DNA from: Hesseltinella vesiculosa
Lineage: Eukaryota; Mucoromycota; Mucoromycetes; Mucorales; Cunninghamellaceae
DNA length: 64,000 bases
Assembly (NCBI GenBank): GCA_002104935.1
Contig: MCGT01000002.1
Span: forward strand, 434,001 to 498,000
Direction: 5' to 3'
Below the pieces are notes generated by a model, which did not search any database, had not been told where the DNA came from, and saw only the letters and a program-made list of their open reading frames with translations. The position numbers and the translations under genes were made by a program. This document shows positions 1-64,000 of the stretch, piece after piece; the first letter of the stretch is position 1, and each line of letters starts with the position of its first letter.

Positions 1-250
1 AAATGGAACCTTTTTCGTATGGAGCCCGTGGTGACACAAGAAGGATCTGTTTTTTTCAATTTTCCTTTTGTGTGCTTTTTCTAGAGCCCAAGGCTTGCGG
101 GGTTCAAACTAAAAATATATTTCAACCAAAAACCAACCATAATAAAAAGCCCAATCCCTTTTCGTTGCTCCTTTTTTTTTTTTTTTTTTACTGCAATCTC
201 ATCATCTTAATAACCGATTCCCCCTCGTCATCTCATATTTTTATTACATC

Positions 251-1263
251 ATGCTGTTGAAAAAAGGCTTGTGTGTCGTAGCATTGTTTAGCTCACTGAC
301 GTTTGCCTGTGAACCTGAATGTCGACGAGGTGTTGCTCGTGCGTTCTCTGACTTTTACGCTCCTGTCGTCAAGGATACCGTCTCACAACTGCAAACCACT
401 CTGCGCTCGTCATTATTCGATGGCAACCCATTGCCTGAGCAAGTGTCCAATGTTGTACCTGAAAAAGATCTCAAGGATCAAGTTCTGGCTGTTGTCTCCA
501 ACACCTTGGACGAGTTCGGCAACCGTGTGGCTGAAAAGCCTCTACAACAAGGCATCTTCTCTGTCATGTTTTCTGAAAAGGACCCCTTCAAAGGTGACTG
601 TAACCGCCCTCCCAGACGCCTGACCCGCAATATGCCTCCTGCTGGTGAATCCTGGACGTTGGAAGAATGTAAGCGAACACTGCCTCGGCCGTCCTTGCCT
701 TTCCCCTCGCGTTCACCCCGCCTCCTCGACTCACCTTCACTTCTTAAAATCGAACTAGGCGCCAAGATGGACTTTATTTGTGGCAACCCCCCTTCTATTT
801 GCTACCACTTGGAAATGGTAATGAAAGCACAAAAAAAAATATAATATATGAACAGGAGACAAAAAAAAAGGGAGGAAGGTCAAAAGCAAACACAGACAGA
901 AACCAAGCTGATCAAGGGATACTGACGTTTCTGCCTTTACAGGTGAAGGAACGTATTATTGGTCGCATCAAGTCACAATTGACTGACCATGCTACATTTG
1001 ACGACGGCTTGTTGGTACACAGTCTTGTGCAAGGCATCAAGCGATCCGTGCATACTGTCTTGACCCATTACGGTGCTGGCTCCATGGCTGACAATGTGCA
1101 TGTGATGGATTACGCCAACGGTTTGGTCAGCAACACCATCCGCTCTCTCAACCTCTGGATTAACAACGACGTGAAGAGTCTCTGTGATGGCTCTACCAGT
1201 CAAAGCTCCCACTGCACTGGCTGGGATTCTGAAATCAAGACTGAAATCCTGCGATGGCCTTGA
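251..1263 (+). CDS. secreted cysteine-rich protein, family unknown
   Basis: Three exons (251-668, 759-817, 943-1263) join in phase to give 265 residues. The first intron runs GTAAGC to CTAG and the second GTAATG to ACAG. The first ~19 residues form a clear signal peptide (basic MLLKK, then a hydrophobic core, then ...LTFA) followed by CEPEC, so the mature protein starts with a Cys pair. At least eight further Cys are spread along the chain, several in pairs around the exon 1/2 join (EEC...ICG...SIC) and near the C-terminus, which suggests disulfide bonds in an extracellular protein. There is no later membrane segment or GPI-like tail. I do not recognise the family. The start is the first ATG after a T-rich leader. 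The exon structure is well supported because both junctions keep frame; function is open. Confidence 0.75.
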
Positions 1264-2810
1264 ATCATCCCTTCCCACTCACTGCAACCATAGAGGGAAA
1301 AAAAAAAACGGACATGTTGAACCATGCAGGAACGCCGCTCTTTCTCTTTTTTTTTTTTTTTTTTTACTATTTCCAATAAAAAGATAATTCTTGCGTTTCC
1401 TATTGTCTAATTTTGGCTTGCCTCGAGGCATTCTAAAAACAGGCATCGTCAGGGCTTCCCCAAGAGAAGCTGGCAGCCGACATTTTCCTGGGAACCAATC
1501 TGAAACCCCGAGATTCAACAATGTGTCAGGTGCAAATGTCAATACGGAAGAGGAAAGAAAACAAAAAGGTATTTTGAGAATCCCAGGGAATCCTCGTGCA
1601 TGACCTGTGTCTTTCTATTTTCTACCATCGATCCAAAAATGGCCCCATTTCAATGAAGCCGCCAAAAGGCTTAGTACACTGCTCTAGGGCAGCTGCTTCT
1701 TCTGTGCCATGAGGCTTACCCATCAGCGGCTTTTGTGCATACCTGCAATGAATTGCAGACAACAAATAAACAAAATATGGCTGAGCTGCCCAAGACAAAA
1801 AGTCACCCTGACATATCAGCCTCTCACTTGAGCTAAGCAGGGCACACGGGGAACTTTTTACACTAGCCTTTGCCCCCCCCCCCCAAACGACAATGCTTTA
1901 TTGTTGCCCATAGCCTGGGTGTTAGGATGGACACCATTGGCCCTCGAGGCTATGCGCTTCTTGATATCTGGTGAATAAACCATTTAGTTTTTACACCAGC
2001 GATATTTTGGGGCACCGGCTAGTTCATTTTCATCCATGACACCTTTCTCACGCTCGTCCTGCCTTCAACTTCGATAGATGGACAAGCGATGGTTGAGAAA
2101 AGTGGAGCGGCGCTCTATGGAACCTTCGGTATTTGGGCGGATCTGTGACAAAAGATCTGTGCTAGAACATACAGATGACCCATTTACCCCTCGATCAGCT
2201 CTCTGAAAGGTTGTAATTTTAATCATAGTCATTTCACATCATGTCGTACTCGTATGCAAAATTTGGAGCGAATTGACTTGGAGCAATTTTTCACAATGAT
2301 TTTTTTATCAGATCGGCTGGGCGGCCCCCTGGGAGGATGGTCGCTTTTTCATATTATTTTAGCCGGGGAATCGGAAGTGGGAAAGCGATGCTTTTCAAAC
2401 GTTGGCTGGGTGACCATCGCCCATCGATCTGATTTTTTTAGTATCACCACCATTCATGCCTATTCACATTTGTGCAAAATTTCACTTTGATCTAATCGCT
2501 CAAAAGCACTATTCAGCGTTTGTGTTTAATTTTTTAAAAGTTGAAAATGACGTTGGGTCAGTTCAGTCTCCGCAAAGCGCCTGCATCCTCGGCCGACGCA
2601 CGCAGGGCAATTAGGCGCCTTTGGCGCTTCTTCCACAACTGTGGACTTTGGACTTTTGGGTTGATTTGAAGACCATTCGACTTTGTGCTTTGGGATATAG
2701 AATTTTGGCTTATTTTTAGGAGCGAAGGCTGTATTCACTGATCACCAATTGCCTTGCGTGCAAAGGCCAGGAATCAAATGCACCGTGCGTTGACTGGTTT
2801 TTCGTCACCC

Positions 2811-2842
<32 letters not shown>

Positions 2843-3802
2843 CAAAAAAAAAAAACAAACGTTGTTATAGCACTATTGAACGATTCAATCGACCAGAAAA
2901 TTTGTGTGAGTGAGGAAATGCATGAATGATGATAATGATGCTGGCAACGTTTGAAAAACTTCCACCGATTCCCCAGCTAAAATAAAATGAAAAATCGGCC
3001 ATTTTCCCAGGGGACCGCCCAGCCGATCTGATCGAAAATCACAGTGCAAAAATTACCCCAACTCAGTTCACCCCGAATTTTGCATACGACAACGAAGCGA
3101 AACGCTGGAAGGCTGGCAACTGAGCGCTACGCATGATTTTGTACACACATGATTTGCCCTTTCTCGTGCACTGAATGATTTAGCGGTTCGTCCGATTGGG
3201 TCACCTGCCAAACAATAGAGGAGATTGAGACTTGTTCTGCGACATCGAAAATTGTACAAGCACCAGGTTTTTTTGTCTTGGTCAATTCCTGCAAAGCAAA
3301 AGGTGCTTGAAAAAGAACGTAAAGCACGTGTGATTGTTCAAGTGCTCAAGAATTAAATGTGTACACATGTAATATATCGTATTTCACCAGCGTATTAGCT
3401 ACAAATTTCATTGGTTTGGCTGTCAAACAATTGGAAATCTATATCCATTTCCAGGCTAAGTGGTGTACTGCTAAAGATTATAATTAACCTTTGAATGCGC
3501 TAGAATCAAAGTTTTAGTGACCATCCAGAGATCCTTCGTTAAATTTTCTTCTTTTTCTTGTGCTGGCAATTTGCGATGTTTATCACACAAAGAATGAAGC
3601 AAGTGAAAGTATGTCCTTGTCCATCAGGCTTGAGTTAATCTTCAAAACGCGACGCAACTGCCAAAAGAAATATCAAGGTTCTAGCCTTCCGCCAGTTGGA
3701 ACCAATGACAGCCCACGGGCCATTTTGTCGAAAAGCCAGCCATGAAAAAAAAGGGGAGGGGCGGAGGCTTCCTCTCGTTTTCTATTTTCTTTACATTTGG
3801 GC
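1264..3802. other. gene-poor intergenic region
   Basis: About 2.5 kb without a credible gene. It holds poly(T) tracts (1349-1366 and ~2813-2842), a C13 run near 1872, and the foldback element listed separately at 2251-3088. Short ORFs on both strands have no start context or protein-like composition. The last ~60 bases, T-rich and then CTTTACATTTGGGC, are probably the leader of the SAM carrier gene. Confidence 0.6.
2251..3088. repeat. foldback (long inverted repeat) element
   Basis: The left arm (2251-~2524) and the right arm (~2856-3088) are imperfect inverted copies. Both outer ends read CGTATGCAAAATT inward. Further matched blocks in the same order are GATCAGATCGGCTGGGCGG, CCCTGGGA, TTTTAGC(C/T)GGGGAATCGG, TTTTCAAACGTTG, ATTCATGC and finally GCACTATT/AGTGCTAT next to CGTTTG. 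The ~330 bp centre contains a T30 tract and no ORF of note. The structure fits a non-autonomous foldback/MITE-like element. No clear target-site duplication was seen, so the exact ends are uncertain. A diverged single-arm relative lies near 37.05-37.26 kb. Confidence 0.7.
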
Positions 3803-4978
3803 ATGAGCAATAGCAGCAGCGAAGTGGAAACGTTTGAACGACATCCTCAGCAAAGAAATCTGAAACAAGCTCTCTTTGCTGGGGCGATGGCCGGGACGGC
3901 CGTCGATACAGCCTTGTTTCCTCTAGGTAATGTCAACTCTGTCAAAGGCTCTGGCCAGATCAGATCAAAACCTCATTGACCCGCTGTTGCTATCTTTTAG
4001 ATACGATCAAGACTCGATTGCAATCACAGGCAGGCTTTATTGCCTCGGGTGGCGTACGTGGCGTTTACTCTGGATTATTAGCTGCTGTCATCGGCAGTGC
4101 TCCAAGTGGTAAGTGAAACAGCCCGTCAAAAACGGCAGCAACCGTAAACAAAAACTCTTAATTTTTTTTTATTTCATTCTTCCTCTGTAGCCTCCTTATT
4201 CTTTGTGACGTATGAAGCAGCAAAACATGTCCTGGGTGCGTCCGTTGATCCTGCGTTTGCTCCATTTATTCACATGGCTGCAGCGTCTTGTGGTGAAGTG
4301 GTAAGAATACGAATGGCTGCTTTTCGTTCCAGGTACTGACGATCACCTTTTTTATGTTCCAACTTCACCAGACGGCCTGTACGGTGCGTGTGCCTACCGA
4401 GGTGGTGAAGCAGCGATTACAGACGAAGCAATACAACAGCGTGTCGTCGGCCGTGTCCAGCGTGGTACGAACCGAGGGCATTCTTGGCCTTTACCGCGGG
4501 TTCCTGTCTACCGTGGCCCGAGAAATCCCTTTCACCTGCATCCAATTCCCGCTGTACGAATATTTCAAAAAGAAATACGCCTCTACCTATGGCCGAGCTC
4601 CTGAGCCTTACCAAGCCGCCTTTTGCGGATCCTTCGCCGGCGGCATCGCTGCTGCTGTCACCACACCCTTGGACGTCTGCAAGACCCGCATCATGCTCTC
4701 ACACAAGGTAAAAATCAAACGGCCTCTTCTGCTGTGCAATGGACGCTAGGCTTATGACTTTTTCATACTCATCTTAGAATCAAGCTACCAAGCCTTACAC
4801 GGGCATCATCTCCACCATGAAACGGATCGCCAGCGAAGAAGGTCCCCGCGCACTGTTGTCAGGCATGGGCCCCCGCGTTATGTGGATCTCCATTGGTGGT
4901 AGCATCTTCTTGGGTGTCTATGAAAAGGCTCTCAAGACGTGCACTCAGCTTCGAATGTTCGAGGATGCTAGATATTAA
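3803..4978 (+). CDS. PET8: mitochondrial S-adenosylmethionine carrier (SLC25 family)
   Basis: Five exons (3803-3926, 4001-4108, 4191-4300, 4372-4707, 4778-4978) splice in phase to 292 residues, the usual mitochondrial carrier length. The three tandem carrier repeats are visible. The first signature is PLDTIKTRLQ, broken by intron 1 after PL; the second is VPTEVVKQRLQ; the third is TPLDVCKTRIM. The segments LFAGAMAGTAVDTALFPLD and GVRGVYSGLLAAVIGSAPS, and the use of E in the second signature, are typical of the SAM transporter branch (yeast Pet8/Sam5, human SAMC), which exchanges cytosolic SAM for mitochondrial SAH. The start is the only ATG before the conserved first helix. Assignment to the carrier family is certain; the SAM substrate is inferred from these motifs. 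Confidence 0.9.
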
Positions 4979-5277
4979 TTTACCCACCGTCAACGAGAAG
5001 CTACTAACTAACACATATCCTCCCCACTCTTCATTTCGTCTTCATTCATAGATAGTTTACAGGTTTTTTTTTTTTTTGTATTGTCATTTTTGTAGTATTA
5101 AACTCTCCCCCCCTTTTTTTTTTGCCATGGATTCATACGAGACCAGGAAGGCTGAAGAGTGCTCATTTCTTTCGGGAGAGAGCTCGATCGAAAAGAAAGC
5201 GGTAAATTAGAATACTTTTATTCACGCCGGTGAAAAAAAAAAATGAAAAGAAAAGAGTAAAAGGGTAAAGTCGTTGT
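4979..5277. other. convergent 3' intergenic region
   Basis: Shared 3' flank of the SAM carrier (plus) and SEC3 (minus). It holds T-rich and A-rich runs of 9-13 bases that probably contain the poly(A) signals of both genes; no other feature was seen. Confidence 0.5.
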
Positions 5278-8200
5278 TTAATTGCCATCATGATTGAGCA
5301 AATCTTGAATCTTGAATTCAAGATGGACGCCAGCATCGGGGTAACAGCGGTTGATAAGACGCTCCATGCGCTCGTGCTGTCGGATCAGATCCTCTTGAAT
5401 GCCTCGCCAGATGACCTGTAAGAGACCTTCTTCTTCACTAAAGTGCTTGTCGACACGCTTATATAGCTGTTCCATGGCCTTGTGGATTTCGCGGGGAGGG
5501 TAGCCAGACAGGACGCGGCGAAGCTGAGTCTTGTTGTAGTTCACATGAAAGGCCACTTCCTCAGGTGTGCTTGTACGCAGCAACGCCTCAACGCCATCAA
5601 AGAATTCAACCAGCTTGCCCAAAGGACGCCGAACCACGGCTCGGATATACGATGCCAGGGTCGATTCATACTTGGCTTTGGCGTCCTTGACGGAGGCCTC
5701 TAGTAATGGCAATTTCATACTCCGAAGGGCGTGGTAGTAATGGTGCATGTTTTCTACCAGTAAAGAAATAAAAATGATGAGGACGGGTATACATTATTTT
5801 TTTTGATAGGCGGAAGGGTTATTTACCAATGTACATAATACTTGCATTCAATTGTTCCTTGTCATCGCCACCTTCGTCGCTTTCCTTTGCAATTGTGTCC
5901 AAACTTGACATCATGCTGCTGATGATTTTTTCATAGGCTGCGTTGACGGTTTGACGGGTCTGGGACTCGGGTTCTGTGGATTGAGCGCTTAGTTCTAGTC
6001 TTTGCACAAACAACTATGCATCGAGTGAAGTGAGAACCATGCATACCCGCTTTCTTTGACCTCCCTCCATTTTAGCTTACAGGGAACACCCGGAATGTCG
6101 AGAGGATGCCGCGGCGTTTCTTGGAATTGATTTTGGTATCTTCAATGATTTTGATTTGCTCAGCCTGGGTAAGCATAAAAGAAGCGGTCAGTTACCATCT
6201 CTCACTGACTGTGGGGAACCTCTTCTTTCAAGCTTACCACAAATTGCCTGAAGGAACGCACCAAGCGCATGAAGAGCGACTCGAAAAAGGCATAAATGAA
6301 TTCTTGATCGGTCCCTTGCCATTTGTACATTTGGTATTCCACGGCGGTCATCATGCCTGCTGACTGAGTGGGGTCGGTTTTCAGGGCCAGTTCGACCAGG
6401 GGAACCAGCGTTGGTTCCAGAGACTCGAATAGGATATCCATCAAGTTACTAGGGAAACCGCAAAAAAAAAAAAAAAAAAGTCAGAATCCAGCCCTTCGTT
6501 GTCTTTTCCAGGGAGTTTACCGAAGCTTCTTGGCAATCTTGACATCACGGATTTTGTCGTGGCGGCTGAACAGATGAGATTTGTCCGAGACATGCTCAAT
6601 CACAGGTCCACGTTCCAAAAAGGATCTTGGTGCCATGGGAGATTGCTGGAAGAATTCACACAAAAAGTTTTGCTCACGGCACACATGTGTACCACACTGA
6701 GCAATCAATTGCGTAAATGCCTAAAAGAAAATAAATCGTCAGCTTACGCGTTGTAGGGAAACTCTTCAAAGGGATTTACGTCGGCGGCAGCCTTTTCATC
6801 GTCGTCAAAGGTTGCGCGTTGGGCATTGGCATGGCCATCCATGGAGCCTCGGTAGCCCGCACCAGTACCCGCACCAGCCACGCTGCTCAACTTGTTTGCA
6901 CCATAGGCCAGTGCACGGGCTGTTCTAGATTCATCGCTTCGGAAAACTACACCAAGAAAAGATGAGACTTTGCCAGAGCGTTGCCTCTTTCATTCTGGTC
7001 TTACGATATTCAATTTCGTCATAAGTCCGGTGGCGCATGTTGCTAAAGTAAGGCCGAGTCACGTCTACCATGTCACGAATATCGCGCTCAAATGTCGGTG
7101 CAAACGACACGGCGTAGTGCTAATTAAAAAAAAAAGGTTGAATAAGTAAAATGCGCTTTGGCAGAGGACAATGGCATGCAACGGTCGTTTTACCTGTTGA
7201 AGTTCAGAATACATTCTTGGCTCCATTTCCTTGAACCAGAGCGAAAATCCTTGGTAGGGCGTCAGGGCATCTTCAACAGAATCATGCGCATGTGCCATAG
7301 GACGTTTTCTTTGCGCAGGAACACCGGCTGCCATCAATTGACGAGCCTACAGATGAACATATGACAAAAATAGGCGTTACAAATCGAGGGCATGTTCACC
7401 CGGCCGTCTTACCAAAGAGTCGATTTTGGAAATGAGATAATCGTAAACACGAGTGCTGAATTCATTGCTGCAGTTGTTGTACATTTCCATCATTTCCTGC
7501 ACTACGACAAGTTCGTCCATGTTATCGTCCAGCTTGGTTTTTAGCACGCGTTGTAAGATGGCGGCGCTCTTTTGGCAGCGGTCAATATCCCGAGGCGTGT
7601 CCAATGGATCGTATTTTAGGTTGTCTAGGTATTCACGGGGGATCGAAATGGTGTCCTGAAGTACCAATAAAAAACAGGGGGAGGTTAATGTGCCATCGAT
7701 TCTATTTTTTTCCGCTATGCATGCTGCCTTACCAAGATATGATCGAGCTCCTTGATAAGGTTGTTTTGGTTCACTGTAAGGATTTGCAGACCACGGTTTT
7801 GTGTTTCGATTTCATAAATGTCATCACCCATACTCTGGAAGGTAAAAAAGAAAAAGGTTGAGAAATGCAAGCCTGTCAGCATATTCAGGACAGGGTGCAG
7901 GCCATACGTTCAGTTCGGCAGCATAGAGAGAGAGCCAGCTTTCCATGTTATCGAGCTCTTGCAATGCACTGTCAATACGGTCGACCATGGACTGGACACG
8001 CTCGTCCGACTGGATGATAGCATGGACGTTGGCGGCTTCCAGAGCATGCAGTTCCCCAAGCAATCGTTTTTCCAGGACAGCTGCATTGCCGCTGGTTTTC
8101 CAATTGAAGTCGGTCAAGATCTCGTCTACATTCATCATTGAATCTTCTTCCATTAGCTTGTCGTGTCGGGCCATCGCACGCTTCAGTTCCACTATCAGTA

Positions 8201-9443
8201 AAATTTTTAAAAGTCATTTTAGGTCGTTTTCCCTTTGCAGGCTGGTCAGACACTTACGCTGCTGTTCTTTTTGTTCTTTTTCCTTGCGTTCACGCTCGCG
8301 GCGTTGTTCACGAGCAAGCTCGCGTTCTCTTCGTTCATCCTTGTGGTGAGAAACATAACTTGGTGAACGAATGCCTGGGGCTTCAACCACTAGCATGACA
8401 AAAGAAGGATGAGGCAAGTGTCCTCTCCGTGTACTTCCTTGTGCATTACCTTGCGCTGATGCGCCTTGGAAGGTGGAGCCAGCAATGGGACTGGGTGACC
8501 CTAGCCTAGGAGTGTCCGTCAGGCCCGATCGATAGCTGTTGGCTTTTGGTGAATTTGGTGAAGGTGCGATGTAGGCAGAGGTCGAGTTTGAGGAGGTGGG
8601 TTGGATCTGCTGTGAAGGGATCGAGATGCGAGGCGAGTTGTGATCATCATACGAAGGCGAGGGTGATACAGCTGTCGTAGGGGAACCAGGAGGGCCAACT
8701 TGTGATACCGACCGATGCACAATCACTTTGCAGTAAAGAAAAAAAAATACTAGTCAGACCCCCTCCTACTTTTCCAGGTTGAATAGTACATACTTCGCAT
8801 CAGTTGTCCTTCATCGATGTTGACCAGGCGGGGAACTCGGCTCAAAAACCGTTGGCAATTGTCTACGACATGGGCCAAGAATAACATTTTATCACTTGGT
8901 TTTTCCACCGACCACACGTAGCGCTTGTTCAAGGTCATGGCAAACTGGTTTTTCTGGTAGCAAAAAAAAAATAAAAAAAAGTAGGGTAAGCTTCGTACAG
9001 GTAATATCATAAAAGAAGAGACTAAGAACCTACGTCGACGATTTCAATCTGGCGAATATCTTCAAGGTTCCAAGATTTGCCAATGCTGAACGTGCCATTT
9101 TGGTTGCGTTTGGTTTTATGAAGGCGTCCTTTGTTTCGTTTTACTACAGAAAGGGAGATGAACCAGAGACTGAGTACGGGATGTTGACTTACGTGTTAAG
9201 CACAAGTAACGTGGTTTGCCCATGATGGAGTTGCCTTTTGTGGCGTCATTCTGCTTGAGGTCTTCAAAGACTTTGAGATGGATGAGAAGCTTTTCAGCAA
9301 CGCCTGCATTTTAAAGATGGGCGTGAAGAAGAGAAGGGAAAATGAATGGTTTGCCAGCATGTTTTGGCCGTCCATTGAGCATTACCACCAGCATCTGGGG
9401 AGAATAAGCTTGCTTTGATAGCTGTCCGTATGGGATCAGACAT
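5278..9443 (-). CDS. SEC3: exocyst complex component Sec3
   Basis: A many-exon gene on the minus strand with the full Sec3 layout. The N-terminus (start ATG at 9443; first exon 9386-9443; second 9193-9303) begins MSDPIRTAIKASLFSPDAG and continues through VAEKLLIHLKVFEDL to SWNLEDIRQIEIVD and AMTLNKRYVWSVEKPSDKM. This is the PH-like PI(4,5)P2-binding region of Sec3. A Ser/Pro-rich linker (8.4-8.7 kb) and a strongly charged coiled coil (RERELAREQRRERERKEKE, ~8.3 kb) follow, then the long helical Sec3 C-terminal region ending in IQDLLNHDGN and TAA at 5278. Sec3 tethers secretory vesicles to the plasma membrane at sites of polar growth. Introns are short and some contain homopolymer runs. The 5' end lies 410 bp from the divergent Rrm4-like gene. 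Not every inner exon limit was resolved. Confidence 0.88.
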
Positions 9444-9853
9444 GCTTTGGAATGAAGGTTGGAAGAAAAAAAAAAAAGAGAGAAAATGGCGGAGGAGAAA
9501 AAAAAGGCGGACGTCTGTTCCGCCGTTGGTTGTCACATGACCACGGCTGCTTCTTTTTCGCAGCTTTTTTGTTTAGGATGGTTTCCAGGGGGGAACGGTG
9601 TTTTCCTAGCAGGTTTTGTCATGGTTAAAGTTTGTGCATTCACCTGTCCATTTTCATCTATTATGAAATGTTTGTGTGTTTGAGAGCATTGAGTGTTGCA
9701 AAAGAAAGTAAATTGAAAGGCCGGAAATGACTATCAACGCGTGTTTGTCTCCCTACATTTTTTTTTTTTGTTTTCCCCTTTTTTTTTGTCTTTCTTTCTT
9801 GATTTCAAATCCTTTTTTATTATACATTTGTACGTAGTACTTTTCTTTTTGAC
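9444..9853. promoter_or_regulatory. divergent promoter between SEC3 and the Rrm4-like gene
   Basis: A 410 bp gap separates the two start codons, so it must carry both promoters. It holds a purine-rich block on the SEC3 side (~9461-9509) and long pyrimidine tracts (T9-T10, 9760-9810) just before the Rrm4-like start. No defined operator or TATA box could be assigned. Confidence 0.5.
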
Positions 9854-12618
9854 ATGACCGATACCTATGCCTATTCACCAGTCATCCGTATCCCCAAGCA
9901 GCCCCAGCCGGGAAGAAAAGAGTCTCTGCATTCGGTCGACGATTTCTTGGTGTCTGATACTATCTTCATGAGCGATCTTCCAGCCTCTATACGGGAAACG
10001 GATATCAGGACATTACTTCAACACTGTTTGCCTGTTGAGTAAGTTTTCTGGGTTTCCTCTCTGCCCCACTTGTGATGTTTTCTCTCATGTTTTGATTTGT
10101 TATTGTTTTTATCAAAGGATGCACATTCGAAGACATGATGAACAAGATGAAGAAGAAAGCTACCTGCGCTTTAGTAGTCCCAAGCTTGCCGATCGTGCCT
10201 ATACCTTATTTCATCAGTTCAAGTTCACCAATGGGGCTGCCTTGGAACTGCGAATGTACCGTGACCCGACGCTGGACCCTGAACCTCAGGGCGACGTTTT
10301 GGAAATCGTCAACCTCTCCTCCGAAACGAACAACCCCCAGCGCCTGTACGATGTCTTCCGTCCGTTTGGTCCATTGTACCTGTGCGAGCCCAAATCAGCC
10401 GATACGGCTGTCGTTCAATACTTCAACCCATCCGACGCCGAAGATGCCATCTACCAATTGAACGACTCCAATTTGGACGGTAACCTCATGTACGTACTCT
10501 TAAAAAATCATGCGAGATACTCTACTCACATAATTTAATTTATTGGCATTAGCTTGGTGATCCATCCAGGTGGCAAGGATCAGCCAGGCACCCCGACCCT
10601 CACACTCAGTCCTGCTCTCTCTCCACCTCCCTCTACTCCTCAAGAGTTGGCCAAGCCACATCCTCCCTCTCAACCACGACCCTACACACCCACATCTACT
10701 TATCCTAGTAATGACCCCGCGCGGCAACCTCTGAATGCATCTCCCTTTGGCATGACCACCAACGGCAACACTGTCCAGAACAATACGTATCCCGTCATGC
10801 CTGGCATCACCAATCATTATGGCAACAGCACCAACAGCGTCAGCCATAGCACAAGCACCGCAGGCAGCCTCGGGAAAACCGGCAAAATGGCGATTGACTA
10901 CACCAATCTGTACGTTAAAAACATGGACACCCGCATTACCAACGAGTTGCTTCACGAGCTCTTTGGCAAATTTGGACGCATTGTGTCTGCTCGTGTCATC
11001 AGCCACCCCGCCACCAAGCAATCTCGAGGGTATGGGTTTGTCAGCTTCAGTCACCAACAGGAAGCCACCTTTGCCCTCACAGAAATGAATGGCAAGATGG
11101 TCTTTGACAAACCGCTCTACATTTCTTACCACGAGCCGAAAAAGACACGCAACAACAATAACAGCAGCAACGGCCATCATCATCCCATGACCAATGCCAC
11201 CAGCACCAACTCCATGTACAATGGCTACGCTCCGTCTCTCCCTCAGCTACCTGCATCGCAACCTCTCCGCATTACCATTGGTGGGCCTCCTTCTGTCGAC
11301 ATTGCGCCAGGCTACTCATCCATGCCTGGGATTGCGTCTCCCGTTGTGAAGCTTCCAAGAAAGCAAACTCAGCCTCAAGACTTTCCTCCTCTTGTGGATC
11401 TGTCCATTGGCCAAGGTAATACAACAGGGAGAGGGAGAAACATAGGTCCTAACGACTCCCATTTTATTATTTTATAATGACTAGGTCCTTCTGACCCTTA
11501 TGCAGACCTGAATCCTTTTAAGAGCGCAGCCACAGTTAAACTACCTCCTCAAAAGGTAAAGAAAGCACCTGACAATGATGAGCTGACGAGCCCGTTTTTT
11601 TTTTATTTCACAACATAGGCAACTCTCAATGAACTGATGAGCCCAAAGGTCAACAATAACACTTATTCCACGAATGCTGCTTACGACCTCGCGCCAACGA
11701 CATCACCACTGATCACCGACAACCATGCCGACAGCTACAACATGCCTGCAGCCGTCAAGCCCATGGGCATGGGCATAGTTGCTGCTACCACGCCAAAGCC
11801 TGCCACCCTGCGGCGCCGCGGCTCGTTGGAATCCGTCAACTCGATCATGACCGAAAACACTGCTGATGTCCAACGAAAACGGTTGTCACAGGCTGTTGTA
11901 CAACTGGGTCACCAAGAACGCGTGGACGATATTGTAGACATGTTGCTGACCCTCAAGCGCAAGGAACGCTCGCTGTGCCTCTTCAATCGCGTATTTTTGG
12001 AAGAAAAAGTGACCTCTGCATTAGAGGCTCTGGACACCTTTGCTGATGACGACGACGACGACATGTAAGTGATCTCCCAGTCCTCTAACGCGGAGACCCA
12101 CCTTTTTTTTTTTTTTTACTACAGTGTGGCTCCACAATTACCTCCAGTGACTGCCGCCTTCAAGCGGCTATCGGCATCGTCGTTACGAGGCGTGCCCAAA
12201 GCCGGTCCCACCATTACTGCCCCACTTGGTCGATCCAACCCTTTGCAGCCTTCCCTGGTGGCGTCGGTGCTGGATGCGCCCAAAGGAATGCCAGCACAAG
12301 ACATCGATACGTTGCTATCATCCATTTCCTCTTTACCCTCGCATACTCAGAAACAAAAACTTGGCGATATCCTTTGGCCTTACATCAAGCCATTATCAAA
12401 ACCTCTCGCCAAGGTAGAAAAGAGAACGACAATGATGTCGTGCACCAATAACTTACCTTTTTGTTTTTCAGAATGCCAAAGTGCCTGGGTTTTCGTCAAA
12501 AATCCTGGTGCATTTATTGGACAATGTTGCTTTGACGGAATTGGCCTATGGCATGAACGATGAAGCTTGGCTTCGGACAAAGGTGGAAGAGGCTGCGAAA
12601 ATCGTTCACGCGTCTTGA
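9854..12618 (+). CDS. rrm4: Rrm4-like endosomal mRNA transport protein (3 RRM + MLLE)
   Basis: Seven exons (9854-10038, 10118-10489, 10553-11415, 11485-11555, 11619-12064, 12125-12413, 12472-12618) give 790 residues. RRM1 starts at DTIFMSDLPASIRETDI and RRM2 at DVLEIVNLSSETNN. A Pro/Ser/Thr-rich linker follows, then a canonical RRM3 with RNP2 NLYVKNMD and RNP1 RGYGFVSF. The tail carries two MLLE-like helical modules. The first is around KRLSQAVVQLGHQERVDDI...LCLFNRVFLEEKV, followed by an acidic D run. The last is QKLGDILWPYIKP...KILVHLLDNVALTELAYG...LRTKVEEAAKIV. Three RRMs plus C-terminal MLLE repeats is the architecture of Ustilago maydis Rrm4, which carries mRNAs and ribosomes on moving endosomes in hyphae. 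RRM3 and the last MLLE also resemble that protein in wording. Function here is inferred from that similarity. A poly(A)-binding protein is less likely, since Pab1 has four RRMs. Confidence 0.85.
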
Positions 12619-12935
12619 TTCCTGTGCTCCTTTATTCCAAGTGTGTCTATTTTTTTTTTGTTATCCCAGTCATGTTTTGATATCCTTTTTTTTTTTTTTT
12701 TTTTTTTTTGCGATCCTTGAATACTGTATTTCCAAAAAGAAAGACGCAATTCAAAAAAGCGAAAAGTGTACAGGGGGCTACAAAAGAAGGAATAAACCGA
12801 GTCAGCTTAGAAAGGACGACCAATTAGATATTGCACTCACCAAGTAATGGGATAGCACCAGATAGGTGGAGAAAAGAGTGAGAGGGTGGTGAGTCGTTCG
12901 TCCAAAAAAAGAACACACACACTTACGGGAAAGCC
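12619..12935. other. convergent 3' region
   Basis: 317 bp between the Rrm4-like stop and the Fanzor 1 stop. It contains T9 and T21 tracts (~12652-12710) and no ORF of interest. It probably holds the 3' UTR of the Rrm4-like gene. Confidence 0.5.
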
Positions 12936-15900
12936 CTAAACTTGTACATTTTCATTATGTACAATGGGGGAAGCGGTAGGAGGAGGGTTGTCCATCGGGT
13001 CGGGGTCATTGGGTGCACCTTGGACGTCACCGTCTTGATCGGCTACCTTCTGAGAAAGGACTTGGGGACGGGAGGCACCTTCGATGGCAAGACGCGCAAC
13101 AGACAGGATGTTCCTCGCAGCATTGCAGTCGCGCTGCCACATCTGTCCACAGTGTTGGCACACAGTGACAGAGTGCAGGTTTGATCCAGCAATTTCAATG
13201 GGCTTGCAACCTTGACGGCCACACTTGCTGCACACTTGAGATGTCCACTTTTCGTCCGTGGACAACAACACCAGCCGATCTTCTCGATCTGCTCTTTGGA
13301 GCAGCTTCTTCAAGCGGGCGGCCAGGCCGCTGGGATGGCCTCGAAACGAACGACGACCAAATTTACCATCACCCAAGCAAACCAGGGTTACCTTGCTCTT
13401 TGGTGTTGCAACAAATTCCTGCTTCCTCCATTTTTGTCTATAAAATATATCAGTTATCGTTCAAGGCTGCATTACATCAAAACATACCGAGGAAGGGGTG
13501 GTGGGGTATTCACGCCGGTCAAGACATCAGGTTCATTTGCGAAACTCTGAGGTGCATGTGGGCTTGGAGCAGTTTCGCTACGCCGGCGGGAGGACGAATC
13601 GATCATTGGCTGTAAGGACAGCGGTGAGGTCGAGGCTAAGGCGAGTGCAGTGTCACCCACATCTACAGCAACACTGGGCTCAGAAGACGTGCCAATGATT
13701 GACACCGAAGGATTGTCGGTTTCAATCGGTAAAGAGTCTTGTGACGTGCTGCTACCAGAGGATATGTTGATCGATGGAGCACGGTTGCCAGCAATGGCAA
13801 TGGCAATTGCGATTTGTGAATCTGCAATGCTAGTGGCACTTCCACGGCCCATTTGGAGTGAAGGCTGGGTAGAGATCAATGGCAATGGAGGAGTAACTTG
13901 CTGCAAGGTCGTTGTTGCTCGGGTCCCAGTTTGCATTGGCTCTTGGGGCTGGGGATTATCGATAGAAATTCTGATCGAAGGGGCGTAGCCTTCCGCAATA
14001 GCGATAGCGATAGCGCCATGTGCAGTGGCAATGGCAGTGGCGCGACTTGTTGGGTTGGTGCCCACGCTTGGTTGTGATGTTGCATGCGGTGGAGCGGAGA
14101 GGACAGGTGACAAAGCCAAAGAGGGTGCGGATTCTGACGTAGCAGTAGCATGTGGGCCATCATGCTCATATGCGTCCATATCAACTTGCTCTTCTTGAGG
14201 AGATTGCATTGACACATTTCCTTCTGGCACAGTAAGATCTACCAGTTCACGGTCGTTCTGTCGTCCATACTTGTTACCGCCTGTCAAGAAGATATTGACG
14301 AGTTCCCCATCAGCTTTCTGGCGGCCTCTGTAGTTCAGGAATCGAAGAGGTGGCAGATGTTCAGCGTAAAAAATCTTTCAGCAGCTGAGCTCGTTCCAGG
14401 ACAGCCTTCGTATACAGATCCAACTTTGATAGGTCCATGGTACAGGGGGAGGGGATCGCGCTTTCCAAGGTGTCGATGCCATGCTGAGACTTGAGGTCAC
14501 GGATCCGTTGGTTGGTCCTGTGGAAGCCTGCGTCGTGGAAGTATTCCTTGGAGGAGTAGCGGCGTATTTCGTGCCGGGGGTCAGAGGCCATAGCTCCTTC
14601 ATTGTCGTAGATCGATGTATCGGAACCGTCAACAGCAACGTATACTTGTCCAACACCAGGGTCAACACCCCATACTCTGCACTCAGACAGGTCGTCGGTA
14701 TCGATATCTTCCAAAGTGAGGGGCGCTTCTTGATTAACAGGCTTCAGTTTTTTAAATGTTGCCGAGACTGCGTACCCGTCAGACATCAGAGAGTCTTCGA
14801 ACACCCCTTGGCTAAATAGAAGAATTAAGAATGAGTACCATCTTTCCCTTCCCACCCCTACTTACTTTTTAAACTTTGTCATGTCAAGCAGGTCGAAGTT
14901 CTTGTGAGGAGCGTAAAGAGCTCCAGGCTGGTTTTCATTGCTTGACGATGACTGTGGAAGCAGGTGGTGGAGGCCAAAATGATGCAAAAGGGTCCCCCAT
15001 TGTGGAAGCGTTGATGCGGACATAGCGAAGTCGGAAGCTAGGAACAGGAAGCAAGGCAAACATGCGGCACGGGGGACTGAAGAGGTAGGCGGGCGGCTTG
15101 AAGCAGTCTTGGGCCAATTGCTGCTTTGCAGTTTCCACAGTGTCTTTCACCATAGTACGAGAATTGGCGTCAAAAGCAGGCGGGAGTTTGTTGGCATCAA
15201 AACGGGCCGACTGGCTGTTGATTAACTTTGCAATGGCCGAGACAAGTCGCGTTCGTTTCTGGTGCCCAAGTTTTGCCCAACCAGGTATTTGTGATAATTC
15301 ATGCCGTACCCAACTGAGCGATGCTTCCTTCTGGTTGTTTGCTGGCTGCTCTTCGTCGGCTTTGTTCCACATCTCAAGCGTGCCTAATATCTTTGCCATG
15401 ACGGGTAAAAATAAATGTGGCCATCCAGCATACGTGGCAGTCGTCAGCATAACATTGTTGTCACCATCAGCAATGCCGAGGGCAGGTTGGTCGTCCGGGG
15501 CACTGCCAGCATTGCTACTAACATCAGAGTCAGAAGCAGCTACAGATTGCAAGTTCAAGCCACCAAATCGGGTTGTTGCTGAGACTGACAATGCTGTATC
15601 AAGGGACATCATGTCGTCATCACCGTCTAGATCATCAGACGCCAGCGGTTCAAGCGGGATCCAAGGGGCGGTAGGCGTGTTGTGCGAGGAGGAGGCTGTG
15701 GCAGGTTGGGTGGATGCAGTAGCTTCCCGGCTTGCTTGCTCAAACGTTTGCTTTCGATGGCGCTCTTCGGCCAGCGCTTGCCGTTCTTGTAGATCTTCTT
15801 GAATTTGCCGAATGGCCGGCTCCAGTAGCGCATGGCAGTCATTGATGATCAGGTTAAATTTGCTTTGGACTTTTCCCTTCAAAAGTGAATCCATTGAGGT

Positions 15901-17055
15901 ATAGTCAGGTAATTCGGGTTCGAATTTTGGGTCTTGGGCAATGCGATCATAGAGGTATAAAGCATAAGCGCGGGCCTGTCCACTCTTCAGTTCCTGCTCA
16001 AAAAAAAAAATTAGAACCGCGTTTCTTTTTCTGCCTCCACTATAAAACGTCATTACTGGGACTAAACGCAGAAGCTTTGCTGACATGAAAGTCACAAGAC
16101 ATTGTGACATTCCTTCCACAATATGGTTCTTCCAATCCTTTGCGCATTGCATAGCTGTCGATGAGAGTGCACTGGAAAACGTCACTGGGCGACGGCCAAC
16201 AGGGGACGCGACGGGTGGGCACCATGGCTGGTTTCCAGGTGGACCATACTCTGTACGAAATGTAGCAAATGCCGAGGTCAGATCTGCCCGTAATTCTTGC
16301 GACAAGGTTCTTGTGTTCGTCACAGCTTTTCCCATTACCAGCTGGAAGACAGAGGTGAAGAACACTTGGTCGAACAAGGCAGGTGGGAGGCTATCATTTC
16401 GTCGACGCAACAGTGTCGTCACAAAATGGCGAAGGAACAAGTGTGAGTGGATGACGATGTCTCGGTTGTGAGACGCCAGCGACCTGACGGCAGAGATGAA
16501 CGTAGATGGCACGGTGGAGTCAAGGGCATTATTGGCTGGACGCTTTATGAGATTTGCAAGACCATGCTTCAGAGTGTGGTGGCGCGTGGTCCCGCCAAGC
16601 TTTCTCTTTGTCAACACACGTTTGGTGGACTTGTGCGAGTGGCAGCGGTAGCTGGAGGCTCTGGAATGCGTTTGTGCGGTCCGGCGTCGGATTTCGGCGG
16701 CTGCCAAGGAGGCTTCATCACCTAGCTTTTCCAGTCTATCCACTTCTTTCATACATGTTGGACAGGGTCGTTGGTCGCCAAATTTTGGAAGATGGGCGGA
16801 AAACTCAGCTCTGGCATCTTGCTTGGCTTTCTTTTCGTCAACACTTTGCTTTCGTTTTACAGTGCTTCTTGATCTTCCTGTTCTTTGACGTTTTGATCCT
16901 GAATCTAGACAACCTCATGTGAATCAGATCTTTGCATTGTTTATCTTGATTAGCTTACGTGTTGCGCTTTGCGCTTCGCTTGCTTCTTGACGTTCTAGTC
17001 TTATCCTTCTTTTCCTAAACATTCTTTGTTTAAAGTTGTGCGTTTCAATCGTCAT
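12936..17055 (-). pseudogene. Fanzor-type RuvC nuclease gene, copy 1, frameshifted
   Basis: A minus-strand gene. Exon 1 is 16959-17055, joining in phase to 16904 and a basic, charged N-terminus with RPCPTC. Further introns lie at 15994-16056, ~14812-14868 (phase 2 on both sides) and ~13443-13488. Nuclease signatures in order: QLVMGKAVTNT; LLPVPSFRLRYVRI; GVDPGVGQVYVAVDG (RuvC-I Asp); NIFLTGGNKYG; LVCLGDGKFGRRSF; DEKWTSQVCSKCGRQG; and CQHCGQMWQRDCNAARNI (second CxxC plus RuvC-III Asp). Two lesions interrupt it. The frame changes between 15059 and 14938, best placed near 15015, and one extra base sits in the A6 run at 14368-14373 (T6 in the coding sense). A ~250-residue low-complexity insert rich in AIAIA lies at 13490-14230. 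Fanzors are RNA-guided nucleases of eukaryotic mobile elements. The lesions make this copy a pseudogene unless they are assembly errors. Confidence 0.82.
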
Positions 17056-17754
17056 TTCAAACAAATCTTGGCAGCTTGGGATAAAGGGATGAATGAAAAG
17101 TGAAAAAGAAAATATAAAAAGGAACATCGGAGTGAGAAAAAAGTAAAGCAGCCAGCTACACGCGTACAGCATTGGTAAACAGATGGTTTTTATTCAGTAG
17201 CTATTTTAGTTCAGCAAAGACGCTTTTTCTATATCCTCTTTACGTTCCTTGTTTATATCTTAGTCCTTTCGTTCACTCCTACTGTAAAAGTACTTGTCAC
17301 CTTCCTCTTATTTTCAACTAATTGTTTAATTCTTTTCGTTTGACCCCATGTCTCTTTTTTTAACCTATTGTCTTTTCTAGACCCCAGCGAGTTACTTCTT
17401 GGAGGATCATAGGCTGCTCGTAAAAGCTGCTTCGAGGCCTTGCCGTAATTCTCTGTCACAGTCTTCTTGTTGGCGGTGTCGTTCCCCATCAACAATTGAA
17501 AGACGGAAGCGAATTCTTGCTCCATTGTCATATCAAGGAAGTATGGTTCAGTTCGTCATCGCATACTAAACTTACCCAGCAATTTGTAACTCCGGGAGGC
17601 GACTCAACACCAGACAATGCGACATTAAAAAAAGAAAGGCATCGCATCATGGCACGATTGAATGTCCGCCAAAAAACATGACGTTGAGTTTTTTTTTTTT
17701 TTTCCTGTCCTCTTCTCTTTCGGAAGCCCCCTATTTTTTTTTTTTTTTCTAACC
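17056..17754. other. intergenic region holding a Fanzor relic
   Basis: The gap between Fanzor 1 and the divergent SR gene. Besides the relic at 17253-17531 it holds T14-T16 tracts (~17691-17750) just before the SR gene start, which probably form its 5' leader. Confidence 0.5.
17253..17531 (-). pseudogene. Fanzor relic fragment
   Basis: A 92-residue minus-strand reading frame contains EFASVFQLLMGNDTANKKT followed by a basic, low-complexity tail. The first part matches the Fanzor 1 segment FFTSVFQLVMGKAVTNTRT and the Fanzor 3 segment VMQLVIGKQVTNTNP in the same order. Neither RuvC motifs nor a zinc finger follow. It is read as the remains of a fourth copy, cut down to the middle of the N-terminal half. 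A chance match over such a short stretch cannot be excluded. Confidence 0.55.
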
Positions 17755-19132
17755 ATGCCATCCGATGATCACCTTTCATCGCACCGACTTTATGTTGGTA
17801 AGTGTACTTATTTGGAAACGAATGGGTAGACCAGGATCACCTGCTCTAATCCTTGCCATGACTGGGTATTCCTAGCGACTCAATTCGTTTTATTTTTTTT
17901 TCCTACCAGGGCGACTCAATCCAACCGTGGGTCGACATGAGGTCAAGGATATGTTTTCCAAGTATGGTCGTGTCGTAGATGTCCAGCTCTTTGTAAGTGA
18001 GAATGCGAGAGGATACAAAGAAATGCATAAATACGTTCGATCTCTGTCGAAAACATCGAGATGCTTGCAGACCCAAATGCTCATCCAATCTCTTGCCTTT
18101 GATTAGCCAAACTATGGCTTCGTGGAATTTGACGTAAGTATCCAATGCACAAAGGAAAATGGGATATATGTATGTGGCTTACCGTTTCGTGTCTTATTAT
18201 ATTGCTGTAGCGCTCTCGAGGTAGGCGAAATCGAAGGGCAAGACATTATCAGCTGGGTAGGAGCTGACACTGATTTTTCATTAGATGCAAAGGAAGCTCG
18301 TCGCTTCCTGCACGGTCACAAAATTGCTGGTGAACGCCTTTTGGTTGACTATGCAACCGAACCTGGCCGCAACAAGGAACGTCGAAGCCGCCCTACTACT
18401 GACTCTGAACGATGCTACAACTGTGGCCAAAACGGCCATGTGTAAGTACCAAAAGCCTTCTATTTTATCATTTGCTCTGACCATCCTTTGCTTTTTTTTT
18501 TATTCAGTGCTCGCGAGTGGTAATTTTATAACAGTTACGAGAGAATGGCACGAACCCTGTAGACTGATTTTTTTTTTTTTGCGGTAGCTCAATGCGTCAA
18601 GGCACTGGCGAACGCGCCAAGCTGTATAAGGACAACCGTTGCTTGTAAGTCCTTGGTGGGGGTGGGTGTTTTGCCTTGACCTTGCGGTGTAGTTGGTGTG
18701 TACATGCCTTGACTCTCTCTCTTTTCACTAGTGCTTGCGGCGAGCCAGGCCATCGAATGGCCAACTGTCCTAGGTAAGTCTATGCTCTTCCCTTTGCTCG
18801 TGCTCATTACTTGTTCCCTTCTGATTAGTGGTGGTAGCAAGCGCTCCCGACACCGTTCTCGCTCACCCCGTCGTCGATCCGTGAGCCCTCGTAGCCGTAC
18901 TCGTTCGCCACGTCGCAGCCGCTCTCGTACTTCTCGACGCAGCCGCTCTCGTTCCCCTCAACGTAGCCGTTCGCGTTCTCCCAAGCGTAACCGTTCGCGT
19001 TCTCCCAAGCGTAACCGTTCGCGCTCTCCCAAACGCAGCCGTTCGCGCTCTCCTCGACAATCGCCACGAAATGGAAAGGACCGCTCCATGTCGCGCTCCT
19101 TGTCCCCTCGACGCTCCCGATCACCCGAATGA
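17755..19132 (+). CDS. SR splicing factor with RRM, two CCHC zinc knuckles and RS tail
   Basis: Nine exons: 17755-17797, 17910-17992, 18107-18133, 18211-18220, 18285-18441, 18508-18519, 18588-18644, 18732-18773, 18829-19132. They splice in phase to 244 residues. Order: a short RRM (HRLYVGRLNPTVGRHEV, then NYGFVEFDRSRDAKEARRF), knuckle 1 (CYNCGQNGHVAREC), knuckle 2 (CFACGEPGHRMANC), then an Arg/Ser tail of about 90 residues with repeated RSRSPKRN units. Such proteins bind exonic enhancers and recruit the spliceosome in the nucleus. The RRM plus two-knuckle layout is like plant RS2Z proteins; animal SRSF7 has one knuckle. Exons 4 and 6 are micro-exons of 10 and 12 nt. Both are needed to keep frame and to complete the RRM and the first knuckle. 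Introns that split such short pieces leave room for regulated splicing of its own mRNA. Confidence 0.9.
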
Positions 19133-19831
19133 ATGATTTTATTTTCAAAATAATGCACTTCTGCTTTCATTTGAATGTGGAATGAATCGAATGCATACCT
19201 ACCTGCTTTCATTTGAAATTGGCACGTTTTTTTTCTATCAACCAATTCAAAATAAAAACTTTGATGAACCACTCTCTAAGAAGGATAGGATGGGTCTGGG
19301 CCATTTTCTTTTTTTTTTTTTTTTAACTCGTGGCTAACCCTTCTTATTGGACTGGGAACGTCACACCCAAGGAAAAAAACAGGTCCATAACACATCAATT
19401 GTGCGCCTGCGGAATTGAGGAGAGCTCAAACATCTCGATCGACTACTTTTCAATACCCTCGCACTTCAGAGTCCGTACAGATGATCAACAGGCTTTGTCG
19501 TCTTCGCTAGGCTCTATCACCTTCCCTTCAGACCCATTGAGTCAAGGAGACCGTAGACAAAAACGAGAGGACCTTTTTGATTGGTTCACCGGCCAAAAAG
19601 TAGTTTATTCGCATCTCCATGAAATACCTGGCATCCACCAAATGATGGCGGAAATCCGTTTTTCATTAACAAAGCAAACAGAAAAGCTCATTTATTTTGC
19701 ACTTTGGTTTGGCGACGTAGTTTGGAGGTTTTTGTTTCATCACCGCCGGGGTCGGGAACAGGAAAAATGCCAGACGACGTTCACGTCTTTCTTTTTTTTT
19801 TTTTTCTCGCTTACAAAGCTGACAAAAAACG
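19133..19831. other. intergenic region
   Basis: About 700 bp. A 175-residue open frame crosses it (19330-19857) but lacks an ATG start, ends inside the next gene and runs into a poly(T) tract, so it was not called. T-rich tracts at ~19308-19324 and ~19791-19805 flank it; the second is probably the leader of the gene downstream. Confidence 0.5.
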
Positions 19832-20590
19832 ATGTCCCCAACAGTTTATGCTTTTGACAACACAGACGCATTGTCAGCTGGGCTCAATGCTTTTGTAGAG
19901 AAGGTGTCGCGAGATGCTATTGCTGATCATGGCAAGGTGTCTGTGGCTATCTCTGGTGGCTCGCTACCCAAACTGCTCGCAAAGGATCTCAAGAACAACA
20001 AGAACATCGACTTCAGCAAGTGGCACATGTTCTGGGCTGATGAACGATGTGTTGGCTATGACGATGTCGACTCCAACTATAAAGAAGTCAAGACACAGCT
20101 GCTGGATGCCATTCCCATTCCTGCCAGCCACATCCATCCTATTCAAGAAGCCGCCGCCATTGCAAAGAACACCGAGGCTGCTGCCCAAGACTACCAAAAG
20201 CAGCTCGAAGCCTTCTTCGGTGCCTCTTCTCTGCCCCGTTTCGATCTGATCCTTTTGGGCATGGGCCCCGACGGCCACTGCTGCTCGCTTTTCCCTGGCC
20301 ACCCCTTGCTGCAAGAAACTCACCGCTGGGTAGCGCCCATTAACGATTCCCCAAAACCTCCTCCTGAACGCATTACCCTTACCTTCCCTGTCGTCAACCA
20401 TGCCCGTCTTGTGGCCTTTGTGACTGCCGGCGAAGGCAAGCAAGACATGGTGCAAAAGATCATTGAGCAACCTGAGCTGAACCTGCCTTGCCAGCGAGTC
20501 CAGCCTACCAGCGGTTCAGCCTACTGGTTCATCGATCAGGCTGCCGCCGGTCAGCTCAAGCCCTCCTCCTATGGCCGCTACAAGTTGTGA
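19832..20590 (+). CDS. SOL3: 6-phosphogluconolactonase
   Basis: One uninterrupted exon of 252 residues starting MSPTVYAFDNTDALSAGL. Family signatures are present: VAISGGSLPKLL near residue 38, FWADERCVGYDDVDSNYK near residue 66, and LILLGMGPDGHCCSLFPGH near residue 140, which holds the catalytic His of this sugar isomerase-like fold. It hydrolyses 6-phosphogluconolactone in the oxidative pentose phosphate pathway, in the cytosol. The length matches the eukaryotic enzyme (~250-260). It is one of the few intron-free genes here. The start is the first ATG after a T-rich leader and no upstream exon is needed. Confidence 0.95.
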   Translation: MSPTVYAFDNTDALSAGLNAFVEKVSRDAIADHGKVSVAISGGSLPKLLAKDLKNNKNIDFSKWHMFWADERCVGYDDVDSNYKEVKTQLLDAIPIPASHIHPIQEAAAIAKNTEAAAQDYQKQLEAFFGASSLPRFDLILLGMGPDGHCCSLFPGHPLLQETHRWVAPINDSPKPPPERITLTFPVVNHARLVAFVTAGEGKQDMVQKIIEQPELNLPCQRVQPTSGSAYWFIDQAAAGQLKPSSYGRYKL

Positions 20591-21406
20591 TGGTCCCCCG
20601 AGTTTGTTTGTGATTATTAATATGATTATTAATAAACGCACCCAATTGATTATCAAGTTTATATGGTTGTTTCGTCGCGACCTGATACGCCTATCAACGA
20701 TGGTTTTCTATTTTTTGAGCACGCCTTCCGATCATTGATGGCCAGTCCTGATCAATTACGATGTCCAAGTGTTCATTGCATTGATAGATGGCTGTCCCCC
20801 AGTGTCTCTTTCCAGCAAATCCAATCAGGATTTTTTATTTCTACTACTTTAATTTTACTGTATGACTGGTGCATTTCACAACTATTCCCCTGTTCTTAAA
20901 GGTACATTTTGTATCCAATGGGGTAATATACGCTGAAAGCAATTCTTTTTCAGACTTTCCCATTTCAAATCCATTGGAAAAATCTATTTCACGCATAAGA
21001 GACATGATATTTCCAAAGTATGTAACAATTGTGTATGCCATTGCTTTCCGATGCCAGTAGTATTTGTAAGGAACGAATACTTTTGTATTTATCTTTTCTC
21101 TATTGGCAACACAAATTTTTTCATCGGGAAATATATTAGTTCTAATGGATACCATAAGACAAAGCGACATGTGTTTCATCCCAACATGCAAACTATGTGG
21201 AGAATTTCCAATTGTAGGAAAAAGATGTCATATATGTGATGGCAAAATGGAAAGGAGGGAAATGCCATATTCTATCAAGATTTTCATGATTTAGCAAAAT
21301 GTTCTAACATTCGTGTTACCTTGTAATTCTATCCCTTTAAAAGGAAATTTCCAACCATGATGAAATTTTTCTCGGTGGAAATATTTTCTCATCCGGAATT
21401 TCCATC
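20591..21406. other. AT-rich intergenic region
   Basis: Beyond ~20.84 kb the composition becomes clearly more AT-rich than the flanks, and open frames are short and overlapping. One with a zinc-ribbon pattern is listed separately (21145-21294). The rest looks like degraded coding or non-coding DNA. Confidence 0.45.
21145..21294 (+). CDS. small zinc-ribbon-like ORF in AT-rich patch
   Basis: A 49-residue frame from ATG 21145. It contains CFIPTCKLCGEFPIVGKR then CHICDGK, i.e. C-x2-C-x9-C-x2-C, a zinc-ribbon spacing. The open frame extends upstream without an ATG, so it may be the end of a longer or broken gene. It lies 110 bp before the AT-rich orphan gene and shares its composition. No homologue was recognised. 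Confidence 0.35.
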   Translation: MDTIRQSDMCFIPTCKLCGEFPIVGKRCHICDGKMERREMPYSIKIFMI

Positions 21407-22258
21407 ATGTTTCCTAACGAGATACTTGCTACCATTGCCTTTTATTCGAACAATATCCATGTTGCTATCGCCTTTGGTATACCTCTTACAAGGGAGATGA
21501 TTCTCAAGGAGAAAGGCCCTGGTGTTCTCATGAGGAAACTTCTCTTGGAATGTCCTTCTGAAGTGTATCACCTCAGGAAATGGATACCTCCTGATTGTGC
21601 TCTTGCATATGCAATTCCCAATGTAGAATGGATACAATTGGTAAATGTCATATGGGATGCTGATATGTATTCCAATCAAGCATGTCAACTGGCATTTTAT
21701 ATGGATTTCCAATGGGGTATAATTAACGTTAGACATGATGATAATGTAAATGTAGACAAAGAATATATTCCTGATGAAACGAACAAATATAAATTTGTAA
21801 ATGATGGTGATTGGGAAACGGCAATACAAATGGGATTGACACTTGAGAATGTCGTCATGAACAAATATGTAGAAGCATTGCCACATATGGGATTAACAGA
21901 TGATCAGATCAAGATACACACCTATCTTATGGACCCATTTCCTGAGGACGATTTAGAAGATAGACTTTATGATGAAGATTGGGAAGAAATAATTGGATCT
22001 TCTAGCTACTCGGGATATTATCAAGATCATCCATATGCTGCCTTTCCATCGTACAATCACTCATGGAAAAGGGCAACACAGTTGGAATACGATGCAGAAA
22101 GAAAAGATGATACCGATGTAGTTTATAGAGATAATTTTCATGAAAATCTGTATTATCCCCATCCATCAGACATATGTATCCAAAGTGGAAATATAGAAAA
22201 ATTAGACTTTGGATTATATTTCTGGTGTCGATATGAAGAAGATCCAGCTCTTTTTTAA
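21407..22258 (+). CDS. AT-rich orphan protein, possible F-box-like N-terminus
   Basis: A single intron-free frame of 283 residues beginning MFPNEILATIAFYSNN. The opening (PNEIL-x3-AF) resembles the start of F-box or ankyrin-associated proteins, but the rest is not recognised. The C-terminal half is acidic and aromatic (DPFPEDDLEDRLYDEDWEE; YSGYYQDHPYAAFPSYNHSW). Codon use favours A/T at third positions, unlike the neighbouring core genes, and there is no intron in a region where most genes have several. These traits suggest transfer, for example from an AT-rich DNA virus or another element, but that is inference. It may also be a fast-evolving fungal F-box-like gene. Confidence 0.55.
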   Translation: MFPNEILATIAFYSNNIHVAIAFGIPLTREMILKEKGPGVLMRKLLLECPSEVYHLRKWIPPDCALAYAIPNVEWIQLVNVIWDADMYSNQACQLAFYMDFQWGIINVRHDDNVNVDKEYIPDETNKYKFVNDGDWETAIQMGLTLENVVMNKYVEALPHMGLTDDQIKIHTYLMDPFPEDDLEDRLYDEDWEEIIGSSSYSGYYQDHPYAAFPSYNHSWKRATQLEYDAERKDDTDVVYRDNFHENLYYPHPSDICIQSGNIEKLDFGLYFWCRYEEDPALF

Positions 22259-22370
22259 AAATTATTCTCTCCATAAAAATTATTCTCTCCATCGATCTAT
22301 ATGTTACCTTTTTACTTCCACATTTGATACATGGGACAATGGAATATACAATGGTAATTTCTTGTTTTAA

Positions 22371-22610
22371 AATTATGAAGCGCATTTTTTACGAAAAAAA
22401 AAATATAAAATAAAAAGTGGAAGGTCAGTAAACTAAACACGTGCATACAAAAAAAAAAAAAAAAAAAAAAAAAAAGTTGGTGGATGGTGCAGAAAGGGAC
22501 TAAAGGAGTTCCAAGATCCTTTCGGCGCCAACATTCCTTGCTGTCAACGGCTTCTTTGATGGCTTTCATGTGAGATTTGAGGGTGTCTTATTGTGTAGAA
22601 GGGACTTTTG
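22371..22610 (-). pseudogene. duplicated 3' end of the Puf6 gene
   Basis: About 240 bp closely resemble ~32973-33283, the last codons and 3' flank of Puf6, in the same orientation. Shared text includes GTGGAAGGTCA(G/A)TAAACTAAA, a long A-run followed by GTTGGTGG, GGAGTTCCA(A/G)GATC and TTTCGGCGCCAACATTC. On the minus strand the encoded tail still resembles the Puf6 C-terminus (KAIKEAVDSKE versus KSIKEAASSKN) but its frame is broken. It abuts the tandem array directly at ~22611. Confidence 0.8.
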
Positions 22611-24757
22611 CAGACATACGACAAGAATCAAGTAAATGAAACTGCCAAAGACAGCCCAAAGTAAAAGAGGAAGGTCACAATCTAGGAAAGTAAGAGAAAG
22701 GCTGAGGTATCTGATGCGCTAGTTGCTGCTTTTTTTTTGTTTACCTGCTGTGACATAGACTGTCCAAGGCGAGAGCATCTACATGTCCCACGTCGTAAAA
22801 TAAATCTTTGTCATGACTTGTTGGTCGAGCAACGTTGCTAAGAACTAGGAAGCCCGCAAGTCATGCGCCGAAGTGTCGCAGCAGTGGTTTGTGATCGCTA
22901 TCCATGAAGAGTACAGAGGAATAACGGCAAGCCCAAAGTGCAGACATACGACAAGAATCAAGTAAATGAATCTGCCAAAGACAGTCCAAAGTAAAAGAGG
23001 AAGATCACCATCTAGGAAAGAAAAAGAAAGGCTGAGGTATCTGTTGTGCTCGTTGCTGCTTTTTTTTTTTTTGTTTACCTGCTGTGACATAGACTGTCCA
23101 AGGCGAGAGCATTTACATGTCCCACGTCGTAAAATAAATCCTTACCATGACTTGTTGGTCGAGCAACGTTGCTAAGAACTAGGAAGCCCGCAAGTCATGC
23201 GCCGAAGTGTCGCAGCAGTGGTTTGTGATCGCTATCCATGAAGAGTACAGAGGAATAACGGCAAGCCCAAAGTGCAGACATACGACAAGAATCAAGTAAA
23301 TGAATCTGCCAAAGACAGTCCAAAGTAAAAGAGGAAGATCACCATCTAGGAAAGAAAAAGAAAGGCTGAGGTATCTGTTGTGCTCGTTGCTGCTTTTTTT
23401 TTTTTTTGTTTACCTGCTGTGACATAGACTGTCCAAGGCGAAAAGCATCTACATGTCCCACGTCGTAAAATAAATCTTTGTCATGACTTGTTGGTCGAGC
23501 AACGTTGCTAAGAACTAGGAAGCCCGCAAGTCATGCTACCGAAGTGCCGCAGCTGTGGTTTGTGATCGCTATCCATGCAGAGTGCAGAGGAATAACGGCA
23601 AGCCAAGAGTCAGACATACAACAATGAGACATGTAAATGAATCTGCCAAAGACAGTCCAAAGTAAAAGAGGAAGGTCACCATCTAGGAAAGTAAGAGAAA
23701 GGCTGAGGTATCTGATGTGCTAGTTGCTTCAATTTTTTTTTGTTTACCTGCTGTGACATAGACTGTCCAAGGCGAAAAGCATCTACATGTCCCACGTCGT
23801 AAAATAAATCTTTGTCATGACTTGTTGGTCGAGCAACGTTGCTAAGAACTAGGAAGCCCGCAAGTCATGCTACCGAAGTGCCGCAGCTGTGGTTTGTGAT
23901 CGCTATCCATGCAGAGTACAGAGGAATAACGGCAAGCCCAAAGTGCAGACATACGACAAGAATCAAGTAAATGAATCTGCCAAAGACAGTCCAAAGTAAA
24001 AGAGGAAGATCACCATCTAGGAAAGAAAAAGAAAGGCTGAGGTATCTGTTGTGCTCGTTGCTGCTTTTTTTTTTTTTTGTTTACCTGCTGTGACATAGAC
24101 TGTCCAAGGCGAGAGCATTTACATGTCCCACGTCGTAAAATAAATCCTTACCATGACTTGTTGGTCGAGCAACGTTGCTAAGAACTAGGAAGCCCGCAAG
24201 TCATGCGCCGAAGTGTCGCAGCAGTGGTTTGTGATCGCTATCCATGAAGAGTACAGAGGAATAACGGCAAGCCCAAAGTGCAGACATACGACAAGAATCA
24301 AGTAAATGAATCTGCCAAAGACAGTCCAAAGTAAAAGAGGAAGATCACCATCTAGGAAAGAAAAAGAAAGGCTGAGGTATCTGTTGTGCTCGTTGCTGCT
24401 TTTTTTTTTTTTTTGTTTACCTGCTGTGACATAGACTGTCCAAGGCGAAAAGCATCTACATGTCCCACGTCGTAAAATAAATCCTTACCATGACTTGTTG
24501 GTCGAGCAACGTTGCTAAGAACTAGGAAGCCCGCAAGTCATGCGCCGAAGTGTCGCAGCAGTGGTTTGTGATCGCTATCCATGAAGAGTACAGAGGAATA
24601 ACGGCAAGCTCAAAGTGCAGGCATACGACAAGAATCAAGTAAATGAATCTGCCAAAGACAGTCCAAAGTAAAAGAGGAAGATCACCATCTAGGAAAGAAA
24701 AAGAAAGGCTGAGGTATCTGTTGTGCTCGTTGCTGCTTTTTTTTTTTTTTTGTTTAC
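22611..24757. repeat. tandem array of ~335 bp units (about 6.4 copies)
   Basis: The phrase ATAACGGCAAGC recurs near 22921, 23255, 23592, 23926, 24261 and 24599, giving spacings of 334-338 bp. Copies are nearly identical apart from poly(T) length (8 to 16), a small indel (GGCGAGAGCAT versus GGCGAAAAGCAT) and a few substitutions. Each unit contains arms CATGACTTG and CAAGTCATG about 36 bp apart that can pair, enclosing the 12-bp palindrome AGCAACGTTGCT. On the minus strand some units read as a two-exon membrane peptide with GT-AG borders. The array begins at the Puf6 duplicate and stops in the T tract of the last unit. Confidence 0.92.
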
Positions 24758-25131
24758 AGCTTTTCCACTTTCAAATGTCGTATGTTTCAGGATAAATGTG
24801 TCGTCTGGGGAAATGAATGCCAAGAGGTGAGGATAGAAAGTCAACGGAGACATAGCCAATAGACCACATTCAAGCTTTTTCACCCTGCATGTTTTCAGAA
24901 CCTGAGCTTTCCTTGATTGACTAAAGGGAAAGAGATTTGGTACTTGGAAGAATATCACTGCACCTCCCTCCATTTGCTGAAGGACAAACGCTTTCCGCCC
25001 TTGATTTCCAAAAACATTTCATTCCGTGCCCACTCTCAAACCCTCGTTTTCACGTCGATTGAAACTCATCACTTCATCCCTGTTCTTTTTTCTGTTTTTC
25101 GCGTTTTTTTTTCCTTTGTACTTTCGTCCTG
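24758..25131. other. region after the tandem array
   Basis: 374 bp of unique sequence. A minus-strand open frame crosses it and runs into the array's T tract, but it lacks convincing composition. The last ~60 bases (TTTTTCTGTTTTTCGCG then CTTTCGTCCTG) look like a gene leader in front of the pseudogene at 25132. Confidence 0.4.
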
Positions 25132-25494
25132 ATGGGTAAGCGTCGTGCTCAGCGATTATAGGATCAAAAACCTCTGCTAAGCATTAACGATGAAACGGAG
25201 GCCAAGGAGGCCCCCATTCTTGAAATCCAACGGCACATTAAGGCGAAACTGTAGAATGCCAAGGACCACAGCAAGACCAAGACGGAGCTGGACAATGTTT
25301 TACGGCTACCATAGCTCGATGGCTAATATCCAAACGAGGGGTTCCATGGGGAAATTTTCAATCAACAACCGTAATACAAAACGCTGTTGTTTGATAGGAA
25401 GATGGTGAAGGTTGTCAAGCATATCTCTGACGTGTTCTGCACCTGCAGAAATACCAGGAAGAGGCGGCCGAACAGATGGGTAGTTAGTTTGTAA
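25132..25494 (+). pseudogene. pseudogene with five in-frame stops, family unknown
   Basis: From ATG 25132 (MGKRRAQRL) one frame stays protein-like for 120 codons, broken only by stops at 25159 (TAG), 25252 (TAG), 25312 (TAG), 25324 (TAA) and 25372 (TAA), and ending at TAA 25492. Pieces such as LLSINDETEAKEAPILEIQR, HSKTKTELDNVLRLP and LLFDRKMVKVVKHI look like real protein. Each stop differs from a Gln codon by a single C-to-T change. The parent family was not recognised. A T-rich leader in front resembles those of expressed genes nearby. Confidence 0.6.
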
Positions 25495-25623
25495 CATCAA
25501 GCAAAGTTGTTTGAAGGAGAAAAAAAAATTATGCAGGACTAGCGGAAGGAAAAAGCGTCGTGCTTTTTTTTCCTCTCTTATTCTCGTTTTTCTTTTATTT
25601 CATCATTCCCTATTATTGTATTC

Positions 25624-28600
25624 ATGGAACAACAACATCTACCGTTAGGAGCCAGCAAAAATATCATGCAATGTTGGTTTTTGATCCATATTAATGTACC
25701 AACAGCAAAGCTGATTGAAATGATACGTGATGTAGACCGCTTCGCTACAACTCATCTACTGACACGCCAGCAAGCCATGATCCTGCTAACGTGGGTGCGG
25801 AAGCACCGGAGTGGTAATATGCAATGAGAGTACAACGTCGGCATTGGTATTGACTTCGTTTTTATAACTAGGATTACGTGTTTGCGAGGCTTGTGGCTCA
25901 CCTTATCATCAAACAAGCCGATCTCGACAATGTCCATTTGATGTCCCTCCATCACATCGTAAATGCAGCTTCTTTTCAGCTTTTGCATGCTATTTACCTT
26001 TTATTTTTGATAGCAATCGTGGCCACAACAAGTTCTGATCGGGATATGATGAACGAGATCAACGATCTTCAGCGTCTTGGCGATGAGCAGCTGCGAGAGG
26101 CAGCACGAAATCAACACCCGCCTGAAACATGCCCAACCTGCGGTCTTCCTGGCCACTCGCGATCGTCCAACCCTGCCTGCCCATTCAGAGCTTTAAGCAA
26201 GAAGCAATTCATGGCATCACGTTTGCCTGCCTCTGAAGATTACACTCGCATCCGTAGCTTGGATGCCATTGTCCGACCAACCTATCGCAACGTCCTGATC
26301 ACCAACATTCGCGCCAAGTCCGATTATCTGCGTAGGACAATGACACGGCTACAACTTTTCCTGCTGGATAATGCCACCCATCACCCCGATCAAGTCCAGC
26401 CTTTTTTGTTTACACAGGACGGCTTTTACTTAATGACTCAATTAACACATGGTCACTTGAATGCATTCCTGGAACGGTCCGATGAATGTGTGCCAGATCC
26501 TGTTCTAACTCACTGGCATGAATTCAACCAAGATTTGATCAACGTCGCCACATATGACACCCCTGGTCATACCACCGTGCTGTCCATGGCCTGTAAGCTT
26601 CAGGCTTCTGCAAACCGTAATCACATTACGGAGAACTTTGAAGGCCGAATCAAGAAGTTCGTGAAATTTCGCTTTGCTGTTGACGGTGAGGTAGGAAGCA
26701 GATAGAAAAAAAAAGGGACTTGTCCAAACTTGACTGACATCCATATTTTTTTTTTCATTTCTTTGTAGGCACCTCCTTCCAGAAGCCTTGCTACCATCAA
26801 GGATTACGTCTACCAAAACTTTGCCATGGTTACCCGAAATATGGAACCCTTACCTGTGGAAATACCAGAACGACATAGGCCGCTTACGGTGCTTGTTTTG
26901 AACGAACTATGGGCGATGAAACCTCCACAGTTACCAATGATTACCCAAGAGACGCTGCGTGCGGACCCAGGCCGACATCTACCAATTTTACGAACAATAC
27001 TCGACGTATATGATCATTACCGTGCAACTAATGATGATGAAAACGATGTCGAAGTGCCCTCATTCACACTCTTGCCGCTTCCTTCATCCAAACCTCGGTT
27101 CGTGGACGTCACACCTGAAAACGTCATATCACTCACAGGCTCTCGGCAATCACCAAACAACCAAGTGACAAGATTGCCCCCCTTTTTGCCCAAGTTACAC
27201 GTCTTTTGGCAAGTGTTTGCTTTTGAAAAGCTTGGATACCCGAGGTACATGGATAGATGCAGGAGGGATAATGTGGAAAGAAAAAAACGAGCATTAGGTC
27301 GCTAACCTTTTTTTTTTTTTTTTAGTTTTGAATCACTCCACCGGGCATGGATTCGTGGCCATTTTTTTTCTGGTGTGATGCGAACGGATTGTCTTTGCCC
27401 GCCTACCTCATGGTCCTGATCCACCTGCCATTCACACACCCGACCTGGCCAACCAAGACGTTGCTGGCTTCACTCTCTGTGGTATTGATCCTGGACGGCG
27501 CGCAGTAATGACCACCTCCTTTGGACAAGGCCATGAACCTCATGCGGTACGCCGAATGTCGATGAAAGAGTATTGCACCACCAGCAAGGAGTCACCAATT
27601 CAACGAGATCTGAATCGTCGCAAGATCCTGGCCCTGCCATCGGTGCCTGAGCAAATGCATGCCTACGAGACAATGGCGGACATTGAGACGAACACGCCAA
27701 TGACCAAAACCGCCGATCCCGTTGCCATTCGGCAGACTGTGCGACACAAACTCATATGCTCCGGGTCAACCTTTGCTTTTTACAACACAGACCATGCGAT
27801 CTCCAACTTCGAATTAGTCAAAGGCAAACAACGAGCAATTGCCACAGCTGCCAATATCATCACCACTGGATCTCGCAAGTACACCCGACGTTGCCGAGAC
27901 AAGCATAAGACAAGGAAAAATCGGAAGCAACGAAAGCGACAGATGCAACGAAAATGGCATGCTCGTTTGTTGCAAATCAAGGATGAGTATAGCAAGACGA
28001 AATCACGCTTGGAAAATCTTCGGCGCTTGAGCGAACGACATGATGAGTTGATGGACCAGATGAAGCGCATAACCTTGGACCAGCCACTTGGTATGCACTC
28101 TGAAACTCGACCCGAAGAAGACAAGCACCAATTTGCTCGAGAAATGAACCATGCACTAGATCGACATGGTACAGCTACAGCTGCCATTAACACCGAAATT
28201 GGAGCCTTGGAACACCATCTCGTGTCACTCCAACAAAAATACCTCGACCCCTCAGCAACCAACGTAATACAAAAATGGGCTATTTGCGTTATCTCATGCT
28301 CCTTTTTATGTATACTCTAGCCGCATGCGAGCCAGCAAGTTGCCATATCACGGCTCCCAACAAACAGTGGATGGCCTGCCGCTGATCTCGTTCGGTGATG
28401 CCATGGTTGGTCGAGATGCCCAACATTTTCGTGGGCACGCAGTGGGCAGAACGAACAACATCAGATAGCACTTGATCAAACGACAGCACCAGGCGTTGTG
28501 CATGGTTGCCCACACCAACGAGTTCTGGACCAGCCAGGTAAGAAGGCCAAAAAAAAAATAAGAGCGTGGTGGGCATATCTAATTTGCTTATCCAAACTAG

Positions 28601-28849
28601 AACTGCAGCACCTGTGGTGGGCAACTGTCGCCCGTGCGCACGCAAGATCAGTCGTCGATCTTTGCCTTGAAGTTCTGCACCACTTGCCAAATGGTGTGGG
28701 ATCGAGACGTGTCCGCCGCTGCCAACATGTTCTGGATTCTTAGGCGTAAAAGTCGATTACGTCGAGCCATAAGGTGGGGGCGTTTGACGTTCGAGCACCG
28801 AGGGACGACTTCGCATGAATCTCTGGGCAGTATCTTTTGCAGGAACTGA
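25624..28849 (+). pseudogene. Fanzor-type RuvC nuclease gene, copy 2, decayed
   Basis: Exons 25624-25813, 25872-25958, 26014-~26692, 26769-27244, 27326-~28263, ~28340-28537 and 28601-28849. The N-terminus has two zinc knuckles in a row, CEACGSPYHQTSRSRQCPF and CPTCGLPGHSRSSNPACPF, the first made by joining exons 1 and 2. Later motifs: LLPLPSSKPRFVDV; FESLHRAWIRGHFFSGV; CGIDPGRRAVM (RuvC-I); IITTGSRKY with a very basic helix; LISFGDAMVGRD; NEFWTSQNCSTCGG; and CTTCQMVWDRDVSAAANM (RuvC-III). Lesions: a one-base frame change near 27385-27400, just before RuvC-I, and an in-frame TAG at 28466-28468, one C-to-T step from CAG. The junction at ~28264-28340 works only with a weak AAG acceptor. It is therefore a pseudogene, though most of the protein is still legible. 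Confidence 0.82.
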
Positions 28850-29428
28850 CCAATTCTGGAGTAGAGGTGTTGGACAAACTCTGGGATAGACTCAGGGTGG
28901 GGTTTCGCGCGCCAACACGGGCTGAGGCCATGTGAGGAGCCTAATCGCCATAAGCATATGAGCAGGCGATCTGCTGCCGTGTGCGATATTTCAATTTCAG
29001 GAGAGTGAGCCTATTAGACTTTTAACTGGCCATCACAGTGCAAAATGAACCACATTCTTTTTTTTTTTTTTTTTTTTGAAACCACATTCTGACTCTGATT
29101 TGCTTACCGTGATTAGCGAAGGCTCGGTGGAGACACAGAAATAGCGAAGCAGCTGAAGGGGAGCTGCTACCGTCTATGAATTTCAGATGGTCGAACTAAA
29201 TAATCAACGAGGTTCAGTGTCCACCGCTCGTAAAAAGATGCAGAGGAAAAGCCCATGGGCACAAAAAAAAAGGTGAAAATCACAACCCACGCCTCGCCCC
29301 TTTCTAGTTTTTTTTTTTTTTTGTTTCACGTTTTCCTCTTCTTTCACCTTTTTTTTCCACTTCCCAATCCCTGTCATCTCTGCTAGTACTTTTTCGATTT
29401 TTACTATTCCTCATCTTACCCTCTACTG
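28850..29428. other. spacer between Fanzor 2 and Fanzor 3
   Basis: 579 bp with T tracts at ~29059-29077 and ~29309-29322 and no protein-like frame. The last ~100 bases are a pyrimidine-rich leader for Fanzor 3. Guide-RNA sequence of Fanzor loci usually lies in flanking non-coding DNA, so this spacer and the one after 32572 are where one would look; nothing in the sequence proves it. Confidence 0.45.
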
Positions 29429-32400
29429 ATGAATATGGACACCGTACAGGAGCAGCGAATATACTTGGAAAGTTTGAAAAGAAGGAAAATACAACGACGC
29501 GAAGAAGAAGAGCAAAGAGGTAATAGGCGCAGTAAAACAACAAAACTAGATGAGCTGAACAAATGATTCATTTCAAAACATACAGGAAGAGTACCTTGCC
29601 CAAGATGCGGTGGATCAAACCATAATAATGCAAGATCTCGTCTCTGTCCTTTCAATCGTAAGTCAATCTGAAGAGTGCCTGATCTAATTTTTTTTTTTTT
29701 TTTACTGCAGGCTATTTCGGGGTTCCAACGGCAGCCATGGTTCGGCAGCAGAATAGACAAGGTAGGGCCGCTGGACAAGAGCGGCTTCGTTTGGAGCAAG
29801 CCAACCCTGATGTTCCACGCTGTCAACGCTGTATCCTTCCCGATGGCACCAATGATGGCTGTCTGCACCATGGCAACACGGCAAGCCACCTGTGCCATGC
29901 ACACAAGACCAGCATGGATGATATTGTCAATAACGTCCTTGGTCCAAGGCACCATAGCTTTGTGCGACGATGTACGTTGAAGCGAACGCTGACTTGTTTT
30001 GGTCGAACCCGGCGCCAGCGGCTTTCCGCAAAAATCAAGGTTATCCGGGAGGTTGAACGCATAGTCGATCATGTGCGCAACGTGTCAATCAAGGCCATGC
30101 TCTTTGTCCAACACCATGTGCTCAAGATGCTCAGTGCCGGCGAACCAATCCCTCCAACGCTTGGCATGCAAGGGTACGTGTACGGGGTGATGCAACTTGT
30201 CATCGGCAAGCAGGTCACGAACACCAACCCCAACTTGCCTCAGGACACCGCGAATGCTTTCCAAGCCTATGTGGAACAATTCGACGCTTCCGGTCTTCCA
30301 ACTGTTGACCCCCTTCCCGGGTACTCGCAATGCTATGCGCATATGGCCAAGACTCTGGCAACAACAATTAAGAACTGCCTTACCGAGGCATTTGAGCCTC
30401 GCTGCAAGGCATACATAGCATTTAAATTGCGTACCTTGATCTCTCGGACTGTAAGTGGGAAAAAAGAGGAGTACAGGAGTGACGATCTCTAATATACTTG
30501 TATATATATATGGATGATGCAGGACAAACCAAAAAAGAAGGAGCTCAAGAAATTGGTGAACTATGTCTATTCCAAGCTATCTGGTGAAGACCCCGCCAAT
30601 GAGCCAGCCTATGCTCGCCAATCTTGGGAGCGAGCTGTAGCCACAGTTCTGGAGACAACTTCCCTTGGTCCACAACCAGTAACTTTTGAAAACTTGACAG
30701 CCAAGTTTTATGAATACCTCCCAGTGATGTACAAGTTCCTAGGTAAATATACATAGAGCCTAGTCTGCAAGAAGATGACTCATTTTTTTTTAAAAGAGGA
30801 AATGGAAGCACACAGCACAGCACAAACTGACCAGCCATCCGAATGGGTCATTGTTGACGAAGCTGATTCCCAATACTGTCGTGAACTGTTGAGCGCAGTG
30901 GATGGATTTGACGATCTTGGACGACGACAAAAAGCACAGGTTCAGCGTGCCACGCATAAATTCATGAATAGCCCGGGCCTCCCACTGAACTTTGGTCCCC
31001 GTATGGAAGACGATATGCGCCAAGCCATCACAGCCTTGATTAGGACGACACGCTTTCAACTATCGATGTCCCACCAATACCTGCAAGGCAATGACATGAT
31101 CGACCCGTCGCTCTGTTTCAAATCCCAGTCAGCCTCGCTCTATCAAGCCACAAAAATGTACACCCTCCTTCCAACCCTCCGCTTTACACGCAAGTTCATC
31201 ACTATGGATCATCAATGCTGGTCCCGAGTATTCTCTCAAGCCGGGGTGCAACCAAGGCTAGTTGACGACCAGCTGTTTTTAACCCAGCTTGGAGAACACA
31301 CTCAGCAAGAATCTGACCTCCAGCAAGTCGGGAAGAAGTTCTTAGTGTTTTGGAAGACGCTCAACTTCAAAAAAGCGAACCTTAGCAAAGTGTAAGTTTG
31401 GAAGTGGCAAGGAAAAAAAAAAGTGGTTAGTGCAGACTTTTTACTCTTTTTTGTCGATAGCTTTGACACACTAGGCACTTACAACACAGATCTCCCTCCT
31501 GAAGAAACCGATATCGCGTTCACCAACTTGATTCGAACGGACGGTCATACAGTTGAATTCATTTGTTCGAAGAAAGCTGCCGAATTACTCCCTGACTTGG
31601 TGATGAGCGATCTGGATGATGAAGACATGGAAGTTTTTAAGCCTATGGGTGTGGACCCTGGACACTCGGTGCTTTTTACGTCAATGGATACCAATCGTCA
31701 ATGCCTCCGACTCACAAATCCTGAATTTTACCATCGCATCGGGCACATGCGCCGACGATACACACGCCAGAACAACGCCGAGCAACGTGGCATCAATCCT
31801 ATCATGTCAAGCCTACCGACCAAGAAAACCGTCTCTGTTCCAAGGTGGATGGCCTATTGCCGTCAACTATGCCTTTGCCTGCCTTCCCTGACAAATTTCT
31901 ACGGAAGTGCATTTACCAACGATCGCTTTCTTGCGTATGTCAGCAAGCAGAAGATACTGGATGAAGCTGTGAACATCTTTGTATCAGGCGGTAGGAAATA
32001 CAAGAAAAGCAAGGCTAGGTAAGCTAGAGGTGTGGGGGTGCGTAAGTGCAATGGAGCAATATTGCTCATTTTTATTTTTAGGAGGGGTGTGGATGTGGAC
32101 GACGACGAGAACGACGAGGGCGACGAAGACGGCGAGGATGAGCGTCCAAATATACCATTGCTTATGCTTGGATCAGGTGTCTTTGGTTTCACTCGCCAAG
32201 GGAAAAAAACCCGTATGTCGATCATCCCGAAACTTAAGGCAGCCGAAAAGGAGGGCCGTCTGCTTGTTTGTGTGGTGAACGAAGCGTACACCAGCCAGGT
32301 AATAGTAGCAAGACATGGACGGTAAAAAAAAAACGTGGGCTCACAATTATCTCTGGTTGTAGGTTTGCTGCTTCTGCCATCACCGATCATTATCCACGAA

Positions 32401-32572
32401 AAGAGCACTGGATCCACTGACGAACGCTACGTTTGGTCTTTGGGCAGTCAAGTATTGCCGGGTGTGCAGGACAAACGTGAACCGAGATAAGTCAGCCGCC
32501 ACCAACATCCTTCACTTGGGCTTGCGTGAACAAGAGCAGCTGGATCGGCCAGCTGTGTTTTGTCGCCATTGA
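29429..32572 (+). CDS. Fanzor-type RNA-guided nuclease, copy 3, intact
   Basis: Eight exons (29429-29519, 29586-29657, 29711-30450, 30523-30742, 30797-31391, 31461-32018, 32082-32298, 32363-32572) splice in phase to 900 residues with no internal stop. Order: a charged N-terminus (MNMDTVQEQRIYLESLKRRK), knuckle CPRCGGSNHNNARSRLCPF, a second Cys/His cluster (CQRCILPDGTNDGCLHHG), a helical half with QLVIGKQVTNTNP, then LLPTLRFTRKFITM, RTDGHTVEF, MGVDPGHSVLFTSMD (RuvC-I Asp), NIFVSGGRKYKK, an acidic Asp/Glu stretch, LLMLGSGVFGFTRQ, VNEAYTSQVCCFCHHRS and CRVCRTNVNRDKSAATNI (RuvC-III Asp). The Glu of NEAYTSQ sits where Fanzors carry their relocated catalytic Glu. Fanzors cut DNA guided by an RNA made from the locus. 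Activity is inferred from intact motifs. One acceptor (30796) is AAAAG. Confidence 0.88.
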
Positions 32573-33147
32573 AACCCTAAAAGGTTTTGTGCTTACACTA
32601 TCAACAGAGAGGATAGCAATGCTCCTGGTGATTATTGTTGGTCCTCTAGTAAGTCATGAAAAAGCGCGGAGTCAACAAAATACCCACTCATTTTTTATTA
32701 TTCTATAGGGTAACTTCTCTCAACGCAAATCCATGAAAGATACAGTGTGCTGACCAATTTCCTCTTTTTTTTTTTGTTGCTTCATTCTCGGTATCCCTGC
32801 AACTTTTGCTTTTTTCGCGTCATCCCATATTTGACTTTGCGTTGGGATATTTGGTAAGCTCATCTATTATTTGCGACTCGTTGCTAAACTTACCCCTCGT
32901 ATTTCTATTTTTATTAGATCTTTTGGTGACATTTTGTTTCTTTCACTTGCGACATTACATTGTGAATAAAGTGTATGAGTAGCGCATTTATTACAAAAAA
33001 AAAATAAAAAAAAATGGGGTGGGTGGGGTAAAAAGAAAAGAATGAATGCAGTGAGGCAAGAAGGGATGAAGAGTGGAAGGTCAATAAACTAAAAACGTGC
33101 ATGCAAAAAAAAAAAAAAAAAAAGTTGGTGGGTGGTGAAGAAAGTGG
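32573..33147. other. convergent 3' region, source of the Puf6 tail duplicate
   Basis: 575 bp between the stops of Fanzor 3 and Puf6. It holds A-rich runs near 32994-33013 and a long A tract at ~33104-33122 next to the Puf6 stop. The part from ~32973 onward is copied at 22371-22610. Confidence 0.55.
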
Positions 33148-35010
33148 CTAGAGGAGTTCCAGGATCTTTTCGGCGCCAACATTCTTGCTGCTGGCAGCTT
33201 CTTTGATGGATTTCTTGTGAGACTTGAGGGCCTTGAGGGTGTCTTTTTGTGTAGAGGGGACTTCGGCCAGGGCAAGGACAACAAAGCTGCCAAAGTTGGT
33301 AGCATACTGGCCAATTTGGGGCTTGATGACTTGCAAAAGCTCGGGGGCAAAGTTCAAAGGCTCAACGCTGCGATCGTTTTCAGATTCGGCCGAGTCAGCC
33401 TTGACCATGGCTTTGATGATGCGGTTGGCGAACCGGTGTTGCATGACGTGGTCTTCTTGGTCAGGGTCTTCTTGGACAAGATCCAGGACGGTTTGGATGG
33501 CCTTGGATTTGTCACCAACAGCATGAAGGAGAATTTCCTGGACAACTTGGGACGACAGCTTTTCACGCATGAGCACGCTGGCGTTTTCGACAACCAATTC
33601 GATCAGCTGAGGGGAGCAGGCGTGCAGCAGTTCTTGAGCCTTGACCTTGTTTTCCTTTTTGCTGGTGCTGATGTCGTCGCCAGCAGCCAGGAATTGCACG
33701 GTGTCGACGGAGAGGTATTTGGTATTTCGTCCTGCCAAGATATACAAAAACACACGTCGTCCAAACTTGTTGGCGAATAATTCCTTGGCACTCTTGCCCA
33801 ATTCCTAGATGAGAAGGAAGAAAAAGTTGTGAGTGTCGTCGGCCCTTGCAGCCTCCTTTTTCTTTTTTTTGTCAACTTACGGTCAAAACCGTCTTGGAGA
33901 CAAGCACGGTATCATCCGTGACATCCATTAAACGCAGCAACACCAAGTAGCCATATTCATCTTGAGCCATCTTGACCAGGAAAGGCTTGAAGGCTTTGAT
34001 GATATGCTTCTTGTCCTTGGGGGAAGAGTAAGCCAAGCACAGCATGGCCACACGCGCACCGTCACGGGTGTGGACCATATCTTGCAAGTTGTCACGGAGA
34101 AGAGCCATCATTTCACCACGGCCCTTGTCGTCGGCCAAAGTCAGGTATTGCAGCAGAGGACGGTGGACGATGCTGTGGACCAAAGTGCCTTTATCCAAGC
34201 AACCCTTGAGCACTTCGCTCATGTGTCGCAGCACTGCATCCTTTTTCTCAGGCAGCTTGGCCAGCAATTCGTCCAAGGTCTGGGCACCACCGCCTTGTTG
34301 AAACAGGGTCATTTCAGGACCGTAAAATTCGGCCAGCAAGCCATTTCGCTGGGTGCCGGTGGAGAATTGGGCGTAAAAGGCTTCAATGACGGTGGAGGCT
34401 TCCTTGTGACGGATCAATTTGCGCACATGTGTTTTGAATTCAGCAAGGACAGCATCACGGTGCCAATGGCAGTATTCCAAAGTCTTGAGCACAATGAACT
34501 TGCCATACATGGACTTGGCAAGCACTTCGAACTTTCCTTTGAGTTCGTCAGCGATCTTGTCGCGTTGTTCGCCGTTGCCCTTTTTCAAGCAAGTCTGGAT
34601 AATACGGGAAGCATCGTGCTTGAAAATGATCTACAAAGAAGCAGCAAACCAGGTGAGATCTCTCTGAAAAAAAAAAAAGAGCAATATATCACCTACATCT
34701 TGGACACGGCCAGTAATGATGGTCATCATTTTTTCCATGAGAGCCTTTTGTTCGTCACGCTTGACATCCCCACGTCGTAGCTGTTCCCAGACTCGTTTGG
34801 CTTGGGTGATCATGTCAAAGTTCTTGTCTTGGCTCTTGCGATCGGTTTTGACCTGTCTCTGCTCTTTACGGGAATCTTTGGGCTAAATGTAAGCATCCAC
34901 CCCGTTTTTTATTCGTCTGATGAATGACCCTTACCGATCTTTGACTTTTTGTTATGCTCTACATGTTCAGTAGGATTCTGTTTGCGCTTGTAGCCAGTAT
35001 CGTTTGCCAT
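33148..35010 (-). CDS. PUF6: Pumilio-family ribosome biogenesis protein Puf6 (PUM3 type)
   Basis: Minus strand, start ATG at 35010 (MANDTGYKRKQNPTEHVEH), stop at 33148. Exon 1 (34935-35010, phase 1) joins at an AAAG acceptor near 34880 to DSRKEQRQVKTDRKSQ. Pumilio-type helical repeats follow (IIFKHDASRIIQTCLKKGN; MYGKFIVLKTLEYCHWHRD; RKLIRHKEASTVIEAFYAQF; LVHSIVHRPLLQYLTLADD; DGARVAMLCLAYSSPKDKKH; DEYGYLVLLRLMDVTDDT). The C-terminal CPL domain contains FANKFGRRVFLYILAGRNTK and QYATNFGSFVVLALAEVPS. This is the Puf6/PUM3 layout rather than a classical eight-repeat PUF. The protein works in the nucleolus on 60S assembly and in yeast also represses ASH1 mRNA. Its last codons and 3' flank are duplicated ~10.6 kb upstream. 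Confidence 0.92.
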
Positions 35011-35254
35011 TTTAAACAAGAAGCACAGAGAAAGAAAGAGGGAATGGAGAATCTTTTTTTTTTTTTTTTTTGGAGCCACGCCACCCGCATCGCAGCAAAG
35101 AAACGGCCCTGCCTTTTGATTGGATGAAATGACGCTCCCATTTTTTTTTTTTTTTTTGGGCCCTGCTCCAAGCGGTCACGGCCCAATTAAAAAAACAAGG
35201 TACAGCTTTCGGTTTCGTTTTTCCTTTTCCCTCGATCTCTTTTTCATTATACAA

Positions 35255-35742
35255 ATGGCTTCCCGTGTCCTCTTCAACTCTGCTGCTTTGCAATCTGTCA
35301 AACGTGCTGGTGTTCGTTTCTCCTCCACTGCTTCTGCTGCCGAACAAGAAGCTATCCGTGCTCACGCTGCCAGTAAGTGCCAATAAATAAAAAAAAGATG
35401 ACATGCACCTACTCACCGTCCGGCGTTGCCATGAACAGAGTCTGCTGACACCTGGAAGAAGATCTCCATCTTTGTCTGTATCCCTGCGTAAGTACCACTG
35501 CATTCAGCTCTTTCTATCCTATCAAAAGGGTCTCACCCTTGCCCCTTTTTTTGACATCTAGTTTGGCCGCTGCTGGTTTCAACGCTTACAACTTGTATGA
35601 AAAGCACCACGAACACATGTTGCACCACCCTCATGTATTCGTCAACTACGAATACATGAACTGGCGCGCCAAGCAAGAATTCTTCTGGGGCCCCGAATCC
35701 TTGTTCTTCAACCCCAAGGTCAACACTCCTTCTCAACAATAG
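35255..35742 (+). CDS. COX13: cytochrome c oxidase subunit 6A, mitochondrial
   Basis: Three exons (35255-35372, 35439-35487, 35562-35742) give 115 residues. The N-terminus (MASRVLFNSAALQSVKRAGV) is a mitochondrial presequence rich in Arg, Ser and Ala. A single membrane span follows (WKKISIFVCIPALAAAGFNA), then the family's conserved tail: YEKHHEHMLHHPHVFVNYEY, MNWRAKQEFFWG, and SLFFNP. Subunit 6A (yeast Cox13) sits in the inner membrane at the oxidase dimer interface. It is divergent from Puf6, with only 244 bp between the two starts. Confidence 0.95.
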
Positions 35743-36009
35743 ATTTACCCTCTCCTTGCCCGTTTTAATCTCGATAGGCTGATTGTAGAAGAATAGACCT
35801 CTAGTTGCTGTACGAGTATTGTCAATAAATGCAAAAAAGTATAAAAAAAGGAAATTCTTGTCTGCGTTGTGATCGTGCAACAAGACAAAGAAGTGGCCCG
35901 CATTCTTCAAGGGATAGGAGGGGGTGCTCTGTGGGGTGAAAGGCAGGTGTGACAACGGCGGTTTTTTTTTTTCTTCTTCTTTTCCAACGTCTCTTTCTTC
36001 TAGCATACC

Positions 36010-36860
36010 ATGGCCACCGATTCTTTACAGGTGACACTCAGACGAGCAGGCACATGGGTACTTTTGGCCGTGGGCACCCTTGGTGTTTTGGTAACCCTGT
36101 AGCAAAAAATAAAAGGCAAAGAACAACATGCTAACACAAATTCTCAGGCTGTAACCTATTTATGCCTGGCATTCGCTCGTGACACTTTGATCGCCAACGA
36201 CACTTGGGCCATCGGGTCACAAACCGACGAAACAATGACAATGACTCCCAAATTGATTTTACACTGGTCGTGGACGCACAGCATCATGCTAGCCGCTTAT
36301 CTTGTCCTCTTCCTTGGCATTCTCCCCGCGCCATGGGTTGCCCTGGTAATCAAAGCGACGAGCTCAGACTTTCCACCCAAATCTCACATCCATTTCTTTC
36401 TTTCTTATGCGTGCATGCAGGGCCTTGGCTTATTTATTGGGATGGCGGTATTGCAGCTGATTCAGAACACGCAGATGATAGCCGATCGCTCTCACTTTTT
36501 ATGGACCCAGCTGAGCAAAGCCTGGCTCGACACACAGAACCATTCACCCCAGCTGATCGAGGTGATGGAAGACACCTGGCAATGCAAAGGCATCGTGCAG
36601 GACGACCCGTCCAGTTGCTATGCGATGCTGAAAACCCAGTTTGGCGACCGACTGATGCAATGGGCTGTTGTTGTTTGGTGCATCAAATTCTCCTTGGTAA
36701 CCGACAAGAGCTCCGATCAGGGACAGGAAAAAAAAAAAAAAAGGATGTCCGTCTCTCATTTATTTTTTCATAGATTATCGCTGGATTTGTATGTGCTGGC
36801 ATGTACGTCCGAGATGATTACCTAGACAAAAATACAGCATTTAATGGCATCGCCATTTGA
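36010..36860 (+). CDS. four-TM, tetraspanin-like membrane protein
   Basis: Four exons (36010-36090, 36148-36345, 36421-36696, 36774-36860) join in phase to 213 residues. Hydrophobic spans: TWVLLAVGTLGVL then AVTYLCLAFA; SIMLAAYLVLFLGILPAPWV; LGLFIGMAVLQLI; and WAVVVWCIKFSLIIAGFVCA. Between spans 3 and 4 lies a larger polar loop containing DTWQCKGIVQDDPSSCYAML with two Cys, followed by QFGDRLMQ. The order of short N-terminus, three spans, a Cys-bearing loop and a last span resembles tetraspanins, but the CCG hallmark is absent. No exact family was assigned. It is probably at the plasma membrane or endomembranes. Confidence 0.7.
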
Positions 36861-37888
36861 ATAAACCGCTTTGACTACAAGAAAGAAGAAAACGTCTCCT
36901 GGCCGGAACCTGGGCGATGTATTTTCATCCAGCTATGACTAGAAATGTCTGTCATGATTTTTTTTTTTTTTTTTGCTTTTTTCCTTGCCTATTTTACCGT
37001 ATCGAATATCATGGGTAAAAGAAAGCAAAGCAACAGATGGGTACGGATTTGGGGTATAGGAGGTGGGTCTTTTGCTGTGGGCCGGTTTTTCGTCGTTTTT
37101 GTCATTTCCATGGTTTTTTAAGCTGGGGGATCGGAGATTGCAAATCGTGATTGTTCAAACTTTGGCTGGGCAACCTTGGTCAAACGACGTGGGTTTTTTC
37201 ACCACCATTTGCCTTTGTCAATGCCTGTCCCTAAACAAAATTTGAAGGGGACATATCAGTTCAAAACCGATCTACGGCGCACCCTGGCTATTTTTGAAGA
37301 AGTAGTGCCCACGCTTAAGCATCGAGCCTACATCAGAACACAAGAGGCCTGCCCTGTTCTGGCCGAAAACAACGGAGTGAGACAAAACTCAGTTGAAATC
37401 CACTTTCCAGAGAGGCAAATTGGTTAGGCTGCCATGCTTTGCTCTGTTTCTAGCCAGTCGCCATGCCGGTGCAAGCCTTCTATTTTTTTCCAGACCGTCG
37501 CCCTAGTCATACACTAGCTGCATACAAAGTTTGACACTAACAGATGGAGGCTGGCCCTTTTTTCTTTGGGGATAAAAAGAAGCTGGCCCATGGTTCTTTT
37601 GAGTAAACCCATCGGCTGGGAAGGTCGCACCTCCGGTTTCCCTGCCGAAGAACAATCAAAACGACCAATACGAGTTTATCGCTCACAAAATCATCGGCTC
37701 ATTTGGTCCATCTTTCCTTTTTGTTTTGTGGATCAGGACAGGGTTAGGTGACCCAGCAACCAAGGAACTGGGTGCGATGGTGGCCAACCAATGAGAGGAG
37801 GAAATGGGGACTTTTTTTTTTTTATTTTCTTGGGAGCGTGGTTCCGCGACTCTTGGATTTTCTCTTCTTCCCCGTGACGTTTGCATGT
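36861..37888. other. intergenic region with a repeat-element relic
   Basis: About 1 kb between the four-TM protein and the next gene. A T16 tract lies at ~36959-36974, a diverged arm of the foldback element at ~37050-37260, and a T14 tract at ~37811-37824 before the next start. Short frames here lack protein character. Confidence 0.5.
37050..37260 (+). repeat. diverged single arm of the foldback element
   Basis: Aligns by eye with the left arm of the element at 2251-2524: AGC(T/C)GGGG(G/A)ATCGGA, TTCAAAC(T/G)TTGGCTGGG, TTTTTT(C/agt)AxCACCACCAT and AAAATTT appear in the same order and orientation at similar spacing. It is clearly more diverged than the two arms of the first copy are from each other. 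No matching inverted arm was found nearby. Confidence 0.55.
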
Positions 37889-38450
37889 ATGATCCCTGAT
37901 GCTCTGGTGCCATCGATGCTCAACTATGCGGTGGTGATTTTTGAAGCACAGTCACCGCGCGTATCGACGTGGCAGCCTCACTTTATCGATCGGTGCGTGG
38001 AGTGGTGCTTGTTGATTGAAAGTGAGCTGGCTGTGCTCGATGATCAGCTCTCCGTAGAAGCCATGACACAGGCGCAACAGAGACTAGTACAAACCCATCC
38101 AAATCTATCGATACCATCCCTCGATATATTACTTGATGCCGCCCATCAGTTTTACCGAGCCCTCATTGAGAATGTTTATACCAACGATCAAGTCTATGTG
38201 TATCTCACCAAGACGTATCAATTCTTCACCTCTCGTTATACCGATGGCAAGGACAACCTCATTGACGTAGGCCCAAATGTCTACTTTGTGCCAGCGGCTC
38301 ACTCATTTTTCTGTCGCCAACTTTTAGGATTTGGTGTCCATGGCTCAGCAGGCAACCCATTACACAGTCTTGGAAGACATCAACCAAAGCTTAGAGCAGC
38401 CAAGTGACCTTGGCCACGTTGATCCCTCGTGCCAGGGTGGAAAAGAATAA
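37889..38450 (+). CDS. small helical protein, unknown
   Basis: Two exons (37889-38266, 38328-38450) keep frame and give 166 residues from MIPDALVPSMLNYAVV. The sequence is mostly amphipathic helix without signal peptide or membrane span (for example FIDRCVEWCLLIESELAVLD and LDILLDAAHQFYRALIENVY). The intron ends in a good TTTTAG acceptor, and the last exon (DDLVSMAQQATHYTVLEDIN) continues the helical pattern. No family was recognised. The gene ends 77 bp from the stop of convergent TPS2. Confidence 0.65.
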
Positions 38451-38526
38451 AAGAAGAATGAAAAAAAGGACGGATCGATCTATTGGGCGAATAGGGAGAT
38501 CAAAACAAAAAAGAAACGGAAAACGT

Positions 38527-41273
38527 CTAGGGAGCTATTATAGTACACGAGGAGGAATGCTGGGCCATTTCGTTCATACAGTGAATCAGGTTTTGTACTT
38601 CAGGCACATGCCACAAGGCATCGGTTTTTTTGCCGTCGGGGCCGACCATGATGGAGAACTTGCATCGGCCATGCTGGATGGCTGGGGTGCGTTCCAGGGC
38701 TCGGAACATGTCTTCGTCGGTTTTGTCGTCGCCGCAGCACATGGCAAAATCAAAGGCGGCGTCGTTGTTGAGCGCCAAGAGACGGCGGACGATTTCGCCC
38801 TTGTTGATGGACTTTGGCCGGACTTCGAGGTTCTTCTTGCCGGCAAGCACCTCGACAGGCAGTTTGGCCAGGGCGGTCTCCAGGTGGTTTTGGCATTCCT
38901 TGGCTTGGAAGGCGCCATACTCGGGGTCGGCCAGACGGTAGTGCCAGGTCAGGGCGCATCGTTTGTGCTCGATAAAGCTGCCGGTGGTGCGTTCGGTATA
39001 GTAGGAGAAGATCTCCAGCACATCGGTCTTCCAGCCCATGTCGAGATCCTCGGCCAGATTGACCCATCGGTTGGCTTCGGGAAACTTCATGAACGAGCCA
39101 TGTTCGGCTGACAGGCCCAGGCCGGGGATATGGCCCAGCCAGGTGTCCAGTGCATGTTCGTCTCGGCCAGAAATCACCCATACCACGTTCTTTGGGTCGT
39201 TGCATAGCGTAGTCAGGGCCTCCAGCATGTCCTTGGGTGGTAGTGCTGCGCTTGGACTCTGGCAAATCGGGGTGAGCGTGCCCTGTTCAGTGGCAAAAAA
39301 AAAAAAAAAAAAAACTGAGTCCACTCGATCCAGTTCATTTGTGGCACTTACGTCATAATCAAAACAGAGCAGGCGTTTCTTGGCGATGGTGTACTTTTTC
39401 ATGAGATAATCCAGCTTCAACAAAGGCGTGTAGCTTGTTTGCTCTGAGAGCGCGTGGGTGTGAATTAATGTTTTGACAAACGAGTGTGCCCAGAAACTGG
39501 CGGTATACTTCTTTACATGAGCCATGAGTTGCTAGAAGAGAAAGGTGGTAGGTGAATGGGATGGGGAAAAAATGGAAGAGCTAGGAGACTCACGGCATGG
39601 CGCGATGCTTTTTCTTCACCAGGCATGGTCAAGGCATCGTGAATGGCGCGGGCCACACCGGCATAGTCCCAGGGATTGACCATCAAGGCGGAGCTGAGGG
39701 AGCTGGCGGTGCCGGTGAGCTCAGACAAGATCAGTGGGCCATGGTTGTCTTGCTGGCACATGATATATTCCAAAGAAACTGTGCTCATGCCATCGCGGTT
39801 GGCAGTGACCAGGGCTACGTCGGCGATGGAGAGAAGGGCGAAGTATTCGTCAGATTGGATGTGGTGATGGTAGTGGTGGACGGGGGTAAATTCCAGGGAA
39901 CCAAAGGTGCCATTGATGCGCGCAACCATTTCCGAGACCTTGTGCTCGATGTCTTTCTTCTTCTTGTTGTCGCCTTCTTGGTTGTCGGTGACCTGGATAA
40001 GGACGACGTTGTTGCGCCATTCGGGATAGTCGTTCAGCAGCTTTTCAAAGGCGGCAAGTTTCTGCAGCACCCCCTTGACCAAATCCAGCTTGTCACGCGC
40101 CACCAGAATGCGCTTGCCCTGATACATTTCAGCAATGGCTTGGATCTTGGGGGTGACGCCTTGATTGGCCTTGCGCTGCTCGACTTCTTCGACGTCGATG
40201 CCAATGGGGATGGTGCAGACTTGGCAGAAATGGCCTTCCCATTTGACGCCGTCCGGGGTGGATTCAAAGCCAAGGATGCGAGTGCAATTCGAAATAAAAT
40301 GGCGCGAGTTGGCATAGGTCTAAGAAGGGAAACATCAGCTGGTGTTCTCGGCCGACGTCTTTTTACCTGGAAACCGACTAAATTAGCACCGAGGATGCCT
40401 TTTAAAATTTCAGCGCGCTCTAATGACAGAGGAAGTGAGTGGAGTGAGGTCTAAAAACAAGGGGAACCTACTTGGGCAAACGCGGAAGATTTCGGAGCTT
40501 GGGAAGGAGGAGTGCAAAAAGAGACCGATGCAGGCTTTGGGCAATTTTTCACGGATCATGGCAGGTACCAGCAGTAAATGATAATCGTGCACCCAAACTA
40601 TCAATCATAGAGAGGGGGGTGAGGCCTGTCTTTTTGACCCCATGAGCTGGGTTGTTTTTACTGGTGTCGCCTTCGCGGTAATGTCTGATGACGGTATCAG
40701 CATATTCTTGGTTGACCCGTTTGTAGATATCCCATTGTTTTCGTTCGATACGGCCATCGGTTGCATCGCTCCAAAGGATATAGTTGAACAGCGGCCAAAG
40801 AACTGATAAGAGGAGAGTGGGTATGAAGAAAAACAAAGAGAGAGAGGTATTGGCTTACTGGTTTTGCAGTAGCCATAATAGTGGCCATGAACCGTGTTGT
40901 TGTCAAAAAAGAGAGGAACACAAGAATACTGGTGATGGAGCTGTTGGACGAGGTCGTATTTTTCCTGCTCAATGTAATTGTCAATGTCGTTATCGCACTT
41001 GTCAAAGTGGACTTGGTCGAGGGTGACGGGCCGATCGTGATCAAATGGTTCATGAATGGTACCGCTCCAGCCAATCTGTAGTGTATTGTAGTCGTCTTTC
41101 AACGAAGCAAGGCCAGCGTACATTGCTGAGTGGCCTTGGCGGGGCTCCAGGGACCAGATCAGGCCTTGGGAGGTGCGATGTGGGTGGATTTCATAAGGAA
41201 TCTGGTGAGTGACGTTGATCACCCGACCTTTGTTCTTCTTTGTATCATTTGGCAAGAGCGGTAAAAAGGCCAT
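38527..41273 (-). CDS. TPS2: trehalose-6-phosphate synthase/phosphatase, Tps2 type
   Basis: Minus strand, start ATG at 41273 (MAFLPLLPNDTKKNKGRVIN), stop at 38527. The first half is a GT20 synthase-like domain (VTHQIPYEI; IGWSGTIHEPF; VWVHDYHLLLVPAMI; LVALVTANRDGMSTVSLEY-type region). The second half is the HAD phosphatase. Its DxDGT motif is complete only after splicing: CFDYD ends one exon at 39352 and GTLTPI starts the next at 39282. Then come VWVISGRDEHALDTWLG, LSAEHGSFMKFPE, and CCGDDKTDEDMFRAL, which carry the remaining HAD residues. It should convert trehalose-6-phosphate to trehalose in the cytosol, a stress and spore reserve. Several short introns split the gene. The phosphatase motifs are intact; whether the synthase half is active or only regulatory was not settled. 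Confidence 0.9.
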
Positions 41274-41844
41274 AAGGAGATAAAGAAAAAGAAAAAAAAA
41301 AAAAAAAAAGAAGATAAGTAGGTTGCTCACAGGCCATTTTGAAAGTCAGGATTGGCATCCGTCAGACCCTATTGCAGCAAGTTTTTGTGATGCTTCAACT
41401 TCAACAAGAAAGTAGGTTGGCTCAATAAAAGCAACAGCTATCATTGCATGAATGACTCATGCATCCAGCCCTGCATGTCTTTTTTGTTACCTTTTCATGC
41501 ACGGCTGTTCCAAGTCTTATTGGCTGGAAGGGCAGTCACTGGTTTTTTTTTTTTTTTTCGTAGACGCATTTTTTTTTTTTTTTTGGCAGCTCTTTTTTTT
41601 TCCCTCGCTTTCGTTTTTTCCTTTTTCTTCATTTTAGTGTACATAGTCCATTCGGTTATTGATTTATTATTGGTAATGTGGATCAGTCTCAAGTGATAAT
41701 AGGAAGCACCATTCATCCTGGCAGTTTTTTGTTCTCATTATCATGCCATTTTATCAAATAGATCAAACAATCAGACAGGCTTGCACCAAGGACGACAAAC
41801 ATCAGCGAATCCCCTCCTGTCTTTCATCCTTCACCAATAACAAA
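41274..41844. promoter_or_regulatory. divergent promoter between TPS2 and the WDR5-like gene
   Basis: 571 bp between two start codons facing apart. It contains A/T homopolymers (A18 at ~41292-41309; T14-T15 tracts at ~41541-41584) and no ORF of interest. An in-frame upstream ATG at 41743 precedes the chosen WDR5-like start and might serve as an alternative start. Confidence 0.45.
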
Positions 41845-43216
<1,372 letters not shown>

Positions 43217-43362
43217 TCCTCTCCATCACACCTTCATCCAACTATCTTTATAAAGCCGTCTGTTCACACATCCTCTCCACCTTTTTTTTTTATATATGTC
43301 TGCGTGCCCGGCAGTGCACGCGTTTATTTCGTTGTCTGATCAACAGAGTTCAAAAATACAAC

Positions 43363-44748
43363 TTATTTTCTGGGTGACCAGGAGGTCCAACGAGAAAAGA
43401 AGCCGACCCGCTTGGGCGGAGGAGGGAGGGGAGGACGAAGCTGATCAAAACTGGGGCGAAAGTCGGTCATGCGCTGGAGCGTGGACACATCCATGGATTT
43501 CCGGCCGCCAAAGGCCGACCACCAGGCCTTTTTCATTTCTTTTTCTTCGACGGTCGGGAAGTCTTCTTCGGAAGACGAGGTGGACAGAGGGATGGGCGGT
43601 AGGGGAGGCGGTGACGAGGTCGAATACCGAGGCCCAAGGTGGTGACGGAGGCTGGCTTTGCGCAGTTGGCCGCCATCGGAACTGCAGCGTTTCAGCGTAG
43701 GGCGTGGCATGGGGGAGGCGTCCAAGGACATGCGTGGCAGGGGCTCGTCCAGACCAAACGCACGGCGCTCCAAGGACGATAGGTACTGGCTATCATGCTG
43801 CAAGTAGACGCTTTTTCGCGAGGAGGAGGAGGAGGTGGCCGAGCCGAGTAATGTGTCGTCTGAGCTGTCGTCGGCTGCTTTCATCAGAGGCATGGGTGGG
43901 ACGGGTGGGGTGGAAAGCGGGGCAGAGCCATGTTGCTGTCGCCGTTCAAACACCGACGGCAGACTCGGCCGTCGCATTCGTTCGGCGCGATCTTCCCAGA
44001 CATCCATCGACCTTCGAACGGCAATCAAGGAAGGACGTTTTTTCATGGTGGGTTGTGACTGGTGCCGTTGAGACCGATCGACCATGTCGGGCAGCGGTGT
44101 TTCTTCTTGCAAGACGCTAAACATTTCCAGCAGTTTCACAATCTCCGCATGATGCTTGGCAATGGCCACGTCCACGGGTCTGGAGCCATACTTGTCTTTG
44201 AGGTGCACGCTAGCATCGTTACGAAGTAATAGATCGACAATCCGTACACAGCCATTAGCACAAGCTACGTGCAAAGCCGTCGACCCGATGGCGCCTGCAA
44301 CGGCTTGCGACTTATCTGTGCTATGCTTCTTGGACCACCTGCAAAAAGGATGGATGAATTCAACCCCGTTTTCCCATTCAGCACGTGTGCCCAAGTCTTT
44401 TTAAGGAGTGCCTTTTTTTTTTTTTTTTGCTCCTCGATTTTTTCGTCCACCTTGGCATGGATGGTTTACCTTTGAGCATTGACGTCAGCGCCTCGATCAA
44501 TAAGATACTGTACGACGGCGATGTTGTTGTCACTGATACATGCGAGTTGTAATGGCATGAATCCATTCACAACAGCATCAATAGGCGCACCGTGATCAAG
44601 AGCAAACTTGACAAGACCTACAGAAAACCGTCAGCCAAGCTGATCTGTCCCATGGAGGACATGCAACCCTACCAACATTGCCTGTGGTGGCGGCCCAATG
44701 AAGACCCAGTAAATAGTCTTTTGACTTTTCTTTTTTCACTTCATGCAT
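43363..44748 (-). CDS. ankyrin-repeat protein with Ser/Pro-rich tail
   Basis: Minus strand, start ATG at 44748 (MHEVKKEKSKDYLLGLHWAA), stop at 43363. Ankyrin units, joined across introns at ~44613-44683 and ~44341-44472, read GLHWAATTGNV, PLQLACISDNNIAVVQYLID, STALHVACANGCVRIVDLLL and SRPVDVAIAKHHAEIVKLLE. About 250 residues of disordered Ser/Pro/Arg-rich chain follow (RRPSLPSVFERRQQHG; SSDDTLLGSATSSSSSRKS; FSRWTSWSPRK). Several RxxS sites suggest phosphorylation by basophilic kinases. The layout is that of a small fungal adaptor. No partner can be named. Confidence 0.8.
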
Positions 44749-45006
44749 GCTGGGGAGGGGGGGTATCAATCAAAAGAAAAAAAGGTATACAGAGGTGAAG
44801 AAGAACAAAAAAAAGGAGCGTTCTGAAAAAAAAGGTCCCCTTTTTTTATGGACGGCGGAGTGCATTTTTTTTCCCTTGCGTGTGTCAAACAGCAACAACA
44901 ACAACAACAAAAAACACCCACGCCCTGCCACAACCCTCTTGTCTCGATTGAAACGTGAGAATCATTTTAACATTACTTTATTTGCCCATAAATAAAACCA
45001 AGTGTT

Positions 45007-45486
45007 TTACATGAACTTGGAGAGCAAAGACATGGCACCACCAGCGCTGCCACCACCACCGCCCAACATACCCATGACGGCGCCAAGACCACCGCTGCCA
45101 CCCGAGGAACCGCCACTGCCTTGAGAGGCATACAGCTTCATGGCCATACCAACAGCGCTTTGCAACATTTCAGATTGGTTACCTTGACCGCCACCTTGTT
45201 GGAACAGCTTGGTAGCTTCGGACATAGCCATGCCGATCAATTGCGAGCTGCCGCCGGAGGAACCACCACCGCTGGTGAAGGACTTGAAGGCTTGGAGAGC
45301 AGCAGCCGAACCCAAGTCGCGGGAGGACGCACCTTCCACATTACCTTGACCGTACACACGAGAGTGGGCATCTTGCAAATGGTCTACATCTTCTTGTTCA
45401 ACAGGACGGCTGTGTTCTTCACTGCCAGAGAACTTGGACAACACGGACGAGAACATATCGTTGTGTTCTAAACCAACCAGTCAATA

Positions 45487-45528
<42 letters not shown>

Positions 45529-45715
45529 TCTCTTTCTTTTCTTTACCTTCATTGCCATGATGTTGTTGAGCATAACGCAACGATTCGTTGGCATCATAGC
45601 CACCTTGGACAGCACCTGCGTCATCATTTTAAAAAAAAATGTTAAGCAAACAATACCACGGACCCATCTTGACAATGTTACCTTGGTAAGATTGAGATTC
45701 ACCACCGTAAGACAT
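45007..45715 (-). CDS. Gly/Ser-rich conserved fungal protein (DUF7721-like)
   Basis: Minus strand, start ATG at 45715 (MSYGGESQSYQG), stop at 45007. Exons: 45715 to ~45682, a short middle exon (AVQGGYDANESLRYAQQHHG), and a main exon ending 45007. The core reads VDHLQDAHSRVYGQGN, AAALQAFKSF, LIGMAMSEATKLFQQGGGQG and EMLQSAVGMAMKLY, i.e. short Ala/Met helices separated by Gly/Ser loops, and ends GGAMSLLSKFM. This fits small fungal proteins grouped as DUF7721; function is unknown. One intron holds a CAT microsatellite. Confidence 0.75.
45487..45528 (+). repeat. (CAT)14 microsatellite in an intron
   Basis: Fourteen perfect CAT units, ATG on the coding strand, between two exons of the Gly/Ser-rich protein gene. 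Confidence 0.95.
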
Positions 45716-45955
45716 TGTTTAATAGTTAAGATAAAGAAAAGATATGAAAAAGAGCAGTAAGCGAGAGGGGTTTGCGCGATGCTTTTATAGGCGCTGCACG
45801 GCAAGCCCAATCAGACGTAGACTTGTGACACCCAGTAGAACTCCTCCAGCCCATTTTGGTCGCAAAGACCGAAAACTCAAAACTTTTTTTTCCTTTCCTT
45901 GTTTTTTTTTTTTTTTTGTTTGCCAAGATCTGCCTCGCGCTTTCCTATTTGATCC

Positions 45956-48107
45956 ATGCCACGCTTCCAACCAAAGGAACCCAAGCAGATCCACTTGGCC
46001 GATGCCAGTAAAAAGCTCCATGTCAAGTTTGACCACTCGGACGATGACCAGCCCCACCCACCATCGATCGTACCAGTGGCTTCCAAGCGATCGCCACAAG
46101 ACTCGCCTCGCAAGGATGGATCGAGCCAAGACAGGCCGGCCAAACGGCCAAAACGCAGCGAGCCCACAAACAAGCACCATCCTCCGGCCATGACCAAGAA
46201 AGAAAAACAGATGGCCGATGGCTTAGCCAAAAAGGAACGCCATCGTAAAAAAATGCGGGAACGCCGGCAAGCAAAGAAACTCACCGACCAAGGCACGCCC
46301 TTGGCCCTGTTGCATCTGGAGCCGCAGCACATGACCAAACATATCACCGATGCCCAGCTGCGTGACCTGGTCTACTACTCTGTTCTGGCCGACAGCCCGC
46401 CCTTGCCGTTCTGCCACATCACTCGAAACTCGCTTGTCCAGCGCCTCGTGATCCTGTTTGTCGACGACTTTGATATCACTTGGATGGGCGTGCCGGTGTC
46501 ACGAACCGATGTGCCAACGTCCGTTGATCTTGCATCCGTGTCAAACGACGCCGTCGCCAAAGCCAACATGCCGCACCTCACCTCGATCTTCTCCCACATG
46601 CTCATCACCAACCTGCGCGTCAAAAGCATGCGCTACAGCACCAAACCCATCGCCGGTCTCATCCAATCGCCTCTCACGCTCAACCGCAAGGACCAGATCA
46701 AAACGGATCTTGAGAAACGTAGGATGCATCGAAACAAACAGGCGTCCACTCACCTCTTCTCATGTAGGTGCCGAGGAAACAAAGGGAGACAAATACCAGC
46801 TGTTTTCCCTGAGCTTGGAGGACATGCGAAAGGCTGGTTACCCGATCCCGCCTAGTCTGGATGCCTCGGTCAGCCTCCAGGACGAATGGAAGGAAACTCG
46901 GCCTGGCTCCGGCGCGCCCAAACGCTTGATGGCGGTCGATTGTGAAATGGTCTTGACCACCCAAGGCCGCGAATTGGCTCGTGTGTCCATTGTGGGTGAA
47001 GGTAACTAAGAATGGTCAAAGAGCTAGCCACTCACTCTCGTCTCTCTCCTAGACGGTGAAGTGGTGCTGGATGAATTTGTCAAGCCCGAAAACCCAATTT
47101 TGGATTACTTGACGGAATTCTCAGGTATCACCAAGGACATCATGGACCAAACCCAATGCTCGCTCCGCCGCGCGCAAAAGCACGTGCGCAAACTGATTGA
47201 TCATGACGTGTTGCTGGTCGGCCACAGTTTGGACATGGATCTGAACGCCTTGAAACTTGCCCACCCTTGCTGTGCCGACACCTCCCTCCTCTATGACTCG
47301 CCCCGTGGCCCACCCTTCCAGCCTTCGCTCCGCGGCCTGACCAAAGCCTTTCTCAAGCGCGCCATTCAAATCAACCGCCACGACTCCGTCCAGGATGCCA
47401 AAGCCTCGCTGGATCTCTTCCAACTCAAGGTTCAGCGCGGCATCAAGTTTGGCCGCCACGGCCTCCCCATGGAATTGATCTTTGACCGCTTGAAGCGCCA
47501 AGACGGCCGTGACAGCCTGATCATGCAAAGCCTCGCTCCTGCACGCCCATCCACCTTCCAATCCGGCCTCGGCAATTTGTACCAGCGCCACGACTCGGAC
47601 GATGCGCTTGTGGCTGCTGTGGTCGACCAGTGCAAGAACCAACACCTGCTCTTGGCCCAGACCCAGGGCTGTAGCATATACGAGCAAAACGCCGAAGACG
47701 ACGATGACAGCGGTGGCGACGGCCTCAATACCACCGTACCTCCCATGGTGCTTTCCTACAATCCCAACCACGACCCAGCCGTTGCCAAACGCGTCGCCAA
47801 ACTGGACGACTACATCCATACCATCTACCAAGCCTTGCCCCTCAACACAGCCTTTATGGTCCTTGGTGGCATTGGTCAGAACCAACGGTTCCAGCTGTAA
47901 GTTCCCCCCCGCTACAGAAAACCAAAGCTCATCCCTCCTCTTTCTTCAACCAGCATGCTGAAAAAATACCTGGCCTTTGAGCAACGACGAAAATCCAAGA
48001 CCACTGTAGGCGAGCCCATTGATTGGACGGTCGAGGAACAAAAGGAACTAGATGAGCTCTATGGCCAGATGCGAAAGGGGGCTTGCTTTTTTACCCTCAA
48101 GAAATAA
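45956..48107 (+). CDS. REX1: RNA exonuclease, DEDDh family (Rex1/Rnh70 type)
   Basis: Exons split at 46717-46767, ~47002-47053 and ~47898-47954; all joins keep frame. The N-terminal half is basic and nuclear-looking (KKEKQMADGLAKKERHRKKM). The exonuclease domain carries ExoI MAVDCEM, with Asp and Glu, then the DGEVVLDEFVKP strand, ExoII LLVGHSLDMDLNAL, and ExoIII RHDSVQDAKASLDLF with the catalytic His and Asp. The C-terminal part (HDPAVAKRVAKLDDYIHTIY) continues for ~150 residues. This is the order found in yeast Rex1/Rnh70 and human REXO5, which trim 3' ends of 5S rRNA, tRNA and other small RNAs in the nucleus. Confidence 0.9.
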
Positions 48108-48275
48108 AAGCCATGCATGATCATCCTCCCCGCCTGTCCCTGTTTTATTTTTGCTCCTAAAAAATTCTTGGCACCTTTTCCTACCAGAACAACAATAATA
48201 AAAAAAAGCTGGCTCCTATCGTTTCATCTCTCCTTTTTTCTTCGCTATTTTTTTTTTTTTTGGTTCCTTGAAACC

Positions 48276-49872
48276 ATGACGCTTTTGAAGAAACTTGTCT
48301 TGTGGAAAAATGTCAAGAAGCAGCCTGCCACGTTGGCTCCTGCCACGTCTTCCACTGGACAAAAGAATCTCGCCGCCCTGATTGATTCGGCCTTGAGCAT
48401 GTCCTCTTGCATCGTGCGTGATCAAGACCACTGGACACTACAGCTGGAACAAGTTCTGGAACAGAGCCAGAAGCTTAGTGATCAATGGTATCAGACGGCC
48501 CACGTCTTGCTTACCTCTCTGCAAACTTTGGTAAAGTGAACAATGAGAAAGAAAGAAAGAAAAAAAAGAGCCATGCATGAATCCCAATCTGGCAATTGCA
48601 CCGTTGAAAAAACCGATTCTGACCAACGACCCCCTCTTTCTCCTTGTTTTGATTGCTTTGCCCTAGACGTCTCCGGTTCATAATCGAGATACAGCTCTTC
48701 TTCATCAAGCCCAGACATTTCTTCAGACTTATTTACGAGATCGACCAAAACGAGCAGGCACCCATCCACTGCAGGTGCAGCACGATCAGGGACAGGTAAA
48801 AAAAAAAAAAAAAAATGCTGGCGCTTGTCATGTGGGCTCAGCTGGCATTTGAATGCACGCCAAAATTGTAGGTGCATGCATCTGAGCTAAAGCAGTGCGT
48901 GGCTCAACTCGAAGAAGTCGATCACAACCTTGGTTTGTTTTGCCAAACGGTACAAATACAAATGGACATGCTCTGGAACACAAAACCTGACAATCAAGAT
49001 ATGACCCTGTTTCACCAATATAGACAAGAAATCGAAACTACCCAGCGCGCCATGCAGCAGCATCTGGACGTAATGACAACGCCATTAAAAAAAAAAACCA
49101 GGAGACAACAAAAGAATGTTCATCTCTTTGTCATCCCCAGATGCTCCTGCGGCAAAGCACACCATTGCCTGAAGAATATACCTGCTCCGTCTGCTACTCC
49201 ATTTTTCGTGATCCCGTGACCATCCATCCTTGCCTGCATACGTTTTGCAAAGCTTGCCTCGATAGAGTTTATTGCGCATGCAAACTACGCACTTGCCCGT
49301 CACGCTGCCACCAGCAGGAGCCTGATCAGCTGCACACATCTGTCTGGGAAAATCACCCGCACGATCCCCCAGCTTCATCTCCACCTCTCACCCTGCAAGA
49401 GCTCGAGGAAATGGATGCAGCGCCTTGGTGGCGGAAAAAAAGAAAACGAGCCTCCCGTTCACACCTCTCTACGCCTCCGCCCAACCGCACCCTCGCCCAG
49501 CGTACGCCGGTGCCCCTACAATGCCATTGCCCACTATCCTGGGCTGTCCCTCCACCAGCCCAATGCCCACTCTGCCGCCACCCGTTTGGTCCTGAGAACT
49601 GCTCTTACGCAACGGAAATGGCCAATCTGATTCGGTTTTATTTTTTTGCCCAGACGCCTACGCCTGCCAAGCCATGCAAGCCCGACCCTCTCTCTACCCG
49701 CCGCAGCCTCGCTCAGTGTCTTCTGCACTGGTCCTTTTCGAGCCAGGACGGCCGGGCGCTTCCGCCTCGACGCCAGCCCGCTGACAACCCGCACCACCCG
49801 CACCAGCCCCAAGCCTTGGCGGATGTCATGCAAAACCTTTCGTTCTTTTCCAGGCCTGCCTTTCTCTTCTGA
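48276..49872 (+). CDS. coiled-coil RING-finger protein (probable E3 ubiquitin ligase)
   Basis: Four exons (48276-48530, 48667-48795, 48872-49069, 49141-49872) splice in phase to 437 residues. The first ~190 residues are helical and Gln-rich (LQLEQVLEQSQKLSDQWYQT; CVAQLEEVDHNLGLFCQTVQ), probably a coiled coil. A RING-type cluster follows: EEYTCSVCYSIFRDPV and HPCLHTFCKACLDRV. A long insert with further Cys (CACKLRTCPSRCHQQ) and a Pro-rich stretch precede CPLCRHPFGPENC, which supplies the last pair. A RING with so long an insert between its halves is unusual. The final ~80 residues are Pro/Arg-rich. Target unknown. Confidence 0.75.
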
Positions 49873-50068
49873 CCCAGCCTTTACAAAGACATAATAAATG
49901 GTCGTTTCCTCCATTATCATCAGCCGGTCGGCACGCCGGTTCTTGCCAAACTGAGCCTTGACTTTGAACGTGCCTTTTTTTTTTTTTTTTTTTTGCCTTG
50001 TATCACATGCCCAGGCTTGCTTCTGCATCTTCTCATACATCGGCATTTTTCATCATAAAGGTTGAAAT

Positions 50069-50105
<37 letters not shown>

Positions 50106-51552
50106 CTGGTCAGTGAATGGGTGGAGAACTTGCAGCAGGTTGGCTGGACCCATCGTGCTGGGTAATTCTGCCCCAAGACCATGATCGTTTGCCTGTGTAT
50201 TTCTCCAAGTACTCACTTTGTGCAGCGTCTGGGGTCAAGAAATTCACCGGCTACCCTTTGTCGCCGTGTACCTGCAATGCAATGTTTGGCATGTGCACTT
50301 GGATCAAAAAGCAATACGCACTGACATGCTGCGCTCCGTCGCGGCCATCAAGTTGAAGCCCCGATGCAAGAGCGGAGGCTGCTGGCAGCTGCATCCACAT
50401 GCCTTCACCGTCTCGCTCATGCGGACGCACTGACAATAAGCACGAAAGAAGAAGAAAAAAGGTCGACATTCAACTGACATCACAGAAGTAACTCCCCCTC
50501 CCATCTGGGACTTGCCTGGCCAGCCTCGTTTTTTTTTTTTTTTCCTCGGCCCAGCTCAACTTTCTACGCTGGTAGGTCAGGGGCTCTCGGTGAATGAGCA
50601 TAAAGGCATGGTGCCGAACCATACCCCTTTGTCTCGCTTTCTTTCTTTTTTAATTGCCTTTGACCTGAAGCATGGAGTCAGGACTTTCCTTGACTAGGGA
50701 GAAAACCATTTTCTGCAATTCAACGGCTGTAGGCGGGAAAAGACTCTTGTTTCCGGCCAATGGCCAAATTAATTAGCAACTCTTGGCAAATGGCCCCGTC
50801 CAGGGTCCATTTGAACTATAAAACAAGTGGGCCATGCATGTATGTTGATGACTCGATCGCCCAGCCTCACCCTCTTCCATTTTACAAACGCATGTCCGTG
50901 GCCACCAAAAATAGGTAGGTAAAAGGGGGCTTGTGTCTTTCAACAGGCACAGAACGAATGATAGAAAAATTGCCAAAAAGAAAACATGGTCATGGCGAGG
51001 AGCCAAACTAAAATGAGCCACAGCCCATGTGTTTGGGTTTGTCGCTGATTAAAATAGAAAAATAGGTGACACATTGTGTTGCACCTGCAAAATGAAAAAT
51101 GACATGCATTTGACTGCAGCTCGGGAAATACACCATTGCTACTTTTGAACCTTGGCATTCTTGACTTTTCTTTTTTTTTTTTTTGGGGGGGGGGGGGGAG
51201 TTGCATTGGCTGGACTCGCCATAGTGGAAACAACCTGCCCAGTTTGTCCAGAGTTTTTTTTTTTTTTGACGATTTATTTTTGTGTCAAGAGAACAGAAGA
51301 GTAAAAAAAAGGTGTACATGTGATGGCACATCCACAAAACACAGCAAAGACTAGAGAATAAGAATATTGTAATAAAGTAATATGTATAGAGGGATAGAAA
51401 AAAGTGGGGAAGAATGTATAGGTACTTGTACGAGGCTGGAATAGCTAAAAGTGACAACACAAAAAGGAAGGAGGAAAAGTCTATGGTATAAAGGAGTGTG
51501 AGAGTGAAAAAAAAAAGGAATGGAGAGAGCAGGGCAAAGTCAACAAGAGAGA
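49873..51552. other. intergenic region
   Basis: About 1.7 kb between the RING gene and the 3' end of the kinase gene. It has T18 and T32 tracts near 49977-49994 and 50072-50103, a G12 run near 51187, and a ~210 bp stretch (50218-50433) that reads as protein-like (VWGQEIHRLPFVAVYLQCN) but has no ATG. A TATAAAA at 50817 precedes ATG 50892. From there a two-exon frame of about 30 basic residues could be made, but this was too weak to call. The last ~400 bases are probably the kinase 3' UTR. Confidence 0.5.
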
Positions 51553-54500
51553 TCACTCTTCTTCTTCTTCTTCTTCTTCAATGATGGCCTTGCTTGCCAT
51601 AGGACGTTCATTCATGCCATACACACTCAATCGAGACCGAGGAGCAAATTCGAATCGACGATTCATGTTGGAGGTCTTGGGAGGCGCCATGATGGGCGAG
51701 GGACGATTGGGCTTCAAAGGCTCCATCAAGACCGGCTTGTGGGTGAGAGGCAAGGAATTAGTGGTAGGAGGAGAGGCGGGAAGGGTGGGCGGGATGGCCT
51801 TGGTGTCGAAGGAAGGGGTGGGCGAGCTGGATCGAGAGCTAGCAGGGGACACCATGGGGCTGGCGGGTGAGGATGGTTTTGGCGAGGAGGATGAGAGATT
51901 AATGGTAGAGGCAAGGGTGGGGCTGACATTGGGAGGAGAAGGAGGAGGAGAAGGCTGCTGCTGGGGTTGCGTTCGGGTCGCAATAGGTAAGGATGGACAA
52001 GGGTGTTGATAGCATTGGCGGTTGTTGCTCTTACGGCTGTCGTTGGTATAGGAGCTCGGCGGAGGTGGCAGCGGGCGATAGACCGAGTAGCGCTTTTCAG
52101 AGACGTCGGTGCCTCTGCTGGTGGCGAGACTGGGCATGGCAGCATTGTTCAAGGAGGCGGAGCGGGTCAGCTTACCGGGAGCCAACAGAGCCAGATTATC
52201 GACGAGGCTGGACCGGGACGAGGGTGGCGACGGCTGAGAGGGCGTGGTGGGGGTCAGCATGGCGGTCATGCTGGACTGCAGTTGTTTGGGGGAGGCGGCC
52301 GACGTGGGCTTGGACGTGGTGATCTCGTCGACATCAGCGGTAGGGAAGGGCATGAGGTGGCGGCGGTATTTCAGCGAGCCGGATCGATGGACGGGTTCGG
52401 CCATCAGCCAAGGATCTTGTTCGTCGATGGGTCGCTGCACATCAAAGTCGCGGTAGCTGGCCAAGGGGCGTTCCTTGGGCGGGGTGCTGTTGAACCAGGA
52501 TTTGACCGAAGACAGCCAGCCGTTGGGCCGGTCGGCAGGGCCGGTGGTGGGGGTGGTGGCGGAGGACGCAGACGAGCTGGAGGCAGAGGAAGAGAAGGAG
52601 GTGATGGACCGAGGCGACGACTTGTCGGCGGGGCTGTACAGGTGGAGTGGCTGGGTGTTGATCTTGCTAGGCAGCTGCTTGACAGGCAAAGGCGAAGGGG
52701 GTGAGGTTTGGCAGCCGACGTCGATGGCTGGTAATTTGCTCGTGGCGGCAACGGCAAGCTTGGGGGCCAGCAGGGGTGACGCGACCGGTGGCATCTGTTG
52801 CTTTTCCAAGAGCATGTTCCAAAGGGTGTTGGTGGTGCCGCAGACATTGGTGCGCATGGACTGGACAATGTACTGGTCAAAGCCGGCGGCCACAAGGGCG
52901 GAGGCCAGGCGTTGCTCGGTAGGGTTCATGGCGGTGTTGGCGGCCTGGTTGCTAAGGATCGAGCCATCGAGGGAAGAGAGCGACGAGGGTCGACTGGAGG
53001 AGGAGGCCATGAGGGGCAGGGAAGAGCGATAGGAGGAAGCAGCCAGGGTGTTGCCCGAGAGTCGGTGGTGAGCACTGGAAGGAGCCGAGTACCGAGGCGA
53101 TGATCGGTTATTGAAGCGAGCCTTGTCTTCGGCGCGGAGCATGCCTAGGCTGAAGCGTACTTGGGGGGAGAAGCGGGCAGCAGACTCCATCATGTTGCTG
53201 TTGGTAGAGGAGGTGGTGCTGGTGGAAGAGGAGGGGGTGGAGCGGCGGTGGAGGCTGTTGCCGGCCAGAAAGGCCGAGTCCAACACCATGCTGTCATGGC
53301 TGGAGGCTTCGGTGACCAGATCGTCGTCGTCGTCATGGTAACGATGGGAGAAGATGGAGTCGAGGTCGGAGCGGCTGGAATTGCGCGTGGAGGCCGACAT
53401 GTTATCATCAAAGTCGTCCAGCTCGTCCTCTTGCGGGGCTGTGAGGGCTGGCATGGCCAAGTTCAATTGCATCCAGGGATGTTGCATGATTTGAGTCAAG
53501 GTCAGGCGCTTGGAGGGTTCATGCTGGAAGATGGCTGACAGTAGGTCTCGCACCTCCAATGAGAAGTAAGTGGGCATGTGGTAGTCGATGTTGACGATCT
53601 TGCGTTGCATCACCACTTCAGAATCGTCATCAAACGGCAATTCCCCGGCAAGGAGTGTGTAAAGAATCACGCCCAAGGACCAAATGTCCGTTTCTATAAA
53701 AAAAAAAAAAAAAAAAAGTGAGCCAGCCGTCCCTCTTTTCCTTTTCATTGGCTACTGACCTGGTCCAGTGTATTTTTGGCGCATGATCACCTCTATTAAA
53801 AAAAATAAAGTGAGGATGTTTGAGTTTCTTTGTTTGTGCTCCTTATTTTTTCTCCCTCTAATTTTTCTTGTGTGACCATTGCTTCATTTATACCTGGAGC
53901 AGAATAGGCCAAACTCCCACAAAAGGTTTCCAAAAGCTGCTTCTGATCGGCAAATCGAGCAAAGCCAAAGTCGCAGATTTTGCAATTGTCGTTGGCATCC
54001 AATAGGATGTTTTCGAGTTTGAGGTCGCGGTGGACAATGCCTTGGCGATGGCAAGTTTGGATGGCATCGGTGAGCTGAAAGAACCATCGCTGGGCTTGAT
54101 GTTCTTCAAAACGGCCGGTGGAGGTGAGGAGGTCGAAAAGCTCGCCATTGGGACAATATTCGGAGAAGATATGAATAGCGGACTCGGTGGCGATGATTTC
54201 ATAAATCCGCACAATGTTAGGATGGTCGAGTTGGCGGTGATGATGGATTTCACGGGCAATCAAGGAAGCATGCTGTTTGTTGATTTTCTTGATGGCAACC
54301 TGTTGGCCAGTGAGCTTATGAACACCTAATTTCACTTTACCGAAGCTTCCCTAAAATAGCAAAGTGCTTATAACTTTGAGTAACCCTAAAAAAAACCTCC
54401 TTTTTCTGGGACTGACCTGGCCAATGGTTTCGCCAATGGTATAGCAGCCCACGGATGTTATGTCGTGTGAGGACAGTTCTTTGAGTAGATCATTGTAATC

Positions 54501-54600
54501 GGCTGCCAACTATAGAAAGCCAGGTGAGTCAAATACACCATCTTGCTTCCTTTACCTTGGCTTTGAGATTATGAATGCTGGAACGTTGAGAATAAGACAT
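51553..54600 (-). CDS. CAMK/SNF1-like Ser/Thr protein kinase
   Basis: Minus strand, start ATG at 54600 (MSYSQRSSIHNLKAK), stop at 51553. The kinase domain is complete across introns: GETIGQ|GSFGKVKLG (Gly loop), VAIKKI (Lys), EIHHHRQLDHPNIV, GIVHRDLKLENILL (HRD), ICDFGFAR (DFG), ETFCGSLAYSAPE (activation loop and APE), DIWSLGVILYTLLAGELPFD and RLTLTQIMQHPW. A UBA-like patch (EQRLASALVAAGFDQYIVQS) and ~400 residues of Ser/Pro-rich disordered chain follow. The very C-terminus is a run of eight Glu coded by a CTT-type repeat at ~51556-51580. The CGSLAYSAPE loop places it with SNF1/KIN/MARK-like kinases; the exact subfamily (Kin4, Hsl1-like or other) was not settled. Confidence 0.85.
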
Positions 54601-55205
54601 GATAAAAAGAAAATATACAAGTGAATGGATAAACTAAAGGAATGGGATGGGTACGTGATATACTACGTTGGGTGACAACGAGTAATCAAAAAGATGGATG
54701 AATAAATAAAAAAAAAAAAGGGGGTGGTGGTTGTTTCCTTGTTGACAAGTAAAAATAAAGAATGGATTGTGTTGCCGTTGGTAGTTTTTGAAGGAAAGAG
54801 AGTAGAAAAAAAGAGATCTCTTTTTTTTTTCTTTTTAGCGATGTGTCATGTACAGAGCAAAAAAAAAAAAATAAAAAAAAAAAGGAATGGTTACTGTAAG
54901 GGGGAAGAAAGGGAGTGAAGAAAAAGAAAAAAAAACCAGAGGAGAAAAAGTGGCCTAAATCAACCCATTTTCCCTTTTTTCTTTTCATTGTTTCGAAAAC
55001 GGAAGCCCTTCGCGTGTGACGAATCGACCAAAAGCAACCGTCCATCTTCATTCAAAAAGAGATGATGTTGGCCTCCCCCCATTGACCGCCCTCGCTTCTG
55101 ATTGGTCCATGCAGCCCTGCTCAAAACTGGGCCACCTTTTTTTTTTTTTTTTTTTTTTTTTTTTCTGCCTTTTTCCTGAAGATCAGTCTTTGTCGTTCTT
55201 CTGTC
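54601..55205. promoter_or_regulatory. divergent promoter between the kinase and AAA genes
   Basis: 605 bp between two outward-facing starts. It is rich in A and T homopolymers (A11-A12 runs at ~54859-54885; T26 at ~55138-55163, just before the AAA gene). No ORF or defined regulatory motif was found. Confidence 0.45.
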
Positions 55206-57947
55206 ATGATGATCACTCGGTTTAGTCGCTCATTCCCCTCTCGCCGGTCAAGATGGATCCATACGTCAGCTTGTGCTCTGGCAGCCGCCAAACCCGTGAT
55301 AGATGCTCCTGCTCCTCCTCCACCTCCTCCACTCGATAGCCATGTCAAAGCCAACACAGGCACCAAAGGCAGAAAACAGGCCAGAAAAGTAAAACGCCAT
55401 CCTACCACCATCCCGGGTAACATCCATCATAAGACGGTGCTCCGGCCCATCCAATCTCACCGTCGCTTTTGCTTCTTATCTTTTGCTTCTTATCTAGAGC
55501 CATTGATCAAAAATGTTATTGGCCATGACGCCATGCAACCTCAAGCCCTGGATCCAGTCTATCAGTTTCCAGAATCCCTCTGGCAAGAACTCAAATACAG
55601 CATCCACGCAGGCTTTGCACCAAAAGCAACCATGGCGTCGTTTGATCATTCCGACCACGTCGCCCTCGCCCTCCCAAAACCTGGAGCCACCCACTTACAA
55701 GATACCCTCGCCCGTCAACTTGCCCAATCCGCTCTAGCCGATCTCGTTATCCTAGACGCCCAAGACTTCCTTGCCCTTGCTGAGCATAACGCCGGCCATG
55801 GTAAAAAAACAAAAAAGCCAAAGAAGACCGCTCTCACTGTTTTTATTCCCGTTCCCGGCTAGCCATGTCCATCATACCAATCGTGTCCAGAGACTCTTCC
55901 AACTTGTCGACCGTCCTGACCCTCCAATCCACCAACGATGAGGACCCAGACGACGGCGTGGAAGAAGCCAATCAGTCGCTTTGGCTGGATGCCGCCGGCG
56001 ACGCGACCAAGCTGGTCAACAACGCCATGGACTCCATGGTCTCTCAATACAGCCGCTACTTTCGATCCATCCTCCAGCATCAAGACTCCAGCCGAACGCT
56101 CGTCTACCTCCGTGATTTTGGAGACATGCACGACACCTTTGGCTCGCTCATGCTCAAGGCCTTGATGGCGGCGGTGGAAGATCTTCGACAGCAGGGCCTT
56201 GCCGTCGTGCTTTTTGCCGGCTACTCACCACCGCTCGATGCCAACCTTCCGCCACACGAAGATGCCGAGGACGAAAAGGACACGAGCAAGGACTGGCGAA
56301 AGCATCTGGTAGCCGGCATGAAATGTCTTCAATGGGACGGTCCATTTTCCACTGCAGCAGAGCAACAACTAGAGCACGATGCAGCCCAACGGATCGCCGA
56401 GTACAATGCACGTCAACTGGTTCTGATGCACCTGCACAAGCGCGTCGTCGGAATGCATCCAGTCCAAGTCACCGAGGATCTGTATCAGCTGGAAGGGATT
56501 CGTGATGTGGTGTGGTCGCCCGAAGAAATCGATCGACGCGTCACAGTGGCCATGGGCCGTGCCCTGCAAGACAACCGCGATTGCCTCTTGCCAATGGATT
56601 TCATCGAAGCCAGCAACATCGTCCAAGCCAACCTCCAGTCCGCCAGCCTTGCACAGACCACCACCAAACCCCGCTTTACCCGCTCAGGAGGCTCCTTGGA
56701 CCTTGCCAAACTGAAAAAAGAATGCAGTAGCCATGAAGCCCGCCTTTTCAGTCGGATTGTGGATCCCTGTAGGTTAGGAGGTGGAAAAGAAAAAAGGGAG
56801 GGGAAGGAGCAAAAAAAGTGATTGACACCCCCCCTTTTTTTATTGATTGCATGATGTAGCCAAAGTAGACGGCAGTTTCAAAGAAATCCGTGCACCTCCC
56901 TCCACCATTGATACCTTGCAGACCTTGATCTCATTACCATTACAACGACCCGACCTCTTCCAACATGGTATTCTCAAACGTAATGCCATCCATGGTGTCC
57001 TCTTGTTTGGTCCGCCTGGCACCGGCAAAACCATGCTGGCCAAGGCTGTGGCCAAAGAAAGTGGCAGTCGTATGCTAGAAATCCAAGCCAGCGATGTGTA
57101 AGTGTTTTCTCAGGGGGAGACAGGAGAAATCCATGATCTCATCTCATTTGATTAATTTTGCCTCGGTTAGGTATGAAATGTATGTTGGTGAAGGAGAAAA
57201 AAATGTAAAGGCCATCTTCTCTCTGGCAAGAAAACTATCACCCTGTGTGATCTTCATAGACGAAGTCGACAGTGTGATGAATCGCCGCCGGTCTGAAACG
57301 TCTTCCAATGCCCATCGGGAAATCATCAATCAGCTGATGGTTGAATGGGATGGCTTGTCAAGCAACAGTAAAGTTTTTTGGGTGGGCCATTCGGAGGATC
57401 AACGGACACTGAACTTTTTTTTTTTTTTTTTCCATCAGATCAAGGTGTGGTTGTGATGGCCGCTACCAATCGCCCTTTTGACCTGGACGACGCTGTGTTA
57501 CGTCGGATGCCACGGCGCGTACTTGGTAACGTCATTCTCTTTTTATTTGTGAAAGAGAGAGAGAGAGAGGAGACATTCCTCACCCTTCTTTATTTAGTGG
57601 ACCTGCCGAAAGAAGACGATCGAAAGGCCATCCTCGAAATGCTCTTGCAAGACGAACAACACAACCTCTCGATCGATGCCTTGGCCAAATCCACCCAACA
57701 TTACTCTGGCTCTGATCTCAAGAACCTGTGTGTCACCGCAGCCCTGCGCTGCCTGCAACAACAACTGCCCACTTTGGAAACCGCCTCGCAAAGGTCATTA
57801 AGCCACGATCATTTCGACCACGCGCTCAAGCTCGTGCCGGCCAGCTCAAGTGACGACATGCAATCCCTGGTTGAAATTCGAAAATGGGCCCAGAAATATG
57901 GCGATGGACATCAAAAAAAGCCCACACCCACCTTTGGTTTCCAATAA
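55206..57947 (+). CDS. mitochondrial AAA ATPase, Msp1-like clade
   Basis: Start ATG at 55206. Exons include 55206-55416, 55498-55800, 55863-56768 and one from 56860; three more follow to TAA at 57947. The N-terminus ([20 protein letters not shown]) is an Arg/Ser-rich presequence. A long helical region precedes the ATPase: [20 protein letters not shown] (Walker A), [18 protein letters not shown] (Walker B), [20 protein letters not shown] (sensor I and arginine finger) and [17 protein letters not shown] (sensor II). [19 protein letters not shown] is the wording of the Msp1/meiotic AAA clade. It is larger than Msp1 and has an N-terminal domain without a membrane span, so it may be a matrix AAA protein found in fungi. 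The substrate is unknown. Confidence 0.85.
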
Positions 57948-58494
57948 ACTTTTTCACATCACATGTCACTTTTTTTTTCCTTTGCCAACTCAGATGGCCT
58001 GACTGACCAATCATCTGCCAACTTAGCCAACTGGCTGCCATCTCCGTAGGCTGGCCAATCATCCATCAGCAGACCCATAATGCTTGTTTGGGCGGGGGGT
58101 GAAACCCGCTGTACGGAAAAGGAACCTTTTTTTTTTCTTTCGTGTGCGCTTGAACCTTCTCCTTTTTTCTCTCTCTTCTTTGTTCTGTTTTGACTCTCTT
58201 TGTTTCTTTTTTTTTTTTTTTGACTAATTCCTTATTCAGGCACACTTGCACACTTTTTATTTATCGGATACCTAACCTCCTATTAACCATCATGGTAACG
58301 ATTCAAAAAGAATAATAAATCACTAGATTTGATTGTAAAAACGTGTCCTCACCTTTTTTTTTTTTTTTACTTTTCTTTTTGCTCTTTAATCTTCATTGCA
58401 CTTCTTGAACTCTTTTTTTCTTTTTCACTCGGCACCATTGAAATAGAATACCCCACCACCTGACTGTGAATTCAAAGTGGAACCTCTACCGTCC
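57948..58494. other. intergenic region / promoter
   Basis: 547 bp with many T tracts (T9, T13-T15) from 58127 on. It probably holds the AAA gene 3' UTR and the pyrimidine-rich promoter and leader of the next gene. Confidence 0.45.
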
Positions 58495-59811
58495 ATGTCC
58501 ATGCCGCTACTCACGCCCACTTCTCCCCAACCACACCATCCAAGGCCAAGACGACATACCATCACTCGACCGGACTCAGCCCTTGGGTTTCTGTCTGATT
58601 CCGAAGACGACCAGGATTCGCAGGCGCTGGACCGAATGAGCGACATCTTGACCAACTTGATTCAAGAAGCCAACAATGCCGTCCGCACCTCCCGGCCCCG
58701 CCGCTCCCACCCTCTCTCTACAAGACGTCAACGCCCTGTCTCCACCTCCACCTCCCATCTGGCCCATGCCACAAAACGATCCGCTTCTCTCGTCCCTCCT
58801 CGGCCCTCCTCCTACCACGCACGGGTCACCCCTCCAGCTTATCACCACCGGCCCCCATCCAGCGCATCGTCCACTTCCCCCCCACTCTTCTCTCCACGAC
58901 TGCCCAACACCCAAAGCCCTGTCAGCTCACCCTCTAGTGTCGATGGAGGAAAGAAGACCAGGGCTCCGTCTTCGGCCTTGTGCCCGTCACCGTCCATGCC
59001 GTCGAACCAACCGGCCTCCCACGGCCATCCAATCAAGCAGCTTCATACCCACGTCTTTCCCGCCGATGAGGATGCCTTGCCCCCTTCACTTGCAGAATCC
59101 TACCGACGTCTGGATTCCTCCATGGCCCTGGTCGATTCATTGTCTCGAGACCTCGCTAAAGACCCAGCAGCCCCAGCGCCACCACCTGGCGTGGCCACCT
59201 CGTCGCTGCCCTTCCTGCTGCTGCCACTGCTCCACATCCCTCATGTCTTGCTCACCTCGGTCTTTGATACCCTGTCCATACCCACCACCGTTGACATGTA
59301 CACCTCGTCCTTGTCAGGCATGATGTCCTGGGCTTTTTTCTTTGCTTTGGCGAACCTGGTGATCACCTGGTCACCTGCCACCGCCGACTCCCTCCCTCCT
59401 ATTACTGCCCGTCCTGCCGATCCAAATGCATCCCGTGCTTCCCTGTCATCGCTTGTCCTTGGCCGCGATCGCCGTCTCTCTTTACCTGGCAGCTTCCATC
59501 CGGTTTCACTTCCTTTGCCTGACCCCTCTTCCCTTGAGCCTTTGTTACAACGCCCTCAACGCCCGGCTCCCATCAACACCGCCATTATCTCCACCCTTAC
59601 CGCCTCTCCTTTGGTCGCCAATCCATCCGTCCGCCGCCCTATGCCCTCCACCTCTTACACCCGACGACTCCTGGCCCGACGCGTCGTGCCCAGCCGCAAA
59701 CGGATCATCCGTCCAGTGCGACAGGTCCCTTGCCTCCTCCCTATCGACACTCGCTCTTCTTCCACTTCTCCATCCACGCCTCTCACTTGTCAACGCCGCC
59801 GATCGATCTAG
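58495..59811 (+). CDS. Pro/Ser-rich protein with a hydrophobic segment, unknown
   Basis: An open frame of 438 residues from MSMPLLTPTSPQPHHPRPRR. It carries an early acidic/helical patch (FLSDSEDDQDSQALDRMSDI), a long Pro/Ser/His-rich region, a helical patch (ESYRRLDSSMALVDSLSRDL), and a hydrophobic stretch (SSLPFLLLPLLHIPHVLLTS to MSWAFFFALANLVITW) that could anchor it in a membrane. The last ~130 residues are less convincing. An overlapping frame from ~59426 is also hydrophobic, so a short intron near 59365 may switch frames. The real C-terminus is therefore uncertain. No family recognised. Confidence 0.5.
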   Translation: MSMPLLTPTSPQPHHPRPRRHTITRPDSALGFLSDSEDDQDSQALDRMSDILTNLIQEANNAVRTSRPRRSHPLSTRRQRPVSTSTSHLAHATKRSASLVPPRPSSYHARVTPPAYHHRPPSSASSTSPPLFSPRLPNTQSPVSSPSSVDGGKKTRAPSSALCPSPSMPSNQPASHGHPIKQLHTHVFPADEDALPPSLAESYRRLDSSMALVDSLSRDLAKDPAAPAPPPGVATSSLPFLLLPLLHIPHVLLTSVFDTLSIPTTVDMYTSSLSGMMSWAFFFALANLVITWSPATADSLPPITARPADPNASRASLSSLVLGRDRRLSLPGSFHPVSLPLPDPSSLEPLLQRPQRPAPINTAIISTLTASPLVANPSVRRPMPSTSYTRRLLARRVVPSRKRIIRPVRQVPCLLPIDTRSSSTSPSTPLTCQRRRSI

Positions 59812-59998
59812 AAAGAGTAAAAAAAAAAAAAAAACCGTATCACATGACCCTATCCCCATCCCGCTCCTTTGTCGTTATCACTGTATACTTTTTAGAATCT
59901 CCCTCGACCAAACGAAGATATAAAAAAAAAGTTTTATTTTTAATTTGATGATACAAAGAATGCAAAAAAAAAAAAAAAAATGAGGAGACGTGAGGAAG

Positions 59999-61688
59999 TT
60001 AATGTTCTTCATGAACGATGGGCAATGCAGAAAAGGAGGGTGGGGAGGTGACAAGAATGGCGGCTTCATGCTGAGGAGCTGGTCGGCGCCAGAGTCGAAG
60101 GTTTTTTGTGGAACCCGAAAGATGATCTCGAATCAGGTCCATCGAACCTTCTCTTCGACTTGACAACCATTGTGATACAGAAGCAGGAGACGACCCGCCG
60201 CTTTCGAGAGAAGGTCGCTTTTCACCGTCTTGCTCTTCATCATCATCGAGGGAGAGCCAGCTCTCTTTCGGACTACGCAACTGGCGGGAGCTGGATCGGC
60301 TGAGGCGAGGAGGATCTATTGTCTTTCCCTTTTTTTCATCGTCCTGCATGACAAAGCGATCGTCACTCTTTTCCTCAACGGCCGGATCGTCGGTTTCTTC
60401 CTCGTCATGCTCCAGCACCCGCCAGGGCACCGCTTCTTCCACTCGATAACAAGGAGCCGGGCCGGCAGCCATCAACGCCGGCGACAGGACGTGGCTGATA
60501 TGGGCTTCCTCCGGGCATTTGACAAACAAATCCTGCATGTCGGCTGGCGTCAAGACCAAACTCGTGGCTGACAAAGCAGGAGGCGAGCTGGGCAATGGTA
60601 AGGAGGGTTGCTGTAGGTATTTTTCTTGTACGTCCTGCTGAGAAGCTGCCGATGGCGTCGTCCAGCTGGTATGGCTGGGGGTCGGTACGTCATCTAGTTG
60701 TGGAGCGCTGATCATGATGCTAGGCCGAGACGGACGAAGATGACCGTGCTGCCAAAGATGAGGATCCAAGAATAGAACAAACAGCACCAGCATACTCCCT
60801 AGACCAGGACTTAGCCACGACCACCAACTTAACCCTTGATCGGAGCTACAACAAGGAAAGGGGCCGGCCGGGGAGGCTGGTGAGCGATCAAAATAAAAAC
60901 AGGAAAGTGATCAACACGGGGATGAAGGGGGTGGACTTACTATCCTGATGAATAGTAGATCATGATGGAAACAATAGGGCCAAATTCAATGAGCGCAGGG
61001 ATCAGTAGATACAATAAATAAGATCTTGGCAACGGGTAAACCGAGGATTTCTGGGTGCCAAAAATAAAAATCGCCACGCCCAAATTGATCAAAATAAATA
61101 CGCATTGCGGCACAACAAAAAATCCAAAGCTGGCCAACGTGGTTTCTAATAAAAAGGACAAATCGTTAAGAACAAGTTCCGGCGAGCACGCGCTCTGATT
61201 TTTTTTTTTTTTTTTTTTTTACCTGGAGAATGCCAGCACTCTTCTTCATCGGCAGTTTTATAAAATGGCACAGCCGCGCCACCTATGACACCGGCCACAA
61301 AAATAGGCACCCTTAATGCATCCCGAATAAAATACAGAATGAATGAACGCCCTTTTTTTTTCCTTTTGTTTTACAAGCAAATCCAAGAGCGAATGTTCCA
61401 AGGTTTCAGTAATAAAAAGGCGAGGGTGGTGGTCAGCATGGTGGTCTGAAGCTGTAACCATGAAGTGACGCTCTTTTTGATTTGGCAAGTGGGATCACGG
61501 ATCATGGCTGTCAAGGATAGGAAACCATAACTCAGTGTCAAGCAGGACAATGTGGTGTAAAATGCTAGATGGTCGGTTCTGTTTCGTCTTAGTCGACTGA
61601 TTTGGATCCAAAGGGCAAGTGCTGCTGCTGGGATGGAAATGGAATTCACTACCACTATCACAATGTAAAGATTTGGATTGAATGGCAT
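59999..61688 (-). CDS. seven-TM receptor-like protein with long cytoplasmic tail
   Basis: Minus strand, start ATG at 61688 (MPFNPNLYIVIVVVNSISIP), stop at 59999. Seven hydrophobic spans: YIVIVVVNSISIPAAALALW; AFYTTLSCLTLSYGFLSLTA; SWLQLQTTMLTTTLAFLLLK; WICLVPIFVAGVIGGAAVPF, made by an in-phase splice; FFVVPQCVFILINLGVAIFI; YLLYLLIPALIEFGPIVSIM; and SWLSPGLGSMLVLFVLFLDP. A ~230-residue tail follows, rich in Ser, Pro and acidic residues (DEEETDDPAVEEKSDDRF; WLSLDDDEEQDGEKRPSLES). The layout is that of a fungal G-protein-coupled receptor, possibly of the cAMP-receptor/Git3-like type; the ligand is unknown. The tail has many sites for phosphorylation. Confidence 0.75.
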
Positions 61689-63320
61689 GCCAAAACAAAA
61701 AAAAAAAAACGAGAGAAAAAAAAAAGGGCCAGGATACAAATAGACGAGTTTTATGTTTGCGTGTTAAAAAAACTTTGAAGCATGAGTTGCATTGTTGCAC
61801 ATGTGTGACGCCCTTTTGGAAATCCCCCTTTTATCTAAGAGATGGACTCTTCATCTCCAAGCCTCCCTCACATGAACGTGCACCTCAATTAGTAACTTAC
61901 CAGATCGTACAAGGCAAAAAAAAAGCGCCTTTTTTTCTTATTTCTGAAACGTTTTCATTTCCCAGTACTCCATTTTTCTTTCGTCTTCCCCATTTAATCC
62001 CGGGCCTCTTCGCTGATTTCTGACACCTTTTCTTTTCATTTTCGATGGAACAAAAAAAATGCGGACATTGAAAACACTATTTCCTCGGGAGGAGCTGGAA
62101 CGGGAATGATTGGAGGATAGCCACTTTTGTTTCTGGTTGGTTCCTTTCCCGACTCTCCATTTGCTTACACTCGACAGGAACTTCCCTTCTATGGCAATCT
62201 AAAGATGTTGGTCGCTTTTAAGCTTTCCTTTGTTCCCCTCAACCTCCTTCTTTCCATCCTCAAGAACCTATCACCGACGACCCAGACGGTAATTTCCTTT
62301 TTTTTCACCCTCCTTTCAAAGAATGCAAAAAAAAAAAAAAAATTGATCCCCCTCTCCCTGATGACATATAAATAAGCTTGCTTTTTTCCTTTTCTCTTTT
62401 TTCCTTCTCCACAGCTCTTCTTTTTTTTATTATCTTCATCGACATACTCTCTAATTCTATCATGCCTCCATTGTCAACTGCCTCGTTTGATGTCACTGAT
62501 GACAACGTTGCCTACACATTCTGCTCAAGCTGCGGCGTCGACACCACTGTATTCTCACATGAAGACCATTGTCCTCTCGCCAGGAAAGCCGACGCCAGCT
62601 CATGATCGTCCAAAAACACGCCCTCTCCATCTCAACATATGCAAACAAAATTTTTAATCCATCTACATCATCCTCATCATGCCTCATCCATGCCCATCCT
62701 ATCTCTCTTTTTTTTTTTGACCGCTTTGTCCTTGTTTTGGTCCCTCATACCTCCTCTATTGATACTCATGCTGCATGCCCATATACTTTTATTCTTTAAT
62801 AATCGTTAATTAAAAAAAACCTCGTTTACTACCTGTCCCTACATTTTCCATTGATTGTACATCATGTTCTTTGTTTATGTGCATGGGGTCCAATTAAGAT
62901 ACTCCTGTCAAAAAAAAGAACAGACCCTCTTATTTTTCCGGCTTAGCCTCACATGACCTTATGCCACCGTTGGATTGATGCCTTCCCATGAGCCATGACC
63001 ACACATCCTTGCATTCTTTTTCATGCGACGTAAAAAAAAATGAGACATGACATACTTTTCTAGAAAAAATAACCCAGGGCAAGGCACCTGGTCTGAACTG
63101 CGATGATCACCTCTCATTTTTTTTTTTTTTTTGCATGAGCAAGGACGGTTTGCAGCACAGGTTTGCCATGGCACATCCTTTTTTGGTCAACTTGCTTGCT
63201 CAGCAATGCTCCATTCCTCTGTGTCACTGTACAATACAAAAAAATTTTTCTTCTCACACCCACAGGTCAGTTCTTTTTTTTTTTTCTTTTCTTTTCCTCG
63301 AGCATTGATATCTTTGGATC
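61689..63320. other. intergenic region
   Basis: About 1.6 kb. It includes the 47-residue zinc-finger ORF listed separately and several T/A tracts. Other short frames (for example near 62210) lack support. The last ~60 bases are a T-rich leader for the NmrA-like gene. Confidence 0.45.
62462..62605 (+). CDS. 47-residue zinc-finger-like ORF
   Basis: Intron-free frame from ATG 62462 (MPPLSTASFDVTDDNVAYTF) with CSSCGVDTTVFSHEDHCPLA, i.e. C-x2-C-x9-H-x2-H-C. A pyrimidine-rich leader with a CACAG precedes it, and T-rich 3' DNA follows. It could be a micro-protein or the last exon of a gene whose earlier exons were not found. Confidence 0.4.
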   Translation: MPPLSTASFDVTDDNVAYTFCSSCGVDTTVFSHEDHCPLARKADASS

Positions 63321-64000
63321 ATGACTGAAATTGAGAAGATTTTATTGACCGGCGCCACCGGTCGGGTGGGGCAAAAGGTGGTGAGAGATCTCGTTGCCAA
63401 AGGTGTGCAAGTCACGGTGTATGTACGTAATCTTGCTAAATCGCAGGAGATGTTTGGCACAGCGCCCACAGTGACACATGTGGAAGGCGACCTCAGTGAC
63501 TTGACTCCATTGCAAACCGCCCTGCCGGGCCATTCTCGGCTCTTCCTCTTGACCAATGACTTTGGCACCATGGTTACGACAAAAACCCGGATTGCCGAGC
63601 TAGCTTATGCCGCCGGCGTACGGCAAATTGTCGATCTCTCGTCCCGCCTGGTCACGTTACCCTGGCGCACCTCTGCCATTGGCGAAGCCCACCGGCTGGC
63701 CGAGGAAAATGCGTACCGCCTTGCCATCGAGCACAACGCCCACTTTGTCTCTGTGCGACCTAGCCGCTTCATGTCCAACCAAATCTTCCTTGATGGCCCA
63801 CACATCAAAGCCAAGCAGACCATTGCCGATCATACTCCCCCTGACACTCCAAGCGAATGGGTCTCCCCCGACGACATCTCCGACGTGATCACTTGCATCC
63901 TCTCTGATCCTATCGACAAACATGCCAGCTTTGCATACCCGCTCATCGGCGACACCGTCAGCGGCCAGGCCCGCGCTCGGCTGTTCTCCCAGGTCCTGGG
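63321..64000 (+). CDS. NmrA-like NAD(P)-binding oxidoreductase, cut by window end
   Basis: Open from ATG 63321 to the window edge, 226 residues visible. The N-terminus ILLTGATGRVGQKVVRDL is a GxxGxxG dinucleotide-binding loop. VTVYVRNLAKSQEM and VTHVEGDLSDLTPL complete the Rossmann start. LSSRLVTLPWRTSAIGEAHR and FVSVRPSRFMSNQIF are the usual NmrA/QOR2-type atypical short-chain dehydrogenase pattern. Such proteins either reduce quinones or act as NADP sensors. The substrate cannot be told, and the end of the gene is outside the window. Confidence 0.8.
   Translation, partial: MTEIEKILLTGATGRVGQKVVRDLVAKGVQVTVYVRNLAKSQEMFGTAPTVTHVEGDLSDLTPLQTALPGHSRLFLLTNDFGTMVTTKTRIAELAYAAGVRQIVDLSSRLVTLPWRTSAIGEAHRLAEENAYRLAIEHNAHFVSVRPSRFMSNQIFLDGPHIKAKQTIADHTPPDTPSEWVSPDDISDVITCILSDPIDKHASFAYPLIGDTVSGQARARLFSQVL

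Follow-up and report, generated by a model that had tools for sequence, protein, structure and literature searches.

Three Fanzor1-type genes at one locus of Hesseltinella vesiculosa lie in two TA-flanked elements with mariner-type ends

How do three genes resembling those of RNA-guided nucleases come to lie within 20 kb of each other in a fungal genome, and what might such genes do for the DNA that carries them? The window considered here, by which we mean the whole 64 kb stretch that was analysed (C12:434001-498000 of Hesseltinella vesiculosa, Mucorales, with a genome of 27.05 Mb in 85 contigs), holds three Fanzor1-type genes between 12.9 and 32.6 kb, with gene 1 on the minus strand and genes 2 and 3 on the plus strand. 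Why eukaryotic transposons retain RNA-guided nucleases is an open question, and the mobile elements that carry these genes bear on it.

The three genes are confirmed, at the level of sequence comparison, as relatives of the RNA-guided Fanzor enzymes, of Fanzor1 type. The ordered motif set that an earlier note had read in three genes (scanned here as GxDPG, NI-x-G-x-KY, E-x-[WYF]-TSQ and CxxC..RDxxAAxN, in that order) is indeed complete exactly three times in a six-frame scan of the window, at 14.67-13.11 kb on the minus strand and at 27.48-28.73 kb and 31.65-32.51 kb on the plus strand. Two isolated NI-x-G-like matches, without partner motifs, occur elsewhere in the window. The same note had held that a lack of matches to Fanzor or TnpB profiles would speak against its reading, and the profile tests did return matches: the Pfam Cas12f1-like TNB domain is matched by gene 1 (E 1.6e-11) and by spliced gene 3 (E 5e-7, above the cut-off), with the zinc-ribbon exon of gene 2 falling under that cut-off (22.4 vs 26.3 bits), and a profile built from four proteins (two of gene-3 type and two of gene-1 type) and run against 177,635 PDB sequences placed SpuFz1 of Spizellomyces (8gkh, E 6.6e-9) first among the 9 PDB matches listed. 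A single-sequence search with gene 3 matched no Fanzor.

Finer features were compared as well. The Fanzor signature given in PMC10711439 comprises DPG at RuvC1, a glutamate six residues ahead of the zinc finger, and CxxC..CxxC followed by D in 4-8 residues; all three window genes have DPG at RuvC1, the displaced glutamate (E-x6-CxxC, spliced where an intron intervenes), and a second CxxC-x5-RD, which places an aspartate behind the ribbon as in that signature. Against the assignment, their zinc-ribbon loops, of 20 or 26 residues, exceed the 12-18 in the published TnpB pattern, an expression that was made to mine Fanzor-like prokaryotic TnpBs (PMC10711439). The DPG-to-TSQ spacing of gene 3 is 191, within the 125-275 of the motif D-x(125,275)-[TS][TS] published in 2013, and that of the gene-1 family (L009, P0003 and P0004), which has a long insertion, is 456 and thus beyond this range, which we treat as a description of the 2013 sample. 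P0001-P0004 are proteins annotated in H. vesiculosa, and protein searches with these Fanzors gave matches to Hesseltinella proteins only. At 27% identity, the gene-3-type protein P0001 is distant from the gene-1-type proteins P0003 and P0004, which bears out, for these two types, the earlier view that they are distinct members of the family and not recent duplicates; genes 2 and 3, on the other hand, move jointly (see below).

Gene 1 spans positions 12936..17055 on the minus strand, with exons in our own model at 17055-16959, 16898-16057, 15993-14866, 14811-13488 and 13437-12936; its RuvC1 motif GVDPG lies at 14655..14669 (motif scan), and its alternative Glu, TSQ and C4 zinc ribbon with RD-x2-A2-x-N at 13110..13253 (motif scan and Pfam TNB). 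The window copy is frameshifted, with a first stop at codon 666, and the L009 copy on C2 is open (1296 aa). The gene lies within element 1 (family A; 12724..17638, minus strand, 4.9 kb, one Fanzor gene), delimited by homology to six other full-length copies (L009, L010, L011, L012, L015 and L019), to which it is 96.8-98.5% identical over 4.9 kb; one truncated and one divergent copy were found in addition. Homology between copies breaks sharply at TA, and the flanks are unrelated. The right end in the window reads ..GGAAATACAG, followed by TA; the left terminal bases are altered in the window copy, and the left TA, lost there, is kept in L009, L010, L015 and L019. Retroposition of element 1 from a downstream poly(A) was considered and rejected, as the introns are retained and the A-run is absent from other copies. 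The fragment said by the earlier note to carry the same motif set did not live up to that description: the sole candidate found, a relic open reading frame at 17253..17555 on the minus strand inside element 1, shares by sequence comparison just the N-terminal FQLxMG stretch of Fanzors, and is present in 7/7 full-length copies, with a length of 77 codons in L011 and of 100 in the rest.

Genes 2 and 3 are both found in element 2 (24757..32973, plus strand, 8217 bp), with ends reading CAGCTTTTCCAC.. on the left and ..GAATAAAGTG on the right. A second copy at C12:1090k-1098.6k is 98.4% identical from end to end, in unrelated flanks, and copy comparison places the TA target duplication at 24755..24756 (left, context GTTTA) and 32974..32975 (right); the window copy and the one at C12:1090k are each bordered by TA at either end, and 5/5 right ends are followed by TA. 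The left flank is a satellite (22609..24757, 6.4 units of 334 bp) whose units contain TTTGTTTA and then CCTGC. Six loci have both genes (the window, C12:1090k, C13, C59, C41 and C15); the element is complete at its two ends in 3/6 and the other three are cut by contig ends, such that genes 2 and 3 are mobile as a single unit. We also observe a gene-2 element without gene 3 (L035) and a fold-back element with two gene-3 copies, inverted (L034). Gene 2 (25941..28849, plus strand, exon limits approximate; RuvC1 GIDPG at 27481..27495 by motif scan) is disrupted by a frame change near 27.39 kb and a stop near 28.47 kb. A deletion in this gene is common to the window and C12:1090k copies and absent from the single-gene relative L035, and the stop is specific to the window copy, being in neither of the others. 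Gene 3 (29429..32572, plus strand) is the sole open frame among the three, encoding 900 aa in 8 exons (29429-29519, 29586-29657, 29711-30450, 30523-30742, 30797-31391, 31461-32018, 32082-32298 and 32363-32572) separated by seven GT-AG introns, a model based on splicing, the Pfam TNB match and the annotation of a sibling copy as protein P0001 (92% identity across the searched region).

We call both elements non-autonomous, TA-flanked DNA transposons of Tc1/mariner type. Their termini take the form TACAsTnTTTCC together with a TA duplication, and resemble the ends of a mariner element of 1.73 kb from this genome whose 439-residue frame matches a DDE_3 transposase. The terminal pattern recurs in family B (9 loci fetched) and in family C (13 left ends). 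Neither Pfam on seven element frames nor a DDE_3 search found a transposase in either element, and a genome search with PF13358 (164 matches in all) gave none in the window among the matches listed; because a DDE transposase of their own was not found, the elements are named non-autonomous with mariner-type ends. An alternative in which a TACAGT direct repeat served as a recombinase site was set aside, as family B showed mariner-type ends plus TA instead.

The flanks of these elements are asymmetric. Among 50 left ends examined (L013 having been excluded earlier for want of a recognisable core), the script pattern recognised no intact TA-terminus at 12, a further 10 adjoined another element and 28 were clean. 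TT precedes the left TA at 22/28 clean ends, and T at 25/28, against a TT background of 0.10 (window and longer loci). By family, TT is found in 14/14 (D), 5/6 (C), 3/4 (A) and 0/4 (B); L040, a family B end missed by the script, reads TTTTACAG, which brings family B to 1/5. The mirror image, AA after the right TA, occurs in 0/39 distinct right flanks (41 in all; Fisher 1.4e-12 vs left). Because other satellite units flanking element 2, which read TTTGTTTACCTGC, already contain TTTA, the TTTA at element 2 was part of the target. Nine left ends that adjoin a mariner element have no TTTA, and the same is seen by eye for L041, which is, like L040, among the 12 ends that the script had dropped. A preference of the mariner element for left ends was considered and discarded, since mariner ends also adjoin right-end-like sequences (L091, L092 and L107, by eye) and each other.

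From these counts, and by analogy with Spizellomyces punctatus (see below), we predict that 5'-TTTA is the target-adjacent motif (TAM) of these Fanzors and, less firmly, NTTA that of family B. The main alternative is that the transposase that moves the elements prefers its targets in one direction, and that the left flank records this preference and has no relation to RNA-guided cutting; we regard this as a serious contender, albeit one with somewhat less than an even chance. In family D, 10/14 clean left ends have no listed Fanzor match downstream (3/10 reach the contig end), and each of these ten carries TTTA (e.g., L066-L072); a transposase origin of the motif is therefore possible, although ghost elements served in trans would fit these ends as well. 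Moreover, the right flank begins with C or T in 33/39 cases, such that an extended target site TTTAY is possible. Target choice by mariner transposases at TA is normally symmetric, which counts against a one-sided preference, and the sole mariner family tested does not show one: TT precedes 3/15 of its ends (Fisher 3e-4 vs the left ends of the Fanzor elements), in a control that is small and confined to one family (20 ends fetched, 19 distinct, 4 adjoining others, 15 used). We note that 6/15 of these control flanks, which finish in CTG, could represent footprints or the ends of elements, and that their removal leaves 3/9 (Fisher 0.036). A parallel pattern in Spizellomyces punctatus also argues against the transposase, as CA stands ahead of the left repeat at Fanzor and ghost loci there, in agreement with the measured SpuFz1 TAM, CATA (Saito et al., PMC10432273).

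Taking these observations together, we consider the following explanation to be quite probable. Two non-autonomous Tc1/mariner transposons would have inserted here, one with a single, recently broken Fanzor1 gene, and the other bringing a decayed Fanzor1 gene along with an intact one. We infer that the product of the intact gene most likely binds a guide RNA that runs from the right end of the element into the flanking DNA, and that this protein would cut DNA that matches this flank next to the TAM; empty sites would thus be cut and then refilled from the occupied copy, thereby retaining the element, while a mariner transposase encoded elsewhere would move it in trans. It is also conceivable that the genes are dead passengers, carried as cargo of a trans-acting mariner transposase with no present nuclease function. 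In the window, genes 1 and 2 are broken, and 8/46 TNB matches in the genome have stops (some of them possibly intronic), but gene 3 is open, its relative P0002 (57% identity in the alignment) retains the RuvC and zinc-ribbon residues, and the L009 copy of gene 1 is open, so that we consider this unlikely.

A role for the proposed cutting and refilling in element retention could be pursued genome-wide, as the genome has roughly a hundred Fanzor-like loci, whether genes or remnants, which fall into several young families and mostly show a one-sided flank motif, and which make the effect of the nuclease on element persistence testable. We count ~123 Fanzor-like loci in 27 Mb (matches linked within 6 kb), with loci typed from three genome searches (46/46 TNB matches, and 63/124 and 68/77 of two further ones, the untyped matches being further exons or pieces adjoining typed ones); copy counts are lower bounds, as only the best candidates were scored, and a locus split by a contig end is counted twice. 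Neighbour pairs closer than 20 kb number 9 among these 123 loci, compared to 10.7 expected by chance, and 4 compared to 7.0 among the 99 loci left when 38 weak gene-2-like matches are removed. The density that the earlier note had found remarkable at this locus is thus unremarkable, because a single transposable element carries both gene 2 and gene 3, the element of gene 1 is multi-copy, and neighbour pairs are not above chance level: a cluster of three genes is ordinary for this genome, and a fungal genome with 42 Fanzor loci has been published before (PMC10432273). A reading of the three as nuclease genes of the host, independent of each other and grouped to serve a host function, had that density as its only argument and is extremely improbable given exact TA-bounded copies elsewhere in unrelated flanks and a neighbour frequency that is not above chance.

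Non-autonomous elements with mariner-like ends and TA duplications already have precedents among Fanzor1 elements: in Bao and Jurka 2013 (PMC3627910), PUl-4, PGv-1 and further ones have mariner-like inverted repeats and TA duplications as here, and PUl-4 likewise has a Fanzor gene only. The present case differs from these Fanzor1 Tc/mariner elements in having two Fanzor genes in one element (element 2), and no two-Fanzor element was found in the main text of that paper, with an earlier report elsewhere still possible. The Mucorales Fanzor elements ROr-4, PBl-3 and MCi-4 of the same paper differ in being MuDr-like with 9-bp duplications. Spu-1 of S. punctatus, as described in PMC10432273, is alike in its dozens of copies, inverted repeats, fixed dinucleotide ahead of the left repeat and Fanzor-less relatives, and in that no internal transposase was found. 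SpuFz1, the closest solved sequence by profile among the PDB matches listed, differs in forming a single 2.1 kb locus with one ORF and TAM CATA (PMC10432273), compared to 4.9-8.2 kb elements with intron-containing genes and a predicted TTTA here. PpFz1 of Parasitella parasitica, which has a cyclophilin-binding FRI domain, is, like the gene-1 family with its long insertion, a Mucorales Fanzor1 with a RuvC insertion, and differs in its TAM (ATN) (PMC11423790); its chain is absent among the PDB profile matches listed. Our literature search found no paper pairing Fanzor with Hesseltinella or with Mucoromycota. Possibly new, then, are two divergent Fanzor genes in one element, the one-sided TTTA motif, and splice-site-like signals at the right ends. 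The presence of a decayed and an intact Fanzor in one element suggests effector replacement; if true, two Fanzor genes would let a newer effector succeed a decaying one behind the same ends.

The right-end signals are noncoding. Families A, B and C show an intron-like pattern (donor, branch point and acceptor) in this part of the element, and the pattern recurs in 1-3 of 500 shuffles each (1/500 apiece for L009 and L013). In the window, this corresponds to a predicted 63-nt intron at 12778..12840 on the minus strand, in the 3' noncoding right end of element 1 (from sequence, with the pattern scored on L009 and L013), and a predicted 64-nt intron at 32854..32917 on the plus strand in that of element 2, where the branch signal is not strict and is missed by the scored pattern. 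Folding of right-end RNA was no better than that of shuffles (z -0.03 and 0.49 for two 150-nt folds), and no Rfam family reached the gathering threshold. A composite scheme in which the Fanzors would recognise TTTA, the guide RNA would arise via splicing, with the spliced last exon as scaffold joined to a flanking guide, and a newer effector would replace a decaying one, is speculative, and we doubt that all of it is correct. For family D, donor and acceptor are seen by eye, with the strict branch pattern in 0/3 by script. Right ends from families A, B and D have in common an AG that lies ~50 nt short of the element end, together with a branch-like CTA-x-x-CT-x-AC and a pyrimidine tract; a GTRAG donor is seen 63-69 nt upstream of this AG, and the positions of the branch-like signal and of the AG are invariant in six sequences from these families.

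The gene-1 family protein encoded at L009, a full-length copy of element 1 elsewhere in the genome, carries a long low-complexity insertion within RuvC, with several AIAIAIA runs, placed after the NI-G-KY motif and ahead of the zinc ribbon. For PpFz1, the Fanzor1 of Parasitella parasitica, an insertion domain in RuvC has been reported (PMC11423790).

A fold-back element, L034 (contig C2:379400-386500), comprises two inverted copies of gene 3 that are 94.8% identical over 6.9 kb. Both of its outer ends are right ends, and the TTTA motif, the predicted TAM, is absent from both flanks.

TA-CAG-TA or TA-CTG-TA, possible 3-nt excision footprints, lie at the edges of the present insertions at loci L056, L081 and L015, which suggests repeated use of the same insertion sites. 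A 1.73 kb mariner that encodes a DDE_3 frame of 439 residues, and a 774-bp form derived from it by deletion (L020:6362-8095; L009:2501-3274; C1:935-938 kb), often adjoin other elements with one TA in common, in both orientations and also in chains.

Between elements 1 and 2, an open 6-phosphogluconolactonase-like frame (19826-20587; PF01182, E 1.9e-78) neighbors a 305-residue frame without a Pfam match (21341-22255). Immediately left of element 2 lie 6.4 units of a 334-bp satellite (22609-24757), preceded at about 22380-22600 by what appears by eye to be a degenerate copy of 32976-33200, right of element 2; a PUF-repeat gene adjoins this degenerate copy.
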